NCBI RefSeq assembly: GCF_024519315.1
Contig: NZ_JANIIC010000013.1
Span: 1 to 64,000 of the forward strand
Length of the DNA: 64,000 bases
Direction: 5' to 3'
Source of the DNA: Streptomyces malaysiensis subsp. samsunensis
GTDB lineage: Bacteria > Actinomycetota > Actinomycetes > Streptomycetales > Streptomycetaceae
A program made the translations under genes and the position numbers. The notes under the pieces are model-generated. The model was not told the DNA's origin. It saw only the letters and a program-made list of their open reading frames with translations, and made no database searches. This document shows, piece after piece, positions 1 through 64,000 of this stretch (position 1 is its first letter; every line of letters starts with the position of its first letter).

Positions 1-17
1 GGGCCCGACACGGGCTG

Positions 18-53
18 GCCTCGGGGGGTGCCACCGTGCCCCCCCCCGGGGCC
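18..53. terminator. GC-rich inverted repeat, possible terminator
   Basis: A run GGCCTCGGGGGG is followed ten bases later by a C-run ending CCGGGGCC, giving an imperfect strong stem. It lies upstream of the amidase gene and could end a transcript entering from the left edge. No T-run follows, as is common in high-GC actinomycetes. Function is inferred from structure alone. Confidence 0.35.
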
Positions 54-140
54 GACTCGCCATCTCTCGGCGTCCGCCGCCTGAGTGGCACCGCGGCCCC
101 TCGCCACTAAGGTCATCTTCAAGCGGCATACGGAGGGCGG

Positions 141-1556
141 ATGAAGGTGGACAGGTCCTTCTACCGGGACGCGACCGAGCTGGCCGAGCTGATCCGGACA
201 CGGCAGATGTCGTCGGTCGAGGTGGTGCGGGCGCATCTGGACCGGATCGACGAGGTCGACCCACGGCTCAACGCGATGGTGACGGTGCTCGCCGAGCAGG
301 CGCTCGCCGCGGCACGCGCCGCTGATGAGTCGGTCGCGGCCGGTGCCCCGCTCGGGCCTCTGCACGGTGTGCCCTTCACAGTCAAGGACGCGCTGGATGT
401 CGCGGGCGTCGTGACCACACGTGGCTCCACACTGTTCCGCGATCATGTCGCGACGGCGGACGCGACCGCGGTGGCGCGGCTTCGGGCGGCCGGTGCCATT
501 CCGCTGGCCAAGACGAACCTGCCCGAGTTCTCCTACTGGACCGAAACCGACAACCTGCTCGTCGGCCGGTGCGACAACCCCTGGGATGACGAGCGAACAC
601 CCGGCGGTTCCAGCGGCGGTGAGTCGGCCGCGATCGCCGCCGGGATGTCACCGCTGGGGCTGGGCAGCGATGTCGCCATCTCGGTGCGGGGCCCGGCGCA
701 TGACACGGGGATCGTCGCCCTGAAGGCGACCCGGGGCAGAATCCCGATTACCGGACACTGGCCCGAAGTTCCCCGTCGTTACTGGCATGTCGGTCCGATG
801 GCGCGCAGTGTGCGGGACATCGCGACCACGTTGCGCGTTCTTTCCGGACCCGATGGCGCGGATGGTGAGGTGCGGCACGCACCACCCCACACCGACCCCC
901 CGAAGGAGATGGCCGGGCTGCGTGTCGGCCGGCTGATCGAGCCCGGATTCGGTCCGGTGGACGCTGAAGTGGCGGCCACGGTCTCGGCCGCGGCCGACGC
1001 ACTGCGCGACATCGGCTGCACCGTCGAACCGGCTCCCCTGGAAACGCTGGAGACGATCGACGGGACCGAGCTGAGCGCCACCCTGTTCACCGCGGAGACG
1101 GTGCCGTACTTCCGGCATGCGGCCGCCGGCCGCGAGTCCGAGTTGCACACCGTCATCCAGCGCACGCTCACCGCTCCGGAAGTGGCGCTGGACGACTACA
1201 TCGCCGCGCAACAACGGGTCGAGGAGCTCAGTTCGCTGTTCGCCGAGTACTTCGAGCGCTATGACGCGCTGCTGTGCCCGGTATGCCCCGTACCGGCCCA
1301 GCCCCATGCGCGGCCGACGTTCCCTGTCGGGGACAAGACGGTACCGGCGCGCGGCATCATGCGCGCCACCGTGCCGTTCAACCTCACCGGTCTGCCCGCG
1401 CTGTCGCTGCCGTTCGGGGCGAGCAGCGACAACCTGCCGATCGGCGTCCAGCTCATCTCCCGCTGGTTCGACGAGACGACCGTCCTGCGTCTGGGCGCGG
1501 CACTGGAGTCGGTCAGCCCCGTCCGCCACCGCTCCCCCGACCTCGCCGGCCGCTGA
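141..1556 (+). CDS. Amidase signature family hydrolase
   Basis: Predicted 471-residue cytosolic amidohydrolase that cleaves a carboxamide to acid and ammonia. The Ser-cisSer-Lys triad of the amidase signature family is visible: Lys82 in VPFTVKD, Ser157 in the GGSSGG loop, and a nucleophile candidate Ser181, 24 residues further on as in FAAH-type enzymes. The usual GGS around the nucleophile is AIS here, which is unusual. Length matches the family (450-500). The ATG start follows a CGGAGGG site 4 bases upstream. Substrate is unknown. The next gene rightwards is convergent and decayed, so this is probably a single-gene unit. Confidence 0.85.
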
Positions 1557-1693
1557 CCCGTCACACGACGTCCGGGCCGCGACCTTACGCCACGACCGCC
1601 GGTATCGGGGGCGGCGGCTCGTGGGTACCGCCGACGCGATGAGTACGTCCAGGCGCTGATCCGGCGGGTATGGCGGAGCCCTGTCCCGGCCGG

Positions 1694-2893
1694 TCACCAG
1701 CCGCTGACGCGGTTCCAGACGGCGTGGACGGCGGGTGCGTCCGTCGCCGTCCGGCTGCTGTCGATGACGTGGTAGCCGCGGTGCTGTGCGGCGGTGGCGC
1801 AGGCGTGGTTGGGCAGGACGCGCAGACGGGTGCCGACGGGCAGGTCGGGCAGGACGGCGCCGTCGCGGGCGGTGAGGGTACCGTGCTCCTGGCTCGCGGC
1901 GCTCATGACCAGGCCGGGGATCAGATCTCCCGCCAGGTCGGTGACCAGGCCGTATCCCTGGTCCTGGGGCTGGGCCGCCGTACCGCGGTCGCGGGACATC
2001 GCCATCCAGCCGCCGTCGGTGACGATCCAGCCGTACTCGGGGCGATGTCCGATGACGGTGACGACGACCGACAGCGCGAGGTCGTCGACCCGGCACACCC
2101 CGAGACCGGCCATGACCAGGTCGAAGAAGACGTAGTTGCCGGCGCGCAGTTCGGTGACACCGGTGAGGTCCTCGGCGGCGTGCGCGGTGGGCGTCGAACC
2201 GACGCTGACGGTCGCCACGGGCAGACCCGCGGCACGCAGCTTCTCGGCGGCGGCGACGGCGGTGTCGCGTTCGTTCTCCGCCGCCAGCCGCCGCTCCTCC
2301 ACGGAGTGGGCGAAATAGGACTCGCCCGCGTGCGTCAGCACACCGTCCAGGCATCCGGCCTCGTGGAGGGTGCGACCGATGTCGACGAGTGCGGGGGCGT
2401 CGGTCTTGAGACCGCCGCGGTGGCCGTCGCAGTCGATCTCGATCTGGGCGGGAACGCTGACACCGGCCCGGTGGGAGGCTTCCGCCACGAAAGCCGCCTG
2501 CTCGGCGCTGTCCAGCAGGACGCGGAGGGTGACACCTCGGCCCAACAGGGCGATCACACGCGGGAGTTTATGCGGGGCGATGCCGACGGCGTAGGTGATG
2601 TCGGTGTAGCCGCCGTCGGCGAACGCCTCGGCCTCGGCGAGCGTGGAGACGGTGACGGGGTTGGGGGCGCCGCCGTGCATAAGGGCGGCGACATCGAGGC
2701 TCTTGGCCGTCGGGTGCGCCGGTAGCCGTAGGCGAGAGATGCCATTCCTCCCCGGCGTGAACGCCCGGAGTTCCTCGCAAGAATCAGGCTGAAGATCCTC
2801 GGGGTCCTCTTCCCAGAAGGTCGGGAAGCCCGGGTTGGGGGGTCTGATGTGGGGACATCGCTGGCTCCCTGGGGCAGGCGAGCGGCGGCACAA
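1694..2893 (-). pseudogene. D-threonine aldolase / D-serine dehydratase-like PLP protein, N-terminus decayed
   Basis: The C-terminal ~345 residues read as an alanine-racemase-fold PLP enzyme of the D-threonine aldolase / eukaryotic-type D-serine dehydratase family: a VSTLAEAEAFADGGYTDI strand, EIDCDGHRGG, and the metal-site motif PNHACATA near the end. The front is wrong. The family opens with a strand leading to RPHxKTxK, whose first Lys binds PLP; here the matching stretch reads LRLPAHPTAKS, so that Lys is replaced by Pro and about 60 upstream residues look unrelated. No good ribosome binding site or start fits. Most likely a decaying gene; a diverged paralogue without PLP chemistry is the alternative. 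Confidence 0.7.
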
Positions 2894-3013
2894 CGGGCCG
2901 CCGGCGTGGTGTCGGTCACCGCTGGCCTGAAACCATCACCCAGGGCGTACCGCGCCCGAAAGCCTCAGCAGCGCGACAACTTGCGCTCCTGAGACCGAAG
3001 AAATCTGGCCCTC

Positions 3014-4012
3014 TCAACGGGTGGCGAGCTTGTCCGTACCGTGGTGTTCGCGCCTGGGCGGTCGCCTGCCCGTGGAGGTTCGCAGGACGTCGACCAGGGC
3101 GGCCACGGTCGGCCGGTGTTCGGCGAAGGAGCGGAACACCACCACGATGTGGCGCTCCATCGTCTCGCGCAGTTCCAGGACATCGAGGCGGGAGGGGCGC
3201 AGCCGGAGCATCAGATCCGTCACCACGCTGACCCCGACGCCTGCCTCGACCAGGGCCAGGGTGGCTGCCGTGTCCGTCACTTCATGCGCGACCTGCGGTT
3301 CGAAACCGGCCCGACGGCAGGCGGTGAGGACGGCGCGGCCGTAGTAGCTGCGGACCGACGGCAGGATCCAGCCCAGTTCCCTGGTGTCGGCGAGCGAGAC
3401 CTTCCGCGGGCCGGCCCGGCCGGACGTATCAGACGTGCCGGATGTGCGGGATGTATCGGCCCGACCGGGCATCGCTCCGGTGGGGACCGCGAGCGAGAAG
3501 CGTTCCCTGGACAGCTCCATCACCCGCAGGGACGGATCCCTCGGGATGGGCACGTCCGGGTAGTCCAGGCCCAGTGCCAGGTCCACCGTGCCACCGGCGA
3601 CCGCGTCGTACACCTCGTCCACGTCCATGTCCCGGCTGCGCACGGTCACGCCCGGATGCCTCTCGCGCACCTGGCGCAGGGCCGGGGGCAGGATCTCGGC
3701 GGCGGCCGTGGCGAAGAGCCCGACCCGCAGCGTGCCGGAGATCTCGTTCCGGGTGCGCTCCAGCGCTTCCACGGCCTCGGCCTCCGTGGTGAGGATGCGC
3801 TCGGCGTGCAGGGCCAGTGTCGCCCCGGCGTCGGTGAGTTCCACGCGGCGTCCCACCCGCCTCAGCAGTCGCATGCCGGTGGCCTTCTCCAGCGCGGTGA
3901 TCTGCTGTGAGACCCCACCGGGGGTGTATCCCAGGGCGTCCGCGACCGCGGTGATGGTGCCGCGTCTGGTCAGTTCCACCAGTGAGCGCAGCTGTGCACT
4001 CGTCCAGTCCAT
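3014..4012 (-). CDS. LysR-family transcriptional regulator
   Basis: 332-residue LysR regulator. An N-terminal winged helix-turn-helix (residues 1-60, AVADALGYTPGGVSQQITALEK) is followed by a two-lobed effector domain. A low-complexity Ser/Thr/Gly/Arg insert (SRTSGTSDTSGRAG, near residue 210) sits in the effector domain and is unusual. It is transcribed divergently from the lysine/pipecolate-type operon that starts at 4186, so it is inferred to control that operon and itself. The ATG start overlaps a small palindrome at 4014-4024. Effector is unknown; an amino acid or imino acid is likely from context. Confidence 0.85.
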   Translation of the reverse strand: MDWTSAQLRSLVELTRRGTITAVADALGYTPGGVSQQITALEKATGMRLLRRVGRRVELTDAGATLALHAERILTTEAEAVEALERTRNEISGTLRVGLFATAAAEILPPALRQVRERHPGVTVRSRDMDVDEVYDAVAGGTVDLALGLDYPDVPIPRDPSLRVMELSRERFSLAVPTGAMPGRADTSRTSGTSDTSGRAGPRKVSLADTRELGWILPSVRSYYGRAVLTACRRAGFEPQVAHEVTDTAATLALVEAGVGVSVVTDLMLRLRPSRLDVLELRETMERHIVVVFRSFAEHRPTVAALVDVLRTSTGRRPPRREHHGTDKLATR

Positions 4013-4013
4013 A

Positions 4014-4024
4014 TAGGAATCCTA
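4014..4024. promoter_or_regulatory. Palindrome TAGGAATCCTA in the LysR/oxidase divergent gap
   Basis: An 11-base perfect inverted repeat (TAGGA-A-TCCTA) lies two bases upstream of the LysR start codon, in an AT-richer patch. Its position suits autoregulation. LysR proteins usually bind T-N11-A boxes, so this may be only part of the operator. Confidence 0.4.
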
Positions 4025-4185
4025 AAAGATCAGGAGCATGAAGCCTTGATGGACGTCAACGGTCGGTTTGCTGCACGATGACGCGGAGATAGCTGATCGG
4101 CATCGCTCTGTCCTGACAGCCCCGCCGCCCCCGGAAACGGACCCGTCTTCGTCCGGTGGGGCGACCCCTGGAAGGGAGTGGTCTG

Positions 4186-5358
4186 TTGTCCTCCTCCGCC
4201 TTCCCCACCGTTCCGGCCTCGGCCGATGTCGTGATCATCGGCGGCGGTGTGATGGGTGCGAGCATCGCCTTCCACCTCGCCGAGGCCGGGGTGACGAACA
4301 TCGTCGTCGTCGAGCGCGGCGACCTCGGCCGCGGCAGTTCGGGCAAGCCGATCGGCGGCGTACGCGCCCAGTTCTCCGATCCGCTCAACATCGAGCTGGG
4401 CAGCCGCAGTCTGCGTGCCTTCGAGGAGTTCCCGCACCGGCCCGGCGCCGACATCCGGCTCGACACCGTCGGCTATCTCTTCCTGCTCGACAGCGAACGG
4501 CAGGCGAGCGACTTCGCGGCCGGTGTCGGGCTCCAGAACAGCCTGGACGTGCCGAGCCGCATGATCGGCCCCGAACACGCGCAGCGGCTGTGCCCCTATC
4601 TCAGCACCGACGGTCTCGTGGCCGCCGCGTACTCCCCGGCCGACGGGCACGCCCGCCCCGGGCTGGTGGTCCAGGGGTACGCGGCGGCCGCGGCCCGGGC
4701 GGGGGTCACCATCGCCACCCGTACCGCGGTCCGCGGCATGGACACGGCCGGGGACCGTGTCGTCGGTGTGCACACCAGCCACGGGCGCATCGCGTGCTCC
4801 GCCGTGATCTGCGCGGCGGGGGCCTGGTCGGCGCGGATCGGCGACATGGCCGGCGTCCACCTCCCGGTCCGGCCGGTGAAGCGGCAATTGGCGTTCACCG
4901 CGCCGCTCGCGCCGCCCGCCCCGCGCATCCCGTTCACCATCGACTTCTCCTCGACCGCCTACTTCCACAACAGCGACGACGGGCTGCTGCTCGGGCTGGC
5001 CGACCCCGGCCAGGCGGAGGGCTTCGACACCACCTGGACCCCGGAGTGGCTGGAGCTGTTCCGCACCGTCGCCCGCCACCGCGCCCCGGCCCTGGCCGAT
5101 ATGGAGACCGCCGGTGGCTGGGCGGGCCTGTACGAGGTCACACCGGACCACAACGCGCTGATCGGCCGCTCCGGTGAGCTGCCCAACTTCCTGTACGCCG
5201 CCGGGTTCTCCGGTCATGGCTTCCTCCAGGCGCCCGCGGTCGGGGAGGTCGTACGCGATCTGTACCTGGAGCGCGAGCCGTTCACCGATGTCTCCCCGCT
5301 CAGCGCCGACCGGTTCCACCGGGGCGCCGAGATCCGCCCCGAAGCCCATGTGGTGTGA
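4186..5358 (+). CDS. FAD-dependent amine/imino-acid oxidoreductase (DAO superfamily)
   Basis: 390-residue flavoprotein of the glycine/D-amino-acid oxidase fold. Residues 14-24 (DVVIIGGGVMG) form the Rossmann FAD-binding loop, followed by the Glu-ending second strand (VVVERG) and a C-terminal GFSGHGFLQAPAVGE segment typical of DadA/SoxB-like enzymes. I chose the TTG at 4186 because GAAGGGAG lies 7 bases upstream; a GTG at 4156 would add ten unconserved residues. It is first in an operon with 2-oxoadipate dioxygenase and an AmaB-like dehydrogenase, so the inferred role is oxidation of pipecolate, a job done by AmaA in Pseudomonas. Sarcosine- or D-amino-acid oxidase activity is the alternative. 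Confidence 0.8.
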   Translation: MSSSAFPTVPASADVVIIGGGVMGASIAFHLAEAGVTNIVVVERGDLGRGSSGKPIGGVRAQFSDPLNIELGSRSLRAFEEFPHRPGADIRLDTVGYLFLLDSERQASDFAAGVGLQNSLDVPSRMIGPEHAQRLCPYLSTDGLVAAAYSPADGHARPGLVVQGYAAAAARAGVTIATRTAVRGMDTAGDRVVGVHTSHGRIACSAVICAAGAWSARIGDMAGVHLPVRPVKRQLAFTAPLAPPAPRIPFTIDFSSTAYFHNSDDGLLLGLADPGQAEGFDTTWTPEWLELFRTVARHRAPALADMETAGGWAGLYEVTPDHNALIGRSGELPNFLYAAGFSGHGFLQAPAVGEVVRDLYLEREPFTDVSPLSADRFHRGAEIRPEAHVV

Positions 5359-5387
5359 ACCGTGGATCCCGATCGAAAGGCCCAACC

Positions 5388-6785
5388 ATGTCAAGGATCA
5401 GTCAGTGGGAGCTGAGGGCCGCCTTCGCGGCGCGGCTGTCGGAGATGTACGGACGGGAGGTGCCCGCCTACACCACGCTCGTGGACGTCTCACGCGAGGT
5501 CAACGAGGACGTCCTGCGCGCACGGGGAGCCTCCGCCGAACGCCTCGGGTCCATCAGCCGAGTGACCGCCGAGCGCCACGGGGCCATCCGCGTCGGCACC
5601 CCGCGCGAACTGCGCCACGTCGCCCGCGTCTTCGCCGCCCTCGGTATGCACCCGGTCGGCTTCTACGATCTGCGGGAGGCCGCGGCCAGCGCTGTCCCCG
5701 TGATCTCCACCGCCTTCCGCCCGGTCGACCGCGAGGAGCTGGCGCGCAACCCCTTCCGGGTGTTCACCTCCCTCCTCACCCCGGCAGACCCCCGCTTCTT
5801 CGACGCCGACCTGCGCTCGCGCCTGGAAGCCTTCCTCGCGGACCGCGAGCTCTTTCCGCCCGAGCTGCTCACGCTGGCCGACCGTGCCACCGCCGAGCGG
5901 GAGCTGCCCCAGCAGGAGGCCGAGCGGTTCCTGCACCTCGCCGTGCGGGCGTTCGAACTGTCCGCGGAGCCGGTCGACAAGGCGTGGTACGAAACGCTGG
6001 AGCGGATCTCCGCCGTCGCCGCGGACATCGGCGGGGTGCGCAGCACCCATATCAACCACCTCACCCCGCGCGTCCTCGACATCGACGAGCTGTACCGGCG
6101 CATGACCGACCGCGGTATAGAGATGATCGACACCATCCAGGGCCCACCGGCCTGGCAGGGCCCCGACGTCCTGCTGCGCCAGACCTCCTTCCGGGCCCTG
6201 GCCGAATCCCGTGCGATGCGCACCCCGGACGGCAGCGTCATCAGCGGCGCCCTGAGGGTCCGGTTCGGTGAGGTCGAAGCGCGTGGCATCGCCCTCACCC
6301 GCGAGGGCCGCGCCCTCTACGACGAACTCCTCGGCCACATCGACGAGCGGACGGCCGAGAACCCCTCGCAACCCCGCGGTGAGATCGCGCGCGCGGTGTG
6401 GGAGCGCCACATGCCCGGCAGCGAACACGCACTCGCCGCCAAGGGCCTGGCCCACTTCACCTACCACCTCCGCCCGGACCGGCCCCGCGACGGCAGCCGG
6501 CCTCCCGCCGGGGTGGGCGAACTGCTGCGGCAGGGCTGGGTGCGCGCCGAGCCCATCGTCTACGAGGACTTCCTGCCCCGTTCCGCCGCCGGCATCTTCC
6601 AGTCCAACCTCAGCGGCCAGGGCACCCGCCACCACGACCAGCAGGGCACCGCCTACGACGCCGACTGGCTCTCCGGCGCCATCGGCCGCGACGTCCTGGA
6701 CCCCTTCGCCCTCTACGAACGGCAGCAGAACGAGTCCCTCGCACCTGTCGCCCGGGAGCTGGGCCTCACCGGCGCCCTCAGCTGA
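5388..6785 (+). CDS. hglS: 2-oxoadipate dioxygenase/decarboxylase (HglS, DUF1338)
   Basis: 465-residue protein of the DUF1338 family. HglS of Pseudomonas is a non-haem iron enzyme with a VOC-like fold that turns 2-oxoadipate into D-2-hydroxyglutarate and CO2. Visible family features are the long helical N-terminus, the LRHVARVFAALGMHPVGFYDL segment, the metal-site region THINHLTPRVLDID, and the YEDFLPRSAAGIF segment near the C-terminus. The ATG at 5388 has GAAAGG upstream; the 29-base gap to the previous stop indicates an operon. It supplies the step linking 2-aminoadipate catabolism to the TCA cycle, which strongly supports a lysine/pipecolate assignment for the operon. Confidence 0.88.
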   Translation: MSRISQWELRAAFAARLSEMYGREVPAYTTLVDVSREVNEDVLRARGASAERLGSISRVTAERHGAIRVGTPRELRHVARVFAALGMHPVGFYDLREAAASAVPVISTAFRPVDREELARNPFRVFTSLLTPADPRFFDADLRSRLEAFLADRELFPPELLTLADRATAERELPQQEAERFLHLAVRAFELSAEPVDKAWYETLERISAVAADIGGVRSTHINHLTPRVLDIDELYRRMTDRGIEMIDTIQGPPAWQGPDVLLRQTSFRALAESRAMRTPDGSVISGALRVRFGEVEARGIALTREGRALYDELLGHIDERTAENPSQPRGEIARAVWERHMPGSEHALAAKGLAHFTYHLRPDRPRDGSRPPAGVGELLRQGWVRAEPIVYEDFLPRSAAGIFQSNLSGQGTRHHDQQGTAYDADWLSGAIGRDVLDPFALYERQQNESLAPVARELGLTGALS

Positions 6786-6815
6786 CCCATCGCCCCCTCA
6801 CTCCGGAGGACCGCC

Positions 6816-8345
6816 ATGACCAGCACCGCACTGCCCACGACGGACGACCTGCGCGCCCGCGCCCGCGCCGCCCTCGGGAACATCGGCGTCGACGTGGCCG
6901 AGGGCGGCGGCTTCCCCGCCCGTACGCCCCTCACCGGCGAGCACCTCTTCGGGCTGACGGCCGCCACCGAAGCCGACACCGAAGACGCCGTCGCGGCCTC
7001 ATGTGCGGCCTTCGTCATCTGGCGCACCACGCCCGCGCCGCGCCGCGGTGAACTCGTGCGCCGCCTCGGTGAGCTGCTGCGCGAGCACAAGGGCGATCTG
7101 GCCGACCTCGTCACCATCGAAGCGGGCAAGATCCGCTCCGAGGCGCTCGGCGAGATCCAGGAGATGATCGACATCTGCCACTTCGCGGTGGGCCTGTCCC
7201 GGCAGCTGTACGGCCGCACGATCGCCTCCGAACGCCCCGGCCACCGGCTGGCCGAGACCTGGCACCCCCTCGGCGTGGTCGCGGTGATCTCCGCCTTCAA
7301 CTTCCCCGCCGCCGTGTGGTCGTGGAACACCGCCGTCGCCCTCGTCTGCGGCGACACCGTGATCTGGAAGCCGTCCGAACTCACCCCACTGATCTCCCTG
7401 GCCTGCGACCATCTGCTCGCCCGGGCCGCCGAGGAGGTCGGCGCGCCCCGCGATGTGCACCGTCTCCTGCTCGGCGACCGCGCGGTCGGTGAGCGGCTCG
7501 TCGACGACCGGCGTATCGCCCTCGTCAGCGCGACCGGCTCCACCCGCATGGGCCGCGAGGTCGGCCCCCGCGTCGCGGCCCGCTTCGGCCGCAGCCTGCT
7601 GGAACTCGGCGGGAACAACGCGGCGATCGTCACCCCGTCCGCCGATCTGGACCTCGCCGTTCAGGGCATCGTCTTCGCCGCTGCCGGCACCGCGGGCCAG
7701 CGCTGTACGACGCTGCGCCGCCTGATCGTCCACCGCGATATCGCCGACACCCTCATCGAGCGGCTCACCGCCGCCTACGAGAGGCTCCCCATCGGCAATC
7801 CGTTCGACGACACCACACTGGTCGGCCCGCTCATCTCCACCACGGCCCTCGACACCATGCACGGCGCGCTCGCCCGCGTACGGGCGCAGGGCGGCAAGAT
7901 CCTGGCCGGTGGAAACCGGCGTCTTGCCGAGGCCGCGCCCGCGGCGGCCTACACCGAACCGGTCCTCGTCCACGTCGGCGAACAGACCGACGTCGTACGG
8001 GAGGAGACCTTCGCGCCGATCCTGTACGTCCTCGCCTACGACACCCTCGACGAGGCGATCGCGCTGCACAACGACGTGCCCCAGGGCCTGTCGTCCAGCA
8101 TCTTCACCCGCGACCAGCGGGAAGCCGAGGTCTTCCTGTCCGCCGCGGGCTCCGACTGCGGTATCGCCAACGTCAACATCGGCACCTCGGGAGCCGAAAT
8201 CGGCGGTGCCTTCGGCGGCGAGAAGGACACCGGCGGCGGCCGGGAGTCGGGCTCCGACGCCTGGAAGTCGTATATGCGCTCGGCCACCAACACCATCAAC
8301 TACTCCACCGGACTCCCCCTCGCCCAGGGCGTCAGCTTCCTCTGA
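6816..8345 (+). CDS. amaB: L-aminoadipate-semialdehyde (piperideine-6-carboxylate) dehydrogenase, ALDH7 type
   Basis: 509-residue aldehyde dehydrogenase closest in pattern to AmaB/Pcd and antiquitin. The catalytic Cys297 is in GQRCTTLRR, the general base Glu264 in LELGGNN, and the oxyanion Asn162 in FNFP; FGGEKDTGGGRESGSD near the C-terminus is typical of the ALDH7 group. It oxidises 2-aminoadipate semialdehyde, in equilibrium with piperideine-6-carboxylate, to 2-aminoadipate with NAD(P)+. The gap to hglS is 30 bases and CGGAGGA precedes the ATG. Between this enzyme and HglS one aminotransferase step is needed and is not encoded here. Confidence 0.88.
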   Translation: MTSTALPTTDDLRARARAALGNIGVDVAEGGGFPARTPLTGEHLFGLTAATEADTEDAVAASCAAFVIWRTTPAPRRGELVRRLGELLREHKGDLADLVTIEAGKIRSEALGEIQEMIDICHFAVGLSRQLYGRTIASERPGHRLAETWHPLGVVAVISAFNFPAAVWSWNTAVALVCGDTVIWKPSELTPLISLACDHLLARAAEEVGAPRDVHRLLLGDRAVGERLVDDRRIALVSATGSTRMGREVGPRVAARFGRSLLELGGNNAAIVTPSADLDLAVQGIVFAAAGTAGQRCTTLRRLIVHRDIADTLIERLTAAYERLPIGNPFDDTTLVGPLISTTALDTMHGALARVRAQGGKILAGGNRRLAEAAPAAAYTEPVLVHVGEQTDVVREETFAPILYVLAYDTLDEAIALHNDVPQGLSSSIFTRDQREAEVFLSAAGSDCGIANVNIGTSGAEIGGAFGGEKDTGGGRESGSDAWKSYMRSATNTINYSTGLPLAQGVSFL

Positions 8346-8390
8346 TCGCGCCCTTCGCACGGGAGCGCGGGGCATTCGCATGGGAACGCG

Positions 8391-8435
8391 GGGCAGCGGC
8401 CCGTCCTCTCCCCCTCGGAGGACGGGCCGCTGCCC
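8391..8435. terminator. Bidirectional terminator, 18-bp perfect stem
   Basis: Arms 8391-8408 and 8418-8435 are perfectly complementary (18 bp, starting GGGCAGCGGCCCGTCC) with a 9-base loop. It sits between the convergent aldehyde dehydrogenase and secreted-protein genes, the expected place for a shared terminator. Confidence 0.85.
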
Positions 8436-8483
8436 GTGGTGTCGCGTCCCGCTCAGCCCCGGCTCAGCGGACTCGGGCCCGGT

Positions 8484-8921
8484 TCACCAGATCTCGTGCC
8501 AGCCGGAGCCGCACTTGTCGAGGTACCAGTGGCCCGAGCCCCCCGAGTGGCCGATGCACTCCTGAACCTTGATGCTGCGGACGGACGAGGCGAAGTTGTA
8601 TCCGCCCGCCGAGCCGATCGACTTGGAGCTCCCGGTCACGTCGTACTCGTACCGGCTGCCGCCGTCGGCGTACTTCGCGGAGATCTGGAGGATCGCGTAC
8701 TTGCCGTCCGTCTTGGTGTCCTTCAGGGTGCCGGTGAGCTGCACCCGGCCATCTCCCCGCGTGTAGACCTTCCCCGAGGCGTGGGCGCCGGCGACGTCGG
8801 AGGCGTAGCCCTTGGCCGTCCAGCCGCTCTGCACGGAGGCGGAGGCAGGGGCGGCGGCAGCGACGCCGCCGCCCAGAACGGCGGCCGCGGCCACCAGGGC
8901 CATGCGCTGACGAGCGTTCAT
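8484..8921 (-). CDS. Small secreted protein of unknown function
   Basis: 145 residues. A clear Sec signal peptide (MNARQRMALVAAAAVLGGG, cleavage probably after the ASA near residue 29) is followed by a ~115-residue Gly/Ser/Tyr-rich domain with one Cys pair (IKVQECIGHS and YLDKCGSGW) likely to form a disulfide. The repeated alternation of charged and small residues suggests an all-beta fold. I do not recognise a named family; similar small secreted proteins are common in Streptomyces. The ATG at 8921 has GGAAGGAA upstream; a longer reading from 9032 has no signal peptide at its start and is less likely. Confidence 0.7.
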   Translation of the reverse strand: MNARQRMALVAAAAVLGGGVAAAAPASASVQSGWTAKGYASDVAGAHASGKVYTRGDGRVQLTGTLKDTKTDGKYAILQISAKYADGGSRYEYDVTGSSKSIGSAGGYNFASSVRSIKVQECIGHSGGSGHWYLDKCGSGWHEIW

Positions 8922-9233
8922 GGTTGGTTCCTTCCCCGTTGTGGTGAGGGCGGCGCGGGGTGGACCGCGCCGCCCGACTTGCGATACCGAGACTGCGGGC
9001 CCGCCCCGGTCAGCCGCCAGAACCCGCGGCACATTGAGGAGTTCGCGGGACGTCCCACGCGCTGAGCTGCGCGGACGTCACCCCCGGGGACGCCCTACCG
9101 GGACGCGGCGGGCCGGACCGGCGGCGGTCGGCTGAGCGAGAGGGTGCCGCGAGGCCGGTCACGGAGAGCCAAGGGGCCGTAAAGCGGCGTACCAGAACGC
9201 GCGGGAGGCGGATAATTCGGGCCTCGGGACTCA

Positions 9234-10061
9234 ATGCGTATGGGGTGGAACATGTCGCGTTGGAGGCCATTACCGGATTCGCTCGATGATCGGGTTCGGC
9301 AGCTGGTCGTGCAGTTACGCCGGTTGAAGGACCGCAGCGGGCTCGGTCTGTCGTCGCTGGAGTCCAAGACCGGCTACAGCCGCTCCTCCTGGGAGCGCTA
9401 TCTCAACGGGAAGGCGCTGCCGCCCCGGCAGGCGGTGGAGGAGCTGGCGCGGGTGGGCGGCGTCGAGCCGACACGCCTCCTGGTGCTCCACGAGGTGGCC
9501 GAGGCCGCGTGGCGGGAGAGAGACGCGGCGGCGGACGTGCCCGCGCTGAGCGAGTCCGCGCCGGGCGGATCCACGCCGGGCGAGTCCGCGCCGGGCGGCG
9601 AGCCCTCGACAGCGAGCGCGCCGAGGTCGAGGAGCGTGCTGATCGGCATCTGCGCGGCCGTGGCCCTCGGCGCGCTGCTCGTCGGACTGCTGATCGCGGC
9701 GCCCTGGAAGGACGGAGGGGGTGGTGGGAAGGGCGCGGCCGAGACGCGGCACGGCGCGGCCGGGTCCTCCCATGGCACCTTCGCCTACCGGCCGGGGAAG
9801 ACCTACCCCTGCCCCGTCAAGCGGGAGAACGGACGGGCGTACGCGGGCTACAGCACCACCCGCACCGCCATCCTCTCCCAGCCGGGATGGGAGGTCGTGG
9901 AGGCCCAGTGCCTCCTGCGGCACCTGGGGTTCGACCCGGGTGGCGCCGACGGCGTCTACGGGGAGAACACCACGCGGGCCGTCAAGCGGCTACAGAAGAA
10001 GGCGGGGCTGCCTACCGATGGCATCGTCGGCCCGCATACCTGGCAGGTGCTGCGCGGATGA
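9234..10061 (+). CDS. HTH membrane protein with extracytoplasmic peptidoglycan-binding domain
   Basis: Up to 275 residues in three modules: a Cro/C1-type helix-turn-helix (about residues 20-80; GYSRSSWERYLNGK), an Ala/Gly/Ser/Pro linker, one transmembrane helix (VLIGICAAVALGALLVGLLI), and an outer peptidoglycan-binding domain with GGADGVYGENTTRAVKRLQ and DGIVGPHTW. The layout suggests a one-protein signal device reading cell-wall state outside and DNA inside; that is inference. Start is uncertain: ATGs at 9234, 9240 and 9252 are in frame, and MSRW at 9252 begins nearest the conserved part. It overlaps the next gene by four bases (ATGA), so the two are translationally coupled. Confidence 0.75.
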   Translation: MRMGWNMSRWRPLPDSLDDRVRQLVVQLRRLKDRSGLGLSSLESKTGYSRSSWERYLNGKALPPRQAVEELARVGGVEPTRLLVLHEVAEAAWRERDAAADVPALSESAPGGSTPGESAPGGEPSTASAPRSRSVLIGICAAVALGALLVGLLIAAPWKDGGGGGKGAAETRHGAAGSSHGTFAYRPGKTYPCPVKRENGRAYAGYSTTRTAILSQPGWEVVEAQCLLRHLGFDPGGADGVYGENTTRAVKRLQKKAGLPTDGIVGPHTWQVLRG

Positions 10062-10969
10062 AGGACGCCGCACCACCAACCGCCGCCGCTCCGTCCTGCA
10101 ACCGGCTGGCCGCGGGGCTGCGCGAGCTCAGGGCGCGTACGGGGCTGAGCATGGCGGCACTGGCCGAGCGCACCGCGTACAGCAAGTCCTCCTGGGAGCG
10201 CTATCTCAACGGCAAGCAACTGGCCCCGCGCCAAGCCGTCGAAGTGCTGTGCGCGATGGCCGGTGAGCCGCCCGGACGTCTGATGGCGCTGTGGGAGCTG
10301 GCCGACGGGGAGTGGAGCGGCCGAGCGGGCAGCGCGCCGGACCCCGTGGCCGCACCAGCGGTGGCGCGACCGGACGACGGCGGACTGGGCGACGACGGAC
10401 CGGGCGACGGCCGGTCGGTGCGTTCGGCCGAGCCGGGTCAAGCGCGGCGCGGGCACTCCCGCTTGCGCGGATGGGCCGGGCCGCGCGGATGGGCCGTCGT
10501 CGCCGCGGCCGTCTGTGTGGTCGCGGTCGCGGCAGCGGTGTGGGTGGCAGTCCTGCCGAACACGGGTTCCAACGGCTCCACGGCGCGCGTCCCGTCCACC
10601 GCGCCACCACCCCCCGGCTGCCGTGGGCAGGGCTGTGTCGGCAAGGATCCGGGGCTGATGGGCTGCGGCATGCCCTCCCGGGTCCGAGCGCTCGGTCCGC
10701 CGCTGCGCACCTCGACGGGCGCACGGCTGGAGTTCAGGTACAGCGCGGCATGCGCCGCCGCATGGGCGCGGATGTGGCATTCGCACATCGGAGACGTCAT
10801 CGAGGTGTCGTCCGGCGGCGAGTGGCGACGGGCCGAGGTCACCGACACCTACGACACACAGGAGTACGTCTTCACACCCATGGTCGACGGCACGGACCGC
10901 ACAAAGCTACGGGTGTGCTTCGAACCGGGAGGTGGCGGAACCCGGGAGTGCTTCACCCCGGGAGGGTGA
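10058..10969 (+). CDS. HTH membrane protein with outer DUF2690-like domain
   Basis: 303 residues. The N-terminal helix-turn-helix is plainly paralogous to the preceding gene (AYSKSSWERYLNGKQLAPRQAVE versus the GYSRSSWERYLNGK version). A long low-complexity linker, a single membrane helix (AVVAAAVCVVAVAAAVWVAV), and an outer Cys-containing domain (PGCRGQGCVGKDP... YSAACAAAWARMW) follow; the latter resembles DUF2690-type domains. Start is the ATG overlapping the upstream TGA. Same inner module with a different outer module implies tandem duplication with domain swap. Confidence 0.75.
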   Translation: MKDAAPPTAAAPSCNRLAAGLRELRARTGLSMAALAERTAYSKSSWERYLNGKQLAPRQAVEVLCAMAGEPPGRLMALWELADGEWSGRAGSAPDPVAAPAVARPDDGGLGDDGPGDGRSVRSAEPGQARRGHSRLRGWAGPRGWAVVAAAVCVVAVAAAVWVAVLPNTGSNGSTARVPSTAPPPPGCRGQGCVGKDPGLMGCGMPSRVRALGPPLRTSTGARLEFRYSAACAAAWARMWHSHIGDVIEVSSGGEWRRAEVTDTYDTQEYVFTPMVDGTDRTKLRVCFEPGGGGTRECFTPGG

Positions 10970-10993
10970 GGCCCAGCGGGTGGTTCATGAGGC

Positions 10994-11494
10994 TCATCGG
11001 CGGTAGGCGGTCGCGACGACGGCGGGCAGGAGCGCGAGGGAGAGAATGCCGCCGGTGAGGGCGAGGGCGTGCCAGTCCATAGGCGAGACCGGAGAGGATG
11101 AACGGTCCGGCCAGGTGAGGGATGCCGAGCCGCTCGGCGAAACCGCGGGTGGGGGCGGCGAGGTTGGGACCCGCGACGCCACCGAGGGTGGTGGCCACCA
11201 GGACGGTGGAGACGGCTCGGGCCGGTGGTTGGGACGCGCGAGATCGGCACCGGCGTAGCGGGCCTGAAGGTTGGTGGCGCTGCCCGCGCCGTACACGAAC
11301 AGGGCGCTGGGCAGCCCGGCGAGGCCGGTGGAGCCGAGCATCTCCTGCGCGAGGAGCGCACCGACGGTGACACCGGCGGCGAGCCCCGCGCCGCTGAGGA
11401 CCTGGGAGGCGACCAGCACCCGCAGAACGCGGCGCCGCGCCTGGTCGGGGTCGGGTATGGCGGCCGTCGGGGTGGCGGGCGCGGTGCTGGTCAT
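10994..11494 (-). pseudogene. MFS transporter remnant with internal deletion and frameshifts
   Basis: Reading leftwards from 11494 the first ~95 residues look like the start of a 12-helix MFS exporter (RRRVLRVLVASQVLSGAGLA, then FVYGAGSATNLQARYAGADLA). Helices 2-3 appear missing between SAL and FVYGAG, as if about 45 codons were removed in frame. The frame then shifts: ARAVSTVLVATTLGGVAG and FAERLGIPHLAGPFILSGLAYGLA lie in a second frame, and a third patch (LALTGGILSLALLPAVVATAYRR) returns to the first. The C-terminal half is absent. Its promoter side faces away from the TetR gene. Certainly non-functional as an exporter if the sequence is right. Confidence 0.75.
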
Positions 11495-11554
11495 ATCTCT
11501 CCCGGAACGGCGGTGAACGGCACGGGCGGGCGTGGGTGTACGTGGACCGGACCG

Positions 11555-12169
11555 TCACCCACCGTTGGGCAGACCGGTGGCCAGCACCTCGAACGCGCGC
11601 TCCAAGCGGGCCTGATGCGCCGCGGCGATCTCGGCGAGATCGTCTCCGGCGAGTCGCCGTCGCACCATTTCGACGGCGACCGTACGGTACGCGGCGACGA
11701 GCAGCGCCGCGGTCAACGCGCTGTCGCCACGGAACCGGGAGTCGGCGTCGAGGTCCGCGGCCAGCTCCTTTTCGATCTCGTACTCGAAACCGCGGAGCCG
11801 TGAGGTCAGCGCGGGAGACGCGATCAGAGTGCGCAGGAACGGCTCGGCTCCCTCGCTCAGCCCGGACAGCGGATGCCGCTGCGCGGCGAGTGCGAGCACC
11901 GCCCGGCGGATGGCCTCGACGGCGCCGACGTCATCCGCGCGCTCGTGGATCGCGGTGCGCACAACGTCGCGGACGTCGGGAAGGCGATCGAGCAGCAGGT
12001 CCTCCTTGCGGTCGAAGTGCGCGAAGACCGTCACCTTGGACACACCGGCGGCCGCGGCGACCTCGGCGATGGTCACGTCCTCGAACCCGCGCTCCAGGAA
12101 CAACTCGGTTGCGATCGCGGCGATGCGCGCCCGGGTCTGCGCTCCGCCACGGTCCCCTCGATTCGGCAT
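11555..12169 (-). CDS. TetR-family repressor
   Basis: 204 residues with the N-terminal TetR helix-turn-helix (RIAAIATELFLERGFEDVTI then VAAAAGVSKVTVFAHFDRKEDLL) and an all-helical ligand domain. It is divergent from a flavin monooxygenase gene, with a 24-base near-perfect palindrome in the 68-base gap, the classic arrangement for drug- or aromatic-responsive autoregulated pairs. The effector is probably the substrate of the monooxygenase. Start is the ATG at 12169. Confidence 0.88.
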   Translation of the reverse strand: MPNRGDRGGAQTRARIAAIATELFLERGFEDVTIAEVAAAAGVSKVTVFAHFDRKEDLLLDRLPDVRDVVRTAIHERADDVGAVEAIRRAVLALAAQRHPLSGLSEGAEPFLRTLIASPALTSRLRGFEYEIEKELAADLDADSRFRGDSALTAALLVAAYRTVAVEMVRRRLAGDDLAEIAAAHQARLERAFEVLATGLPNGG

Positions 12170-12197
12170 GTGACAAGGCTATCTTTGCTGAGTTAGC

Positions 12198-12221
12198 TTA
12201 CTCGGTAAGTTTACCGAGTAA
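12198..12221. promoter_or_regulatory. TetR operator palindrome
   Basis: Two perfectly complementary 11-base arms, TTACTCGGTAA (12198-12208) and TTACCGAGTAA (12211-12221), separated by GT. It lies between the divergent TetR and monooxygenase genes, 17 bases before the monooxygenase ATG, in an AT-richer patch likely to hold both promoters. Binding by the TetR would block both. Confidence 0.8.
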
Positions 12222-12237
12222 AGGTTGGGTGCTTGCC

Positions 12238-13920
12238 ATGCGGCACACTGATGTGATCGTCGTCGGAGCCGGTCCCACCGGCCTCTTCCTCGCCGGCGAG
12301 CTGGCGCTCCAGGGAGTGCGGGTGACGGTGCTGGAGCGGTTGGAGGAACCCGATCCGACCATCAAGGCCGGTTCGATCAATGTCGCCAGCGCCGAGATCC
12401 TCGACCGGCGCGGTCTGCTGCCGGCCGCGGAGCGGGCCCAGCGCCGCCTGATGGCGTCGGTCGGCGCCTTCGCCGGAGGGACGGGCCACCGGCCGGTGCG
12501 CGAACAGCCGGACCGGCGGGAGCGGACGCCCCGCCGGTTCCCGGTCGCCGGGCACTTCGCGGGAATGCTGTTCCGCGGCGAGCTGGTCGATCAGAGCGAC
12601 CCGGTGCTCGCCGCGCACACCGCGGTGGCGGGCGGCGTCGTGGTGCCACAGCACGATCTCGAGCTGCTGCTCGGGGAGCACTGCGACCGACTCGGCGTCG
12701 AGATCCGCCGCGGCGTCGAGGTGCGCGGGGTGCGCGGGGTGCGCGGGGTGCGCGGGGTGCGCGGGGTGCGCGGGGTGCGCGGGGTGCGCGGGGTGCGCGG
12801 CACGGGCGAGGGGCTCATGGACGACGCCGACGTCGTGGTGGAGACCAGCGCGGGTGAACTGACCGCCGGGTGGGTGGTCGCGGCCGACGGGGGCCGCAGT
12901 GTGATCCGCAAACAGCTCGGCGTCGAATTCATCGGAACCGATCCCCAGATGGTGGGGTACCAGGCGATCGCCGACTTCGACGACCCGAGCGAGCTGAACC
13001 GCGGGTGGACGTGGACACCTCGTGGCGTCTACGCCTACGGGCCGATCCCGGGACGCATTCTCGTCGCGCGATTCGGATCGCAGCCCGAGGACCGGAACGC
13101 TCCCGTCACGATCGCGGAACTGGAGCGCGTCGTGCGGAACGTCACCGGAACCGAGGTGACCCTCAAGGGACTTCAAGGCCGTGCGACCCGATGGTCCGAC
13201 CACGCCCGGCAGGCGCGGACCTACCGCCACGGCCGGGTGCTGCTCGCGGGCGACGCCGCCCACGTGCACGCGCCGTTCAGCGGCCAGGGTCTGAACCTCG
13301 GCCTCGGCGACGCGGTGAACCTCGGCTGGAAGCTCGCCGCCACCGTCAACGGGTGGGCCCCGGCAGGACTGCTCGACACATACGAGACCGAACGTCACCC
13401 GATCGCGGCGTGGGTCCTCGACTGGACGCGGGCCCAGGTCGCGCTCCTGCGCGGCGACGAGCACACGGCGCGGCTGCGGAAAATCGTCGGCGGTGAGCTG
13501 CTCACCGTGCCGGGGGCGATGAACCGCGTCGTCGCCCTGACTTCCGGGATCACGCAGCACTACGACGTGGCCGACGAGGCCGTGGCGCCGGTCGGTTCGA
13601 TAGCCGGGGACGTCGAGCTCGCCTCCGGAAACCGACTCGCCGACCACGCGCACGACGGGCGCTTCATACTGGTCGACCGTTCGCCGGACGGCCAATTCGC
13701 CACGGCAGCGGGCGAGTTGAAGAGCAGGATCACCTACGTGGCGGATCCTGCCCCGGACACGTCGCTGCCGAGCCTGCTCGTGCGCCCGGACGGCATCGTC
13801 GTATGGGCCACCGCCACCACGCAGGATGCCGCGCTGTCCGCCCACCACGTCCACGATGCCCACGAGCGGCTCGACGCCGCGATCCGGCGCTGGATCGGCG
13901 CGAGCTCCCTGCCACTTTGA
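12238..13920 (+). CDS. FAD-dependent aromatic monooxygenase
   Basis: 560-residue group A flavin hydroxylase. The N-terminal DVIVVGAGPTGLFLAGELA binds the ADP part of FAD, GWVVAADGGRSVIRK is the DG motif, and LLAGDAAHVHAPFSGQGLN is the GD motif; the C-terminal ~150 residues are the thioredoxin-like tail seen in polyketide and phenol hydroxylases. It probably hydroxylates a phenol or polyketide, or inactivates an antibiotic such as rifamycin or tetracycline; the TetR control fits a resistance role. The ATG at 12238 precedes MRHTDVIVVG directly. Residues 162-188 are nine VRG triplets encoded by a 9-base tandem repeat. Confidence 0.85.
   Translation: MRHTDVIVVGAGPTGLFLAGELALQGVRVTVLERLEEPDPTIKAGSINVASAEILDRRGLLPAAERAQRRLMASVGAFAGGTGHRPVREQPDRRERTPRRFPVAGHFAGMLFRGELVDQSDPVLAAHTAVAGGVVVPQHDLELLLGEHCDRLGVEIRRGVEVRGVRGVRGVRGVRGVRGVRGVRGVRGTGEGLMDDADVVVETSAGELTAGWVVAADGGRSVIRKQLGVEFIGTDPQMVGYQAIADFDDPSELNRGWTWTPRGVYAYGPIPGRILVARFGSQPEDRNAPVTIAELERVVRNVTGTEVTLKGLQGRATRWSDHARQARTYRHGRVLLAGDAAHVHAPFSGQGLNLGLGDAVNLGWKLAATVNGWAPAGLLDTYETERHPIAAWVLDWTRAQVALLRGDEHTARLRKIVGGELLTVPGAMNRVVALTSGITQHYDVADEAVAPVGSIAGDVELASGNRLADHAHDGRFILVDRSPDGQFATAAGELKSRITYVADPAPDTSLPSLLVRPDGIVVWATATTQDAALSAHHVHDAHERLDAAIRRWIGASSLPL
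12721..12801 (+). repeat. 9-base tandem repeat, nine copies, in coding sequence
   Basis: GTGCGCGGG is repeated eight times exactly and a ninth copy ends in C. Each unit encodes Val-Arg-Gly, so copy-number change keeps the frame. It lies in a loop of the flavin monooxygenase between the EIRRGVE strand and the VVVETSAGE strand, where homologues have a short variable hairpin. Slippage at such a perfect repeat would alter loop length. Confidence 0.95.
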
Positions 13921-13934
13921 CCGCGAACGCGCGG

Positions 13935-14071
13935 CAGTCGGCACCCGCCAGGACCAGGCCCCCGAAGGCGGAGACGATGGCGGAGACGAAGGCGGGAGTG
14001 AAGGAAGCGATGCCGTTTGAGAGTTCAAGAATGCCGGGATACAGTACGACGGCTCCGCTCCCCCACCGCAT
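13935..14071 (-). other. Possible membrane-protein remnant
   Basis: On the minus strand a short open stretch reads VVLYPGILELSNGIASF then FVSAIVSAFGGLVLAG, which has the hydrophobic pattern of two membrane helices and recalls the end of nucleoside-recognition/gate-domain membrane proteins. Nothing supports a full gene: it runs into the monooxygenase tail. It may be a scrap of a lost gene or a coincidental antisense reading. Confidence 0.25.
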
Positions 14072-14100
14072 TCGACATCCACATCGAGAGGTGGTTTGGC

Positions 14101-14718
14101 ATGCGCGCGTCGCATTTAGGTGAATGTTGTACGGTCCTGGTAGAGGACCAGGCGCTCGATGATTTTCTCGAGGTGGCCGTCGGTGAGTATCAGCGCATCA
14201 CCCCCGAATCACCGGTGCCGTGTTTCGCCCTCCTCGTCGGTACGGCGGACCAGGCGACATTGACCGTCGAGCTCGTCGCGTTCGGCCGCAATGCCCGTAC
14301 CACCGACCCGGCCGCGCGCCGTGAGTTCACCGAGTCGATCGTGCCACTCTTCGGCCCGGCATACGAGAACGAGACACGTGGCTGGTGGATCGACTCCCAT
14401 GACCTGCTGAGGGCCTCGCGCGAGGCCGAGGCCGATGGTCTGGAAATCCTGGGATCCGTGCACATGCACCCCGACTGGCATCGCATAGGCCCGCTGGAGG
14501 AGCGGAAACTCATCCCCAGCGAGCGCCCCACGCCGATGGATCAGCACATCTTCGGGAACACCGGCTGGCCCGTCAATCTCATCTGCTACCTCGAACGCCG
14601 TGGCGATGTCATGTATCACGCCCTCGCCGCCTGGGCGCCGCCGCCGTCCGAGAGCTCCCACCAGCCGTGCACCGAACTGCCGCTGCGGATACGGACCAAC
14701 GCAGTGGTGGCGGTATAA
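14101..14718 (+). CDS. JAB/MPN-like domain protein
   Basis: 205 residues. The centre carries GSVHMHPDWHRIG followed by PTPMDQHIFGNTGW and a strand NLICYLER, resembling the HxH...D metal site and following strand of JAMM/MPN isopeptidases. The Glu that normally sits in the first strand (around CFALLVGT) is not evident, so activity is uncertain. The ATG at 14101 has GAGAGGTGG upstream; a longer start at 14017 is unlikely. JAB-like proteins in bacteria act in sulfur-carrier processing or ubiquitin-like systems, but no ubiquitin-like or E1-like partner is nearby. The C-terminus abuts a glyoxalase fragment, so the tail may be altered. Confidence 0.5.
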   Translation: MRASHLGECCTVLVEDQALDDFLEVAVGEYQRITPESPVPCFALLVGTADQATLTVELVAFGRNARTTDPAARREFTESIVPLFGPAYENETRGWWIDSHDLLRASREAEADGLEILGSVHMHPDWHRIGPLEERKLIPSERPTPMDQHIFGNTGWPVNLICYLERRGDVMYHALAAWAPPPSESSHQPCTELPLRIRTNAVVAV

Positions 14719-14721
14719 GAC

Positions 14722-15005
14722 CGCCGACCGCGACCCTCTCCGACGGATACCTCAGCCTCGCCCTGATCAAGCACCAGCTCAACGGCGACACCCCCTTGGG
14801 CATGAACCACTTCGGATTCCACGTCGCCGACACATCCGAGATATCCGCCGCCCTGGTCGCCTCCGGCGCCGACGAACCCGCCGAGCGCTTCACCAACCGC
14901 CCCTTCGCCGAGTACCGGGCCATGGACCCGGAGGGCAACTGGTTCGACCTCTCCGCCCACGGCTTCGGCGGCCCCCGCCCGGCCACCGAAGCGGACGAGA
15001 AGTAG
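14722..15005 (+). pseudogene. VOC/glyoxalase-family protein, C-terminal fragment
   Basis: From about 14728 one frame reads TATLSDGYLSLALIKHQ, then MNHFGFHVADTSEISAALV and YRAMDPEGNWFDLSAHGFG. This is the second half of a VOC-superfamily domain, including the metal-site-like DPEGNWFDLS strand. The first half is missing and no start codon with a ribosome binding site fits; upstream lies the 3' end of the JAB-like gene. Best read as the remnant of a deleted gene. Confidence 0.6.
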
Positions 15006-15017
15006 ACGAGAAGTAAC

Positions 15018-15032
15018 GGCCCCCGGGGGGCC
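15018..15032. terminator. Short GC hairpin between convergent genes
   Basis: GGCCCCCGGGGGGCC forms a compact near-perfect stem between the VOC remnant on the plus strand and the receptor-like gene on the minus strand. Probably a terminator; no other role is visible. Confidence 0.4.
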
Positions 15033-15083
15033 TGGGTGCCTCACGCGCGCTCGGTTGGCTCGTGGGGGCGTTGCCGGATCGTC

Positions 15084-17831
15084 CTACGCGGTGCAGGGCT
15101 CGCCGTGTGCCGCGTAGGTCCGCCCCTGGCGGTAGGCGCCGCAGGCGACCACGGCGACGGGTCCCCCGGCGGTCTGGCGTAACAGCACCAGTGTCTTGTC
15201 GGCGGGCGGCTGGTTGACGCCCTGGTGGTAGGAGACATAGCCGGTCGCCCCGTCGAAACGGATGCTGTCGCTGCCGAGCGCGGTGAGTACGGCGCCCGGT
15301 GTGGCGTGTTCGTCCCGGTAGGCCAGATCGGTGGCCAGGGAGAGTACGTGCAGGGCGTCGTACGCGACGGCGGCGTGGCCGTCCTGTCGCCATGGGTCGG
15401 TGCCCCTGGTGGTGGTGCGCACGAACCGGTCGTAGGCGTCCGCGAAGTCCCTGGTCTTGGTGCCGGCCCGGGGGTCCGTGTCCGGCAGGCGGTGGCCGGA
15501 GAAGTACAGGCGCAGCCAGTGTTTGTCGTTGAAGGCGCCGGTCTGCGCCACGTTGGTCAGGTCGTTGCCGCCCAGCACGGTGACATCACGGTCGCCACAG
15601 GTCCCCTTGTGGTCCATGGCGTTGATGAACGCGGTGAACTCACGGGCCCGCGCGCTCCAGTACACGAGGGAGTCGGGAGACTCGCGCAGCCGTCTGCACA
15701 CCTCGTCCGCGAGGTTCTCCGCACTGTCGAACCTGAGATCGTCGGCGCCCGCGCCGGAGAAGTCTGCATCCTGCGCGTAGTCCAGTACATCGATCTCGCC
15801 TTCGAAGCTGTCCCTGAACCGTCCGGCGAGACCTCGGCTGTAGAGGTCAGCCGGGGTCTGGATGACGATGGCGTGATCGGCGGGCGCGCAGCCGCCCGCC
15901 GGGCCCGGCCGCGGCAGGATGGGGAAGGTCCTGGCGAAGTCCGCTTCGATGCCGGCCTCGGTCTTGTTGAGCGGGGTGAAGGGCCAATAGGTCCGGTAGT
16001 CGCCGTTGTGGATCATCTCGTCGGCGGTCGCGGTGGTCCCCACGGCGGGGATCCGGGCCTTGCCCAGCACCCCCAGCGCGGCCGCGGTCTCCTTCCTGCT
16101 CTGCTCGAACCCGAGCACACCGACGATCTGCCGCTCCCCCGTCCGCTTGCCGCCCCGCACCTCGGCCACCAGCTTCCTGGCGGACCGCTCGGCGTCGTGG
16201 AACGCCTTGCCGGTCGTGCGGATCTCCACCCTCAGCGGCACCAGCGCCTCGTCGGAGCCCGCGTCGTCGTTCAGCTTGCGCTGCCACAGGGCGACACCGC
16301 GCAGTTCGGGGATGGTGCCGTCGTAGAGCGTGTCCGTCTCGTCGACCGGTTTCTCCGAGCTGAACCACACCACGGTGCGGACGGTTCTGCCCTGCGCGGC
16401 GTACTGCTCGGCCCGCGCGTTCTGGCGGGTGATTTCGCCGACCGCCGCCTCGTACCACTCCGCGGGCCGCACCCGCACCGGCTCGGTCCGGGCCGCCGCG
16501 ACGGTGTCATCCCCTCCGACGCAGGACTCGCGCCCGGGTCCGAGGGGGAAGGCCAGCGGGGTCAGGACGAGCGCGGCCACGACGCCCCAGGCCGTGATGT
16601 GCACGGCCCACCATGGGAGCTTGAACCGCCTCGGGTCCACCCGTGCGATGTCCTGCCCCGGCCGCCCGAAGGGCTCCTCGTCCAGCGGCACCAGCACCGG
16701 CTGCCCATCACCGGCGCGCAGCGCGTCCGCGGCCTGTCCGAGGGTGCCGGCCACCGGGTTGCCGAGCGCCGACAGCAGCGTGTCCGAGGGCCGTCCGACC
16801 ACGATCAGCACCGGAAGGTGTGAGGCGGCCGTACGACCGGCGGCGTGGCACGAGCTCAGGAACCGCTCGACCGCCTCCGCCCGACGCGTGTCCTCCGGGA
16901 TACGCACGAGCAGCACCGGAGCGGCGGTCCGGCGCCGGCGCCGGGGCAGCAGACGGCCCACCGGTGGCACGGCGAGGTCCGCCAACAGGGCCTGGACCAG
17001 GAGCAGTTCGAGGGCTTGCAGCGCGGCTCGGTGGCTGGGGTGACCGGCGTCCAGGGCGAGCCCGGCGCGCTGCGCGTCGAGCACGGTCGCCAGGATCTCG
17101 AACAGATCCGCGCTGCCCCGCGCCTCGTCCAGTTCCGCGCCGAGCCAGCGCGCCCCGCGCCGTAACGACAGCCACGCCGGCCGAATCAGCTGATGGGTCA
17201 TCCGCCGCGTCCACCACCAGCGCGGTAGGGAGTCCGTGAGCGGCTGCCACACGGCGCTCAGGACGAAGCCGATCGCCCCGCCGACCGCTCCGTCACCCGC
17301 CGCGGCCGTACCGCTGACCTTGTGCAGCCAGCAGGGAAGGCCACCGCGCGCCACCCGGCCCGCATAGGCGGCCCTGCGCAGGACATCGGCATCGGAGGCG
17401 GCGAGGGGATCCCGCAGCGCCCTCAGGATCACGTCCCGCACCAGCGCGGAGTGCGGGAAACGGTCGGGAGTCATATGGCGTGGCAGGTTGTACGCGAGGT
17501 CCTCACGCGCCGCCATGGCGATGAGCGGCGTCGCCGCCGTGACCGACTCCGTGGACAGGACGCCGTAGGGCACCAGCTTCCCGCCGTCGGTGAGCGGGCG
17601 CTCCAGCGCGTCGATCACCCGGCGGACCCGCTCCCGGTACTCGAGCCCGGTACCCGGCACACGCAGCAGGATCATGGACGACGTGGCCGACAGCCGCCGC
17701 CGGTCGGCGAAGGGCGGAGCCACCTTCCGCCGGTACTCGTGGCGGAGCCTGCCCGCCTCCCGGTCATCGGGGAACCCCTGGAACCCTTCGGGCTCGCGGC
17801 GCGCGGACGTATTGGGCGCGGCAGGCATCAT
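15084..17831 (-). CDS. Large membrane-anchored protein with type I periplasmic-binding domain
   Basis: 915 residues. The N-terminal ~400 residues are cytoplasmic, helical and Arg-rich with no Walker A motif, and look like a degenerate NTPase or helical scaffold. A membrane helix (WWAVHITAWGVVAALVLTPLAF, near residue 430) leads to an extracytoplasmic ~470-residue domain resembling Leu/Ile/Val-type solute-binding proteins (VGVLGFEQSRKETAAALG, ALHVLSLATDLAY). No ABC permease or ATPase is adjacent, so it is more likely a receptor than a transport component. The ATG at 17831 has GAAAGG five bases upstream. Its ligand and output are unknown. Confidence 0.65.
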   Translation of the reverse strand: MMPAAPNTSARREPEGFQGFPDDREAGRLRHEYRRKVAPPFADRRRLSATSSMILLRVPGTGLEYRERVRRVIDALERPLTDGGKLVPYGVLSTESVTAATPLIAMAAREDLAYNLPRHMTPDRFPHSALVRDVILRALRDPLAASDADVLRRAAYAGRVARGGLPCWLHKVSGTAAAGDGAVGGAIGFVLSAVWQPLTDSLPRWWWTRRMTHQLIRPAWLSLRRGARWLGAELDEARGSADLFEILATVLDAQRAGLALDAGHPSHRAALQALELLLVQALLADLAVPPVGRLLPRRRRRTAAPVLLVRIPEDTRRAEAVERFLSSCHAAGRTAASHLPVLIVVGRPSDTLLSALGNPVAGTLGQAADALRAGDGQPVLVPLDEEPFGRPGQDIARVDPRRFKLPWWAVHITAWGVVAALVLTPLAFPLGPGRESCVGGDDTVAAARTEPVRVRPAEWYEAAVGEITRQNARAEQYAAQGRTVRTVVWFSSEKPVDETDTLYDGTIPELRGVALWQRKLNDDAGSDEALVPLRVEIRTTGKAFHDAERSARKLVAEVRGGKRTGERQIVGVLGFEQSRKETAAALGVLGKARIPAVGTTATADEMIHNGDYRTYWPFTPLNKTEAGIEADFARTFPILPRPGPAGGCAPADHAIVIQTPADLYSRGLAGRFRDSFEGEIDVLDYAQDADFSGAGADDLRFDSAENLADEVCRRLRESPDSLVYWSARAREFTAFINAMDHKGTCGDRDVTVLGGNDLTNVAQTGAFNDKHWLRLYFSGHRLPDTDPRAGTKTRDFADAYDRFVRTTTRGTDPWRQDGHAAVAYDALHVLSLATDLAYRDEHATPGAVLTALGSDSIRFDGATGYVSYHQGVNQPPADKTLVLLRQTAGGPVAVVACGAYRQGRTYAAHGEPCTA

Positions 17832-18137
17832 CACGACCTTTCGTCGGGCCCCGAACCGCACACCGATATGTCGGTCCGGGCGAGGCAGGGAAGCGGCGTA
17901 TCAGCCGGCGCTCCTGCCCGGGGACTTCCGGCACCGGCCCGTTCTACCCGCCACCCGTGGGACCCCTCCCCGCGGTCGGGCGCGGTCCTGTGCGCCGTAC
18001 CGGGCTGGGGCATTCAGCGGTAGGTCGGCATCCTTTCGGGTTGCGGGGCCCGTGGACGGATCTCGTTTCGCAGCCGTGCCGAGCATGGGTCGATTGACTT
18101 GGCGCGGGGAGGCGATCGCGCCTCCGGAGCGTCTCGT
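17832..18137. other. Divergent intergenic region
   Basis: 306 bases between the receptor-like gene and the berberine-bridge-type oxidase. It should hold both promoters. An interrupted inverted repeat GGAGGC-N6-GCCTCC at about 18109-18126 overlaps the oxidase ribosome binding site region and could mask it in mRNA. No open reading frame here looks real. Confidence 0.5.
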
Positions 18138-19751
18138 GTGAGGGCAGCCACGTTGATCAACAGGCGGAATGTACTGCGGGCAGGCACGGTGGGGGTTTTG
18201 GGAGCGGAGGTGGTGGGCTCGCAGTCGCCGCCCGCCGCTGCCGCGCCATCCTCCGGGACGGCGGAGCGAGTCAGTCAGCGGGACTGGGAGCTGCTGGTCC
18301 GGGCGCTGTCGCCGCGTTCCACGCTGTACCGGCCGGGAGACTCCGGCTATCCGCCGCTGGCGCTGCCGTTCAACCATCGGTACGCCGGGATCCGCCCCGC
18401 CGGAATCGTGGCGTGTGGCACCGCCGGGGATGTCCGTACGTCGGTCCGCTGGGCCCGCTCGGTGGGGCTGCCCGCCGTGCCTCGCTCCGGGCTGGGCCAC
18501 AACTACGCCGGGTACTCCGCCACCACCGGTCTGCTGCTCAACATGGCCCGTATGAATGGCATCGACTCCACCCCGCTTCCGGGTGCCCGCTCCCGGACCC
18601 GGACGTACGGGCGGATGAGGGTCGTCCACGACGCGGGGACCGTGACCGTGGGGGCGGGGGTCACCAACGGCGATCTGCACCCGATGCTGGAGGACCGCGG
18701 CATGTTCGTGCCGACCGGCCGCTGCCCCACGGTCGGGGTGGCCGGGCTGGTGCTCGGTGGCGGTATCGGCTTCAGCGACAAGATGTTCGGCCTGACCTGC
18801 GACCGGCTGGTCTCGACGACCGTGGTACTCGCCGACGGCGGTGTGGTGGAGGCCAGTGAGGACGCGCACCCCGATCTGTTCTGGGGCTGCCGCGGCGGGG
18901 CGGGGAACAACTTCGGTGTCAACACCTCCTTTACGTTCCAGTACGAGCGGTTCCAGGGCGATGTGGGTGTCTACGAGTTGCGCTGGAGCCTGGACTCGGC
19001 ACTGCCGGTGATGGCCGCCGCGCAGCGGATCGCCGTGAACACGCTGGACGACAAGCGGTTCCATCTCCGTGTCGGCATGGGGACCCATGGGTTCACCAGG
19101 GACGAGATCCGCGCCAACGCGGGTGTCAATGCCATCGGCCAGTTCTACGGCCACCTCGATGAGCTGCGCGACATCCTGGCTCCGCTGCTCGCCATCGGTA
19201 CGGCCGAGGAGCGGGCCCGCAACAAGGCGTCCGTCCGCGAGGTCACTCCGGGGGAGGCGAGTGTGCTGCTGAGCGCCACCACACCGGTGCAGCAGTTCGG
19301 CGCCAAGTCGGCGGTACTGACGGCCCGGAGGCTGCTGACCGATGAGCAGGTGGCCGCCGCCGCCGAACAACTGCTGGAGTGGCCCGGCAGCGACAACGAG
19401 GACGGAGCCGGGTTCGCCATGTTCGCCCTCGGTGGCGAGATCAACCAAGTGCCGCCGGACGCGACGGCGTTCGTGCACCGGAACGGAGTGTTCGTCCTCG
19501 CCGCCGAGACCTCCTGGGCGGACTACGATCCGCCGAGCGTCGCCACGGCGAATCTCGACTGGCTCCGTGAGTTCTACTTCGCCATTTTCGGTGGTACGCC
19601 TCCCCCGCAGTCGTATCAGAATTTCCCGGATCCGACCCTGAAGGACTGGCGGCGGGCGTATTACGCTGCGAACTACGACCGGCTGGTCCGAGTGAATCAG
19701 AAGTACGACCCCACCAACTTCTTCAGCTATCCGCAGGCGATCGGCACCTGA
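18138..19751 (+). CDS. Tat-exported FAD-linked oxidase, berberine-bridge type
   Basis: 537 residues. A twin-arginine signal (NRRNVLRAG then a hydrophobic stretch, cleavage near AAAAPSSG) points to folded export. The PCMH-type FAD domain follows, with GLGHNYAGYS carrying the His that links to the FAD 8-alpha carbon and TGRCPTVGVAG carrying the Cys of bicovalent enzymes; the C-terminal berberine-bridge tail is FPDPTLKDWRRAYYAANYDRL-like and ends KYDPTNFFSYPQ. Such enzymes oxidise sugars or natural-product alcohols. I chose GTG 18138 because TCCGGAG lies 8 bases upstream and it places the RR motif near the N-terminus. Confidence 0.85.
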   Translation: MRAATLINRRNVLRAGTVGVLGAEVVGSQSPPAAAAPSSGTAERVSQRDWELLVRALSPRSTLYRPGDSGYPPLALPFNHRYAGIRPAGIVACGTAGDVRTSVRWARSVGLPAVPRSGLGHNYAGYSATTGLLLNMARMNGIDSTPLPGARSRTRTYGRMRVVHDAGTVTVGAGVTNGDLHPMLEDRGMFVPTGRCPTVGVAGLVLGGGIGFSDKMFGLTCDRLVSTTVVLADGGVVEASEDAHPDLFWGCRGGAGNNFGVNTSFTFQYERFQGDVGVYELRWSLDSALPVMAAAQRIAVNTLDDKRFHLRVGMGTHGFTRDEIRANAGVNAIGQFYGHLDELRDILAPLLAIGTAEERARNKASVREVTPGEASVLLSATTPVQQFGAKSAVLTARRLLTDEQVAAAAEQLLEWPGSDNEDGAGFAMFALGGEINQVPPDATAFVHRNGVFVLAAETSWADYDPPSVATANLDWLREFYFAIFGGTPPPQSYQNFPDPTLKDWRRAYYAANYDRLVRVNQKYDPTNFFSYPQAIGT

Positions 19752-19905
19752 CGTTCTCGGTCCGCCGCCGCACGCCCTCAGGCATCGGTGTGGCGGAGTG
19801 GCGGGGAAAGACGAGGACTTGGCTGTTTCGTTGCCGGTCTCGCGCCTCTCGGAGTAGTGTCACGCGAATCATGGTGTGGCCGGAACGTCCCGAGAGGGTG
19901 CCACT

Positions 19906-21219
19906 GTGCGCGCATGGCTCCCCGATGCTCGTGGCCACCGGCGGCTGTTCTCCGCACTCGCCATCGACGCCCTGGGCACCGGCCTCTTCCTGCCGTTCTC
20001 CATCCTCTATTTCACCGCGACGACCGATCTGAGCCTCGGCAGGGTCGGACTGGCCCTGTCCATCGCGGCGTTGATACGCATTCCGGCGACCGCGGGCGCG
20101 GGAATGTTCTGTGATCGGTTCGGCGCCCGTCGCACGGTGGTCGTCTCGAACCTGACCCAGGCGGTCGGGTTCTTCAACTACCTGTTGGTGGGTTCCTTCG
20201 GTCATCTGCTCATCGCCGCGGTGGTCGTACAGCTCGGCAACTCCGCGTTCTGGGTGGCCTATCCGCCCCTGGTGCACGATGTCGCCGAGGGGAAGCACCA
20301 GGAGTCCTGGTTCGCCCTGATCACCACGTTGCGCAATGCGGGGCTCGGGGTCGGCGCTCTGGGCGCGAGCCTCGCCGTCGCGATCGGCGGGACGAACGGA
20401 TACACCGCGATCGTCGCCGTCAACGCCGTGTCGTTCGCCGTCGCGGCGGTCCTGACACGGCTCGGCTCCTCGGGCGGCGATCACGCCGTATCCGTCCCGG
20501 AGCACGGCAACACCACACAACGCGCCGATGTGAGCGGCTGGGCGAGCACACTTCGGGACCGGCCCTTCCTCGGATTCGTCGTGCTCAACTTCGGGCTCGC
20601 CCTGCTCTCGCTCGCCTTCGCCCTCGCTGTTCCCGTCTTCCTGGTCGAGACGGTGCGTCTGCCGCCGTGGATACCCGGCACCGTTCTCGCGGTCAACGCC
20701 GTGCTCGGCGCGGTGGGCGCCACAGCCGTCGGCGCCGCCATCACCGGACGTCGGCGAGCGAGCAGCCTGATGGCGTCGCAGGCCATTGTCGGCGGCGCGT
20801 TCATGGCCGTGCTGTGCTCCGCGTATGTGCCATCGGCGGTCGGCATCTGCCTCGCGCTCGCCGCGGTCGTCCTGGTGACGGTCGGCGAACTGATCCAGGG
20901 CCTGATCGTGGCGCCCATCGTCAACGACCGTGCCACCGCGGCGAGTCGCGGCCGCTACAACTCGCTCTTCCAGATGGCCTTCAGCGTCGGCGATGTCGTC
21001 ACACCGGCCCTCATGACCATGCTTCTGGCGCATGGACCGCTCGCCACCTGGCTACCGATGGCGGCCCTCGCCATGGTCGACATGCTCGGTATCGCCCTGC
21101 TCGCCAACCATCTCCCCGCGATGCGGCGCCGCGTCAATCAGCCCGACCGCACCGAACCCGACGGAAGCCGTGCCGCTCCACCCGCCCGGGCCCCCAGGCC
21201 CATGACGCGGCGGGATTGA
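19906..21219 (+). CDS. MFS transporter
   Basis: 437 residues with about twelve hydrophobic helices, a short basic DRFGARRTVVVS loop between helices 2 and 3 (MFS signature region), and a central hydrophilic loop near residue 200 (GSSGGDHAVSVPEHGNTTQ). It resembles drug-exporter-like MFS proteins of actinomycetes. GTG 19906 is preceded by GAGAGGG at about 7 bases; the earlier GTG at 19876 lacks a site. It is convergent with the aromatic-catabolism pair, so co-regulation is not obvious. Substrate unknown. Confidence 0.8.
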   Translation: MRAWLPDARGHRRLFSALAIDALGTGLFLPFSILYFTATTDLSLGRVGLALSIAALIRIPATAGAGMFCDRFGARRTVVVSNLTQAVGFFNYLLVGSFGHLLIAAVVVQLGNSAFWVAYPPLVHDVAEGKHQESWFALITTLRNAGLGVGALGASLAVAIGGTNGYTAIVAVNAVSFAVAAVLTRLGSSGGDHAVSVPEHGNTTQRADVSGWASTLRDRPFLGFVVLNFGLALLSLAFALAVPVFLVETVRLPPWIPGTVLAVNAVLGAVGATAVGAAITGRRRASSLMASQAIVGGAFMAVLCSAYVPSAVGICLALAAVVLVTVGELIQGLIVAPIVNDRATAASRGRYNSLFQMAFSVGDVVTPALMTMLLAHGPLATWLPMAALAMVDMLGIALLANHLPAMRRRVNQPDRTEPDGSRAAPPARAPRPMTRRD

Positions 21220-21246
21220 GGGAGCCGGGGACGGCGGTCCGGTGGG

Positions 21247-22173
21247 TCAGCCCGTCGGGCTGTGGGTGCCGGTCATCAAGGCGGCGAGATCGTCGGGGGC
21301 GAGGAAGGACGGCGGGGGCGGCGGTCCCCAGTTGAACAGGCCCTTGGCGCCCTCCAGGACTTCCGGCGTCCACAGCTGGTCGTCGACGATGCAGTCCATG
21401 TCGGAGTAGTACTCGCTGAAGTTGCCCGCCGGGTCCTTGAGGTACCAGAAGAAGTTCGATCCGGCGTGGTGACGACCCAGGCCCCAGATATGGCGTTCGG
21501 GGTGGTCCTCCAGCATGGCGGCGGCGCCGCGGCCGACCTCGTCGATGTCGTCGACCTGCCACGAGGTGTGGTGCAGGAAGGTGACCGGGGCGGCCAGCAC
21601 CAGGATGTTGTGGTGGTCGGTGGAGCAGCGCAGGAAGGCGCCCTGATCCTTGATGTGGTCCGACACCTTGAAGCCCAGCCCGTCCCGGAAGAAGGCCGTC
21701 GTCGCGTCGAAGTCCGTGGTGCCGATGACCGCGTGGCCCAGCTTGCGGGGCCGTACCGGGCCGTCACGCAGCACACCGGGGGCACGGGCATCGGTGCGGT
21801 CGCTGCGTCCCGGGCCGTTGTAGACGGTGGCCGGCACCGGACCCTGAACCAGGCGGGGGGCCACCTCCAGTACGGCGCGGACCGCGGTGGCCTTGTCGTA
21901 CGCGGTCAGGGTCATGTCCTCGGTGCGGGGTTCGGCGCCCAGGCGGTGCAGCCGGGACGCGGCCGCGGCGAGGTCGTCGGGGCTGTCCGCGCCGATGCGC
22001 ACCTCGGCCAGACGGCGGGTCGGGGCGTGCACGATGCGCAGCTGACGGCCCACGTCCCGGGTGGAGAACCAGCCGTCCTCTTCAGGCGTGAGCCCGAAGT
22101 CGGCGTAGTAGGCGGCCGTCTCGGCGACGTTGGGGACCCCCATGGTGATGGAGGTCAGCCGGTGCAGTGCCAT
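21247..22173 (-). CDS. Type I extradiol ring-cleavage dioxygenase
   Basis: 308 residues made of two VOC modules. The metal ligands are visible in the second module: His in KLGHAVIGTTDFD, His in FLHHTSWQVDD, and Glu in GNFSEYYSD. The pattern fits catechol 2,3-dioxygenase or homoprotocatechuate-type enzymes that open a catechol ring with O2 and Fe(II). It lies 27 bases downstream of an FAH-family hydrolase with the same orientation, a common pairing in meta-cleavage pathways. ATG at 22173 is preceded by GGAGTCC. Confidence 0.85.
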   Translation of the reverse strand: MALHRLTSITMGVPNVAETAAYYADFGLTPEEDGWFSTRDVGRQLRIVHAPTRRLAEVRIGADSPDDLAAAASRLHRLGAEPRTEDMTLTAYDKATAVRAVLEVAPRLVQGPVPATVYNGPGRSDRTDARAPGVLRDGPVRPRKLGHAVIGTTDFDATTAFFRDGLGFKVSDHIKDQGAFLRCSTDHHNILVLAAPVTFLHHTSWQVDDIDEVGRGAAAMLEDHPERHIWGLGRHHAGSNFFWYLKDPAGNFSEYYSDMDCIVDDQLWTPEVLEGAKGLFNWGPPPPPSFLAPDDLAALMTGTHSPTG

Positions 22174-22200
22174 GAGGACTCCTTCGTCCGTCGGAACCGC

Positions 22201-23043
22201 TCAGGCCACGAAGGTCTGACGCAGCTCGCCGATGCCTTCGATGGTGCTCACCAGTTCGTCGCCCGCCGCCAGCCAGCGCTGGGGGTTGCGGCCGAGCCCC
22301 ACACCGGCCGGTGTGCCGGTGAAGATCACGTCACCGGGCAGCAGCGGCAGGACCGCCGAGAGCCCGGCGATCAGGGCGGGGACGGAGAAGATCAGGTCCC
22401 GGGTGCGGCCCTTCTGCACTTCCTCACCGTTGATGGCACAGCGCAGTTCGAGGTCGTCGGGGTTGTCGAACTCGTCGGTGGTGACCAGCCACGGCCCGAT
22501 CGGCGCGAAGCCGGGGAAGGACTTGCCCAGGCTGAACTGCGGGGCCGGTCCGGCCAGTTGCACCACCCGCTCGGAGATGTCCTGCCCGACCGCGAGGCCC
22601 GCCACATGCCGCCATGCGTCGGTCTCGGACACGGCCTCGGCGCGTCGGCCGATGACCACGACCAGCTCCACCTCCCAGTCGGTGTGGCCGCCCTCGGGCA
22701 GCTTCACCTCGGTGACGGGCCCGGTGATGGAGGTGGCGAACTTGGTGAAGACCGGCGGCAGCCCCTCGGGCGCGGCGAATCCGGACTCGGAGGCATGATC
22801 GCGGTAGTTCAGGCCGATGGCCAGCGTCTGCCGCGGCGCGGGGGCGGGCGAGCCGAGCTTCGCGGGCTCGAAGCCGTCTCCGGTGGGCAGGTCCGCGGTC
22901 TTCGCCCAGGTGTGGAACTCCTCCCAGCGCTCGTACACGGCCTGCGGATCGGCGGCGAAACGGCCGCCGCTGGCCTGCTCGACGTCCACGGCCCGGCCGT
23001 CGACGATCAAGGTCAGCCGACCGGAGAGATTGGCGATGCGCAC
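22201..23043 (-). CDS. Fumarylacetoacetate hydrolase family protein
   Basis: 280 residues. The FAH fold is clear: GLNYRDHASESG, the metal ligands in DWEVELVVVIG, GQDISERVVQ, and the closing GDVIFTGTPAGVGLG motif. Family members hydrolyse or decarboxylate 1,3-diketo acids or act as 2-hydroxyhepta-2,4-diene-1,7-dioate isomerase/hydratase. Paired with the ring-cleavage dioxygenase, it probably processes the ring-opened product. I chose GTG 23043 (GGGAG about 6 bases upstream) rather than the ATG at 23094. The divergent regulator gene is truncated, so control may be lost. Confidence 0.85.
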   Translation of the reverse strand: MRIANLSGRLTLIVDGRAVDVEQASGGRFAADPQAVYERWEEFHTWAKTADLPTGDGFEPAKLGSPAPAPRQTLAIGLNYRDHASESGFAAPEGLPPVFTKFATSITGPVTEVKLPEGGHTDWEVELVVVIGRRAEAVSETDAWRHVAGLAVGQDISERVVQLAGPAPQFSLGKSFPGFAPIGPWLVTTDEFDNPDDLELRCAINGEEVQKGRTRDLIFSVPALIAGLSAVLPLLPGDVIFTGTPAGVGLGRNPQRWLAAGDELVSTIEGIGELRQTFVA

Positions 23044-23177
23044 GGTGTGGCTCCCGAAGGGTCGGTGGGAGCGGGCGCGGCGATGAACCGGCATCAGGCC
23101 GTATCACCGGTCCGTTCCCGCTGGTGACGGCGCTTCCCCGGCCAGGAGCGGCCGGAGCTTGCCCATCCACCAGCAAT

Positions 23178-23189
23178 TCATCATGATGA
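23178..23189. promoter_or_regulatory. Operator-like palindrome, site 1
   Basis: TCATCATGATGA is a perfect 12-base palindrome in the gap between the FAH-family gene and the GntR fragment. A second site sharing ATTCATCATGAT in inverse orientation lies 55 bases away, so a dimeric regulator, presumably the GntR protein, is expected to bind both. Confidence 0.6.
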
Positions 23190-23242
23190 TTATCCCGATG
23201 CTGCGCCCGGTCGCGGCGGGCCGTCAAGAGCGCGCCCTGAAA

Positions 23243-23256
23243 CAATCATGATGAAT
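23243..23256. promoter_or_regulatory. Operator-like palindrome, site 2
   Basis: AATCATGATGAAT (core ATCATGAT) lies just upstream of the GntR start and is the inverse match of site 1. It probably mediates autoregulation. Confidence 0.55.
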
Positions 23257-23279
23257 ATGACGAGGAGGTGGGAGCCGTC

Positions 23280-23621
23280 GTGACTGCCACGTCCGACCCC
23301 GGAGAGGTGGCCCCCGGGGCACCGGCCGAGCCCGGCGCCGACGGCGTCACCGACCCGGGCCGAAGCGTTCGCGCCATCGGCGGCACGACCGCGCCTCGCC
23401 GTGGCCGCCGCGCCGACGGCGCACCCCGGGCGACGGCCTCGGGACGCGCCGAACAAGCGGCGGAACGCATCGCCGCGCTGGTCGGCAGCGTCCGTCCCGG
23501 ATCCCGGCTGGGCACCAAGGAAGAGCTGCGCACCCTGTGCGAGGTGTCCGTGGGCACCTTCAACGAGGCTCTACGGCTCCTCCAGTCACGCGGTCTGGTC
23601 AGGTGCGGCGGTAGCCGTTGA
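23280..23621 (+). pseudogene. GntR/FadR-type regulator, truncated after the DNA-binding domain
   Basis: 113 residues. After a flexible N-terminus the winged helix is complete (AAERIAALVGSVRPGSRLGTK, then FNEALRLLQSRGLVR), but the reading ends six residues later in CGGSR and no effector-binding C-terminal domain follows. Downstream sequence belongs to an oppositely oriented glycosidase fragment, so the 3' part was lost in a deletion with its junction at about 23600-23610. GTG 23280 follows AGGAGGTGGGAG. The remaining domain could still bind the two palindromes upstream but could not sense a ligand. Confidence 0.75.
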
Positions 23622-24090
23622 CGCCGGACAGGTCGTGGTCGGGGATGTCCACGGTGAGCCGGGCGAGCAGGGTGAAGGAGCCGAAGTCGCCGCGGCCGTA
23701 GGGGAATTGGCCGTCGGCGTCGAGGGTTTCGTTGAGGCCGCCGGTCCACATCGTGACATCGCTGATCAGCAGGAGTTCACGGCCGGGGTCGTTCCTCGCG
23801 AGGGCGCCGAGGCGGCCGTTGCCGACCGGCAGGCCCTGCTCGATCAGGGAGCCCTCGCCGCCGGGGGCCTGCCACCACAGCTGGTCGTGCGATGTGCCGG
23901 TGAGCGGCGGGATGTCGGCAGGCCGCCGGGGCGCGGCGGAGGCGGTGAAGGCGGGCAGGGCGCCGAGTGCGGCGGTGAGTCCGGCCGTCGCCGCGAGGGA
24001 CAGCGCGGTTCTCCTGCTGAGGTCGCTGCCGGGGCTGTTGCCGGGGTCTCTGCTGGGGTCTTTGCCGGGGTCGGTCGGGCGGGGGTTCAT
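23599..24090 (-). pseudogene. GH95 alpha-L-fucosidase-type enzyme, N-terminal fragment
   Basis: 163 residues, while GH95 enzymes are about 750-800. A Tat-like signal (SRRTALSLAATAGLTAALGAL) is followed by the GH95 N-terminal beta domain: LWWQAPGGEGSLIEQGLPVGN, GRLGALARND, MWTGGLNE, and YGRGDFGSFTLLARLTVDI. It stops at GYRRT within the same few bases where the GntR gene is cut. The catalytic barrel is absent. It is separated by 59 bases from the GH27 gene upstream and was probably co-transcribed with it. Confidence 0.75.
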
Positions 24091-24149
24091 GGCGGCTCCA
24101 GGCGTCTGAGATCCGAAGGGGGCCCGGCCGGGGCCGGGCCCCCGGGTGT

Positions 24150-25970
24150 TCAGGAGGACTTCGGTACGTCGATCCGGTCGATGTCCGGCGCGTAGTCGGA
24201 ACCGCTGTCGAAGGTGATGGTGTTGGAGCCGGCCTTGAGCGTCACCGGTACATGGACGCTGTTGACGGTGGACCAGTCGCCGCTCGAGGGGAACTTGTGG
24301 CGCGTGGCGCCACCGCCGTTGGCCGAGATGTCGGCGGAGCGGGCGTCACCGCTGATGTAGGCGACCTTGATCTGGTAGGTGCCGGCCTTGTCGACGACGA
24401 CGTTGTTGATGGTCAGCTTGCCACCGGTGTAGAGGTTGCCGACCTTGTGGCCGTCGGAGCAGGCCGCGCAGTCGGCGACCGAGGCGTTGCCGTCCAGGGT
24501 GTTCGCCGATGCCTCGGCCTCGATACCGGTCCAGGTGAGCGCGTCGCCGCGCGGGGTGACCGTGAAGAGGCGGGAGCCATGGGCGGGCAGGGCCTCGGTG
24601 ATCTTGTTCTTGTGGCTGCCGAGGTTCTCGTGGTTCCACAGGTCCCGGACCGTGGCCTTGCCGGTGAAGCCGAGCGTCGACCAGTCGGCGGTCACCGAGG
24701 CGGGCTTGTCGGCGAGGTTGAACAGGGCGACGGTGTAGGTGCCGTCGTGGTTCTTCGCGGCCCACACCTGCTGGGGGTCGGACGGTGTGACCGGCTTCGC
24801 GGGCGGGGTGTCGCCCTGGTTGACGGCGAGGACCTCGCGGTTGGTCAGCAGGGAAAGACCGTAGGAGTCCAGCTTGGTCAGGTCGTCACCGGTGTAGAGC
24901 GGGGACTTGGCGATCGCCCACAGCGTGGCGTAGCTCTGCCGCTCGGCCTTGGTCAGGCCGTCCATCTCACCGTTGCCCACGTCGAGGGAGTCGAGGTCGT
25001 TCCAGCCGCCGGGGCCGGCGTGCCGGGTCCAGGCGGGGGTGTCGTCCCAGCGGTCGTCGACGGAGTTCTCCCAGCTGACGAGCGTGTTGCAGTAGCACTC
25101 GACGTCGGTGTCGACGCGCCAGCCGTTGGAGTGCTTCTTCCAGTCCTCGGCGTGGCCGATGTCCAGGGACCAGGACAGCTCCAGGTGGATCGGGCGGCCG
25201 GTGGCGGAGATCGCCTTCTGCCAGGCGGCCACGTCGGCGACGTTGTCGTAGTTGTCGCCGCTCTTGAAGGAGCCGGGGCCCACGCCGTCCAGCTTGAGGA
25301 AGTCATAGCCCCAGTCGGCGAACAGCCGGGCCTGGGAGTCGATGTACTTCTGTGCGCAGGGATTCGAGAAGTCGATCTTGTACGCGCTGTCCCAGCCGTT
25401 GGTGGTGCGCAGGTCGTCGTAGACGATATCGGCGGTGGTGCAGCCCTCGGCGTTCCAGATCGGCACCTTGCCGCCGCCGTACCCCTCCTTCTCCAGGCCG
25501 ACGGGGAGATAGATACCGGCCTTGAGGTCCTTGGCGTGGATATGCTCGGCGACCGACTTCATACCGCTGGGGAAGCGCACCGGATCGGCCTTCTGCCGGC
25601 CGTACTCGTCGAACTCGGGCGTCCACGCGTAGTCGCGCCACCAGCCGGCGTCGATGTTGATGTACTCGTAGCCGTACTTCTTCAGCTTGGCGGCCATGGC
25701 GTCGGTCTGTTTCACGACGTTGGCCTCGGTGAGGTAGCTGTAGTCGCCGTTCGGGTTGAGGCCCGGGTACTTCGACGACTGCATGCTCCAACTGCTCCAG
25801 CCCATATAGGGCTTGACGGCGGCGGTGACCGAGGCGGCCGAAGTGGCGCTCCCGTCGTCGGGCTGTGCCCGCGCCGCCGGGGCGGCCGTCGCGAAGGCCG
25901 CGGCGAGGGCCAGGACGACGAGGGATCTCAGACCGCGTACGGGCATGAGGGGAGACGAGGATGACCGCAT
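24150..25970 (-). CDS. Secreted GH27 alpha-galactosidase with C-terminal carbohydrate-binding module
   Basis: 606 residues. A Sec signal peptide (residues 1-36) is followed by a GH27 barrel: MGWSSWS, YINIDAGWW, nucleophile Asp228 in FLKLDGVG, and the acid/base Asp in WRVDTDVE (287 or 289). A beta-sandwich domain follows, then a C-terminal ~125-residue CBM35/CBM6-like module beginning IEAEASANTL and ending APDIDRIDVP. It removes terminal alpha-galactose (or beta-L-arabinopyranose in some relatives) from plant polysaccharides outside the cell. ATG 25970 is preceded by GGAGGTAGG. A ROK regulator and a GH36 gene are adjacent, giving a galactoside-use locus. Confidence 0.88.
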   Translation of the reverse strand: MRSSSSPLMPVRGLRSLVVLALAAAFATAAPAARAQPDDGSATSAASVTAAVKPYMGWSSWSMQSSKYPGLNPNGDYSYLTEANVVKQTDAMAAKLKKYGYEYINIDAGWWRDYAWTPEFDEYGRQKADPVRFPSGMKSVAEHIHAKDLKAGIYLPVGLEKEGYGGGKVPIWNAEGCTTADIVYDDLRTTNGWDSAYKIDFSNPCAQKYIDSQARLFADWGYDFLKLDGVGPGSFKSGDNYDNVADVAAWQKAISATGRPIHLELSWSLDIGHAEDWKKHSNGWRVDTDVECYCNTLVSWENSVDDRWDDTPAWTRHAGPGGWNDLDSLDVGNGEMDGLTKAERQSYATLWAIAKSPLYTGDDLTKLDSYGLSLLTNREVLAVNQGDTPPAKPVTPSDPQQVWAAKNHDGTYTVALFNLADKPASVTADWSTLGFTGKATVRDLWNHENLGSHKNKITEALPAHGSRLFTVTPRGDALTWTGIEAEASANTLDGNASVADCAACSDGHKVGNLYTGGKLTINNVVVDKAGTYQIKVAYISGDARSADISANGGGATRHKFPSSGDWSTVNSVHVPVTLKAGSNTITFDSGSDYAPDIDRIDVPKSS

Positions 25971-26287
25971 GGGTCCTACCTCCAGGAGGTGTGGTGCGGG
26001 GAATGGCGGGGAGACGCGGCGCGGTTCGGGGTGACGGCGGCGAGGGCTCGGCTCGTGCCCGTACCGAGGTGAACGCGCCGAGGAACGGGGGCCGGCGTGC
26101 GAAGTACACCAGCGGCGTGGGGGGCTCGCGGTCATTCGGCGAACGACGGCGCGAGCGAGGCTGGCGCGGGTGGCCGGACGAGGACAACAGGGTGATCAGC
26201 GGCAGGCGATGACGACCGCGAGGGAGAGGCGGTCGCCGCGTCCGCGACCGGAGTGGGAGAGGGTCGCGGAGGGCACGGTGTTCCTGT
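25971..26287. other. Intergenic region upstream of the GH27 gene
   Basis: 317 bases between the GH27 start and the stop of the ROK gene, both on the minus strand. It must hold the GH27 promoter and the end of the ROK transcript. I see no convincing ORF or strong terminator. Confidence 0.5.
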
Positions 26288-27499
26288 TCAGGCGGGCTGC
26301 GTCATGGCGGCTCCTCGTAGGTGCTGGTTCGCGTCGGACCTGATGAAGGACTGGATGGCGGTGGCCGCGGCGCCACGGGCCCACTCGTCGAAGGGCAGCG
26401 GCCGGGTCTGTACATCGCATCGCGCCGCGGAGCCGAAGGCCGCCGTGGCGAACGCGTCGCGGATGTGGTCGGCGAACAGGTCGTAGGCGGCCAGGCCCTC
26501 GCCGGAGATGATCACGCGTTCGGGGCCGAGCAGATTGGCCACGGTGGCGATACCGCGGCCGATGGCGTCACCGGCCCGTGCGTAGACCTCCCGGGCTCCG
26601 GCGACACCGTCGTGGGCCAGTCCGGCGGTCTCCACCGCGTCGGCCACCTGGACCCCGGTGGCCGCGCGGACCTGACGGACGATGGCGTCGTCGCTCGCGA
26701 TGGCCTCCACACAGCCACGGTTGCCACAGTGGCAGCGCGGGCCCGCCGGGTCGACGGCCACGTGGCCGATCTCGCCGGCCACGCCATGGGCCCCGGCGAC
26801 CACCTTGCCGTGGACCACGAGACCGCAGCCGATGCCCGCCCCGACCGTCACAAGGGCGAAGCCGGAAAGGCCCACGCCCGCCCCGAACCACTGCTCGGCC
26901 ACGGTCAGCGCGCGTACGTCGTTGTCGACGGTCACCGGCAACCCGGTGGTCATGGCGGCGAGTTCGGCGAGCGGCACATCACGCCACTCCAGGAAGGGCG
27001 AGTAGCGCACGACGCCCTCGGCGCGGTCCACATCGCCGGAGACGGCCATGCCCAGTCCCGCGACGCGTACGCCGAGGCCGTCCGCCTCGATGAGCAACTC
27101 CCGTACGAGCTCCGCGGCCGACCCCAGCACCGCCTTGGGGTCCCGGGCGGCGAGGGGCACGTACCGGGCGACCAGGATCCGGCAGCACAGGTCGGTGAGC
27201 ACACCGATGATCTTGTCGCCGGTCACCTTGACCCCGATGAACAGCGCACGGCCGCCGTCCACCCGCACCAGGTTCGCGGGCCGCCCGAGCGCCGGGCGCG
27301 CGTCCTCGTCCACGTCCTCCACGAGATAGCCGGCCTCGATCAGGGGACGGACCGCCTTGGTGACGGCCGCGGCCGACAGCCCCGCCCGCCGGGCCACCTC
27401 CGAACGGGTGAGAGGGCCCTGGGACAGGACCGTGGTGAAGATCTGCGAGCCGGCCGACGTATGCGCCGGGAACGACTCGGCAGCGGAGGGCGAGGACAT
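26288..27499 (-). CDS. ROK-family transcriptional repressor
   Basis: 403 residues. An N-terminal winged helix (LTRSEVARRAGLSAAAVTKAV) is fused to a sugar-kinase-like ROK domain with the phosphate loop (FIGVKVTGDKIIGVL), GAGIGCGLVVHGK, and the zinc motif CHCGNRGCVEAI. Such proteins repress sugar-use genes until a sugar or sugar phosphate binds. It lies between GH27 and GH36 alpha-galactosidase genes and probably controls both. The ATG at 27499 is chosen; an upstream start at 27547 would extend into the AT-rich promoter patch. Confidence 0.87.
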   Translation of the reverse strand: MSSPSAAESFPAHTSAGSQIFTTVLSQGPLTRSEVARRAGLSAAAVTKAVRPLIEAGYLVEDVDEDARPALGRPANLVRVDGGRALFIGVKVTGDKIIGVLTDLCCRILVARYVPLAARDPKAVLGSAAELVRELLIEADGLGVRVAGLGMAVSGDVDRAEGVVRYSPFLEWRDVPLAELAAMTTGLPVTVDNDVRALTVAEQWFGAGVGLSGFALVTVGAGIGCGLVVHGKVVAGAHGVAGEIGHVAVDPAGPRCHCGNRGCVEAIASDDAIVRQVRAATGVQVADAVETAGLAHDGVAGAREVYARAGDAIGRGIATVANLLGPERVIISGEGLAAYDLFADHIRDAFATAAFGSAARCDVQTRPLPFDEWARGAAATAIQSFIRSDANQHLRGAAMTQPA

Positions 27500-27519
27500 G
27501 GCCGGGAACCTAGGCCCCT

Positions 27520-27560
27520 TATTTTCCGCTGTCAATGAAAGAAACAAGAATCACCTGAGA
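27520..27560. promoter_or_regulatory. AT-rich patch with ROK-operator-like half sites
   Basis: Within an otherwise GC-rich gap, TTATTTTCCGCTGTCAATGA is followed by AAGAAAC; TTTTC and GAAAG form an interrupted inverted repeat of the kind bound by ROK repressors. It lies between the divergent ROK and GH36 genes. A TTGACA at 27611-27616 could be a -35 element for the GH36 gene, but I see no good -10. Confidence 0.4.
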
Positions 27561-27658
27561 ATTGCCTGTGAGTCCTGATCCCGCTTCCAAAGCCAGCCAC
27601 ACACGGGGTGTTGACATGTGATCGAAGGTCTCGTTGGCTTGCCGGGCGACCTCCCTCC

Positions 27659-27708
27659 CACTCACGTAAGTCACTCACCGAACTCACTCACCGAGTCACT
27701 CACCGAGC
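27659..27708 (+). repeat. Four tandem 12-13 base repeats upstream of the GH36 gene
   Basis: Copies at 27659-27671, 27672-27684, 27685-27696 and 27697-27708 share CACTCAC(C/G)GA. They lie 60-110 bases before the GH36 start, in the leader or promoter. They may be binding sites for a regulator or slippage products; in mRNA they would not form a strong stem. Confidence 0.75.
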
Positions 27709-27768
27709 GCCCCGCATCCGTGGGGCGGCACCCGCCGCTCCCCCGCCGTCTCCCGAACGTGAGGCCCG

Positions 27769-29902
27769 ATGCCGACGATCTCCCATGCCCCGGACAGCGG
27801 GGTCTGGCTGCTGACCACTCCCCACACCTCGTACGCCCTGCGCATCGACGACACGGGCGCCCCCTGCCATCTCGCTTGGGGGCCGCGGCTGACGCCGGCG
27901 GAGGCGGAGGAGCTGGTCGTGCCCGCCGGGGAGGCGGCGAGCAGCTTCGAGGGACGGCCCGCGGTGGGTGAGGAACTGCCGGTCGACGGCGGCCCGCGGT
28001 ACGGCACGCCCTCCCTCCAGATCCGCTACGAGGACGGCTCCCGCGGCTTCGAATGGCAGCCGACCGGGCACCGCGTCATCACACCGTCCCACGGTGTGAG
28101 CGAACTCCATCTGGAGTTCCGCGACCGCCTCTATCCCCTGCGCGTCGCCCTCCACTACCGGGTGCGGGACGACACGGATGTCATCGAGCGCTGGACGGTG
28201 CTGCGCAACGACGGCGACCAGCGACTCGGGCTGGTCCGGGCCGACTCGGCGGCCTGGTCGCTGCCGCCGCTGGCCGACTACCGGCTCAGCCATGTCACCG
28301 GCCAGTGGTCCGCGGAGAGTCAGCTGCGCCGCGAACACCTGCCGCACGGGGAGACGGTGCTGACCAGCCGGCGCGGGATCCCCAGTCATCACGCCGCCCC
28401 CTGGGTGGTGGTGGACGCGGGTGACGCGGCCGAGGAGCACGGCAGGGTGTTCGGCGCGGCCCTCGCCTGGAGCGGGAGTTGGCGCATCACCGTCCAGCGC
28501 CCCGGACGGACGCGCGGGTTTCACCGGTGGCGTCGGCCACGAGGGCACCTGCGTGCCACTCGCGCCGGGCGAGGAATTCATCACCCCGGTGTTCGCCGGG
28601 CTGTGCACGGACGGCGGGTTCGGCGCGGCGAGCCGCGCCTGGCACGCGTACACGCTGAACCACGTCCTGCCGCATGGACGTGAGGTGGCGCCCGTGCTGT
28701 ACAACTCCTGGGAGGCCACCGGCTTCGACGTGACCGAGGCGAACCAGAAGGCGCTGGCCGAGCGGGCCGCCGCCCTCGGTGTGGAGCTGTACGTCGTCGA
28801 CGACGGCTGGTTCGGGGCCCGGCGCGGCGACCACGCGGGGCTCGGCGACTGGACCCCGGCCCGGGAGCGCTTCCCCCAGGGCCTCGGCCCCCTGGCCGAC
28901 ACGGTGCACCGCCTGGGCATGCGCTTCGGCATCTGGGTGGAGCCGGAGATGGTCAACCCCGACAGCGACCTCTACCGCGAGCACTCCGACTGGGTGCTGC
29001 ACACTCCCGGCCGGGCCCGCAGCGAACTGCGCAACCAGCTCGTCCTGAACTTCGCGCGCGACGACGTCGCCGACTGGGCCCACGGCTGGCTGACCCGGCT
29101 GGTGGCGGATTGCGGCATCGACTTCCTGAAGTGGGACATGAACCGCGCCTTCAGCGAGGCCGGGTGGCCCGGCGCTCCCGACGGCAACGACCGGCTGTGG
29201 ACACGCTATGTGGCCAATCTGTACGGCGTCCTCGACCGGCTGCGCGCCGACCACCCCGGGCTGCGCATCGAGACGTGCAGCGGCGGTGGCGGACGGATCG
29301 ACCTCGGCATCCTCACCCGTACCGACCAGGCGTGGGCGTCGGACAACACCGACGCCGTCGACCGCCTGGTCATCCAGCACGGCTTCGGCCAGCTCCACCC
29401 GGCGCGCGCGATGTCCGCGTGGGTGACCGACGTGCCCAATCAACTCAGCTCCCGCACCGTGCCGTTGCGGTTCCGCTTCCATGTGGCGATGTGCGGGCTG
29501 CTGGGCATCGGCGGCGATCTGGCCCGCTGGTCCGAGGCGGAACTCGCCGAGGGCGCCGCTCTGGTGGCCGAGTACAAGCGGGTGCGCCACCTCGTCCAGC
29601 ACGGCGCCCTGTACCGGCTGTCCGGGCCGCACGGCGAACAACCGACCGTGGTGCAGTACGCCGCCGAGGACGGCGCCGAGACCCTGGTCCTGGCCTGGCA
29701 GCGCGGCCCCCGCCACGGAGTGCCGCGCCTGCCGGTGCGGCTGCGCGGCCTCACCCCCGGCGCCCGCTACCGCGACACCCGCACCGGTGAGGTGCACCAT
29801 GCCACCGTGCTCGCCGAGTACGGGTGCCACCCGGACCTCCGGCCCGGCGACTGGGCCAGCACGGCCGTACACCTGGTCAGGATGGAGCGGGAAGACGCAT
29901 GA
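27769..29902 (+). pseudogene. GH36 alpha-galactosidase gene with one frameshift
   Basis: Two overlapping frames together give a complete ~710-residue cytosolic GH36 alpha-galactosidase. Frame one (from 27769) covers the N-terminal beta-supersandwich up to SWRITVQRPG; the second frame continues with AGFTGGVGHEG, YNSWEATGFDV, the nucleophile Asp in DFLKWDMNR, CSGGGGRID, the acid/base Asp in WASDNTD, and the C-terminal domain. Removing one G in the CCCCGG at about 28502-28505 restores a single frame, so the lesion is a +1 insertion. It could be a recent mutation or a sequencing error; all catalytic residues are intact. Confidence 0.85.
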
Positions 29903-29956
29903 CACCGGTCGCGTGCGCAGGCCGCTGGCCGACGGCTCGGCGTGGGACGGACGGTG

Positions 29957-30823
29957 TCATGGCGTACGGTCGCTCCCGCGGTAGGCGACGGTCGCGATCT
30001 GGACGAAGGAGCGGATCAGGGGATTGGTGTCGTCCTCCTTCCACGCCGCCACCACGCGGCTCGGCGGCATGTCGATCAGCGGCACCACGGTGAGCCCCGC
30101 CGGTGACCCGTGGCCCATGGGGGTCATGCCGACCGTGCCGTTCCACAGCACGGCCTGCCGGCATTCCTGGACGCCGCGCACCACCGGGCCCTCGCGAGGT
30201 TCCCCGCCGTTCCAGTACGACTGCCAGACGGGGTCGGTGCCCGCCGGGAACAGGAACCAGCGGCGGTCCGCCAGGTCGGCGAGGGCCAGGCTGTCGCGGC
30301 GGGCCAGCGGATCGTCGGCGCGCAGCAGCGCGCCCACCGGGTCGGCGCGCAACTCGTGCGTGGTCAGGCCGGTCTTGTCGAACGGCCCGCGGGTCAGGGC
30401 GACATCGACCAGTCCGGCGTGCAGCCCGCAGGTGGGATCGGTCAGATCGGTCTCGCGGATGTGGACCTCGACGTCCGGGTGCCGCCGGGAGTAGGCGGCG
30501 GCCAGCCGGGTGGCGCCCGGGTCGGTGCTGTCAGCCAGCATGCCCACGGTGATGGCCGCCGCTCCGGCCGCGGCGGCCACGCGTACGCGCACCCGGTCGG
30601 CATGATCGAGCAGCGCACGCGCCTCGTCCAGCAGCACCTCCCCCACCGGAGTGAGCGCGACACCGGCGGACGACCGGCGGAACAGCGCGGCGCCGACGTC
30701 GGTTTCCAATGCCTTGATCGCCCGGCTCAGCGGCGGCTGGCTCATATGCAGCCGGGCGGCGGCCCGGCCGAAGTGGAGTTCCTCGGCCACCGCCACGAAG
30801 TAGCGCAACGTTCGTAGCTCCAT
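29957..30823 (-). CDS. LysR-family regulator next to the men-like cluster
   Basis: 288 residues. The N-terminal LysR winged helix is LRYFVAVAEELHFGRAAARLHMSQPPLSRAIKALE-like (residues 4-40), followed by an effector domain (ITVGMLADSTDPGATRLAAAY). It is divergent from the MenE-type ligase gene with a 257-base gap containing a perfect T-N11-A-type palindrome only 8 bases upstream of its start. I infer that it regulates the ligase gene and possibly the convergent operon. The ATG at 30823 is the only start close to the conserved MELRTLRYF. Confidence 0.85.
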   Translation of the reverse strand: MELRTLRYFVAVAEELHFGRAAARLHMSQPPLSRAIKALETDVGAALFRRSSAGVALTPVGEVLLDEARALLDHADRVRVRVAAAAGAAAITVGMLADSTDPGATRLAAAYSRRHPDVEVHIRETDLTDPTCGLHAGLVDVALTRGPFDKTGLTTHELRADPVGALLRADDPLARRDSLALADLADRRWFLFPAGTDPVWQSYWNGGEPREGPVVRGVQECRQAVLWNGTVGMTPMGHGSPAGLTVVPLIDMPPSRVVAAWKEDDTNPLIRSFVQIATVAYRGSDRTP

Positions 30824-30830
30824 GGTGCGA

Positions 30831-30849
30831 CGATACCCGTACGGTATCG
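30831..30849. promoter_or_regulatory. LysR box in the LysR/menE-like gap
   Basis: CGATACC-CGTAC-GGTATCG has perfect 7-base arms and contains the T-N11-A arrangement bound by LysR proteins. It lies 8 bases upstream of the LysR start, consistent with autoregulation. Confidence 0.7.
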
Positions 30850-31080
30850 GCATCCCGGCACGGGTCTCAAACAGTCGCCGCGCCCCGCCAGTGGAATCGA
30901 TGTCCGCCGACCGGAGGGTGGTGGTCCGGGAGGCCGTGGCAGTTTCCTGACAGGTCGTTCCGCCACATCGGCCCACCGTGCCGTCGGGCCCTTAGCGTGG
31001 GCCGGAGGGGTGAGCGGTCTCGGGGTGTGAAGGCGATCGCTCGCGTGATGACGGATGTCTTTCGCGGAGGAGCCACCGCG

Positions 31081-32238
31081 ATGCTGATCCTGCCTTGCGA
31101 CGGTTCGGCGGACACGGTCGGCGCGCTGTCCTGTGCGCTGGCCGCGGCGGTCGAGGGGACCGGGGAAACCGTGCTGCCCGTGGCGGCCGGTGGGGGCCCG
31201 CCCGGTTTCGACACCAGCGGACCCGTGCCGACCGGGACGGCGGTGGTGGTCGGCACCTCCGGCTCCACCAGCGAGCCCAAGGGCGTGCTGCTCTCCGCCC
31301 GGGCGCTGCGCGCCTCGGCCGAGGCGACGCACACCAGGCTCGGGGGCCCCGGGCGCTGGTTGCTCACGCTGCCTGCACACCATGTCGCGGGCGTGCAGGT
31401 CCTGGTCCGCTCCCTTCTGGCCGGGGCGGAGGCAGTGGTCCACGATCTGGGGCAGGGCTTTCGGCCGGAGCGGTTCCGCTCCGCCGGATGCCGTTACACC
31501 GCGCTGGTGCCCACGCAGATCCGGCGTCTGCTGGATGCCGGTGGCCCCGGCCTGGCCGCGTTACGGGAGTTCGACGCCGTGCTGCTGGGCGGCGCGGGCG
31601 CACCCGAGCCGTTGCTGGCGCGTGCGCGGGAGGCGGGCGTGAGGGTGGTGACCACCTACGGCATGACGGAGACCGCCGGCGGCTGTGTCTACGACGGAGT
31701 GCCGCTGGCCGGGGTGCGGGTGCGGATCGGCCCGCCACCGGAGGGAACGGCCGGGCCCGCGGCGGGCGGTCCGATAGCTCTCGGCGGGCCGACCCTGGCA
31801 TCGGGCTATCTCAACCGGCCGGAGCGGACGGCCCGTTCGTTCGAGGACGGCTGGTTCCGCACCGACGACCTCGGGCGCTGGCGGGAGGACGGCCGTCTTC
31901 AGGTGCTGGGCCGGGCCGACGACGTGATCGTCACCGGTGGTGTGAAGGTGTCCCCGTCCGTGGTGGAGCGGGTGCTGCGCGAACAGCCCGGAGTCGGGGA
32001 CGTGTGTGTGGTGGGGGTGGACGACCCGGAGTGGGGGCAGATCGTCGTGGCCGCCATCGCTCCGTGTGAACCGGGCGCGGTGGGGCGGGAGGCGGTCGGC
32101 GCGCTGAAGGGCGCGGTCCGGGACCGGCTGGGACGCGCCGCCGCGCCCAAGGACATCCGGATCGTTCGGGCCCTGCCGCTGCGAGGCGTGGGAAAGCCGG
32201 ACCGGCAGGCCGTGCGCCGCCTGTTCAGCGCGGAGTGA
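31081..32238 (+). CDS. MenE-type o-succinylbenzoate-CoA ligase
   Basis: 385-residue AMP-forming acyl-CoA ligase of the short actinobacterial MenE type. The P-loop is GTSGSTSEPKGV, the A5 motif TYGMTETAGG, the A7 region FRTDDLGRW, the hinge GRADDVIVTGGVKVSP, and the C-terminal catalytic Lys is in GVGKPDR. It would activate o-succinylbenzoate or an analogue. I chose ATG 31081 (GGAGGAG nine bases upstream). It faces the end of a six-gene operon with isochorismate synthase, MenD and MenC homologues; the shared theme makes the assignment likely, but a different aryl acid is possible because this is not a normal menaquinone locus. Confidence 0.8.
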   Translation: MLILPCDGSADTVGALSCALAAAVEGTGETVLPVAAGGGPPGFDTSGPVPTGTAVVVGTSGSTSEPKGVLLSARALRASAEATHTRLGGPGRWLLTLPAHHVAGVQVLVRSLLAGAEAVVHDLGQGFRPERFRSAGCRYTALVPTQIRRLLDAGGPGLAALREFDAVLLGGAGAPEPLLARAREAGVRVVTTYGMTETAGGCVYDGVPLAGVRVRIGPPPEGTAGPAAGGPIALGGPTLASGYLNRPERTARSFEDGWFRTDDLGRWREDGRLQVLGRADDVIVTGGVKVSPSVVERVLREQPGVGDVCVVGVDDPEWGQIVVAAIAPCEPGAVGREAVGALKGAVRDRLGRAAAPKDIRIVRALPLRGVGKPDRQAVRRLFSAE

Positions 32239-32244
32239 GGTACG

Positions 32245-32286
32245 GGACGGTACGGGGCGTGGGGTCCCGGTCGTCACGTACCGTCC
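32245..32286. terminator. Inverted repeat between convergent menE-like and menC-like genes
   Basis: Perfect 10-base arms GGACGGTACG (32245-32254) and CGTACCGTCC (32277-32286), with a 22-base G/C-rich loop, lie just after the ligase stop and before the end of the convergent operon. A bidirectional terminator is the simplest reading. Confidence 0.55.
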
Positions 32287-32363
32287 GGTCGTCACTTATG
32301 GCCCGCGCCACGTACGACCCGCGTCACCTGCGGCCCGCGCCACGTACCGCCCCGCCGTCCGGC

Positions 32364-33476
32364 TCAGGCCGTCAGCTGGATGTGCCGCCGGGTGTGGGCC
32401 TCGAGGAAGTCATCCTTCACCTCGTACGGCACGGCCGTGTCCGGAACCTCGATCAGGCCGTCCACCGCCCGCGTTTCCGGAGTGACGATGTCCTCGCCGA
32501 AGTACTTGTCGGAGCCGGAGTTGTCGCCGGGCAGTGTGAAACCGGGCAGCGCCGAGAGCGTGACATTGGCCGCCCGGCTGATACCGAAGTCGTGCATACC
32601 ACCGCACCACACCGGCACCCCGGCCGCCACACAGGCGTCATGGACCCGGACGGCCTCCAGCAGACCGCCCAGGCGAGCCGGTTTGATGTTGACCACACGG
32701 CAGCTGCCCAGCGCCAGCGCCTCCCGCGCCCGTCCGGCGGAGGTGAGGCTCTCGTCGAGGCAGAGCGGTGTGGTCAGTTCCTTTTGCAGGGTGGCATGGT
32801 CCAGCAGATCGTCCCAGGCCAGCGGCTGCTCGATCATCATCAGCCCGAACGCGTCCAGATCGCGCAGCCGCGGGAGGTATTCAAGGGTGTAGGCGCAGTT
32901 GGCGTCGGCCATCAGCGGCAGCTCCGGGAACCGGTTCCTGATCGCCTCCAGCACTTTCACATCGGCTCCTGGGCCGATCTTGACCTTCACCCGCTGGTAC
33001 CCCTGCCCGACGTGGTGCGCGATGGTGTCGCACAGCCGGTCGTAGTCGCCGTCCATGCCCAGGCTGACGCCGGAGGGGACATGGGTGCGCGCCGCGCCAC
33101 CGAGCAGAGCGGCCAGCGGTCGGTCCGTGGTGGCGGCCAGCAGGTTCCACCCGGCCATCTCCATGCCGCACCGGGCGAAGTTGTTGGCCTTGACCCGGCC
33201 GTAGAGGGCCGTGAACTCCTCGATGGTGTCCCAGGAGCGGCCCATGACCGCCGGAGCGAGGAAGTCGCGGGTCACGGACCACACGGTGTCGGTCGTCTCG
33301 CCCAGGTAGTACGGATCGACCGGCACGGGCGCCTCGCCCCACCCCGTGCGGCCGTCGGCGGTGGTGGCGCGGACGACCACATGCAGCAGGGTCCGGGCGC
33401 TGTGGGTGCTGGCGGTGAAGCCGTGGGTGAGCCGCAGCTCCACCACGTAGAGGTCGAGCCGGTCGATGCGCGGCAC
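32364..33476 (-). CDS. MenC / NSAR-family o-succinylbenzoate synthase-like enzyme
   Basis: 370-residue enolase-superfamily protein. The catalytic KxK is VKVKIG, the metal ligands are Asp in MADANCAYT, Glu in MIEQPL and Asp in CLDESL, and the second Lys is in NIKPARLGG; this set marks the OSBS/N-acylamino-acid racemase branch. OSBS dehydrates SHCHC to o-succinylbenzoate. GTG 33476 has GGAAGGGG about 6 bases upstream. It is last in the operon, 57 bases after the EntA-like gene. Racemase activity cannot be excluded by sequence, but MenD and MenE homologues nearby favour an OSBS-like dehydration. Confidence 0.82.
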   Translation of the reverse strand: MPRIDRLDLYVVELRLTHGFTASTHSARTLLHVVVRATTADGRTGWGEAPVPVDPYYLGETTDTVWSVTRDFLAPAVMGRSWDTIEEFTALYGRVKANNFARCGMEMAGWNLLAATTDRPLAALLGGAARTHVPSGVSLGMDGDYDRLCDTIAHHVGQGYQRVKVKIGPGADVKVLEAIRNRFPELPLMADANCAYTLEYLPRLRDLDAFGLMMIEQPLAWDDLLDHATLQKELTTPLCLDESLTSAGRAREALALGSCRVVNIKPARLGGLLEAVRVHDACVAAGVPVWCGGMHDFGISRAANVTLSALPGFTLPGDNSGSDKYFGEDIVTPETRAVDGLIEVPDTAVPYEVKDDFLEAHTRRHIQLTA

Positions 33477-33533
33477 GGAGGTCCCCTTCCCGTCGTCGCG
33501 AGATGAAGTCGTCGATTGATGACGTGGCGGTGT

Positions 33534-34313
33534 CTAGGGCCTGAGGGTGGAGCCGCCGTCCACCGTCACGGTGGTGATCGTCATATGGGCCGCCTGGTCG
33601 GAGGCCAGAAAGCCGATGACGGAGGCGATGTCCTCGGGTTCGGCCAGAGTGCCGCGTGGGATACCCACCCGATGGCGTGCTGGGTCTCCGTGCAGCAGCG
33701 CCTGTCTCCGGCCGGGCAGATGTGCGTTGCTGCGGGACATCGGGGATTCGGTCGTGCCCGGCGCCACCACGACGGATCGCACACCGTGCTCCGCGAGTTC
33801 CAGTCCGGCGCAGTTGGTGAGGTACTGGGCCGCCGCCTTCGACGCCCCGTACAGCCCCTGGTCGTACTTGACGATCCCGGCGCTGTTCGACGCCACGGTG
33901 ATGACGCAGCCGCGTCCGCGTCGCGCCATCCGCCGGCCCACCGCGCGGACGCAGTTGAAGGTCCCCCGGACGTTGACGCCGAACACCCGCTCCCACTCGG
34001 CGTCCTCCTGCTCGGTCAGCGGGGCGGTGCGGCCGAGCACTCCGGCGGCGTTGACCAGGATGCCGATCGGGCCGAGCCGGTCCTCCACGTCCCGTACGGT
34101 CCGTTCCACATCGCCGGAGTCGGTGACGTCGAGGCGCACGGGGTGTGCCGCGGGGCCCAGTCGGCCGGCCACGGTGTGCGCCCCGTCCTCGTCGATGTCG
34201 GCCACGGCCACGATCGCGCCCTCGGCGGCCAGTTGGCGGGCGGTGGCGGCGCCGATGGCTCCTGCCGCGCCGGTGACCAGGGCCGTGACCTCGGCTATGC
34301 CGGTCAGCCTCAT
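33534..34313 (-). CDS. EntA-like short-chain dehydrogenase
   Basis: 259-residue SDR. TALVTGAAGAIGAATAR is the NAD loop, LVNAAGVLG the NNAG-equivalent, and Ser of VASNSAG with YGASK supply the catalytic triad. The C-terminal half (VVVAPGTTESPM, IPRGTLAEPEDIASVIGFLASD, VTVDGGSTL) matches EntA/DhbA, which oxidise 2,3-dihydro-2,3-dihydroxybenzoate to the catechol. The ATG overlaps the stop of the upstream hydratase-family gene (ATGA), so translation is coupled. No canonical isochorismatase is in the operon, so its substrate is probably another dihydrodiol, perhaps derived from the MenD product. Confidence 0.78.
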   Translation of the reverse strand: MRLTGIAEVTALVTGAAGAIGAATARQLAAEGAIVAVADIDEDGAHTVAGRLGPAAHPVRLDVTDSGDVERTVRDVEDRLGPIGILVNAAGVLGRTAPLTEQEDAEWERVFGVNVRGTFNCVRAVGRRMARRGRGCVITVASNSAGIVKYDQGLYGASKAAAQYLTNCAGLELAEHGVRSVVVAPGTTESPMSRSNAHLPGRRQALLHGDPARHRVGIPRGTLAEPEDIASVIGFLASDQAAHMTITTVTVDGGSTLRP

Positions 34314-35083
34314 GCTCCTCGCTCCGTTTCCCGGTCTGTCCCTCGCTCCGTTTCGCGGTCCGTTCCTCGCGCCGATTCCCGCCCCGCGCCCGGGAAGGAC
34401 TCCGCGGCCAGCAGCTCGGCGTCGATCCGTTCCAGCACCCCGGAGAAGCGCTGGAGCTGGCTTTTGAGCAGCGCGGTCGTGCTCGGGTCGTTGGCGGAGA
34501 TCTCGGTGGCGCACGCGGTGGCCTCGGCGCACGCCCGGCCCGGTGGTACCAGCCGCTGCAACAGCCCGAGCTGGTAGGCGTCCTGTGCCGTCACCCAGCG
34601 GGAGGTCAGAAGGAGATCCTTGGCGGCGCCCAGGCCGACCAGTCCGATGAGTTTGGCCGCCCCGATGGGGACGCCCATGCTGGAGCCCGGGAAGCGGTAC
34701 ACCGAGTCGTCGGCCCCCACCCGGATGTCGCAGGCGGCGGCCAGCTCCGCACCGGCGGCGACGCAGCGCCCCTCGATCGCGGCCACGGTCGCCTTGGGCG
34801 CGGCCGCCACCGTGCGCTGCAACCGCGCGAAGGCCCGCAGCCGACCCGCGAGTCCCTCGTTCCCCAACTCCTCGTCGCGGTCGGCCCCGACGCAGAAGTC
34901 CGGTCCGCTGCCGCTGAGGACGAGCACACGTACGGCGTCGTCGGCCAGTGTGTGCTCCACGGCGCGGAGCAACCGCACGGCCGCCTCCGTGCTCAGCGCG
35001 TTGCGGGCCTGTGGGCGGTCGATCCGCAGCTGTGCCACTCCGGTGGCGCGGTCCCGTTCGACGTCGATCACCGGGGTGCCCAC
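34310..35083 (-). CDS. Enoyl-CoA hydratase/isomerase family protein
   Basis: 257 residues with the crotonase fold: RPQARNALS, VLVLSGSGPDFCVGAD, and VAAIEGRCVAAGAELAAACDIR forming the oxyanion hole. It is not an obvious MenB: the SGGDQ and GSFDGG segments of DHNA-CoA synthase are absent, and the usual catalytic Glu positions around YRFPGSSMGVPIG are not acidic. The C-terminus ends in a low-complexity ETERGTDRETERGA tail encoded by a short repeat. GTG 35083 overlaps the MenD stop by 16 bases. In position it replaces MenB, so it may cyclise or cleave a CoA ester by altered chemistry; this is inference. Confidence 0.7.
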   Translation of the reverse strand: MGTPVIDVERDRATGVAQLRIDRPQARNALSTEAAVRLLRAVEHTLADDAVRVLVLSGSGPDFCVGADRDEELGNEGLAGRLRAFARLQRTVAAAPKATVAAIEGRCVAAGAELAAACDIRVGADDSVYRFPGSSMGVPIGAAKLIGLVGLGAAKDLLLTSRWVTAQDAYQLGLLQRLVPPGRACAEATACATEISANDPSTTALLKSQLQRFSGVLERIDAELLAAESFPGAGRESARGTDRETERGTDRETERGA

Positions 35084-36978
35084 AGCTCATCGAGGGCGCC
35101 GGCCACGGTCCGGTGGGTCCGGTCGTGCACCGCGACATTGGCCGCGCGGTCGGTACGCAGATGGATCATCGATACGCCCGGGGAGCCCACCTGCTCCTTC
35201 AGCGCGGTGCGCAGCTCTCCCTCGTCGGCGGCGTGGACGACACGCGCTCCGTAGGCCGCGGCGACGGCGGACACATCGGCGGCCTGCGGGGTGCCGAAGA
35301 GCAGCTCGAAGGTGTCAGCCGGGAGACGTGACGCCTGTGGCAGGAACGAGAAGATCCCACCGCCGTGGTTGTCCACCACCACGAGCGTGCAGCTCTCGGC
35401 GGCGCCCAGCAGCGCGCCGGCGTCGTGGAGGAAGGACAGATCGCCCAGTAGTACGGCCACCGGGCCCCGGCCCGCGGCCACGCCGAGCGCGGTGGCGATC
35501 GTGCCGTCGATTCCGTTGACGCCGCGGTTGGCGAGCACGGCGGGGGGACGGTGGCGCGGCGCGGCGAACCACTCCAGGTCCCGTATGGGCATCGAGGACC
35601 CGACCACCAGGGTCGCCTCGGTGGGCAGGGCGTCGAAGAGCGTACGGGCCACTCGTGGTTCGGTGAGTTCGCCTCGGCCGGCCAAGGCGGTGGCCACGGC
35701 CGCCTGCGCCGCGGCTTCGGCCGATGTCCACGTGGTGCGCCACTCCGGCCCTGCCAGGGGCTCCGGCACCGTCTCGGCCACGGCGCGGCACAGGGCCGTG
35801 GGATCGGTGCGCAGCACCGTGGCGGCCAGACGGTCCGGGTCCCGCCACCGCCAGTCCGGGTCGACGAGCACATGCCGGACACCGGGCTGCCGCAGCCAGT
35901 CGGCCAGTGCCCGTGAGGTCCAGCGCTCCCCCAGGTGCACGACCGCCTCGGGGCGCAGCCGGTCACAGGCGTGTGGACTGCGCAGGATGGCGTCGGCCGC
36001 CGCCACGGTGGCGGGGCCCGGGGTACGAGCGCCGGAGCGCGGATCGGCCAGCACCGGCCAGCCCAGCGCCGTGGCGGCCTCGTGCACGGCGTCCGGATCG
36101 CCCGCACCCGCGCCCACCACCAGGACGCCCCGTCCGGGCCCGCCCGCGACGGCGGCCACATCGGCCGGAGTGGCGCCCAGGACGGGACGGCTGACGTGGT
36201 GCCAGGGCCGTCCGTCCGGCCGGCCGGGCGGCATGGGGCCGGGCCGTGCGACCAAGGGGTCGCGGAAGGCCAGGTTGAGGTGGACGGGGCCGGGGCCGGA
36301 CGGTCCGGTCTCGGCCTCCGCCACGGAGCGGGCGGCCAGAGAGCGCCACATGCCGTCCTGGCTCCGCTCGGGAACCGCCACGGCCATGGCCCAGCGCGCC
36401 GCGGATCCGTACAGGCCCGTCTGGTTCATGGTCTGCGGGGCGCCCACGCCCTGTAACTCCGGCGGGCGGTCGGCGGTGCACACCACCATCGGCACTCCCG
36501 CCAGATCGGCCTCGGCGACCGCCGGATGGAGCTCGGCCGAGGCCGTGCCGCTGGTGGTGACCACGACGGTGGCGCGGCCGGTGGCACGGCTCAGCCCCAG
36601 GGCGAGGAAGCCCGCCGCGCGCTCGTCGAGGCGTATGTGCAGCCGCAGCCGGCCGTCCTCGGCGAGGGCGAGCGCGAGTGGGGTGGAGCGGGAGCCGGGC
36701 GCGATGACGGCCTCGCTCAGCCCCGCCCGGACCCATTCGTCGACGAGGGTGGCGGCGAAGGCCGCCTGGGCGCCTCCCTCGGTGTCGATGGCGGCCTGGG
36801 TGGCCCCTTCGGTGTCGATGGCCGCCTCGGCAGCCCCTTCGGTGTCGATGGCCGCCTCGGCAGCCCCTTCGGTGTCGATGGCCGCCTCGGCAGCCCCTTC
36901 GGTGTCACCGGCCGCTCGAGGGTTCTCCTCGGTGCCGGTGGCAGTTGCGTGTCCGTCCACGGATTCACGGCCCGCCAT
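35068..36978 (-). CDS. menD: MenD (SEPHCHC synthase) with N-terminal repeat extension
   Basis: 636-residue thiamin-diphosphate enzyme. Typical MenD segments are APGSRSTPLALALAE, RLDERAAGFLALGLSRATG, TTSGTASAELHPAVAEA, VNGIDGTIATALG, and the ThDP/Mg motif from LGDLSFLHDAG to DNHGGGIFSFLPQ. MenD adds the succinyl-semialdehyde carbanion from 2-oxoglutarate to isochorismate. Residues 1-75 are an extra segment containing four or five copies of DTEGAAEAAI, encoded by a 30-base repeat; normal MenD starts near AATLVDEWVRAG. The start (TGATG) overlaps the stop of the GH88-like gene, so the two are coupled. A functional MenD in a Streptomyces is unexpected. Confidence 0.88.
   Translation of the reverse strand: MAGRESVDGHATATGTEENPRAAGDTEGAAEAAIDTEGAAEAAIDTEGAAEAAIDTEGATQAAIDTEGGAQAAFAATLVDEWVRAGLSEAVIAPGSRSTPLALALAEDGRLRLHIRLDERAAGFLALGLSRATGRATVVVTTSGTASAELHPAVAEADLAGVPMVVCTADRPPELQGVGAPQTMNQTGLYGSAARWAMAVAVPERSQDGMWRSLAARSVAEAETGPSGPGPVHLNLAFRDPLVARPGPMPPGRPDGRPWHHVSRPVLGATPADVAAVAGGPGRGVLVVGAGAGDPDAVHEAATALGWPVLADPRSGARTPGPATVAAADAILRSPHACDRLRPEAVVHLGERWTSRALADWLRQPGVRHVLVDPDWRWRDPDRLAATVLRTDPTALCRAVAETVPEPLAGPEWRTTWTSAEAAAQAAVATALAGRGELTEPRVARTLFDALPTEATLVVGSSMPIRDLEWFAAPRHRPPAVLANRGVNGIDGTIATALGVAAGRGPVAVLLGDLSFLHDAGALLGAAESCTLVVVDNHGGGIFSFLPQASRLPADTFELLFGTPQAADVSAVAAAYGARVVHAADEGELRTALKEQVGSPGVSMIHLRTDRAANVAVHDRTHRTVAGALDELWAPR
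36751..36909 (-). repeat. 30-base tandem repeat encoding the MenD N-terminal extension
   Basis: Four full 30-base units at 36781-36810, 36811-36840, 36841-36870 and 36871-36900, the last three identical, with degenerate partial copies on both sides. Each encodes DTEG(A/G)(A/T)(E/Q)AAI. Identity between copies implies recent expansion; unit length keeps the frame. Confidence 0.95.
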
Positions 36979-38426
36979 CAGCGTGTCCAATCCTTCACCG
37001 CACCGATGCGCACCAGCGCCGCGCCGAGCTGGCCCAGCAACCCTGAACCGACACCGGAGAGCATGCGGTAGCCGCTGCGCTGTAACTCCTCGCCGCCCTT
37101 GTTCGACGGGGAGGAGCCGTCGAGCCAGCCGTCCGGTGTCAGCCGGTCGCACAACACCTCCCATGTCTCCTGCGCGACCGCGCCCTCGCGATCGGCGGCG
37201 AAGCGGCCGCGCTCCACGCCCAGCGCCAGGGCCGCGGCGATACCGGCGGACCCGCAGGTCTCCGCGGCGGTGGCGGGCTCACCGAGGTAGCAGTCCCAGA
37301 TGCCGGCTGCGTTGCGCCGGGAGAGCGCCAGCCGGGCGGCCCTCGCGGCCTCGTCCCACAGGTCGTCGGTGTCCGGCTGGTCGCCGAGCTCGGACAGGGT
37401 GCGCACCAGGCCGAGCAGATACCAGGCGTAGGCGCGGGCCCAGTTGCGGTAGATACGGCTGCCGTCGGGCAGCAGCCTCAGATAGAGGTCGTCATCCCAT
37501 GTCAGCCGCCTGCGGCGGACTCGGAGCTGGCGGATGGCCGCCTCGCGTAACCGGGCGTCCCCGGTGGCCTGTGCGAGGACGGCCATGGGGTAGGCGACGG
37601 TGTAGCAGCCCTCGGCCGTGGTCGGGGCGTCCTTGACGCATCCATGGGGATCGGTCCGGGCGTCCCAGGAGTCGATGGCCAGCCGGAGCGTGGGGTGCCG
37701 CGGGTCCCGCTTGGCGACCACCGCGAACGGGAGTGTGGCCTCGATCCCGTACACCCGGTCGTTCGCGGGGCGGCTGCGCGGATCCTCGTAGCGCAGCCGG
37801 ATGCCATGGACATAGACGGCGAGATGGTCTCGTAGCGCGGTCTCCGCGCGGGTGTCGGCGGGGAAGGTGGTGTGCAGGTCGTACAGCGCGTCCAGCACAC
37901 ATCCCTCCATCCATCCGAAGGGCTGCACACTGGCGATGCTGGTGAGGTGGTGGTGGAGTGCGGCGGCCGGAGCCGACGGGTCCTCGGTGTCCAGCAGCAG
38001 TGACGGGCGGCGTTCGACAGGGGCGTCCGGGCCGGAGAAGATCCACAGCGGCTCGGTCGCCGGGTCGGGTGCGAGCGTGAGCCGTACGCCCTCGTCCGCC
38101 ACGGCCCGTACCGCGTCGCCGTCCAGCGGCAGGTCGTAGGGCTGGTGGCAGTCGGCGTAGCGGATGTCGAAGGAGCCGAGCGGCCGACCGGTACGTGCCG
38201 AGGCGGCCTCGACACGACGGACGTCCCGTACGTCGCAGGCGACGAAGAGCCGGAGCCGTCCCGGAGCGGCGGGTACCGCGGAGTGCCATTCCAGCACCGT
38301 GGGCGGGTGGCCGCCGGCGCCGGCGATGGGAGCGGTCGACCATGTCAGCGGTGTGCGCCGGTCCGACGGGAAGGGAACGCTCGGCGCATCCACAGTGCTC
38401 GCGGGAACATGGTGTGCGATTGCCAT
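36978..38426 (-). CDS. GH88/GH105-like six-hairpin protein inside the isochorismate operon
   Basis: 482 residues. The first ~180 are a beta-rich domain; the rest looks like an (alpha/alpha)6 barrel of the unsaturated glucuronyl/rhamnogalacturonyl hydrolase group: GWMEGCVLDALYDLH, CYTVAYPMAVLAQATGDARLREAAIRQ-like helices, and RNWARAYAWYLLGLVRTL. I cannot place the usual catalytic Asp pair with confidence. GH88/GH105 enzymes act by hydrating a vinyl ether, and isochorismate and SEPHCHC both carry an enolpyruvyl (vinyl) ether, so a pyruvate-releasing role is an attractive inference. No signal peptide, so cytosolic. ATG 38426 (GAGGGA upstream) is 17 bases after isochorismate synthase and overlaps menD. 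Confidence 0.6.
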   Translation of the reverse strand: MAIAHHVPASTVDAPSVPFPSDRRTPLTWSTAPIAGAGGHPPTVLEWHSAVPAAPGRLRLFVACDVRDVRRVEAASARTGRPLGSFDIRYADCHQPYDLPLDGDAVRAVADEGVRLTLAPDPATEPLWIFSGPDAPVERRPSLLLDTEDPSAPAAALHHHLTSIASVQPFGWMEGCVLDALYDLHTTFPADTRAETALRDHLAVYVHGIRLRYEDPRSRPANDRVYGIEATLPFAVVAKRDPRHPTLRLAIDSWDARTDPHGCVKDAPTTAEGCYTVAYPMAVLAQATGDARLREAAIRQLRVRRRRLTWDDDLYLRLLPDGSRIYRNWARAYAWYLLGLVRTLSELGDQPDTDDLWDEAARAARLALSRRNAAGIWDCYLGEPATAAETCGSAGIAAALALGVERGRFAADREGAVAQETWEVLCDRLTPDGWLDGSSPSNKGGEELQRSGYRMLSGVGSGLLGQLGAALVRIGAVKDWTR

Positions 38427-38443
38427 GATGATCCCTCGCATGT

Positions 38444-39580
38444 TCAGGGCGCTATGAGCGCCGGCAGAATGGCGCCCAGCTTCGCACGGGTCTCGGCCAG
38501 TTCCTCTTTCGGGTCGGAATCCGCGACTATGCCGTTCCCGACGTACATGGTGGCGTTTTTGCCGTGAATCTCGGCGCAGCGAATGGTCACGCAGAGACAG
38601 CCGTCGCCCTTCGCGTCCACCCAGCCGAGTGCCCCTCCGTAAAGCCCTCTGTCCCACCCCTCCAGGCGCTCGATCACTTCGTACGCCTTGTCACGGGGCC
38701 AGCCGCAGACCGCGGGGGTCGGATGGAGCATGGCCGCCAGTCGCAGAAACGACGGATGGTCTGCCACGAGCTCGGCCCGGACCCGGGTCATCAGATGCTG
38801 GACGTTCGCCAGTTTGAGCATCTCGGGCCGCTCATTGGCCTCGATCCAGGTGGTGCTGGGCGCCAGGGCGTCCAGCACCGCCTCGCGCAGGACCCGGTGC
38901 TCCTCCTGGTTCTTACCGGACTCCTGGAGCCAGGCGGCGAGCCGCCGGTCGGACTCGGCGTCCCCGCCGCGGCGGATGGTGCCGGCCAGGGCGCGTGACT
39001 CCACCATCCGCCCGCGCTTGGCCAGCAACAGCTCCGGACTGGCTCCCACCAGGCCGAAGGCGGAGAACAGATAGGCGGAGGGGAAGGTGTGGGCCAGCCG
39101 CCGCAGCACCACGGACGGCTGGATGTCGGCGTCGCACTCCATCTGGATGCGCCGGGCGAGGACCGCCTTGCGCAGCTCGCCGCGGCGCACGGCGCGCGCC
39201 GCGTCGGCGACGCTGCCGCACCACTGCTCGGGCGATTCGCTGGGCCGCAGAGCGTAGGTGCCGGGTTCACCGCTCTTCGCGGATGGGCTCGGGACCGAGG
39301 CCAGGAGGCGACGGTGGTCGGCCGTCTCCTCCGGGCTCAGGCTCAGTGTCCGGGCGGGAACCGCGAGCCGGATGGGCTCATGGCGCTGAAACGGAAAGGC
39401 CACGAACCCGATTCCCCCACCGGCCGCCAGCGCTTGGGCTATGTCCTTCTCGGAATCGACCAAATGGTATTTGACAGGCTCAATTCCGAGAAGTGTGCGG
39501 TCCGGTCCGGAAAAGAATAATCGGCGATTATCCAGACGATCGATCGCGTCATCGACCATTTCTTGCGAACGTGCCACCAC
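38444..39580 (-). CDS. Isochorismate synthase (DhbC/EntC/MenF type)
   Basis: 378 residues of the chorismate-using enzyme fold. The catalytic Lys is in LRKAVLARR, GASPELLLAKRG holds a Mg ligand, SRALAGTIRRG the conserved GT loop, and LHPTPAVCGWPRDKA, GLYGGALGWVD and VGNGIVADSDP complete the signature. It isomerises chorismate to isochorismate with Mg2+. First gene of a six-gene minus-strand operon. Several GTG/ATG starts are possible (39580, 39577, 39559); none has a strong site. No DtxR-type iron box is visible upstream, which argues against a siderophore role. Confidence 0.87.
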   Translation of the reverse strand: MVARSQEMVDDAIDRLDNRRLFFSGPDRTLLGIEPVKYHLVDSEKDIAQALAAGGGIGFVAFPFQRHEPIRLAVPARTLSLSPEETADHRRLLASVPSPSAKSGEPGTYALRPSESPEQWCGSVADAARAVRRGELRKAVLARRIQMECDADIQPSVVLRRLAHTFPSAYLFSAFGLVGASPELLLAKRGRMVESRALAGTIRRGGDAESDRRLAAWLQESGKNQEEHRVLREAVLDALAPSTTWIEANERPEMLKLANVQHLMTRVRAELVADHPSFLRLAAMLHPTPAVCGWPRDKAYEVIERLEGWDRGLYGGALGWVDAKGDGCLCVTIRCAEIHGKNATMYVGNGIVADSDPKEELAETRAKLGAILPALIAP

Positions 39581-39610
39581 GGAACGCCCCCGTCCGTTCT
39601 GGTAGAGATA

Positions 39611-39627
39611 TGATCATTTGCGCAAAG
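39611..39627. promoter_or_regulatory. Nested palindromes upstream of isochorismate synthase
   Basis: ATGATCAT (39611-39618) and TTTGCGCAAA (39618-39627) are adjacent perfect palindromes in an AT-rich island 31 bases upstream of the operon. They are good candidates for the operator or promoter core of the men-like operon. Confidence 0.5.
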
Positions 39628-39861
39628 CGTTCCAACAGCCTCGCATTGACGGGTAAATGCGTCAAGATCCGACCAATGCAGAAGTCCACTTGATGGACAC
39701 GTACGGGCAGCGCGCGTGAACGATCGCCCGCCGAGGGCGTCAGCGATCGTCACGCCAAGGTGGCTGTTGATCGCGGATTCACCGTCAGGGCGTCGAAGAT
39801 CCATATGGCGGCCTGCCGGTCGGGCGGTGACACTGGGGTCACGTCTGAAGACAGGTGGGCC

Positions 39862-40383
39862 ATGGACACCATCGAGGAGACGATCGAGGTCGCGGTCCCG
39901 GTACGCACCGCCTACAACCAATGGACCCAGTTCAAGAGCTTTCCCCGGTTCATGTCCGCGGTGAAGGAGGTCGAGCAGGTCAGGCCCGCGATCACGCACT
40001 GGGTCATCGGATGCGGCCCGGTGCGCCGCACCTTCCGGACGGAGATCGTGCGGCAGCACCCCGACTCCTGCGTGGCGTGGCGAAGCCTTCAGCGGCGCCC
40101 CTCCCACCGGGGTGAGGTCTCCTTCCACCCCACGGCGGCGGACCGCACCCGGGTCACCGTGCGTATGGAGGTCCAGCGGCACCGAGCCGCGGCCCTCCTC
40201 ACAGGCCCCTCCTCCGCCGTCATGCGCCGTGTGGTCCGCAACGAACTCGGGCGCTTCAAGGAGTTCATCGAGGGCCTGGGCCAGGAGAGCGGGGCCTGGC
40301 GGGGGTCCATCCACAACGGACATGTGAGGCCGACGGAACCGGAACCGCCGAGAAGCCGGGTGGCTCGCTGGCCCGTGGGCTGA
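39862..40383 (+). CDS. SRPBCC-family (polyketide cyclase/dehydrase-like) protein
   Basis: 173 residues with the START/SRPBCC pattern: MDTIEETIEVAVPVRTAYNQ, a W-x-Q helix, KSFPRFMSAVKEVEQV, and a C-terminal amphipathic helix (VVRNELGRFKEFIEGL). Family members bind or cyclise hydrophobic ligands; close relatives in actinomycetes are often stress-linked coenzyme or lipid binders. ATG 39862 has ACAGGTGG upstream. It is 29 bases before the molybdoenzyme gene with the same orientation and likely co-transcribed. It is divergent from the men-like operon, so a cyclase role for that product is possible but unsupported. Confidence 0.7.
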   Translation: MDTIEETIEVAVPVRTAYNQWTQFKSFPRFMSAVKEVEQVRPAITHWVIGCGPVRRTFRTEIVRQHPDSCVAWRSLQRRPSHRGEVSFHPTAADRTRVTVRMEVQRHRAAALLTGPSSAVMRRVVRNELGRFKEFIEGLGQESGAWRGSIHNGHVRPTEPEPPRSRVARWPVG

Positions 40384-40412
40384 CCCGCGTCCGAGAGAGC
40401 GAGGCACACCCG

Positions 40413-42722
40413 ATGAAGAAGGCGCCGAGACACGAGCCGGAGGTGCGGCTCTCCGCCACGTCGCCCAGGAAATGGGCGGCGGGAGTGCCCGCGGTGACCC
40501 ATGCGCTGGAGTACTCCCTGGAGGAGACCACGGCCCGGCGCACCGCGACCACGCTGCTGACCATGAACCAGGTGGCCGGCATCGACTGTCCCGGCTGCGC
40601 CTGGGCCGACCCCGCCCCCGGCCACAGACACCGCAACGAATACTGCGAGAACGGCGCCAAGCACATCAACGACGAGGCGACGGCGCGGCGCGTCACCGCC
40701 GACTTCTTCCGCACCCATACGGTCTCCGAGCTCGGCCGCCGTTCCGACCTGTGGCTGAACCAGCAGGGCCGGCTCACCGAACCCATGGTCAAGCGACCGG
40801 ACTCGGACCACTACGAGCCGATCAGCTGGCATGACGCCCTGGGCCTGCTCGCCGCGGAGTTGACGTCGCTGGACTCCCCCGACGAGGCGGTCTTCTACAC
40901 CTCGGGCCGGGCCAGCAACGAGTCCGCCTTCGTCCTCCAGCTCTTCGCCAGGGCCTTCGGCACCAACAACCTGCCCGATTGCAGCAATATGTGCCATGAG
41001 TCCAGTGGCTTCGCGCTGCACGAGACCTTGGGCACGGGCAAGGGCACGGTGAGCCTGGACGATATGCACCAGGCCGACCTGATCTTCCTGGTGGGCCAGA
41101 ACCCCGGAACCAACCATCCCAGGCAGCTCTCCGCGCTGGAGCAGGCGAAGATCAACGGCGGCCACATCATCGCGGTGAACACTCTGCCGGAAGCCGGGCT
41201 GCTGCGGTTCAAGAACCCGCAGCGGGTCCGCGGGGTGATCGGGCCCGGCACCCGCATCGCCGACCGATTCCTCCATATCCGCGGCGGTGGCGACCTCGCG
41301 CTGTTCCAGGCCCTGAACCGGCTGCTGCTGGAGGCGGAGGACGCACGGCCGGGCACCGTGCTCGACCACGACTTCATCCGCTCCAGCACCAACGGCTTCG
41401 AGGAGTTCTCCCGGCACATCCGCGCCATCTCCTGGGACGACGTCCTGACCGCCACCGGACTGACCCGACAGGAGATCGAGGAGGTCCGGGACGGTGTCCT
41501 GGGCAGCGAGCGCATCATCGTCTGCTGGGCCATGGGGGTGACCCAGCACCGGCACGCCGTGCCCACCATCAGGGAGATCGTGAACTTCCTGATGCTGCGC
41601 GGAAACCTCGGCAGAGCCGGCACCGGCGCCTGCCCGGTGCGCGGGCACAGCAATGTGCAGGGCGACCGCACGATGGGCATCTGGGAGCAGATGCCGGACT
41701 CCTTCCTGGACGCGCTGCGGGACGAGTTCGGCTTCGATCCGCCGCGCGCCCACGGACTGGACTCGGTGAACGCGATCAGAGCCATGCGCGAGGGCCGTAT
41801 CAGGGTCTTCCTCTCGCTCGCGGGCAACTTCGTCCGGGCCGCTCCGGACAGCGCGGTCACCGAGGAGGCCATGCGGCGATGCCGCCTCACCGCCCATATC
41901 TCCACCAAGCTCAACAGATCCCATCTGGTCTGCGGGCGGACCGCGCTCATCCTGCCGACCCTGGGCCGTACCGAACGGGACATCCAGGCCAGTGGCGAGC
42001 AGTTCATCACCGTGGAGAACTCGATGAGCGAGGTGCACACCTCCTACGGGCGCCTGAAACCGGCCTCCAAGCTGCTGCTCAGCGAGGTCGCCATCCTGTG
42101 CCGGCTCGCGCGCCACACCCTCGGCGGCAGGACCGGTATCCCCTGGGACCGGTTCGAGTGCGACTACGGGGCGATCCGCCACCACATCTCCCGTATCGTC
42201 CCGGGCTTTCACGACTTCAACCGGCGAGTGGCCCGCCCCGGTGGCATCAGACTGCCCAACCCGGTCAACGAGGGAGTCTTCGCCACTCCCGCCGGCAAGG
42301 GCCTGTTCACCCGCAACGCCTGGGACATGCCGCACACCCCCGAGGGACACCTGCTGCTCCAGACCCTGCGCTCACACGACCAGTGGAACACCATCCCGTA
42401 CACGGACAACGACCGCTATCGAGGCATCCACGGACGGCGCAGGGTGATTCTGGTCAATCCGGCCGACATGACCGAACTCGGGCTCAGCGAGGGACAGTTG
42501 GTCGACCTGGTGGGTGTGTGGACCGACGAGGTGGAGCGCCGCGCGGAGGACTTCGAGGTGGTCCCGTATCCCACCACACGCGGCTGCGCCGCCACGTACT
42601 ACCCGGAGACCAACGTCCTGGTGCCGCTCGACAGCGTGGCCGAGATCAGCAACCAGCCGACGTCGAAGGGGATCGTAGTCCGCCTGGAGGCCCATGGCAC
42701 CGCGGAACGTCACCGCTCCTGA
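40413..42722 (+). CDS. FdhF/YdeP-family molybdopterin oxidoreductase
   Basis: 769 residues of the DMSO-reductase/formate-dehydrogenase-alpha-like family. The segment GIDCPGCAWADP and the nearby FCENGAK-like YCENGAKHIND match the YdeP/FdhF branch; FYTSGRASNESAFVLQLFAR, CHESSG, and LVGQNPGTNHPR are molybdopterin-domain landmarks, and GCAATYYPETNVLVPLD closes the C-terminal domain. It probably needs bis-MGD; E. coli YdeP is linked to acid resistance. No other redox subunit or FdhD-like sulfurtransferase is adjacent. ATG 40413 follows the SRPBCC gene closely. Confidence 0.85.
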   Translation: MKKAPRHEPEVRLSATSPRKWAAGVPAVTHALEYSLEETTARRTATTLLTMNQVAGIDCPGCAWADPAPGHRHRNEYCENGAKHINDEATARRVTADFFRTHTVSELGRRSDLWLNQQGRLTEPMVKRPDSDHYEPISWHDALGLLAAELTSLDSPDEAVFYTSGRASNESAFVLQLFARAFGTNNLPDCSNMCHESSGFALHETLGTGKGTVSLDDMHQADLIFLVGQNPGTNHPRQLSALEQAKINGGHIIAVNTLPEAGLLRFKNPQRVRGVIGPGTRIADRFLHIRGGGDLALFQALNRLLLEAEDARPGTVLDHDFIRSSTNGFEEFSRHIRAISWDDVLTATGLTRQEIEEVRDGVLGSERIIVCWAMGVTQHRHAVPTIREIVNFLMLRGNLGRAGTGACPVRGHSNVQGDRTMGIWEQMPDSFLDALRDEFGFDPPRAHGLDSVNAIRAMREGRIRVFLSLAGNFVRAAPDSAVTEEAMRRCRLTAHISTKLNRSHLVCGRTALILPTLGRTERDIQASGEQFITVENSMSEVHTSYGRLKPASKLLLSEVAILCRLARHTLGGRTGIPWDRFECDYGAIRHHISRIVPGFHDFNRRVARPGGIRLPNPVNEGVFATPAGKGLFTRNAWDMPHTPEGHLLLQTLRSHDQWNTIPYTDNDRYRGIHGRRRVILVNPADMTELGLSEGQLVDLVGVWTDEVERRAEDFEVVPYPTTRGCAATYYPETNVLVPLDSVAEISNQPTSKGIVVRLEAHGTAERHRS

Positions 42723-43009
42723 CCTTCGCCGGAGGGCGGGTGAGCGAGCTTCGGCCCCTGGTTCTACGATCGGACACGACCAAGGCATCGGCGGAGACTG
42801 GCGGTTGCCCAGCCGCCCGCGTCCTGCCGCGAGGCAGGTCGGCCGCCGGTGGGACGAGGGACCGCGAGGATGTGACACGTGAGCGATCGCCGGACGGCAT
42901 CAAATGTCTCGTCGGCCGTGGTCGGCCACGCTCCCCACGCCCGCGGAACGGACGGCGTACAGTGAGCGGCCGCCGAAGACGCCACCGCCACTACCAGGTG
43001 GCGTGCCGC

Positions 43010-43035
43010 TGAAACCCCGCTGACCAAGGGTTTCA
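43010..43035. terminator. Hairpin upstream of the agmatinase fragment
   Basis: TGAAACCC (43010-43017) and GGGTTTCA (43028-43035) form a perfect 8-bp stem with a 10-base loop. Together with the following palindrome it may be a terminator for the molybdoenzyme transcript or a leader structure for the next gene. Confidence 0.45.
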
Positions 43036-43040
43036 TGGAA

Positions 43041-43064
43041 CGGTTTCCCGGATCCGGGAAACCG
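43041..43064. promoter_or_regulatory. 24-base perfect palindrome
   Basis: CGGTTTCCCGGA (43041-43052) is followed directly by its exact reverse complement (43053-43064). A palindrome with no loop is more typical of a dimeric protein site than of an RNA terminator. It lies about 200 bases before the agmatinase start. Confidence 0.55.
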
Positions 43065-43265
43065 GGACCACACGGTCGGCTTCCGGGCCAGCGCTGTGTC
43101 ATGGGCACGAAAACCGTGCCTCGTACACCGAAGCCGGTGCGAAGTGAGGGCGAAGAGCCAGACGAGCGCCCTTCCCCGTTAACCGACGGGCTGTCTGATC
43201 GACCCCGGAACACGGCCTCCCCACAGGCCGGCACTCCCCCCGCAGATGAAGGACTCAGCACGACC

Positions 43266-43898
43266 ATGACCGCGAACACTCCCGGCCCGGCCAGGCCCGT
43301 CCCACCCCAGGAAACCGAGACCACCCTGCACTTCACGGGCCCGGCGACCTTCGGCCGCGTCCCGCGCCTGGACCAGGTCGACACGGCGGACATCGCCGTG
43401 GTCGGAGTGCCGTTCGACGCCGGTGTCTCCTACCGGCCGGGCGCGCGCTTCGGTGCGAACGCCATCCGGGAGGCATCGCGCCAGCTGCGCCCCTACAACC
43501 CGGCCCAGGACGCATACCCGTTCCACTACGTCCAGGTCGCGGACGCCGGAGACATCACCGCCAATCCGCACGACATCGACCAGGCGGTTCAGAGCGTCGA
43601 GGCGGGCACGGACGCCCTGCTGTCCACGGGCGCGCGGCTGATGACACTGGGCGGCGACCACACCATCGCGCTCCCCATCCTGCGCTCGGTGGCCCGTCGG
43701 CACGGCCCGGTGGCGCTGCTGCACTTCGACGCGCACCTGGACACCTGGGACACCCACTTCGGGGCCCAGTACACCCACGGAACACCCTTCCGCCGCGCGG
43801 CCGAGGAGGGCCTCCTCGACACCTCCGCGCTCTCACACGTCGGCACCCGCGGCTCGCTGTACAGCAAGGAGGACCTGGACGAGGACACCAAGCTGGGC
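43266..43898 (+). pseudogene. Agmatinase/ureohydrolase, N-terminal two thirds
   Basis: 211 residues of a SpeB-type ureohydrolase (normal length about 320). [27 protein letters not shown]-type opening, the metal-site motifs GGDHTIALP and [11 protein letters not shown], and [12 protein letters not shown] are intact. It ends at DLDEDTKLG; the third Mn motif (SxDxDxxDP) that should follow is missing. The next bases belong to a GlxA-type regulator in another frame, so translation would run on through unrelated sequence. The active site is incomplete, so the protein is very likely inactive. ATG 43266 has AAGGA upstream. Confidence 0.8.
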
Positions 43899-44526
43899 TC
43901 ATGGCCGCCGGGCCGCCACCCACTGGGAACTGGCGTCACAGCTGGCCGCCGCCTACCCCCGGGTGCGGGTGGACGGCAACCCCGTCTTCGTCCGGGACGG
44001 CCATGTGGCCACATCGGCCGGCATCACCGCCGGAATCGACCTTTCGCTGTCGCTGGTCGAGGAGGACTGGGGAGCGGACGTGGCGCGCAACGTGGCCAGA
44101 CAGCTGGTGGTCTTCATGGCCCGTCCGGGCGGGCAGGCGCAGTTCAGCGCACGGCTGGCCCCGCGTCAGCCACGGCATCCGGCGGTGCGCCGGGTGATGG
44201 ACCGCGTCACCGCGGACCCCGCGGGGTGCCACACACTGGCCACGCTGGCCGCCTCGGGCGGTGTGAGCGTCCGTCACCTGGAGCGGCTGTTCCGTACCGA
44301 GGTCGGCCTCACCCCCGGCCGCTATGTCGAATCCGTCCGTGTGGAGGCGGCGCAGGCACTTCTCGCGGACGGCACCGGCACGGTCGAGGAGGTGGCACAA
44401 CAGGCCGGGTTCGGCTCCTCGGAGTCGCTGCGCCGGGTCTTCCAGCACACCCTCGGGGTCTCACCGACGGTCTACCGCGCCCGTTTTCGCAGCACTCTCG
44501 GCGCGCCGCACCTCACGGCGGGATAG
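43899..44526 (+). pseudogene. GlxA/AraC-type regulator, C-terminal portion
   Basis: From the junction, one frame reads [57 protein letters not shown], and then an AraC double helix-turn-helix ([43 protein letters not shown]). This is the back half of a GlxA-family protein; the first ~110 residues of the DJ-1/PfpI-like domain are gone. A GTG-initiated short product from 43963 is possible but no site precedes it. The DNA-binding domain is intact, so residual binding activity cannot be excluded. Confidence 0.75.
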
Positions 44527-44654
44527 GCGGCGGCGCGGCCGGGCGACCACCCGCTTCGGCCCCGGACGCGGCGGAGAGACGGTGCCCCGTGGTCCGGGGA
44601 AACCGGTCACGGCCACCGCCCCTCCCTGGCTAAGCGGATCGGCGGAAGTCGGCT

Positions 44655-44772
44655 GCGGTTCGGTGGCGCCCCGAAGGGGCGCGGGGCCGTGTCGATATGC
44701 GGCTCCGCCCCGCGGGCGCGACCAGCCACGACGGCGCCGCAGACGATCGACGGCAGGTCGGGGCACTTCCAG
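44655..44772. repeat. Streptomyces-type intergenic repeat with strong hairpin
   Basis: The stretch contains the hairpin GCGCCCC-GAA-GGGGCGC (44666-44682) followed by GTGTCGATATGCGGCTCC and CGACCAGCCACGACGGCG. I recognise this as an intergenic repeat common in Streptomyces chromosomes; that is from memory and not checked here. It follows the regulator fragment and precedes the convergent MFS gene, and the hairpin likely terminates transcription. Confidence 0.65.
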
Positions 44773-44784
44773 CTAAGCGCTTAG
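44773..44784. repeat. CTAAGCGCTTAG palindrome at the MFS stop codon
   Basis: A perfect 12-base palindrome overlaps the stop codon of the minus-strand MFS gene. A related CTAAGCGGAT lies at about 44630 on the other side of the intergenic repeat, so the pair may mark the repeat boundaries. Confidence 0.45.
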
Positions 44785-46145
44785 GCCCCCTCACGGGCCG
44801 TTCGCGCCGCCCGGGCCAGGTCCAGGTCGGTGGTCTCCGGCGCCAGGAACTGCGATACGACACCGCCGACCACCAGCACTCCGGCGCCGATCAGGAGCAC
44901 GAACTCCGCCCCGTAGTGGTCGAGCCCCATCGGCAGCAGGAACGTGCCGATCGCGGCGCCCACCCGGCTCATGGCCGTGGCGAACCCCACGCCCGTGGTG
45001 CGCAGCGACGTGGGGAACACCTCCAGCGGATACACCGAGGTCAGCGCGCTGGAGGCGGCGTTGAGGAAGATGAAGAACAGGAAGCCGATCACGATGACGG
45101 GGGTGGAGGACGGCCACACCGCCACCAGCGCCAGACATACGGCCGTGATCCAGAACGGCGGGATCAGCAGCTTGCGGCGGCCGATCCGGTCCACGACGAG
45201 GCATCCCGCGGTGACACCGGCCACGGCGGTGAAGGAGTAGACGAGCAGCGCCGCGACGGCGTTGTCCCCCATGTTCAGGGCCTCGAAGACCTCGGTCCAG
45301 AAGGTGCCGATGGCGAAGTACGGCAGTACGAGGGCGGCCCAGAAGACGCTGGCGAACACCGTGGAACGCAGATGCTGCTTGCTGAAGAGGGCGCGGAACC
45401 CGTCCTGCCGCACCTCGTCGCGGTCGTCGAGTTCCGCGGTGACATCCACCTCGATGCCGTACTTGGCGATCAGCGCTTCCGCCTCGTCCCGCCGCCCCCT
45501 GCTCAGCAGCCAGCGCGCGGACTCCGGGATGCCGCCACGCAGGGCCACACACACCAGCGCGATCACCGCACTGCTCGCCAGGGACCAGCGCCAACCGCCG
45601 TCGACGGAGGTGAACATCGCCCCCACGACGGTGGCCAGGGCGTACCCCAGGTACCAGCTGATCTCCAGGCTCGCCAGCAGCCGCCCGCGGCCACGACGGC
45701 CCGCGTACTCCGACAGCAGCGGGGCGCCGATCGCGTACTCGCCGCCGATCGCCACACCCATCACCAGCCGGATGATGACGAGCTGTGTGCCGTCCGCGAC
45801 GAAGAACTGGAGCACCGAGCCGACCAGGAAGATCATCATGTCGATGAGGAACACCGGGCGGCGTCCGAACCGGTCGGCCAGCCGTCCGAAGAGCGGCCCG
45901 CCGAGGAAGATGCCGATGAGCGGTGCGGCACCGACCAGCCCCTGCGCCACGGAGGACAGATGGAGGTCGTCGGTGATGTCGCTCATCGCCAGCCCGATGC
46001 CGCCGATGATGTAGCCGTCGATTCCCTGGCCTATCTGGGTGGCCAGCTTCAGCTTGGTGTGCAGCCGCTTCCGTTCACGTTCGGTGGCATGTGCGCCCGG
46101 CGGTGTGCTGGGCTCGTTGTGCTCGGTCACAGGCGTCGTTGCCAT
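44781..46145 (-). CDS. MFS sugar/sugar-acid transporter (sugar porter type)
   Basis: 454 residues, twelve predicted helices. The motifs GRLADRFGRRPVF, GGEYAIGAPLLSEYAGRRGRG, PESARWLLSRGRRDEA, VDRIGRRKLL and FPTSLRTTGVG are typical of the sugar porter/metabolite:H+ symporter group. It is last in a minus-strand unit after IclR and an aldehyde dehydrogenase, opposite a sugar-acid-type operon, so uptake of that operon's substrate is the likely role. ATG 46145; 39 bases separate it from the aldehyde dehydrogenase. Confidence 0.85.
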   Translation of the reverse strand: MATTPVTEHNEPSTPPGAHATERERKRLHTKLKLATQIGQGIDGYIIGGIGLAMSDITDDLHLSSVAQGLVGAAPLIGIFLGGPLFGRLADRFGRRPVFLIDMMIFLVGSVLQFFVADGTQLVIIRLVMGVAIGGEYAIGAPLLSEYAGRRGRGRLLASLEISWYLGYALATVVGAMFTSVDGGWRWSLASSAVIALVCVALRGGIPESARWLLSRGRRDEAEALIAKYGIEVDVTAELDDRDEVRQDGFRALFSKQHLRSTVFASVFWAALVLPYFAIGTFWTEVFEALNMGDNAVAALLVYSFTAVAGVTAGCLVVDRIGRRKLLIPPFWITAVCLALVAVWPSSTPVIVIGFLFFIFLNAASSALTSVYPLEVFPTSLRTTGVGFATAMSRVGAAIGTFLLPMGLDHYGAEFVLLIGAGVLVVGGVVSQFLAPETTDLDLARAARTAREGA

Positions 46146-46184
46146 GTGCGGTTCCTTACTGGGAGGGGGAGGAGAACGCCGGAG

Positions 46185-47663
46185 TCAGTCGGTGGGCCAG
46201 TCGAGGGCGATGTACTGCGTCTCCAGGAACGCCTCGATGCCCTCGCGGCCGCCCTCCCGGCCCAGACCCGACTGCTTGACGCCGCCGAAGGGCGCCGCCG
46301 GGTCGGACAGCAGGCCCCGGTTGAGGCCGACCATGCCGGCTTCCAGGCGTTCGGCGATGCGCAGGGCCCGGCCCACGTCGCGCGAGTAGATGTAGGAGGC
46401 GAGGCCGTGCACCGTGTCATTGGCGCGGGCCACCAGCTCGTCCTCGTCGGCGAAGGTGGCCAGGGGCGCCACCGGCCCGAAGACCTCCTCGTTCATGATC
46501 CGGGCGTCCTCGGGGACGTCCACCAGGACGGTGGCCGGGTGGTAGTGGCCGGGGCCTTCGGGCACCTCGCCCCGGGCGGCGACCTTCGCACCGCGTTCGA
46601 TCGCGTCGTCGACCAGGGAGCGGATGGACTCCACGGCGGTGCGGTTGACCATGGGGCCGAGGGTGACACCCTCCTCCAGACCCGCTCCGGCGCGTACCGC
46701 GGTCATGGCCGCCGCGAACTTCTCGGTGAACTCGGCGGCGACGGACCGATGGACGTAGAACCGGTTGGCGGCGATGCACACCTCGCCACCGCCCCGCATC
46801 TTGGCGTCCATCGCACCGCGCACCGCGGCGTCGACATCGGCGTCCTCGCAGACGATGAAGGGGGCGTTGCCGCCCAGTTCCATGGTCACGTTGACGACGT
46901 TCGCCGCCGCCTGTTCCAGGAGTTTCCGGCCGGTGGCGGTGGAGCCGGTGAAGGAGAACTTGCGGACCCGCTCGTCGCGGAGCCAGGCGGAGACCACCTC
47001 GGGCGCGCGGTCGGTCGGCAGGACGTTCAGCAGCCCGTCCGGCAGGCCCGCCTCGCTCAGCAGGGCGGCGATCGCGAGGGCGGTGAGCGGCGTGTCCGGG
47101 GCCGGTTTGAGGAGCACCGGGCAGCCGGCGGCGAGCGCGGGGGCGATCTTCCGGGTGGCCATCGCGGCCGGGAAGTTCCACGGTGTGACGAAGGCGGTGA
47201 CGCCCACCGGATGCCTGCGTACGACATGCCGGAAACCGCCACCCGGTGCGTCGCCGAACGCGGAGCCGATCCGTACCGCCTCCTCGGCGAACCAGCGGAA
47301 GAACTCCGCCGCGTAGCCGACCTCGGCCACCGCGTCCCGGTACGCCTTGCCGTTTTCCAGGACGATCAGGTGGGCGAGCGTCTCGGTGTTCTCGCGCATC
47401 AGCGCGAACGCCGTGTGCAGGATCTCCGAGCGACGGCGTGGCGGTGTCGCCCGCCATCCGGCGGCGGCCGCCTGGGCAGCGTCGACCGCCGCCATGGCGT
47501 CGCCCGGGCCCGCCGCGGACACCTCGCGGATCAACTCCGCGGTGGCCGGGTCGTGCACGGGAAACGTCCGTCCGTCCCCGGCCGCACACCAGCGGCCGGC
47601 GATGAACACATCGCCTTCGGCGAACGGCGCCTTGACGAGGGTTTCTATGCCGGGGAGGTTCAT
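46185..47663 (-). CDS. NAD(P)-dependent aldehyde dehydrogenase (SSADH-like)
   Basis: 492 residues. The oxyanion Asn is in TPWNFPAAMATRK, the base Glu in MELGGNAPFIV and the catalytic Cys in GGGEVCIAANR; NEEVFGPVAP and FGGVKQSGLGREGG are further family marks. The pattern is nearest succinate-semialdehyde or glutarate-semialdehyde dehydrogenases. In context it probably oxidises a semialdehyde made by the divergent operon, for example 2-oxoglutarate semialdehyde or a tartronate/malonate-type semialdehyde; substrate unproven. ATG 47663. Confidence 0.83.
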   Translation of the reverse strand: MNLPGIETLVKAPFAEGDVFIAGRWCAAGDGRTFPVHDPATAELIREVSAAGPGDAMAAVDAAQAAAAGWRATPPRRRSEILHTAFALMRENTETLAHLIVLENGKAYRDAVAEVGYAAEFFRWFAEEAVRIGSAFGDAPGGGFRHVVRRHPVGVTAFVTPWNFPAAMATRKIAPALAAGCPVLLKPAPDTPLTALAIAALLSEAGLPDGLLNVLPTDRAPEVVSAWLRDERVRKFSFTGSTATGRKLLEQAAANVVNVTMELGGNAPFIVCEDADVDAAVRGAMDAKMRGGGEVCIAANRFYVHRSVAAEFTEKFAAAMTAVRAGAGLEEGVTLGPMVNRTAVESIRSLVDDAIERGAKVAARGEVPEGPGHYHPATVLVDVPEDARIMNEEVFGPVAPLATFADEDELVARANDTVHGLASYIYSRDVGRALRIAERLEAGMVGLNRGLLSDPAAPFGGVKQSGLGREGGREGIEAFLETQYIALDWPTD

Positions 47664-47794
47664 GAGCTGCTCTTTTCTCCGTTCCGAACGAGAGCTGGTT
47701 CGGTTCGCGGTGAATTTACGAGCACGTCATAGGGCCGACAAGGCCGCTTCTCGGATCGCAATGGTGGTTGCTGTCAGGGCAACTCACCGGGGGT

Positions 47795-48676
47795 TCAGGT
47801 AAGCCGTGCCCTGGGGGCCGGGGTGTGCCGCGGCTCCCAGCCCAGCAGCGCGGAGACGCGTGCCGCCGCCTTGGCCGTGGTGCGGCCCGCCTGGTCCAGC
47901 CGGTCGCCGAGCCGGGACTTGGGCGCCGAGATGTTGATCGCCGCCACAACACGTCCCCGGAAGTCGCGCACGGGTGCGGAGACCCCGACCAGACCGGCCT
48001 CGAACTCCTCGCTCACCCTCGCGTACCCCTGTCGCGAAGCCTGCTGGATCAGTGCCCACAGCTCCGGAATCGGCGGTGTCGAGGCGGTGCCGAAGCGGAC
48101 GTACAGCTCATCGGGGGTGGCGTCGGCCAGCAGCACCCGCCCGGCAGAGGTCTGCCACGCGGGCACTCCGCGCCCTTCCCAGCCGTGGACGCGGAAGGAG
48201 TGTCCGGAGACCGAGAGCAGGGTGAGGACCTCGCGATCGCTCAGGACGCACAGATGGCTGGTCTCCTCCACGTCCGACGAGAGGGCGTGCATCACCGGCT
48301 CCGCCATGCGCACCAGCCGGTTCTGCGAGGTCCGGGCGACGAGCGAGTAGAGCCGCCAGCCCAGGCGGTACTCCAGGGTGTCGGGGTCCCGTTCCACGAT
48401 CCCCGAGGCGGCCAGGGCCTTGAGGGCCCGCGAGACCTGGGTCTTCTCCCGGCCCACCAGCTGCGCCAGGCGCACCACGCCGAGCCCGCCGGCGTTCTGG
48501 GCCTCATCGGAGGCGAGCGCTTCCAGCAGGTCGATGTCACGCCGCAGCCCGTGGCCGCGCCGGGCGGCGGTGTCTTCGGGGCCGGAGGATGCGGCGGGCA
48601 GGTCCGCACCGTGTGGATCGGCCGGGTCCTCGGGATCGTCGGCGCCGCGAGGGGGGAGGTTCATCACGTGCGCCAT
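47795..48676 (-). CDS. IclR-family regulator
   Basis: 293 residues. A Pro/Asp-rich leader precedes the winged helix (LLEALASDEAQNAGGLGVVRLA, REKTQVSRALKALAASGIVERD) and the IclR effector domain (SGHSFRVHGWEGRGVPAWQTSAGRVLLA-like). It is the first gene of the leftward unit and divergent from the fae-like operon, with a 198-base gap holding two inverted repeats. It is therefore the likely switch for both units. Start is probably ATG 48676 or 48664; the site is weak for both. Confidence 0.83.
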   Translation of the reverse strand: MAHVMNLPPRGADDPEDPADPHGADLPAASSGPEDTAARRGHGLRRDIDLLEALASDEAQNAGGLGVVRLAQLVGREKTQVSRALKALAASGIVERDPDTLEYRLGWRLYSLVARTSQNRLVRMAEPVMHALSSDVEETSHLCVLSDREVLTLLSVSGHSFRVHGWEGRGVPAWQTSAGRVLLADATPDELYVRFGTASTPPIPELWALIQQASRQGYARVSEEFEAGLVGVSAPVRDFRGRVVAAINISAPKSRLGDRLDQAGRTTAKAAARVSALLGWEPRHTPAPRARLT

Positions 48677-48772
48677 CCTAAAGGCGCCTTGGGGAACCCC
48701 CAGGTCAGCCGCTGAGTTGTCGCGAGAGCAACCGGCATTTCGATTCACGCGGGCGCCTTGCGAGGGGGTGGT

Positions 48773-48790
48773 GGCGGATCTAGATTCGCC
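48773..48790. promoter_or_regulatory. Operator-like inverted repeat 1 (IclR/fae-like gap)
   Basis: GGCGGATCTAGATTCGCC is palindromic at 16 of 18 positions, with CTAG at its centre. It lies midway between the divergent genes and is a good candidate IclR site. Confidence 0.6.
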
Positions 48791-48800
48791 GCATCGGACC

Positions 48801-48831
48801 GGATGAACTGCGGTGAATGCGAGGTTCATCC
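48801..48831. promoter_or_regulatory. Operator-like inverted repeat 2 (fae-like leader)
   Basis: Perfect 8-base arms GGATGAAC (48801-48808) and GTTCATCC (48824-48831) with a 15-base centre lie 44 bases before the fae-like start. Either a second regulator site or a leader stem. Confidence 0.55.
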
Positions 48832-48874
48832 CCTGGTCCGCCGATTCCCCGCTACCGGAGATCCAGGAGATCCC

Positions 48875-49414
48875 ATGCCATCGCCTTTTGCCCCGACCGC
48901 CCTCATCGGCGAGTTCTTCGCCGGGGAGGGTGTCAACGCCGCGCACACGAACGTCGTGATCGGACGCAAGGGCGGACCCGTCGAGACGGCGTGGGCCACG
49001 GCGCTGGCCACGCCCAGCGCCGGACACGTCCCGTTCCTGACCATCGTGCGGCCCTCGGTGCCGGTGAAGCCGCTGACGCTGTTCGTGACGAAGGCCGCCG
49101 CGGAGGGTGAGCTGCATTCGCGCGCCACTTGGGGCTCCGCCCAGGCCGGTCTGGCGCAGGGCGTCACGGACGCGGTCAAGGACGGTCTGCTGCCCGCCGA
49201 GGAGGCCGACGATCTGCTGATCATCGCCGCGATCTGGGTGAACCCGGCGGTGGACGACCTGGACGTGTCCTTCCGCAACCAGCGCACCGCCGCGTACCAG
49301 GCGGTGCGGGCCGCGGTGAACGCCACCCCGACCGTGGCCGATGTCCTCGCGGCCGCCGAGGAAGGCCCGGCCAACCCGTTCTACACCGCCACTTCCGAGG
49401 TGCTCACCCGATGA
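48875..49414 (+). CDS. Formaldehyde-activating enzyme (Fae) homologue
   Basis: 179 residues matching Fae from end to end: IGEFFAGEGVNAAHTNVVIG, GPVETAWATALATPSAGH, KPLTLFVTKA, WGSAQAGLAQGVTDAVKDGL, EEADDLLIIAAIWVNP and a NPF near the end. Fae of methylotrophs joins formaldehyde to tetrahydromethanopterin. The active-site His is kept in AHTN, but the following Asp of the usual AHID is Asn here. Streptomyces are not known to make tetrahydromethanopterin, and the neighbours are sugar-acid-type enzymes, so this copy probably acts on another aldehyde. ATG 48875 has AGGAGA upstream; the next gene overlaps by four bases. Confidence 0.82.
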   Translation: MPSPFAPTALIGEFFAGEGVNAAHTNVVIGRKGGPVETAWATALATPSAGHVPFLTIVRPSVPVKPLTLFVTKAAAEGELHSRATWGSAQAGLAQGVTDAVKDGLLPAEEADDLLIIAAIWVNPAVDDLDVSFRNQRTAAYQAVRAAVNATPTVADVLAAAEEGPANPFYTATSEVLTR

Positions 49415-50523
49415 AGATCACGGACATCACCCTGGACCGGCTGCGCCTGGAGCTGGATCCGCCGTTCCGGGCCGCCTGGGACCCCGAGCCGCGGCGCCAC
49501 TTCGACGCGACGGTCGTCCGCGTCCACACCGACGAGGGGATCACCGGTATCGGCTCCGGTGATCTGATGGACGGCTTCGAGACCTATAAGCACCTGTTCG
49601 TCGGCGAGGACCCGCTCGACATCACCCGCCACGTCAGGGCCATCGAGACCGCCAACTTCCACGGCGCCCACTACTGGCCGCTGGAGGCGGCGCTGTGGGA
49701 CATCATCGGCAAGGTCCACGGCCGCCCGGTGGCGGAGCTGTTCGGCAACGCGGCCAAGAGGCTGCCGGCCTACGCCTCCTGCGGTGAGCTCAAGTCGCCC
49801 GAGGAGCGCGTCGCCACCGCGCTGGAGGTGCGCGAGGCGGGCTTCCGGGCGATGAAGATACGCATCGACCGCGACCGGGTGGACGAGGGGATCGCCGCGG
49901 TCCGCGCCGTACGCGAGGAACTGGGCGCCGACTTCGAGATCATGGTGGACCTGAACCAGTCGTGGCGCATGGCGGGCGACACCGCGGCCGCCACCGACCT
50001 CGCCCGGACCCGCAGGACCGTCGCGCGCCTGGCCGAGCTGGACGTGTTCTGGGTCGAGGAGCCGCTGCCCTACTGCGATGTGGCGGGCTTCAAGCGTCTG
50101 CGGGCCGAGAACCCCGGGGTGCGCATCGCCGCCGGCGAGATGCACCACTCCCCCACCGAGCTGCTGCGCTACCTCGAAGCGGACGCCCTCGACATCTACC
50201 AGATGGACGTGGTGCTCGCGGTCGGCATGCACCGCGCCCGCACCCTGGCGGAAGTGGCGCAGCTCAAGCACCGCCACTTCACCCCGCACAGCTGGACCAA
50301 CGGCATCGGCGTACTCGCCAATCTGCATGTGTCGGCGGGGGTCGGCGGCGGCCCGTTCTTCGAGTTCCCCTACGACCCGCCGGGGTGGACCCCGGAGCGC
50401 CGGGACTTCATGCTCGCCGACCCGGTGCGGGTGAACGGCGACGGCGACCTCGAGGTACCCACGAGGCCGGGGCTCGGAATCGAGCTGGACGAAGACGCGA
50501 TCGACCGGTGGAGGATCACATGA
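49411..50523 (+). CDS. Enolase-superfamily sugar-acid dehydratase (mandelate racemase group)
   Basis: 370 residues. MKITDITLDRLRLELDPPF opens the capping domain; the barrel carries MKIRID (catalytic Lys), Asp in MVDLNQSW, Glu in WVEEPLPYCD, Glu in IAAGEMHH, and the catalytic His in TPHSWTNGIG. This is the mandelate racemase/muconate-cycloisomerase set, and most such genes in catabolic operons are acid-sugar dehydratases giving 2-keto-3-deoxy products. ATG overlaps the fae-like stop (ATGA). Substrate could be a hexonate, pentonate or aldarate. Confidence 0.84.
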   Translation: MKITDITLDRLRLELDPPFRAAWDPEPRRHFDATVVRVHTDEGITGIGSGDLMDGFETYKHLFVGEDPLDITRHVRAIETANFHGAHYWPLEAALWDIIGKVHGRPVAELFGNAAKRLPAYASCGELKSPEERVATALEVREAGFRAMKIRIDRDRVDEGIAAVRAVREELGADFEIMVDLNQSWRMAGDTAAATDLARTRRTVARLAELDVFWVEEPLPYCDVAGFKRLRAENPGVRIAAGEMHHSPTELLRYLEADALDIYQMDVVLAVGMHRARTLAEVAQLKHRHFTPHSWTNGIGVLANLHVSAGVGGGPFFEFPYDPPGWTPERRDFMLADPVRVNGDGDLEVPTRPGLGIELDEDAIDRWRIT

Positions 50524-52040
50524 CGCACGGCATCGACGCCCTGCTCTCCCGCTCACACGACCACTGGCTCGCCGCGGCCGGGGCACTCACCTTCGAGACC
50601 CGGCCGTTCATCGACGGCCACTTCACCGACGCCCTCTCGGGCGACACCTTCACCAGCGTGTCGCCGCGCGACGGTGCGGTGCTCGCCAAGGTGCAGGCGG
50701 CCGGCGCGGAGGACGTGGACCGTGCCGTGCGCGGCGCGCGCGACGCCTTCGACGACGGACGCTGGCGCGACCTCCCGCCCAAGGAGCGCAAGCGCGTCCT
50801 GCTGCGCTGGGCCGATCTGATCCGGGCGAACGCCGAGGAACTGGCCCTCCTCGACACCCTGGAGATGGGCAAGCCCATCACCGAGTCGGTGCGGATCGAC
50901 GTGGACAAGGCCGCCGAGACCATCGCCTGGTACGCCGAGGCCATCGACAAGACCTACGACGAGGTGGCACCGACCCCCAGGGACGCGCTGGCCCTGATCA
51001 CCCGGGAGCCGCTGGGTGTCATCGGCGCGGTCATCCCGTGGAACTACGCGCTGCTGATCGCCAGTTGGAAGCTGGGCCCGGCTCTGGCCACCGGCAACAG
51101 CGTCGTGCTCAAGCCCGCCGAGCAGACCTCCCTGGCCGCCCTGCGGCTGGCCGCACTCGCTACCGAGGCGGGACTGCCCGACGGGGTGTTCAACGTCGTA
51201 CCCGGACGTGGCGAGGTCGCCGGTCAGGCCCTGGGCCGCCACCCGGAGGTCGACAAGATCGCCTTCACGGGCTCGGTGAAGGTGGCCCGGCTCTTCCAGG
51301 TGTACGCGGGCGAGTCCAACGGCAAGCAGGTGGCGGTCGAGGCGGGTGGCAAGTCACCCCAGCTCGTGCTGCCCGACGCCGATATCGAGGCCGCCGCGTC
51401 TGCCGTGGCCTGGGGCATCTTCTACAACGCCGGGCAGACCTGCAACGCCGGTTCCCGCGTCGTGGTCCACGCCTCCGTCAAGGACCGGCTCCTGGACGCC
51501 CTGCACCGGATCACCGCGGAGACCTTCCGGGTGGGCGACCCGCTCGACCCGGCCACCGTCATGGGCCCCCTGGTCGACGAGAACCAGCTGGCCACGGTCC
51601 TGGCCTATGTCGAACGTGGTGTGGAGGACGGGGCGAGGGTGGCGTTCGGCGGTGGCCGCGCCCTCGGTGAGACGGGCGGCAGCTATGTCGAGCCGACCGT
51701 CCTGGACGGGGTGGTGAACACCTCCGCCGTGGCCCAGCAGGAGATCTTCGGCCCGGTCCTGGCCATCGTGGACTACGACGGCGACGCCGACGAGGGGATA
51801 CGGCTGGCCAACGAGACCGACTACGGGCTCGTCGCCTCCGTCTGGACACGCGATGTGACCGCCGCCCACCGCGCCGCCAAGCGGCTGCGAGCCGGGACGG
51901 TCTGGATCAACACCTTCGACGCCAGTGATGTCATCACCCCCTTCGGTGGCTTCAAGGCCACCGGCGCGGGCCGTGACAAGTCCCTGCACGCACTGGACGC
52001 GTACACCGCACTGAAGACCACCTGGATCAACCTGGCCTGA
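50520..52040 (+). CDS. Aldehyde dehydrogenase (PuuC/betaine-aldehyde type)
   Basis: 506 residues. IPWNYALLIASWKLGPALATGN carries the oxyanion Asn, EAGGKSPQLVLPDADI the base Glu, and NAGQTCNAGSR the catalytic Cys; FGGFKATGAGRDKSLHALDAYT is the C-terminal signature of the PuuC-like branch. It is translationally coupled to the dehydratase (ATGA overlap). It probably oxidises an aldehyde arising in the same pathway. Two different ALDHs flank this regulon, suggesting two aldehyde steps or two substrates. Confidence 0.84.
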   Translation: MTHGIDALLSRSHDHWLAAAGALTFETRPFIDGHFTDALSGDTFTSVSPRDGAVLAKVQAAGAEDVDRAVRGARDAFDDGRWRDLPPKERKRVLLRWADLIRANAEELALLDTLEMGKPITESVRIDVDKAAETIAWYAEAIDKTYDEVAPTPRDALALITREPLGVIGAVIPWNYALLIASWKLGPALATGNSVVLKPAEQTSLAALRLAALATEAGLPDGVFNVVPGRGEVAGQALGRHPEVDKIAFTGSVKVARLFQVYAGESNGKQVAVEAGGKSPQLVLPDADIEAAASAVAWGIFYNAGQTCNAGSRVVVHASVKDRLLDALHRITAETFRVGDPLDPATVMGPLVDENQLATVLAYVERGVEDGARVAFGGGRALGETGGSYVEPTVLDGVVNTSAVAQQEIFGPVLAIVDYDGDADEGIRLANETDYGLVASVWTRDVTAAHRAAKRLRAGTVWINTFDASDVITPFGGFKATGAGRDKSLHALDAYTALKTTWINLA

Positions 52041-52110
52041 ACCGGACCCGGTTCATGGACCCGCCCGTACCCCTCCCTCCTTTTCTCTTCTCATCACTGC
52101 GAGGACAACC

Positions 52111-53046
52111 ATGAGGATCGGTTTCATCGGCCTGGGCAACATGGGACGCCACATGGCCCGCCATCTCATCCACGCGGGCCACCTGGTCACCGTGCACGAC
52201 ACCCGGCCGGAGGCCGCCGCCGAGCACCTGGCGCTCGGCGCCCGCTGGGCCGATTCCCCCGCGGACTGCGCCGAGGGCGCGGAGCTGCTGATCACCATGC
52301 TCCCCACCCCGCGCATCGTCGAGGACGTACTGCTGCGCGGAGGCGCGGCAGAGGCGCTGCCACCCGGGGCCCTGTGGGTGGACATGTCGACCTCGACCCC
52401 GGCGGCCGCGGACCGCGTCGCCGCCGATGTGCTCGACGGCCGCGGGGTGCGCCGGATCGACGCACCGGTCAGCGGCATGGCGCGGGGCGCCGAGGCCGGA
52501 GCACTACAGATCTTCGTCGGTGGCGCGGACGATGACTTCCGCATCGCCCTGCCCGCCCTCGAAGCCATGGGCGATCCGGACCGGATTCTGCACGTCGGGC
52601 CGGTCGGCGCGGGCTACACCGTCAAGCTCATGCTCAACCTGCTGTGGTTCAGCCACCTGGTGGCCACCTCCGAGGTGCTCGCCATGGGCGTCAAGGCGGG
52701 CGTGGACCTCGGGACACTGCGCAACTCGCTGCTCGCGAGCCCGGCCAGCTCCTCCTTCATCGAGCAGGACCTCATGTCGGTCCTCGCCGACGGCGACTAC
52801 GACGACTCCTTCGCCATGGCGCTCGCCTGCAAGGATCTGGGACTCGCCGTCGACCTCGGCCGTGACCTGGGCGTGTCCACCGAGCTGTCCGCCCTCGTCG
52901 AGCAGATCTACCGCCGCTCCAAGGCCCAGCACGGCGAGCTCGCCGGTGAGATGAGCCCCGTCCGGCTCTACGAGGCCCTCGTCGGACAGGAGTTCCGGCT
53001 GCCCAACCCGGCCATCGAGCCGGCGGACGCGACACTCGCCGTCTGA
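52111..53046 (+). CDS. Beta-hydroxyacid dehydrogenase (3-hydroxyisobutyrate / tartronate-semialdehyde reductase type)
   Basis: 311 residues. IGFIGLGNMGRHMARHLIHAGH is the NAD(P) loop, DMSTSTPAAADRVA the substrate loop, DAPVSGMARGAEAGAL the conserved DAPVSGG-type motif, and the catalytic Lys lies in GYTVKLMLNLL. Family members reduce tartronate semialdehyde or oxidise 3-hydroxyisobutyrate. AGGACA precedes the ATG. The 3' end runs into a 24-base tandem repeat; the stop codon is inside the repeat and the last residues ADATLAV are encoded by the first unit. Confidence 0.84.
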   Translation: MRIGFIGLGNMGRHMARHLIHAGHLVTVHDTRPEAAAEHLALGARWADSPADCAEGAELLITMLPTPRIVEDVLLRGGAAEALPPGALWVDMSTSTPAAADRVAADVLDGRGVRRIDAPVSGMARGAEAGALQIFVGGADDDFRIALPALEAMGDPDRILHVGPVGAGYTVKLMLNLLWFSHLVATSEVLAMGVKAGVDLGTLRNSLLASPASSSFIEQDLMSVLADGDYDDSFAMALACKDLGLAVDLGRDLGVSTELSALVEQIYRRSKAQHGELAGEMSPVRLYEALVGQEFRLPNPAIEPADATLAV

Positions 53047-53144
53047 GCCGACGCGACACTCGCCGTCTGAGCGGACGCGACACTCAAGGTCCGAGCGGAC
53101 ACGACACCCGCCGTCCGGGAAGACATGACTCCCGCAGTCCGAGA
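53025..53144 (+). repeat. Five 24-base tandem repeats spanning a stop codon
   Basis: Units at 53025-53048, 53049-53072, 53073-53096, 53097-53120 and 53121-53144 share the core GACGCGACACTC, with increasing divergence rightwards. The first two contain in-frame GTCTGA, so the reductase stops in unit one; read on in frame, the units encode repeated (A/R)D(A/T)T(L/P)(A/K)V. The repeat fills most of the gap to the alcohol dehydrogenase. Confidence 0.88.
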
Positions 53145-53190
53145 ACGAGCGCACGCCACCCCTCCACCACCACGCCAGGAGCCGCACCCC

Positions 53191-54360
53191 ATGACCTCAT
53201 CCGGGCCCGGCGGTCCCACACCGCTGAGCATCGACCCCACCTGCCGTATCGAGTTCGGCCCCGGCCGGATCGGCCAACTCCCCGCACTGATCGCGGCGAC
53301 CGGCCACGATCGCGCCTTCGTCGTCACCGACCGCGGACTGCGCGCCGCGGGTGTCCTCGGTCCGGTCCTCAAGGCCCTCGACGCCGCCGGGCTGGAGTAC
53401 GCCGTCCACGACGAAGTGGCGCCCAACCCCTCCACGGCCAACGTGGACGCGGGTGCCGCACGCGCCCGTGCGTTCGGCACCGCCGCGGTCGTCGCCCTCG
53501 GCGGTGGCTCCGTACTCGACGCGGCGAAGGGCATCGCCCTGCTGGTCGGCAACCCCGACGCCACGGCCGCCGACGCCGACGACCTCTGGGAGGCGGCCGA
53601 CGGGCTACCGCTCGTGGCGATCCCCACCACCTCCGGCACCGGCGCCGAAACCAACGGCTTCGGGGTCATCGAGGACACCGCCGCCTGCCGCAAGGTGTAC
53701 CTCGGCCACCCCTCGGTGAAGCCGCGCATCGCGCTGCTCGACCCGGAGCTCACCCTGGGCCTGCCCGCCCCCGCCACCGCCGCCACCGGCATCGACGCCC
53801 TCGTACACGGCGTCGAGTCACTCGCCTCGCGCGGCGCCAACCCGGTGTCCACCGCCTACGCCACACAGGCCGTGGCCATGGTCAGCCGTGCCCTGCCCGC
53901 CGCCTACGCCGACGGCTCGGACCTGGACGCACGCGCCGAGCTGATGCTGGGAGCCCACCTCGCGGGCCAGGCCCTCACCCTCTCCGGGCTCGGGCTGGTC
54001 CACGGCATCGGCCACGCGCTGACCGCGCACACCGGCACCCCGCACGGCGTCGCCCTGGCCGCCGTCCTCGAGCAGGTGATGGAGTTCAACGCCCCCGCCG
54101 CGCGGGACGCCTACGAGCAAGTGGCACGCGCCATGCGCCTCGCGCCGCCCGCCGACGGGGACTGGGCGCGGACGGCCATCGAAGGGGTGCGCGAGCTCGC
54201 GGGCACTGTCGATGTGAAGCGCCCGCTGAGGACGCTCGGCGCGGATCGGGACATGCTGCCCTCGATCGCCACCGGGGCGGTGGCGGACGCGGTGACGAAG
54301 AACAATCCGCTGCCGCCCGATCACACCCAGGTCCTCGACATCCTCACCGCCACCTACTGA
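53191..54360 (+). CDS. Iron-containing alcohol dehydrogenase
   Basis: 389 residues. The NAD-binding Gly motif is VALGGGSVLDAAKGIAL, TTSGTGAETNGFGVI follows, and the metal site is built from Asp in ATGIDALVHGVES and His residues there and in GLVHGIGHALTAHTGTPHG. Group III ADHs reduce or oxidise diverse alcohols, including lactaldehyde and methanol. It is the last gene of the fae-like operon and may make or remove the aldehyde that the Fae homologue handles. ATG 53191 has CAGGAG upstream. Confidence 0.85.
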   Translation: MTSSGPGGPTPLSIDPTCRIEFGPGRIGQLPALIAATGHDRAFVVTDRGLRAAGVLGPVLKALDAAGLEYAVHDEVAPNPSTANVDAGAARARAFGTAAVVALGGGSVLDAAKGIALLVGNPDATAADADDLWEAADGLPLVAIPTTSGTGAETNGFGVIEDTAACRKVYLGHPSVKPRIALLDPELTLGLPAPATAATGIDALVHGVESLASRGANPVSTAYATQAVAMVSRALPAAYADGSDLDARAELMLGAHLAGQALTLSGLGLVHGIGHALTAHTGTPHGVALAAVLEQVMEFNAPAARDAYEQVARAMRLAPPADGDWARTAIEGVRELAGTVDVKRPLRTLGADRDMLPSIATGAVADAVTKNNPLPPDHTQVLDILTATY

Positions 54361-54366
54361 TCGCGG

Positions 54367-54398
54367 GCGCGTGGACCGTCCCCTGACGGTCCACGCGC
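54367..54398. terminator. Terminator, 14-bp perfect stem
   Basis: GCGCGTGGACCGTC (54367-54380) pairs perfectly with GACGGTCCACGCGC (54385-54398) around a CCCT loop, directly after the alcohol dehydrogenase stop and before the convergent MarR gene. Confidence 0.85.
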
Positions 54399-54501
54399 GG
54401 TCGCCGCGGCCGTCAGCCGCGCGCTGCCGCACTGGTGTCGTCTGTGTTCCGGACTGGTGTCGTCAGTGTTCCGGGCGGTGCGAGCCGCCCGGAACGCTCA
54501 C

Positions 54502-54960
54502 TCAGTGGTGCCAGGCACGGCCGCCCGTGTTGTGGATGAACCGCTGCAACACCTTCATGGTCGTCAGGTACTCCTCGTCGGAGATGCCCGCGCGGCGTTC
54601 CGCCTCCAGTTCGCCCTGGAGGGCCGCGGCCTTGTCGTAGAACGCCCTGCCCTCCGCCGTGATGCCCAGACGTCCCTCGGCGTCCTCGGTGATCCAGCCC
54701 CGGGCGATGGTCGCGTCGATCTCCGACTCCATGACGTCCGCACCCGAGTCCAGATAGTTGCGGAGGAGGCGGGACACCTCACCGCGGGTCCTGGCGGTGT
54801 CCGCGTTCGCGATCTGCGCCAGGACCCACCACTGCGGCTGGGTGGTGCCGATCTCGGCGAGAGTGGACTGGATGCGGGTGACAACGGCCTTGTAGGCCGC
54901 CCAACTCCAGTAGCCGATGGGCTGCCGTAGCAGTTCGGCGTCGCTGTGGGAGTACTCCAT
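54502..54960 (-). CDS. MarR-family regulator
   Basis: 152 residues with the MarR fold: helix 1 ELLRQPIGYWSWAAYKAVV, recognition region TARTRGEVSRLLRNYLDSG, wing ITEDAEGRLGITAEG and a C-terminal dimer helix. It is divergent from the histidine kinase gene, with phased direct repeats in the gap. ATG 54960 has GGAGGG upstream; a longer start at 55041 would run through those repeats and is rejected. Confidence 0.83.
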   Translation of the reverse strand: MEYSHSDAELLRQPIGYWSWAAYKAVVTRIQSTLAEIGTTQPQWWVLAQIANADTARTRGEVSRLLRNYLDSGADVMESEIDATIARGWITEDAEGRLGITAEGRAFYDKAAALQGELEAERRAGISDEEYLTTMKVLQRFIHNTGGRAWHH

Positions 54961-54980
54961 GACCGGTCCCTCCGTTATTG

Positions 54981-55020
54981 CCTGAACTCGTTTGAACGCG
55001 TTTGAACTCGCTTGACGTCG
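54981..55020. promoter_or_regulatory. Four phased 10-base direct repeats upstream of MarR
   Basis: CCTGAACTCG, TTTGAACGCG, TTTGAACTCG and CTTGACGTCG follow one another exactly every 10 bases, one helical turn apart. A looser inverted counterpart, GTTCAACCCGACTTCAAG, lies at 55036-55053. This looks like a multi-site operator for the MarR protein and covers its promoter. Confidence 0.7.
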
Positions 55021-55154
55021 AGACCGACCGTAAAAGTTCAACCCGACTTCAAGTCAAGCCCCATTAGGCTCCTCGCATGCCCGTGCGTATGGAGTCTTCG
55101 ACGGTGGTCCGGCGCCTTCGGCCGGTGGTGCGCTGGTGACGCTCGCGGGGCCTG

Positions 55155-56264
55155 GTGACCCGGGACCGTGAGCTCGCGCTCGTCCTCACGGCGCTGGTGT
55201 TCGTCCCGGCCCTGTCGCGCATCTCCTCGACGTTCGGCGATCTGCCCGCTCGGCACGGCGATGCCTTCGCGGTGCTCCTGTCCCTGGGGCAGACCGTGCC
55301 GCTGGTGGTGCGCACCCGCCGGCCGGCCGTGTGCCTGGCGGTGGTGGGGCCGTCGTTCGCGGTCCATGAGTCGCTCGGCTATCCGCCCACCTTCGGCAGC
55401 ATGGGGCTCTACCTCGCCCTGTACGGCGCCGGATCGCGTCTGTCCCGCCACCGGAACGTGGTGGCGGCCCTGGCGAGCGCGGGCTACCTGGCGTTCGCGA
55501 TCACCCTGCACACGCTGGACTCCCCCGAACGGTTCCTCGACTACCTCATCTTCTTCCTCGCGCTGGCCGCGTTCTGGATCCTCGGCAGCTACGTCCGTGC
55601 GCGGCGTGCGGACGAGGCCGAGCGGCGACGTCTCGCCGCGCTCGCGGCCACCGCGGCGGAACGGTCCCGGATCGCACGCGAGCTGCACGACGTGGTGACC
55701 CACCATGTGACCGCCATGGTGGTGCAGGCCGACGCCGCGCAGTTCCTCACCGAATCGCCCGGCCGTGTCACCGAGGGACTGACCGCGATCAGCGGTACCG
55801 GCCGCCAGGCACTGGGCGAACTGCGGCATCTGCTGGGCGTGTTGGAGGCGACGGACGATTCGGCGCCCGCGCGGCGGACACCCGCGCTCGGCACCATCGA
55901 GGAGCTCGTCGCACGGACCCGGCTCGGCGGTCAGCCGGTCGAACTCGTCGAGGAGGGCGAACGACCGCCCATGGCGGCCGGAGCCGAGCTGGCCGCCTAC
56001 CGGGTCGTACAGGAGTCGCTCACGAACGCCGTCAAGCACGCCGCCGGACACGCGACCGAGGTATGGGTCCGCTACCACCGCGACGGGGTGGACATCGACG
56101 TGACCACGGACGGGCCGTCCCGTGTCGCCCACGCTCCGGACGGGCGCGGGCTCAACGGACTTCGAGAACGGGTGGGCCTGGTCGGTGGCGAGCTGGAGGC
56201 GGGCGCGCGGCCCGGCGGCGGGTTCAGCGTCAGCGCCCGGATTCCCGCCGGGAGCGGCTCATGA
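55155..56264 (+). CDS. Two-component sensor histidine kinase (NarL-type partner)
   Basis: 369 residues. About four membrane helices make up residues 5-145; the HisKA_3 helix has the phospho-acceptor His in IARELHDVVTHHVTAMVVQ; the ATPase domain has AYRVVQESLTNAVKHA (N box) and GRGLNGLRERV (G box). Such kinases signal through an adjacent LuxR-type response regulator, whose ATG overlaps this stop (ATGA), but that gene is cut after six codons. The kinase therefore looks orphaned. GTG 55155 is the only sensible start after an upstream in-frame stop. Confidence 0.82.
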   Translation: MTRDRELALVLTALVFVPALSRISSTFGDLPARHGDAFAVLLSLGQTVPLVVRTRRPAVCLAVVGPSFAVHESLGYPPTFGSMGLYLALYGAGSRLSRHRNVVAALASAGYLAFAITLHTLDSPERFLDYLIFFLALAAFWILGSYVRARRADEAERRRLAALAATAAERSRIARELHDVVTHHVTAMVVQADAAQFLTESPGRVTEGLTAISGTGRQALGELRHLLGVLEATDDSAPARRTPALGTIEELVARTRLGGQPVELVEEGERPPMAAGAELAAYRVVQESLTNAVKHAAGHATEVWVRYHRDGVDIDVTTDGPSRVAHAPDGRGLNGLRERVGLVGGELEAGARPGGGFSVSARIPAGSGS

Positions 56265-56278
56265 TCCGGGTGCTGATC
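56261..56278 (+). pseudogene. Response-regulator stub (six codons)
   Basis: ATGATCCGGGTGCTGATC encodes MIRVLI, the standard start of NarL-type response regulators, overlapping the kinase stop by four bases. The next codons (RAGRCAPP) lack the expected acidic pair (ADDQ), and no receiver or LuxR domain follows before the methyltransferase gene. The rest of the regulator has been deleted. Confidence 0.7.
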
Positions 56279-56366
56279 CGCGCGGGCCGGTGCGCCCCGC
56301 CAGCCGGGATGCCGGGGCCGGACGGCGATGTCGCTGTGGATCGGCGTCCCGGGGAAAGACGAGCGG

Positions 56367-57227
56367 TCAGCGGTCGGCCGCCAGAAGACGCACGCGGCCC
56401 GTGCCCGGGAGGGCCGGGTCGAAGGCAGGGGGCACGGGGCGGTCGTGGCGCTTCGCCAGGTCGGTGAGGGGCTCTTCCTCGGCGCTCCAGCCGTGGTCCG
56501 CGAGCCACTCGGCGGGCGGCTGCGCCATCTCGTTCTTCCACAGGCCGGACAGCATGTTCATGATGCCTCCCGGTGAGGCCGCTGCCTCCTGGGCCTGGTC
56601 CGTGTTCACCATCGACCGGGTGACATGCTCCACCGCGAGGTGGCTGCCCGGCGCGGACAGCGCGCCGATCCGGTCGAGCAGGTGATCCGCGTCACGCGCG
56701 GTGAGGTAGACCAGTATCCCCTCGACCAGCCAGGCCGTCGGCTCGTCCGCGCGGAAGCCCTGCTTCATCAGCAGCGCGGGCCAGTCCTCGCGCAGATCCC
56801 CCGCGATCACCTCGCGCTCACAGCGCGGCACTTCCCCCTGGAGTACGTGTTCCTTGAAGTCGAGCACCTCGGGCTGGTCCAGTTCGAAGAGGCGTGTCCC
56901 GGCCGGCCAGTGCAATCGGAAGGCACGGGTGTCCAGACCGGCCGCGAGCAGGACCGCCTGGCGGCAGCCCGCCGCGCACGCGTGCATGAAGTAGTCGTCG
57001 AAGTACCGGGTGCGCAGGGCGAAGTAGTCGCCCATGACCTCGGTGAACAGCCTCCCCTCCCCCTGGGTCCAGGCCACCTGCTGCTCGGCGCCCGCGGCGT
57101 CGACGAAACGCGTGGCCAGGGGGTCCTCGAACAGCCGGTCCTGGCGCCGGCTCTCGGCCGCGCGGGTTATGCCCACGAACAGCGCGGTGCTGCTGACCCC
57201 CGCCAGGCGCTCGTGTCCGTCGGTCAC
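56367..57227 (-). CDS. SAM-dependent methyltransferase (leucine carboxyl methyltransferase-like family)
   Basis: 286 residues. The family opening VSSTALFVGITRAAESRRQDRLFEDPLA-like, RTRYFDDYFM, the SAM loop VLLAAGLDTRAFRL, FELDQPEVLDFK and WLVEGILVYLTA identify the PPM1/TIGR00027-type group common in actinomycetes. Targets are usually unknown O-methyl acceptors, sometimes polyketides. GTG 57227 is preceded by AGGGGAG. It is convergent with the damaged kinase/regulator pair. Confidence 0.85.
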   Translation of the reverse strand: MTDGHERLAGVSSTALFVGITRAAESRRQDRLFEDPLATRFVDAAGAEQQVAWTQGEGRLFTEVMGDYFALRTRYFDDYFMHACAAGCRQAVLLAAGLDTRAFRLHWPAGTRLFELDQPEVLDFKEHVLQGEVPRCEREVIAGDLREDWPALLMKQGFRADEPTAWLVEGILVYLTARDADHLLDRIGALSAPGSHLAVEHVTRSMVNTDQAQEAAASPGGIMNMLSGLWKNEMAQPPAEWLADHGWSAEEEPLTDLAKRHDRPVPPAFDPALPGTGRVRLLAADR

Positions 57228-57335
57228 GTGGTTCTCCCCTTCGTATGGTTTCCTGTCATGCCGCTCCCGCTCATGGGCGGGTCGCTCCTGTCCATGAGCG
57301 TGTGGTCCTGTTGATGGGCGTGTCGGTCCCGCTCA

Positions 57336-60300
57336 TCAGACAGTGCGTTTGCGGTACGCCTCGCGGTCGAAGCGCACGCCGCCGCGCCAGATCGCCTCGA
57401 TCGACCGGGTGCGGCCGATGTCCTTCGTGGGGTCGCCCTCGACGAGGACGAGGTCCGCGCGCCGCCCCGGCGCGATCATTCCGCGGTCCGAGAGGCCGAA
57501 GTGTTCGGCGGGGGCCGAGGTCGCCGCCGTGAGCGCCTCCGCCGGAGTCAGTCCGGCCCGGACGAGGAGGGCGAGCTCGGTGTGCAGACTGGCGCCGTGG
57601 ACGACCGGGCAGGCGCGGTCCGGCCGGTAGTTGGTGTCGGTTCCCGCCAGTACGGGCACACCTGCCCCGCGCAGAGCGGCCACGCTCGACAGGGCGTGGC
57701 CGAAGTCGTGGTCGGCGGACGCATGCTCCACGCACAGGCCCTCATGGCCTTCCGCCATCGCCGTACGGGCGTGATCCGGGAGGTAGCCGGCGATCCGCGG
57801 ATCGTCCGCCAGTGACCGTCCTGCGCGGGCCGAGGCGGAGGTCTCGGGTGCGGACGCCTCCAGCATGGCCAGGGTGGGGATGACGACCCGCCGCTCGTCC
57901 GCGATCCGGCTGACGAACGCGTCGTCCAGATCCCCTTCCAGCGGAAGGTGTGTCAGCATGTCCACGCCGCTGTCCAGGGCGAGCCGTGCGGACCACAGGG
58001 CGGACACATGGGCCACGGTGAGCAGGCCACGGCGCCGCGCGGCCTCGGCGAGCGCCGTCACGGTCGCCCGGTCCAGAGCGGGCAGCGACATCCCGTGGTT
58101 CGCGCCGTCATCCACGATGATCTTGATGAAGTGTGCGCCCTCTGCCTGTCTCGCGGCCACGAACGCATCGGCCCGCTCGGGCCCGGCCACCGTCGGCAGC
58201 AGCGGCATGGTGACGCCGGGGTGCCCACCGGGCGCGCTCGAGGCGGAGGGCAGCGCGGCCACCCAGCCCGGATCGGTGCGGTAGGTCACCAGGACACCGC
58301 CGTCCACGTCCACCGGGGTGTCCGTGACCACGGCGCGGGCCTCCACCACACCGGGGCAGGACGGGGTGCCGCGCAGCTCCCTGACGCCGGTGCGCGCCGT
58401 GCCGCCCTTCACAAAGCCGGCCCGCTCCAGATTGCCCCGCCAGTAGGCGGCCCCGCGTGTGGTGAACCGCGAAGGGGCGGACAGTTGCTCGTCCTCGGCC
58501 TTCTGACGCTTGCGCAGTTCCACGAGGCCGCGCAGTTCGGTGTGCGCCGTCGTGCCCTCGTAGGCGCCCCGCAGCTCCTCGAGGCGCAGGAAGAAGACGT
58601 CGTTCCAGTGGTCGATCGCCCCCATCCGGGCGAGATCGCGGCTCATGGCGCGCAGCATCCGCTTCGCCGAGCCGAACGCGCGGGTGCGGCAGAACCTCAG
58701 CCGCTCCCTGTTGTAGAGCGAGCTCTGTGCCTTGCGGCGGACCACGTCGTAGAACAGCCGGCGCGGCCCGCGCAGGTGCTCGTCCAGATAGGCGTCGGCC
58801 TTCTCGCCGGGGTTGGCGTCCACCTCGGGGAGCGCGGCGCGCACCATGGCGAACAGGCTGGACGGGTCCTCCCGCAGATCGGCCACTTCGAGCTTCAGCT
58901 CGTCCAGGCTGCGGTAGCCGTACGCGGCGATGTACTCGTCCACCGACGCGAGGAACGTGGTGTGGCCGCCGTCACGCAGCGCCTGGTAGGTGTGCACGGC
59001 GGGGGTGTCCTGGAGGAGGCGGCTCAGTTCGGCGTCATCGCGGACGGTGGCCGCGAGGCGCGCCAGCGCACGGGCGGGTTCGATGGACTCCACGCGGGAG
59101 CCGGGGCCGGCGGCGCTCCAGGTGAGCCACTCGGGGGCGTCGGGCAGCCAGCGTCTGTTCAGCAGGGCGAGTGCGCCGATGGACCAGAGGATCGAGGCGT
59201 CCAGGGTCTGCATCGGACCCCACTTCTCCAGCAGGTCCTTCTCCAGGGCGCGGAAACGCCGGTAGACGTCCTGGCCCTCCATCGCGTCGTAGTCGACGTT
59301 GTCGAACTCCTCGTACGCCTTGTAGAAGTAGTCCATGAAACGCTCGACCGAGCGGTTCATGGTGAGGAAGCGGCGCATGAACGCGGCCGCCGTCCCTGCG
59401 CGGGACAGCCGGCCGCGGAGGGAAGAGGAGAAGGTGTACGGATAGATCCGCTCCGCCGTTTCGTCGTCGAGTGGCTCCTTGACTCCGATCGCGACTTCCA
59501 GGACTTTCCTGTTGAGTTTGTAGAGTGGCGCGATGCGTACCATCCGGTACCAGTGGAGCAGGTTGTAGTACACCCGGCCGTGGAAATAGCCGAGCATATG
59601 GGGAGCCCATTCCGTGATCTCACGCAGTGCGGCGGGAGGGACCCGGAGCCCTCGGGCATAGTATTCGTAGACCTTGCCGTAGACATTGGCCGCGAAACTA
59701 TAGGTCAGCGGTGAGACGATTCCGGAGAAGCTCTCGATGATGTTGGCATTGTCCCAGATCCGGAGTTCGCCTTCGCTTGGACCCAACTCATCCATCGGCC
59801 GCCGGACGTCATCCGGCAGCGCGGTGATGGGGCGGGCCTGCAAAATCCATAAGGCGTCGTCCACGAGCGCCCACTCGATGTCCTGCGGAGTGTCGAAGAC
59901 CGCCGCGATACGCACCCCGGCTTCATGCAGCCGCGCTATGTCCTTCGGGCTCAGCGACAGCTTCTCCCGGTCGGTCCGCTCCACTTCGCCGACCAGATAT
60001 CCGGAGCCCGCCGGGTCCAGGTGGTAACGCTCCCGCTTCTCACCGAGCACGGTTTCCTCCACCGCGCCCGTGGCGGCGTCGAGGACGACGGTGTCGGCGT
60101 CCACCGCGCCCGATACCAGACCCTCGCCCAGTCCGTAAACAGAACTGACCACATGCTGCCACCGGTCTCCGGTCACCGGGTTGGCGGTGAACATGACACC
60201 GCTGACCTCGGCGTCCACCATGTCCTGCACGACGACGGCGAGACCCTCACCACGCGGCGGCAGCCCGTGGCGCAGCCGGTAGTGCAGCGATCGCTCGGAG

Positions 60301-60749
60301 AACGCCGACGCCCAGCACTTCTTGACGTGCGCCATCACTTCGGGGAGACCGGACACATTGAGGAAGGTCGCGAATTGCCCGGCGAAGGAGAGTTCCGAGC
60401 CGTCCTCCTCGACGCCGGAGGAACGCACCGCCACCCGGGCGCGCCCCACATGGGCATACGCGGCTTCGACGACCGACGCGGCTTCGTCGCTCAACTCCCC
60501 CGACTCGATGATTTCGGCCAGCTGCCCGGAGATTCGGCTCACATTGTCCTGGGTGACCTCGGCGAGCAGTTCCTCGATGCGCCCCGCCCCGTCGACCGCG
60601 GCGATGAATTCCTGGAATACATCGAGGCCCACGACCGCCCATCGGGGGACGGCGAGCCCGTTCCTGGAGAGCTCATGGCGATTCCGCCCCTTGCCGCCCG
60701 CCAGCTTCGCGGCCGCGCCTGGGAGGCTGTCGTCGACTATGGCTCGCAT
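57336..60749 (-). pseudogene. In-frame chimera: PEP-synthase/rifampin-phosphotransferase-like N-part fused to amidohydrolase C-part
   Basis: 1137 codons in one open frame. Residues 1-320 form the ATP-grasp PEP-synthase-like domain (AKLAGGKGRNRHELSRNG, VRSSGVEEDGSELSFAGQF, LWILQARPITALP); a long helical middle follows; then the swivelling domain starts (GTPSCPGVVEARAVV, LVTYRTDPGWVAALPSAS) and breaks off just before its catalytic SHxA histidine. From there the frame continues as an imidazolonepropionase-like amidohydrolase (FIKIIVDDGANHGMSLPAL, HVSALWSARLALDSGVDMLTHLP, VLAGTDTNYRPD, GRRADLVLVEGDP) lacking its N-terminal HxH. The junction is at about 58234-58243. Both halves lack essential residues, so a deletion product is most likely. 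ATG 60749 has AAGGAA upstream. Confidence 0.8.
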
Positions 60750-60981
60750 CAGTTTCCTTGACCTCCGGACACCCGGCCGTGAATCACACCCGGCTTGATC
60801 ATGAGGGTGTTTCACCGTACCCCACGGGTCATGCGATGGCGATCCTTCCCCTTCTTTTAAGGAGTTCCCCCTTGCCACCGTCAGGACGGCTGTTTGGTTG
60901 CTATGAGTTCCCCTAGTGATTTCCGCCGAGTTCCTCTGGCGCCGGGCGATTCACTGGGGGTAGTAGTGGGCTGGTAACGCT

Positions 60982-62460
60982 ATGCCCCCTGCCATTGCTC
61001 CCGTCCCGTTTCCCGCCCCCACACCCTTTGTTCTCCCCGGCCGGTGGTTAATCCCCGGTGGGCCGGGCATCTGGTGGCCGCTACCCCGTAGCCGCCGGAG
61101 AACTGAGAAGACGCTGGGCATGCGCGATCCGGTCCGCTACTTCGCCTCGTTACGGCAGCGCTACGGTCCGGTGTTCCGGATGAAGCTGATCGGCTTCCCG
61201 CCCCAGGTGGTGGTGTCGACCGCGGAACTCGCCGCGGAGATCTACGCCACGGACGGCGACGGCAACCGTGCCGGGGCGCTGCGCGCGGGCTATGTGCCGT
61301 GGCTCGGCCAGTATTCGCTGTTCACCAACGACGGCGAGCCGTGGTGGCGGCACCGCAAGCTGCTCAGCCCGGCGCTGCACGGCCGGTCCATCGCGAGCTA
61401 CCCCGAGCTGATCGCCGAGATCGCCGCGGAGGACATCCGGACGTGGCCGCTCGGCAGGCCGTTCGCGCTCCAGGACCATATGCAGGCCATCACGCTGGAG
61501 ATCACCCTGCGGCTGGTCTTCGGGATCCGCGACGCCGAGCAACTGACCCGGCTGCGCCCGTTGCTCCTCACCCTGTCCAAGGCCAGTGGCTCCTCGCTGC
61601 TGCTCCTGATGCCCGGCCGACTGCGTGCGTGGGCGGAGAAGTCACCGCTGGCGATGCGCCTGCCGTTCCTGCCGACGACCCGCACCATGAAGACCAGCAC
61701 GGCGGTGGACGAGATCCTCTACGCCGAGATCGCCAGGCGCAGGGACGAGGAGGACAGCGGGGCCACCGACGTTCTGGGACGGTTGCTCCAGGCGCGGGAC
61801 GACCAGGGCCGGTCGATGAGCGACCAGGAGATCCGCGACGAGCTGCTCACCCTGCTGGAGGCCGGACTCGAGACCACGGCCACCGGGCTTTCCTGGGCCT
61901 TCGAACGGCTGATGTGCACCCCCGACGTGCTGAAGCGGCTGCAAGAGGAGTTGGAGCGCGGCGAGGACGAGAGCTACCTCGACGCGGTCGTCAAGGAGGT
62001 GCTGCGGCTGCGCTCGGTGATCGCCGGCTCGGGGCGCCTCCTGGACAAGCCACTGCGGCTCGGGGCGTACGAGATCCCGGCCGGATGGGTGGCCATCCCC
62101 ATGTTCGTGCTGATCCACCAGGACGGCGAGGTGAATCCGGACCCCGAGGAGTTCCGGCCGGAGCGGTTCCTGGGCGAGGGCGCCCAGGCGGCACAGAAGT
62201 CCTTCCTGCCGTTCGGTGGCGGCCGCCGCTACTGCGTCGGTGCGCAGCTCGCCATGATGGAGATGAAGGTGATCATCCGCGAGGTGCTGCGGAGGGTGGA
62301 TCTGACCGCCGCCGACCCCGCGCCCGAGGCCCAGCGGATGTGGCATGTCACCCTCGTCCCCGGCAGGCGGGCCATCGCCGTGGCCCGCGAACAACCCCTG
62401 AAGCGTGGGCCGTTGACCGAGGAAGCGAGGTGCCCGGTGCACCCGGCCCCGTCCGAGTAG
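60982..62460 (+). CDS. Cytochrome P450
   Basis: 492 residues. The I-helix is LLEAGLETTATGLSWAFE, the K-helix ExxR is VKEVLRLRS, and the haem loop is FGGGRRYCVGAQLAMMEMK with the axial Cys. The N-terminus has a Pro-rich stretch resembling CYP110/CYP4-like bacterial P450s and no membrane anchor. It is divergent from the PEP-synthase-like chimera across a 232-base gap with AT-richer patches. No ferredoxin gene is adjacent. Substrate unknown; membership of a small natural-product cluster with the methyltransferase is possible. The ATG has only a weak upstream site. Confidence 0.88.
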   Translation: MPPAIAPVPFPAPTPFVLPGRWLIPGGPGIWWPLPRSRRRTEKTLGMRDPVRYFASLRQRYGPVFRMKLIGFPPQVVVSTAELAAEIYATDGDGNRAGALRAGYVPWLGQYSLFTNDGEPWWRHRKLLSPALHGRSIASYPELIAEIAAEDIRTWPLGRPFALQDHMQAITLEITLRLVFGIRDAEQLTRLRPLLLTLSKASGSSLLLLMPGRLRAWAEKSPLAMRLPFLPTTRTMKTSTAVDEILYAEIARRRDEEDSGATDVLGRLLQARDDQGRSMSDQEIRDELLTLLEAGLETTATGLSWAFERLMCTPDVLKRLQEELERGEDESYLDAVVKEVLRLRSVIAGSGRLLDKPLRLGAYEIPAGWVAIPMFVLIHQDGEVNPDPEEFRPERFLGEGAQAAQKSFLPFGGGRRYCVGAQLAMMEMKVIIREVLRRVDLTAADPAPEAQRMWHVTLVPGRRAIAVAREQPLKRGPLTEEARCPVHPAPSE

Positions 62461-62519
62461 GCCATCACACCTACGGCCGGTCCGTAGCCGCGAGTTGCTC
62501 GCCGAGGGTGCTTCGCCGG

Positions 62520-62740
62520 TGCCGAGGGTGCTTCGCCGGTACGGCACCTGCCGTCCGTGGCGGGCCCGGGTGACCAGTCCCATGGCGTGCAGGACGCGCA
62601 GGTGCCGGGACACGGCGCTCGGCGTCACCCTCAGGCGGCGGGCGAGCTCAACGGTGGCCAGAGGCTCCTCGAGAAGGCCGAGGAGCCTCGCCCTGGGCGC
62701 GCCGATGAGCGCTACGAGAGCGGGCGCGTCGCGGGCGGGG
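62520..62740 (-). pseudogene. ArsR-type regulator, C-terminal fragment
   Basis: Reading leftwards, ALVALIGAPRARLLGLLEEP, then TVELARRLRVTPSAVSRHL and HAMGLVTRARHGRQVPYRRS form a complete winged helix-turn-helix as at the C-terminus of ArsR/DUF5937-type regulators. The preceding ~250 residues are missing; upstream lies a repeat and a piece of another gene on the other strand. No start codon or stop near the natural ends fits. Deletion remnant. Confidence 0.65.
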
Positions 62741-62768
62741 CGTCACGAGCGGGCGCGTCGCGGGCGGG
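62718..62768. repeat. 22-base direct repeat at a gene-fragment junction
   Basis: The 22 bases at 62718-62739 recur exactly at 62747-62768 (start GAGCGGGCGCGTCGCGGG), a 29-base period. They sit precisely where the ArsR fragment ends and the plus-strand membrane-protein fragment begins, so they may reflect the repair event that joined them. Confidence 0.85.
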
Positions 62769-62784
62769 CGCCGAGGCCCAGAGC

Positions 62785-63039
62785 GTCGCCACGCCACGGC
62801 TGGGGTGGACCAGCGACGGGGGTTCCTCGGGGCTCAGCGGCGGCGCGGGTTCCTGGCTCGGTGTACGTACCTGGAGCCGGACCGGCTGGTGGGGCGTGTG
62901 CGCACTCGTCGCCTGCCTCACCGCGCTCGCCCTGGTCCGCCATCTGCTCGCCCTGCGCCGGTCCCGGGCGGACCGGGCCGGGGCCGCACACCGCGACGCG
63001 GCCACTACGCCCCCGAACCCTCCCCTCGCAACGCGGTGA
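62785..63039 (+). pseudogene. Membrane-protein C-terminal fragment
   Basis: About 85 residues: a short extracytoplasmic-looking stretch (TPRLGWTSDGGSSGLSGGAG), a single membrane helix (TWWGVCALVACLTALALVRHLLA region, with WGVCALVACLTALALV), and a basic cytoplasmic tail. It looks like the end of a membrane protein whose N-terminal part is gone. It overlaps the 3' end of the convergent isochorismatase-family gene by 35 bases. Confidence 0.45.
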
Positions 63040-63640
63040 GGAGCTCCTTCGTGCCGAGGATGGCATGGGCGAAGGTGGGGCCGTTCAGCTCGTGTGCGGA
63101 GTGCATCATCTCGGGTTTGGCCGCGGCCGTGGCGTCACGGACCAGCGTGACGTGGTAGCCGAGCTCCATGGCGAACCGGCCGGTGGACTCGATGCAGGTG
63201 TTCGCCAGCAGCCCGACGAGGATCACATGGCTGATGCCGTGCTGCCTGAGCCGCGTATCCAGATCGGTGTTGGCGAACCCGCTCTGTGCCCAGTGCTCAT
63301 GGACCACCGTCTCCCCCGGCTCCGGCTGGAAGTCGGGATGGAACTCCCCGCCCCAGGTGCCCTTGGCGAAGCTGTGCCGCACCATGATGTTCCGCTGGGT
63401 CGGGTTGGGGTGGTCCCATGACTCGTAGTCGCCCGGCTCCCAGCGGCGGTGCGGGACGAACACCACCCGCACCCCGGACCGCCGGGCGGAGCCGACGATG
63501 GCGCGCAGATTGTCCAGCAGGCCGACCTCCTCGGCGACGCTCTCCACGGCCGGCCAGACCTTGCCTCCCTCGGAGAGGAAGTCGTTGTACGGATCGACCA
63601 GCAGCACCGCCGTTCGCCGGGGCTCGTAGGTCTCGGCCAT
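63005..63640 (-). CDS. Isochorismatase-family cysteine hydrolase
   Basis: 211 residues. AVLLVDPYNDFLSEGG carries the catalytic Asp, VVHEHWAQSGFANTDLD the substrate-binding strand, and LVGLLANTCIESTGRFAMELGY the nucleophile Cys with its cis-peptide loop. Family members cleave nicotinamide, ureidoacrylate, other amides or vinyl ethers; the Cys marks an amidase-type rather than a true isochorismatase (which lacks it). ATG 63640 has GGAGGAG upstream; a longer start at 63724 is less likely. It is divergent from a TetR gene across a palindrome. Confidence 0.83.
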   Translation of the reverse strand: MAETYEPRRTAVLLVDPYNDFLSEGGKVWPAVESVAEEVGLLDNLRAIVGSARRSGVRVVFVPHRRWEPGDYESWDHPNPTQRNIMVRHSFAKGTWGGEFHPDFQPEPGETVVHEHWAQSGFANTDLDTRLRQHGISHVILVGLLANTCIESTGRFAMELGYHVTLVRDATAAAKPEMMHSAHELNGPTFAHAILGTKELLTALRGEGSGA

Positions 63641-63743
63641 GTCGTCTCCTCCGCCGTCCGGACGATCACCGACCCCCTGAGCAGCCGGCGTCCTGGACCC
63701 GTCCGAGTGCCCGGCCGTTGCCATCCGAATCCGCTTCCGCCAT

Positions 63744-63759
63744 GGTAGGTAGACCTACC
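63744..63759. promoter_or_regulatory. TetR operator palindrome
   Basis: GGTAGGT-AG-ACCTACC has perfect 7-base arms and lies between the isochorismatase-family gene and the TetR gene, 25 bases before the TetR start. A further CTACCTAG follows. Autoregulation with control of the hydrolase is expected. Confidence 0.7.
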
Positions 63760-63784
63760 TACCTAGTCTATCGAGGCGCATACG

Positions 63785-64000
63785 ATGAGCGAGACCGGTG
63801 TGAGGACGACGGGGCCCGGAAGGCGGCGGCCGGCGCGGGAGCGTCTGCTGGCTGCCGCGGCGCGCCGCTTCTACGCCGACGGTGTGACGGCGACCGGCAT
63901 CGACACGATCACCGCCGAAGCCGGCGTGGCGAAGATGAGCCTGTACAACAACTTCTCCTCCAAGGCCGATCTCGTCATGGCCTATCTCGACGCCCGGCAC
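63785..64000 (+). CDS. TetR-family regulator (partial, runs off the window)
   Basis: The first 72 residues are visible: RERLLAAAARRFYADGVTAT, then ITAEAGVAKMSLYNNFSSK, the TetR helix-turn-helix. The ligand domain lies beyond the right edge. The ATG at 63785 follows the operator palindrome closely and has no strong ribosome binding site, suggesting low expression or a short leader. Confidence 0.85.
   Translation, partial: MSETGVRTTGPGRRRPARERLLAAAARRFYADGVTATGIDTITAEAGVAKMSLYNNFSSKADLVMAYLDARH

Follow-up and report, generated by a model that had tools for sequence, protein, structure and literature searches.

A GH88/GH105-like protein in a menaquinone-like Streptomyces operon as a possible enolpyruvyl-ether hydrolase

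What is the role of a protein resembling GH88/GH105 glycan-degrading hydrolases when its gene lies between those for isochorismate synthase and MenD? The question arises in a 64,000-nucleotide stretch of Streptomyces malaysiensis subsp. samsunensis DNA (the window), where our analysis confirmed that the occurrence of a GH88-like protein in a menaquinone-like operon is real (Table 1). By analogy, we tentatively propose, at a likelihood somewhat short of even, that this protein is an intracellular enolpyruvyl-ether hydrolase, probably acting on the MenD product, that arose by recruitment from a sister family of GH88/GH105 associated with glycans.

Table 1. The cassette and its neighbour in the window.
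Feature	Coordinates	Strand	Evidence
LysR-type regulator, neighbour	29957..30826	-	matched in L003, L004, G096; absent from flank taken for L005
MenE-like o-succinylbenzoate-CoA ligase, convergent with operon	30997..32238	+	NF005877, 372 bits (cut-off 345)
MenC-like o-succinylbenzoate synthase	32364..33476	-	TIGR01928, 291.6 bits (cut-off 200.65); catalytic motifs present
EntA/DhbA-like short-chain dehydrogenase (SDR)	33534..34313	-	TIGR04316, 233 bits (below cut-off 300)
Crotonase-fold protein, not MenB	34310..35083	-	ECH_1, 113 bits
MenD with N-terminal extension containing a roughly 10-residue repeat	35068..36978	-	TIGR00173, 431 bits (cut-off 244.2)
GH88/GH105-like protein, 482 aa	36978..38426	-	CBM-like domain 1-150, (alpha/alpha)6 barrel 151-478; acidic pair E229/E272
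Isochorismate synthase	38444..39577	-	TIGR00543, 275.3 bits (cut-off 224.75)

The GH88-like reading frame extends from an ATG at 38426 to a TGA at 36980-36978, which shares one base with the MenD ATG (TGATG), and 17 bases separate its start from the isochorismate synthase stop ending at 38444; these coordinates confirm the gap and the codon overlap described in the sequence-only reading. A signal peptide had been said to be lacking, and by inspection no hydrophobic stretch was seen at the N-terminus. The same seven-gene cassette is present in five Streptomyces genomes (that of the window, L003, L004, G096 and L005), and in all five the GH88-like gene lies between isochorismate synthase and MenD. 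The gap is 18 bases in L003, L004 and G096, which also share the TGATG overlap, and 16 bases in L005, if the first start is taken, with a GTGA overlap at the MenD junction. The GTG start of isochorismate synthase at 39577 falls at the same place in the five loci, with an ATG at 39559 and a GTG at 39580 as further possible starts; the TIGR00543 scan used 38444-39487, whose beginning falls inside the gene, and this was the one match of six in the genome to exceed the cut-off. A PADLOC search found nothing.

Steps can be assigned to all cassette members except the crotonase and the GH88-like protein. The MenC-like protein is one that we take to be of the OSBS/NSAR type. For the SDR, the EntA model TIGR04316 is the best match, the next non-EntA model scoring 177.5, and among the 150 of 244 candidates in the genome that were scored, it alone matches EntA at E<=1e-50; its score nevertheless falls below the equivalog cut-off for 2,3-DHB dehydrogenases (EntA/DhbA), which counts against the hydrolase proposal. 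MenD keeps the equivalents of B. subtilis MenD R32, R106, R409, R428, I489, F490 and L493 (alignment A4, by eye), to which the portion of PMC2914249 available to us ascribes roles in isochorismate binding, and this conservation speaks for the proposal.

MenF, MenD, MenC and MenE each exceed a model's cut-off, as would a menaquinone pathway. Menaquinone synthesis is nonetheless ruled out as the role of the operon, because the genome has two futalosine-pathway matches and none of its 27 MenB matches exceeds the cut-off. The operon crotonase was rejected as a MenB: it ranks 14th of the 27 with 82.3 bits against a cut-off of 342.7, and its motif, judged by eye, also speaks against it. The earlier claim that MenH and a canonical isochorismatase are missing holds for the operon; genome-wide, none of 13 MenH matches reaches the cut-off (best 66.5 of 208.55 bits), but seven isochorismatase-fold proteins are encoded. 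The absence of MenH from the operon is in any case a weak argument, because in L019, a MenD cluster from Streptomyces whose MenB is confirmed by its model, no MenH lies nearby either, by inspection. The MenH cut-off is reached in only 3 of 14 control genomes. One of the seven isochorismatase-fold proteins lies inside the window (63005-63724). Its best PDB match, 3kl2, is named 'putative isochorismatase'; it has a Cys motif as in amidase-type members, and the models it matches best, RutB and other amidases, all stay under their cut-offs, so that we judge it unlikely to be a hidden EntB (a comparison confined to this member). The six others could act in trans, which would weigh against the hydrolase.

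The GH88/GH105 barrel attributed to the protein from its sequence was borne out by structure prediction and fold comparison, in which GH105/GH88 barrels fill the 19 top rows for residues 151-478 (Z 36.3-24.4), ahead of the first other fold at Z 24.2. Further down the structure list are related barrels, including epimerases and a diphosphate synthase. Glyco_hydro_88 is the sole Pfam match, at 50.1 bits against a cut-off of 26.6 (residues 279-439, covering profile positions 138-312 only), and is matched by 11 of the 12 members of alignment A1 at E<=0.01. The protein does not match PF00857 (isochorismatase), nor, by Pfam scan and its predicted alpha/alpha barrel, does it have the alpha/beta hydrolase fold of MenH. 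Residues 1-150 are predicted to fold into a jelly roll similar to carbohydrate-binding modules, with a chondroitin-binding CBM as best match (Z 13.1) and mixed next rows (TGF-beta prodomains, CBM6/35); Foldseek gave no match to this domain at E<=0.001.

The catalytic Asp pair, which could not be placed from the sequence alone, has now been located by alignment, and both residues are Glu rather than Asp. In the profile alignment YteR D88 corresponds to E229 and D143 (UGL D149) to E272, the latter pairing being gap-free also against 3qwt and 3pmm, and YteR H189 corresponds to R317. Of the check suggested by the sequence-only reading, the structure prediction yielded the barrel, and the acidic residues came from the alignment. 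Because both catalytic Asp positions are Glu, invariantly in 12 of 12 family members aligned, the protein is, by this sequence criterion, a member of a sister family of GH88/GH105 and not of GH88/GH105 proper. RhiN and YesR have Asn where YteR has D88, according to the accessible part of PMC4528949.

The invariant acidic pair, the barrel and the constant position between isochorismate synthase and MenD together suggest a hydrolase. In its favour, too, the GH88-like gene has a dN/dS of 0.18-0.35, versus 0.13-0.38 for five cassette neighbours. The unsaturated bond of the uronates and the enolpyruvyl ether are both alpha-alkoxyacrylates. In the mechanism we envisage, E272, in place of the general acid-base Asp of YteR and UGL, would protonate the enolpyruvyl CH2 and direct water onto the carboxylate-bearing carbon, and collapse of the hemiketal would release pyruvate and leave the ring hydroxyl in place, the substrate being held by E229, W329 and R331. 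The likeliest substrate would be SEPHCHC, giving 2-succinyl-5,6-dihydroxycyclohex-3-ene-1-carboxylate; alternatively, isochorismate may be hydrolysed before MenD, which is able to accept the diol 2,3-trans-CHD, to yield the same diol. EntA acts at the carbon to which the ether had been attached. Because the EntA-like SDR should act on that same carbon, one would expect a hydrolysis in which the oxygen is retained, and not a MenH-type elimination. The SDR would oxidise C5, MenC would take off the C6 hydroxyl, tautomerisation would give 5-hydroxy-2-succinylbenzoate, and MenE would activate it. The diol had been suggested to suit the SDR, and the assignment of the latter supports this fit; the EntA substrate is the product of isochorismatase, as stated in the portion of PMC12210187 at hand, and the chemistry of GH88/GH105 is hydration (PMC4528949, in part). 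The chemical analogy proved closer than claimed, both groups being alpha-alkoxyacrylates, and both catalytic positions are acidic, but the Asp to Glu change is family-wide, extending to relatives in glycan loci, and is therefore not evidence for a chorismate-type substrate.

Those relatives raise the possibility that the protein is still sugar-active, cleaving a glycosylated intermediate or end product of the operon as an unsaturated-uronyl hydrolase or some other glycosidase, which we consider unlikely. Relatives outside Streptomyces include proteins of Clostridium and Verrucomicrobiota. Four of seven contexts of these relatives are glycan loci, in which the relatives adjoin or lie near SusC/SusD (L013), GH9, GH94 and a beta-helix protein (L007), GH38 and GH3 (L008), or GH29 (L006). 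E229, E272, W329 and R331 are common to the Streptomyces proteins and these relatives, 22 polar positions are invariant in all, and just 13 positions separate the two groups, with mostly mild changes; because the sugar-locus relatives carry the same active-site residues, no specificity switch is visible. This sharing, with the retained CBM-like domain closest to a chondroitin-binding module, suggests a case against the enolpyruvyl-ether hydrolase as judged by sequence. Against sugar activity, Pfam and model scans matched no glycosyltransferase among the seven cassette proteins, L005 aligns with the window only from MenE to isochorismate synthase, the gene has isochorismate synthase and MenD on either side rather than lying at the operon end, and the N-terminus has no signal-like stretch by eye. 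Relatives were not found on plasmids, and none of three pattern matches on viral contigs was confirmed.

The replacement of both Asp residues and the loss of the canonical His, with R317 in its place, could instead signify a binding role, or a different reaction on the cyclohexene intermediates, for example one in which a ring double bond is hydrated or dehydrated. The epimerases and diphosphate synthase among the related barrels would accommodate such a function, but the acidic pair is invariant and every one of the 19 top structure matches is of GH105/GH88 type, and we regard it as rather improbable. A replacement for MenH, eliminating pyruvate from the MenD product to give SHCHC for MenC with no hydroxyl left, would account for a genome with no MenH over the cut-off and for a gene that adjoins MenD and is followed by MenC and MenE. 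It would leave the EntA-like SDR with no substrate and depart from hydration, the GH88/GH105 chemistry in what we have of PMC4528949, and MenH need neither adjoin MenD (L019) nor reach its cut-off in most control genomes; we think it very unlikely.

Beyond these cassettes, 10 MenD neighbourhoods were drawn from 98 other Actinomycetota genomes with a MenD match, 3 of the 10 contigs being under 12 kb. None contains a GH88-like match at E<=1e-5; three contain SDR matches at 30-35%, and in L066 the neighbours of MenE include an SDR and a crotonase. The best model for the L064 and L066 SDRs is of the glucose-1-dehydrogenase type, with no EntA model among the best 25 rows. Among the literature matches listed, seen in part, nothing was on point, the sole co-mention of 'isochorismate' and 'GH88' being a red-alga genome. 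If the enolpyruvyl-ether hydrolase proposal is correct, shikimate-type metabolism has taken over a sugar-degrading fold that kept its alpha-alkoxyacrylate reaction and changed its substrate; pyruvate-releasing enzymes would gain a new class, and isochorismate a new branch towards an undescribed Streptomyces product. It is conceivable, though on balance doubtful, that the Glu-Glu sister family is a second, unrelated solution to enolpyruvyl-ether hydrolysis, and that a branch from isochorismate through SEPHCHC and the diol to 5-hydroxy-o-succinylbenzoate leads to a Streptomyces metabolite independent of menaquinone. Even if the hydrolase reading is false, a Glu-Glu sister family of GH88/GH105 has been defined.

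The classical menaquinone clusters of Streptomyces (G257, L019) likewise have MenF, MenD, MenC-like and MenE matches, but their MenB exceeds its cut-off (399 bits against 342.7) and they have neither a GH88-like protein nor a match to the cassette SDR. The S. caniferus naphthoquinone cluster was rejected as a counterpart, since it uses futalosine genes, a different route, in the part of PMC4763440 available. MenH (SHCHC synthase) also releases pyruvate from the MenD product, but it is an alpha/beta hydrolase and performs an elimination, not a hydrolysis. Like EntB and PhzD, though on an unrelated fold, the protein is proposed to split an enolpyruvyl vinyl ether by hydrolysis into pyruvate and a diol. 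Ulvan dehydratase was set aside as a GH88 relative, the relation not being stated in the accessible text of PMC8511951. GH88 UGL (1vd5) has the same barrel (Z 28.6), but identity is 17% and its Asp pair is Glu here; streptococcal UGL entries reach only Z 24.4-27.4, the lowest level with the first other folds. Closest are the (alpha/alpha)6 barrels of GH105 (YteR 1nc5/2gh4, 4wu0, 3pmm and 3qwt; Z 34.6-36.2, rmsd 2.5-2.6), with which the protein shares acidic residues at both catalytic positions and the Trp and Arg matching YteR W211 and R213; it differs in its 13-15% identity, in the D88 to E229, D143 to E272 and H189 to R317 replacements, in its extra N-terminal CBM-like domain, and in belonging to a biosynthetic operon.

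Comparative sequence evidence indicates that the GH88-like gene is maintained as a functional member of its cassette. The minus-strand order is isochorismate synthase, GH88-like protein, MenD, crotonase-fold protein, EntA-like SDR and MenC, and the MenE gene lies on the plus strand, convergent with this operon. The sequence-only reading had set the GH88-like gene between isochorismate synthase (17-base gap) and MenD (overlapping codons), and measurement agrees: 17 bases separate the isochorismate synthase stop from the GH88-like start, and the GH88-like stop (TGA) overlaps the MenD start (ATG) by one base. The same seven genes occur in all five Streptomyces loci (the window, G096, L003, L004 and L005), where the first gap is 17, 18, 18, 18 and 16 bases and the overlap reads TGATG except in L005, where it is GTGA. 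G096 and L003 are hardly independent, because they are 97% identical across 16 kb; proteins of the distant locus, L005, are 59–76% identical to the window's. The dN/dS values of the GH88-like gene (0.18 with L004, 0.20 with G096, 0.35 with L005), set against 0.13–0.38 for five cassette neighbours (MenE left out, and L003 excluded for a MenD split between frames), suggest retention as a working part. The protein is rare: among 392 genomes sampled from the genus, a profile of 12 family members picked it up in 2, one being its own, and among 396 sampled from the phylum in its own alone. Scanning an 84,980-species collection with a sequence pattern yielded 11 loci, of which three are Streptomyces; such a scan detects only close relatives and may miss records near the window's own.

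Coordinates of the GH88-like gene and of features in the window and compared loci
Feature	Sequence	Position	Strand	Observation
GH88-like protein	window	38426-36978	minus	482 residues
MenD N-terminal extension	window	~36906-36754	minus	about five copies of a ~10-residue unit (DTEGAAEAAI and variants); aligned relatives are shorter here
Block aligned with L005	window	31141-39517		limited to MenE through isochorismate synthase
Molybdopterin oxidoreductase beside polyketide-cyclase-like (SRPBCC) gene	window	39760-42722	plus	adjoins operon; neither matched in stretches fetched for other cassette loci
Agmatinase-like ORF	window	43035-44633	plus	match covers only the start of the family model, rest of the ORF unmatched; alignment with L003 and L004 jumps near 43900, as if by deletion in the window or insertion in the others
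Isochorismatase-fold cysteine hydrolase	window	63005-63724	minus	RutB/amidase type; 25 kb from operon
MenD frame shift	L003 (S. violaceusniger NBRC 13459)	~12750-12858		near residue 479; sequencing error or broken gene
Classical menaquinone-type cluster	L019 (Streptomyces G257)	8422-15466		MenD, MenC-like, MenB, MenE, MenF
Crotonase and glucose-1-dehydrogenase-type SDR	L066 (actinomycetote G667)	2126-4527		beside MenE match, few kb from MenD

The GH88/GH105 barrel proposed from sequence reappears in the predicted full-length structure (mean pLDDT 90.2, pTM 0.92, from a 12-sequence alignment). The 19 best matches to residues 151-478 are all GH105/GH88-type (Z 36.3–24.4), among them 3k11 (Z 36.3), 3pmm (Z 36.2), 4wu0 (Z 35.7), YteR 1nc5 (Z 34.6, rmsd 2.5 over 314 residues, 14% identity), UGL 1vd5 (Z 28.6) and streptococcal UGL variants (Z down to 24.4); the first other fold reaches Z 24.2, and the tie is therefore confined to the lower GH88 rows. 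Residues 1-150, folded alone, form a predicted jelly roll (pLDDT 88.5) closest to the chondroitin-binding module 8wab (Z 13.1, rmsd 3.1 over 134 residues); matches further down the list, at Z 10.0 or less, are a mixture of TGF-beta prodomains and CBMs, and Foldseek with these residues gave no match at E≤0.001.

Enolpyruvyl ethers are alpha-alkoxyacrylates, as is the unsaturated uronate C4=C5 bond with its carboxylate and ring oxygen. EntA oxidises the carbon that bore the ether. A MenH-type elimination would leave no oxygen at the carbon that the EntA-like SDR needs, so the operon would require a hydrolase; the crotonase excepted, the GH88-like protein is its sole member without another assignment. 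GH88/GH105 enzymes hydrate the C4=C5 bond (PMC4528949, available text), and by analogy we infer that this hydration might extend to isochorismate or SEPHCHC. The EntA substrate is the diol left by isochorismatase (PMC12210187, available text). A genome search at E≤1e-50 (150 of 244 candidates scored) found no EntA-like protein other than the operon SDR, whose 233 bits fall short of the 300-bit EntA cut-off. Seven isochorismatase-fold proteins occur in the genome; the single one typed, which lies in the window, belongs to the Cys type. MenH gave nothing over cut-off in this genome, a weak result since only 3 of 14 control genomes reach it. As to order, the cassette MenD retains the equivalents of B. 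subtilis R32, R106, R409, R428, I489, F490 and L493; the first two are important for isochorismate (PMC2914249, available text). This favours MenD using isochorismate itself, and hence a GH88-like step that would follow MenD, though it falls short of proof of that order.

Of the 392 genomes sampled from the genus, 3 have MenD: G257 and the two that carry the cassette. Two VitK2_biosynth (futalosine) matches are present in the window's genome, and none of its 27 crotonases passes the MenB cut-off. The operon crotonase, 14th of these, scores 82.3 of 342.7 bits, whereas the classical G257 cluster holds a MenB of 399 bits. No GH88-like match lay near MenD in 10 neighbourhoods drawn from 98 other MenD-matching Actinomycetota genomes; three had distant SDR matches, and in the two scanned the best model was not EntA-like. 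In an open-access library that leaves out most subscription journals, isochorismate and GH88 occur together in one paper, on a red-alga genome.

Eight of the 11 loci lie outside Streptomyces (32–48% identity); with L012 excluded from the context comparison as incomplete, seven were assessed. Glycan-related neighbours include SusC/SusD adjoining the relative in L013, GH9, GH94 and a beta-helix protein in L007, GH38 and GH3 in L008, and GH29 in L006. Three closely related Pirellulaceae loci showed no recognised glycan gene, an absence not proven by the single neighbour scanned (FG-GAP/ASPIC repeats, L009). With cassette proteins as tblastn queries, isochorismate synthase, MenD, MenE and the crotonase matched in none of the eight loci, and L006 gave weak enolase-type and SDR matches. 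By eye, the L012 and L013 relatives have signal-like N-termini. In the tree, the four Streptomyces sequences included group together as a single supported clade. Only 13 positions, mostly mild changes, are conserved in the Streptomyces group and differently conserved outside; the family's chemistry is therefore probably kept, but this comparison shows no sign of a switch to a new substrate.

The sequence-only reading could not place the usual catalytic Asp pair. Alignment does place both sites, with Asp at neither. In the family profile, the stretch YPlaviak lines up with 3qwt LPLAKIGK, and eight residues back, ungapped, E272 falls on the 3qwt Asp. Profile-profile alignment with a canonical set, its pairing read by eye, allows comparison with the GH88 protein native to this genome: D157 and D102 of that protein correspond to E272 and E229, and its W226, R228 and H203 to W329, R331 and R317. 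Both glutamates are invariant in all 12 family members. In YteR, D143 is the Asp of the WLDGLYM motif, replaced by N in the D143N structure 2gh4. Active residues of YteR include D88, D143, H189 and W211, and the D88 position is Asn in RhiN and YesR (PMC4528949, available text). Where YteR has the catalytic Asp residues D88 and D143, the GH88-like protein, by alignment, has Glu at both positions, E229 and E272.
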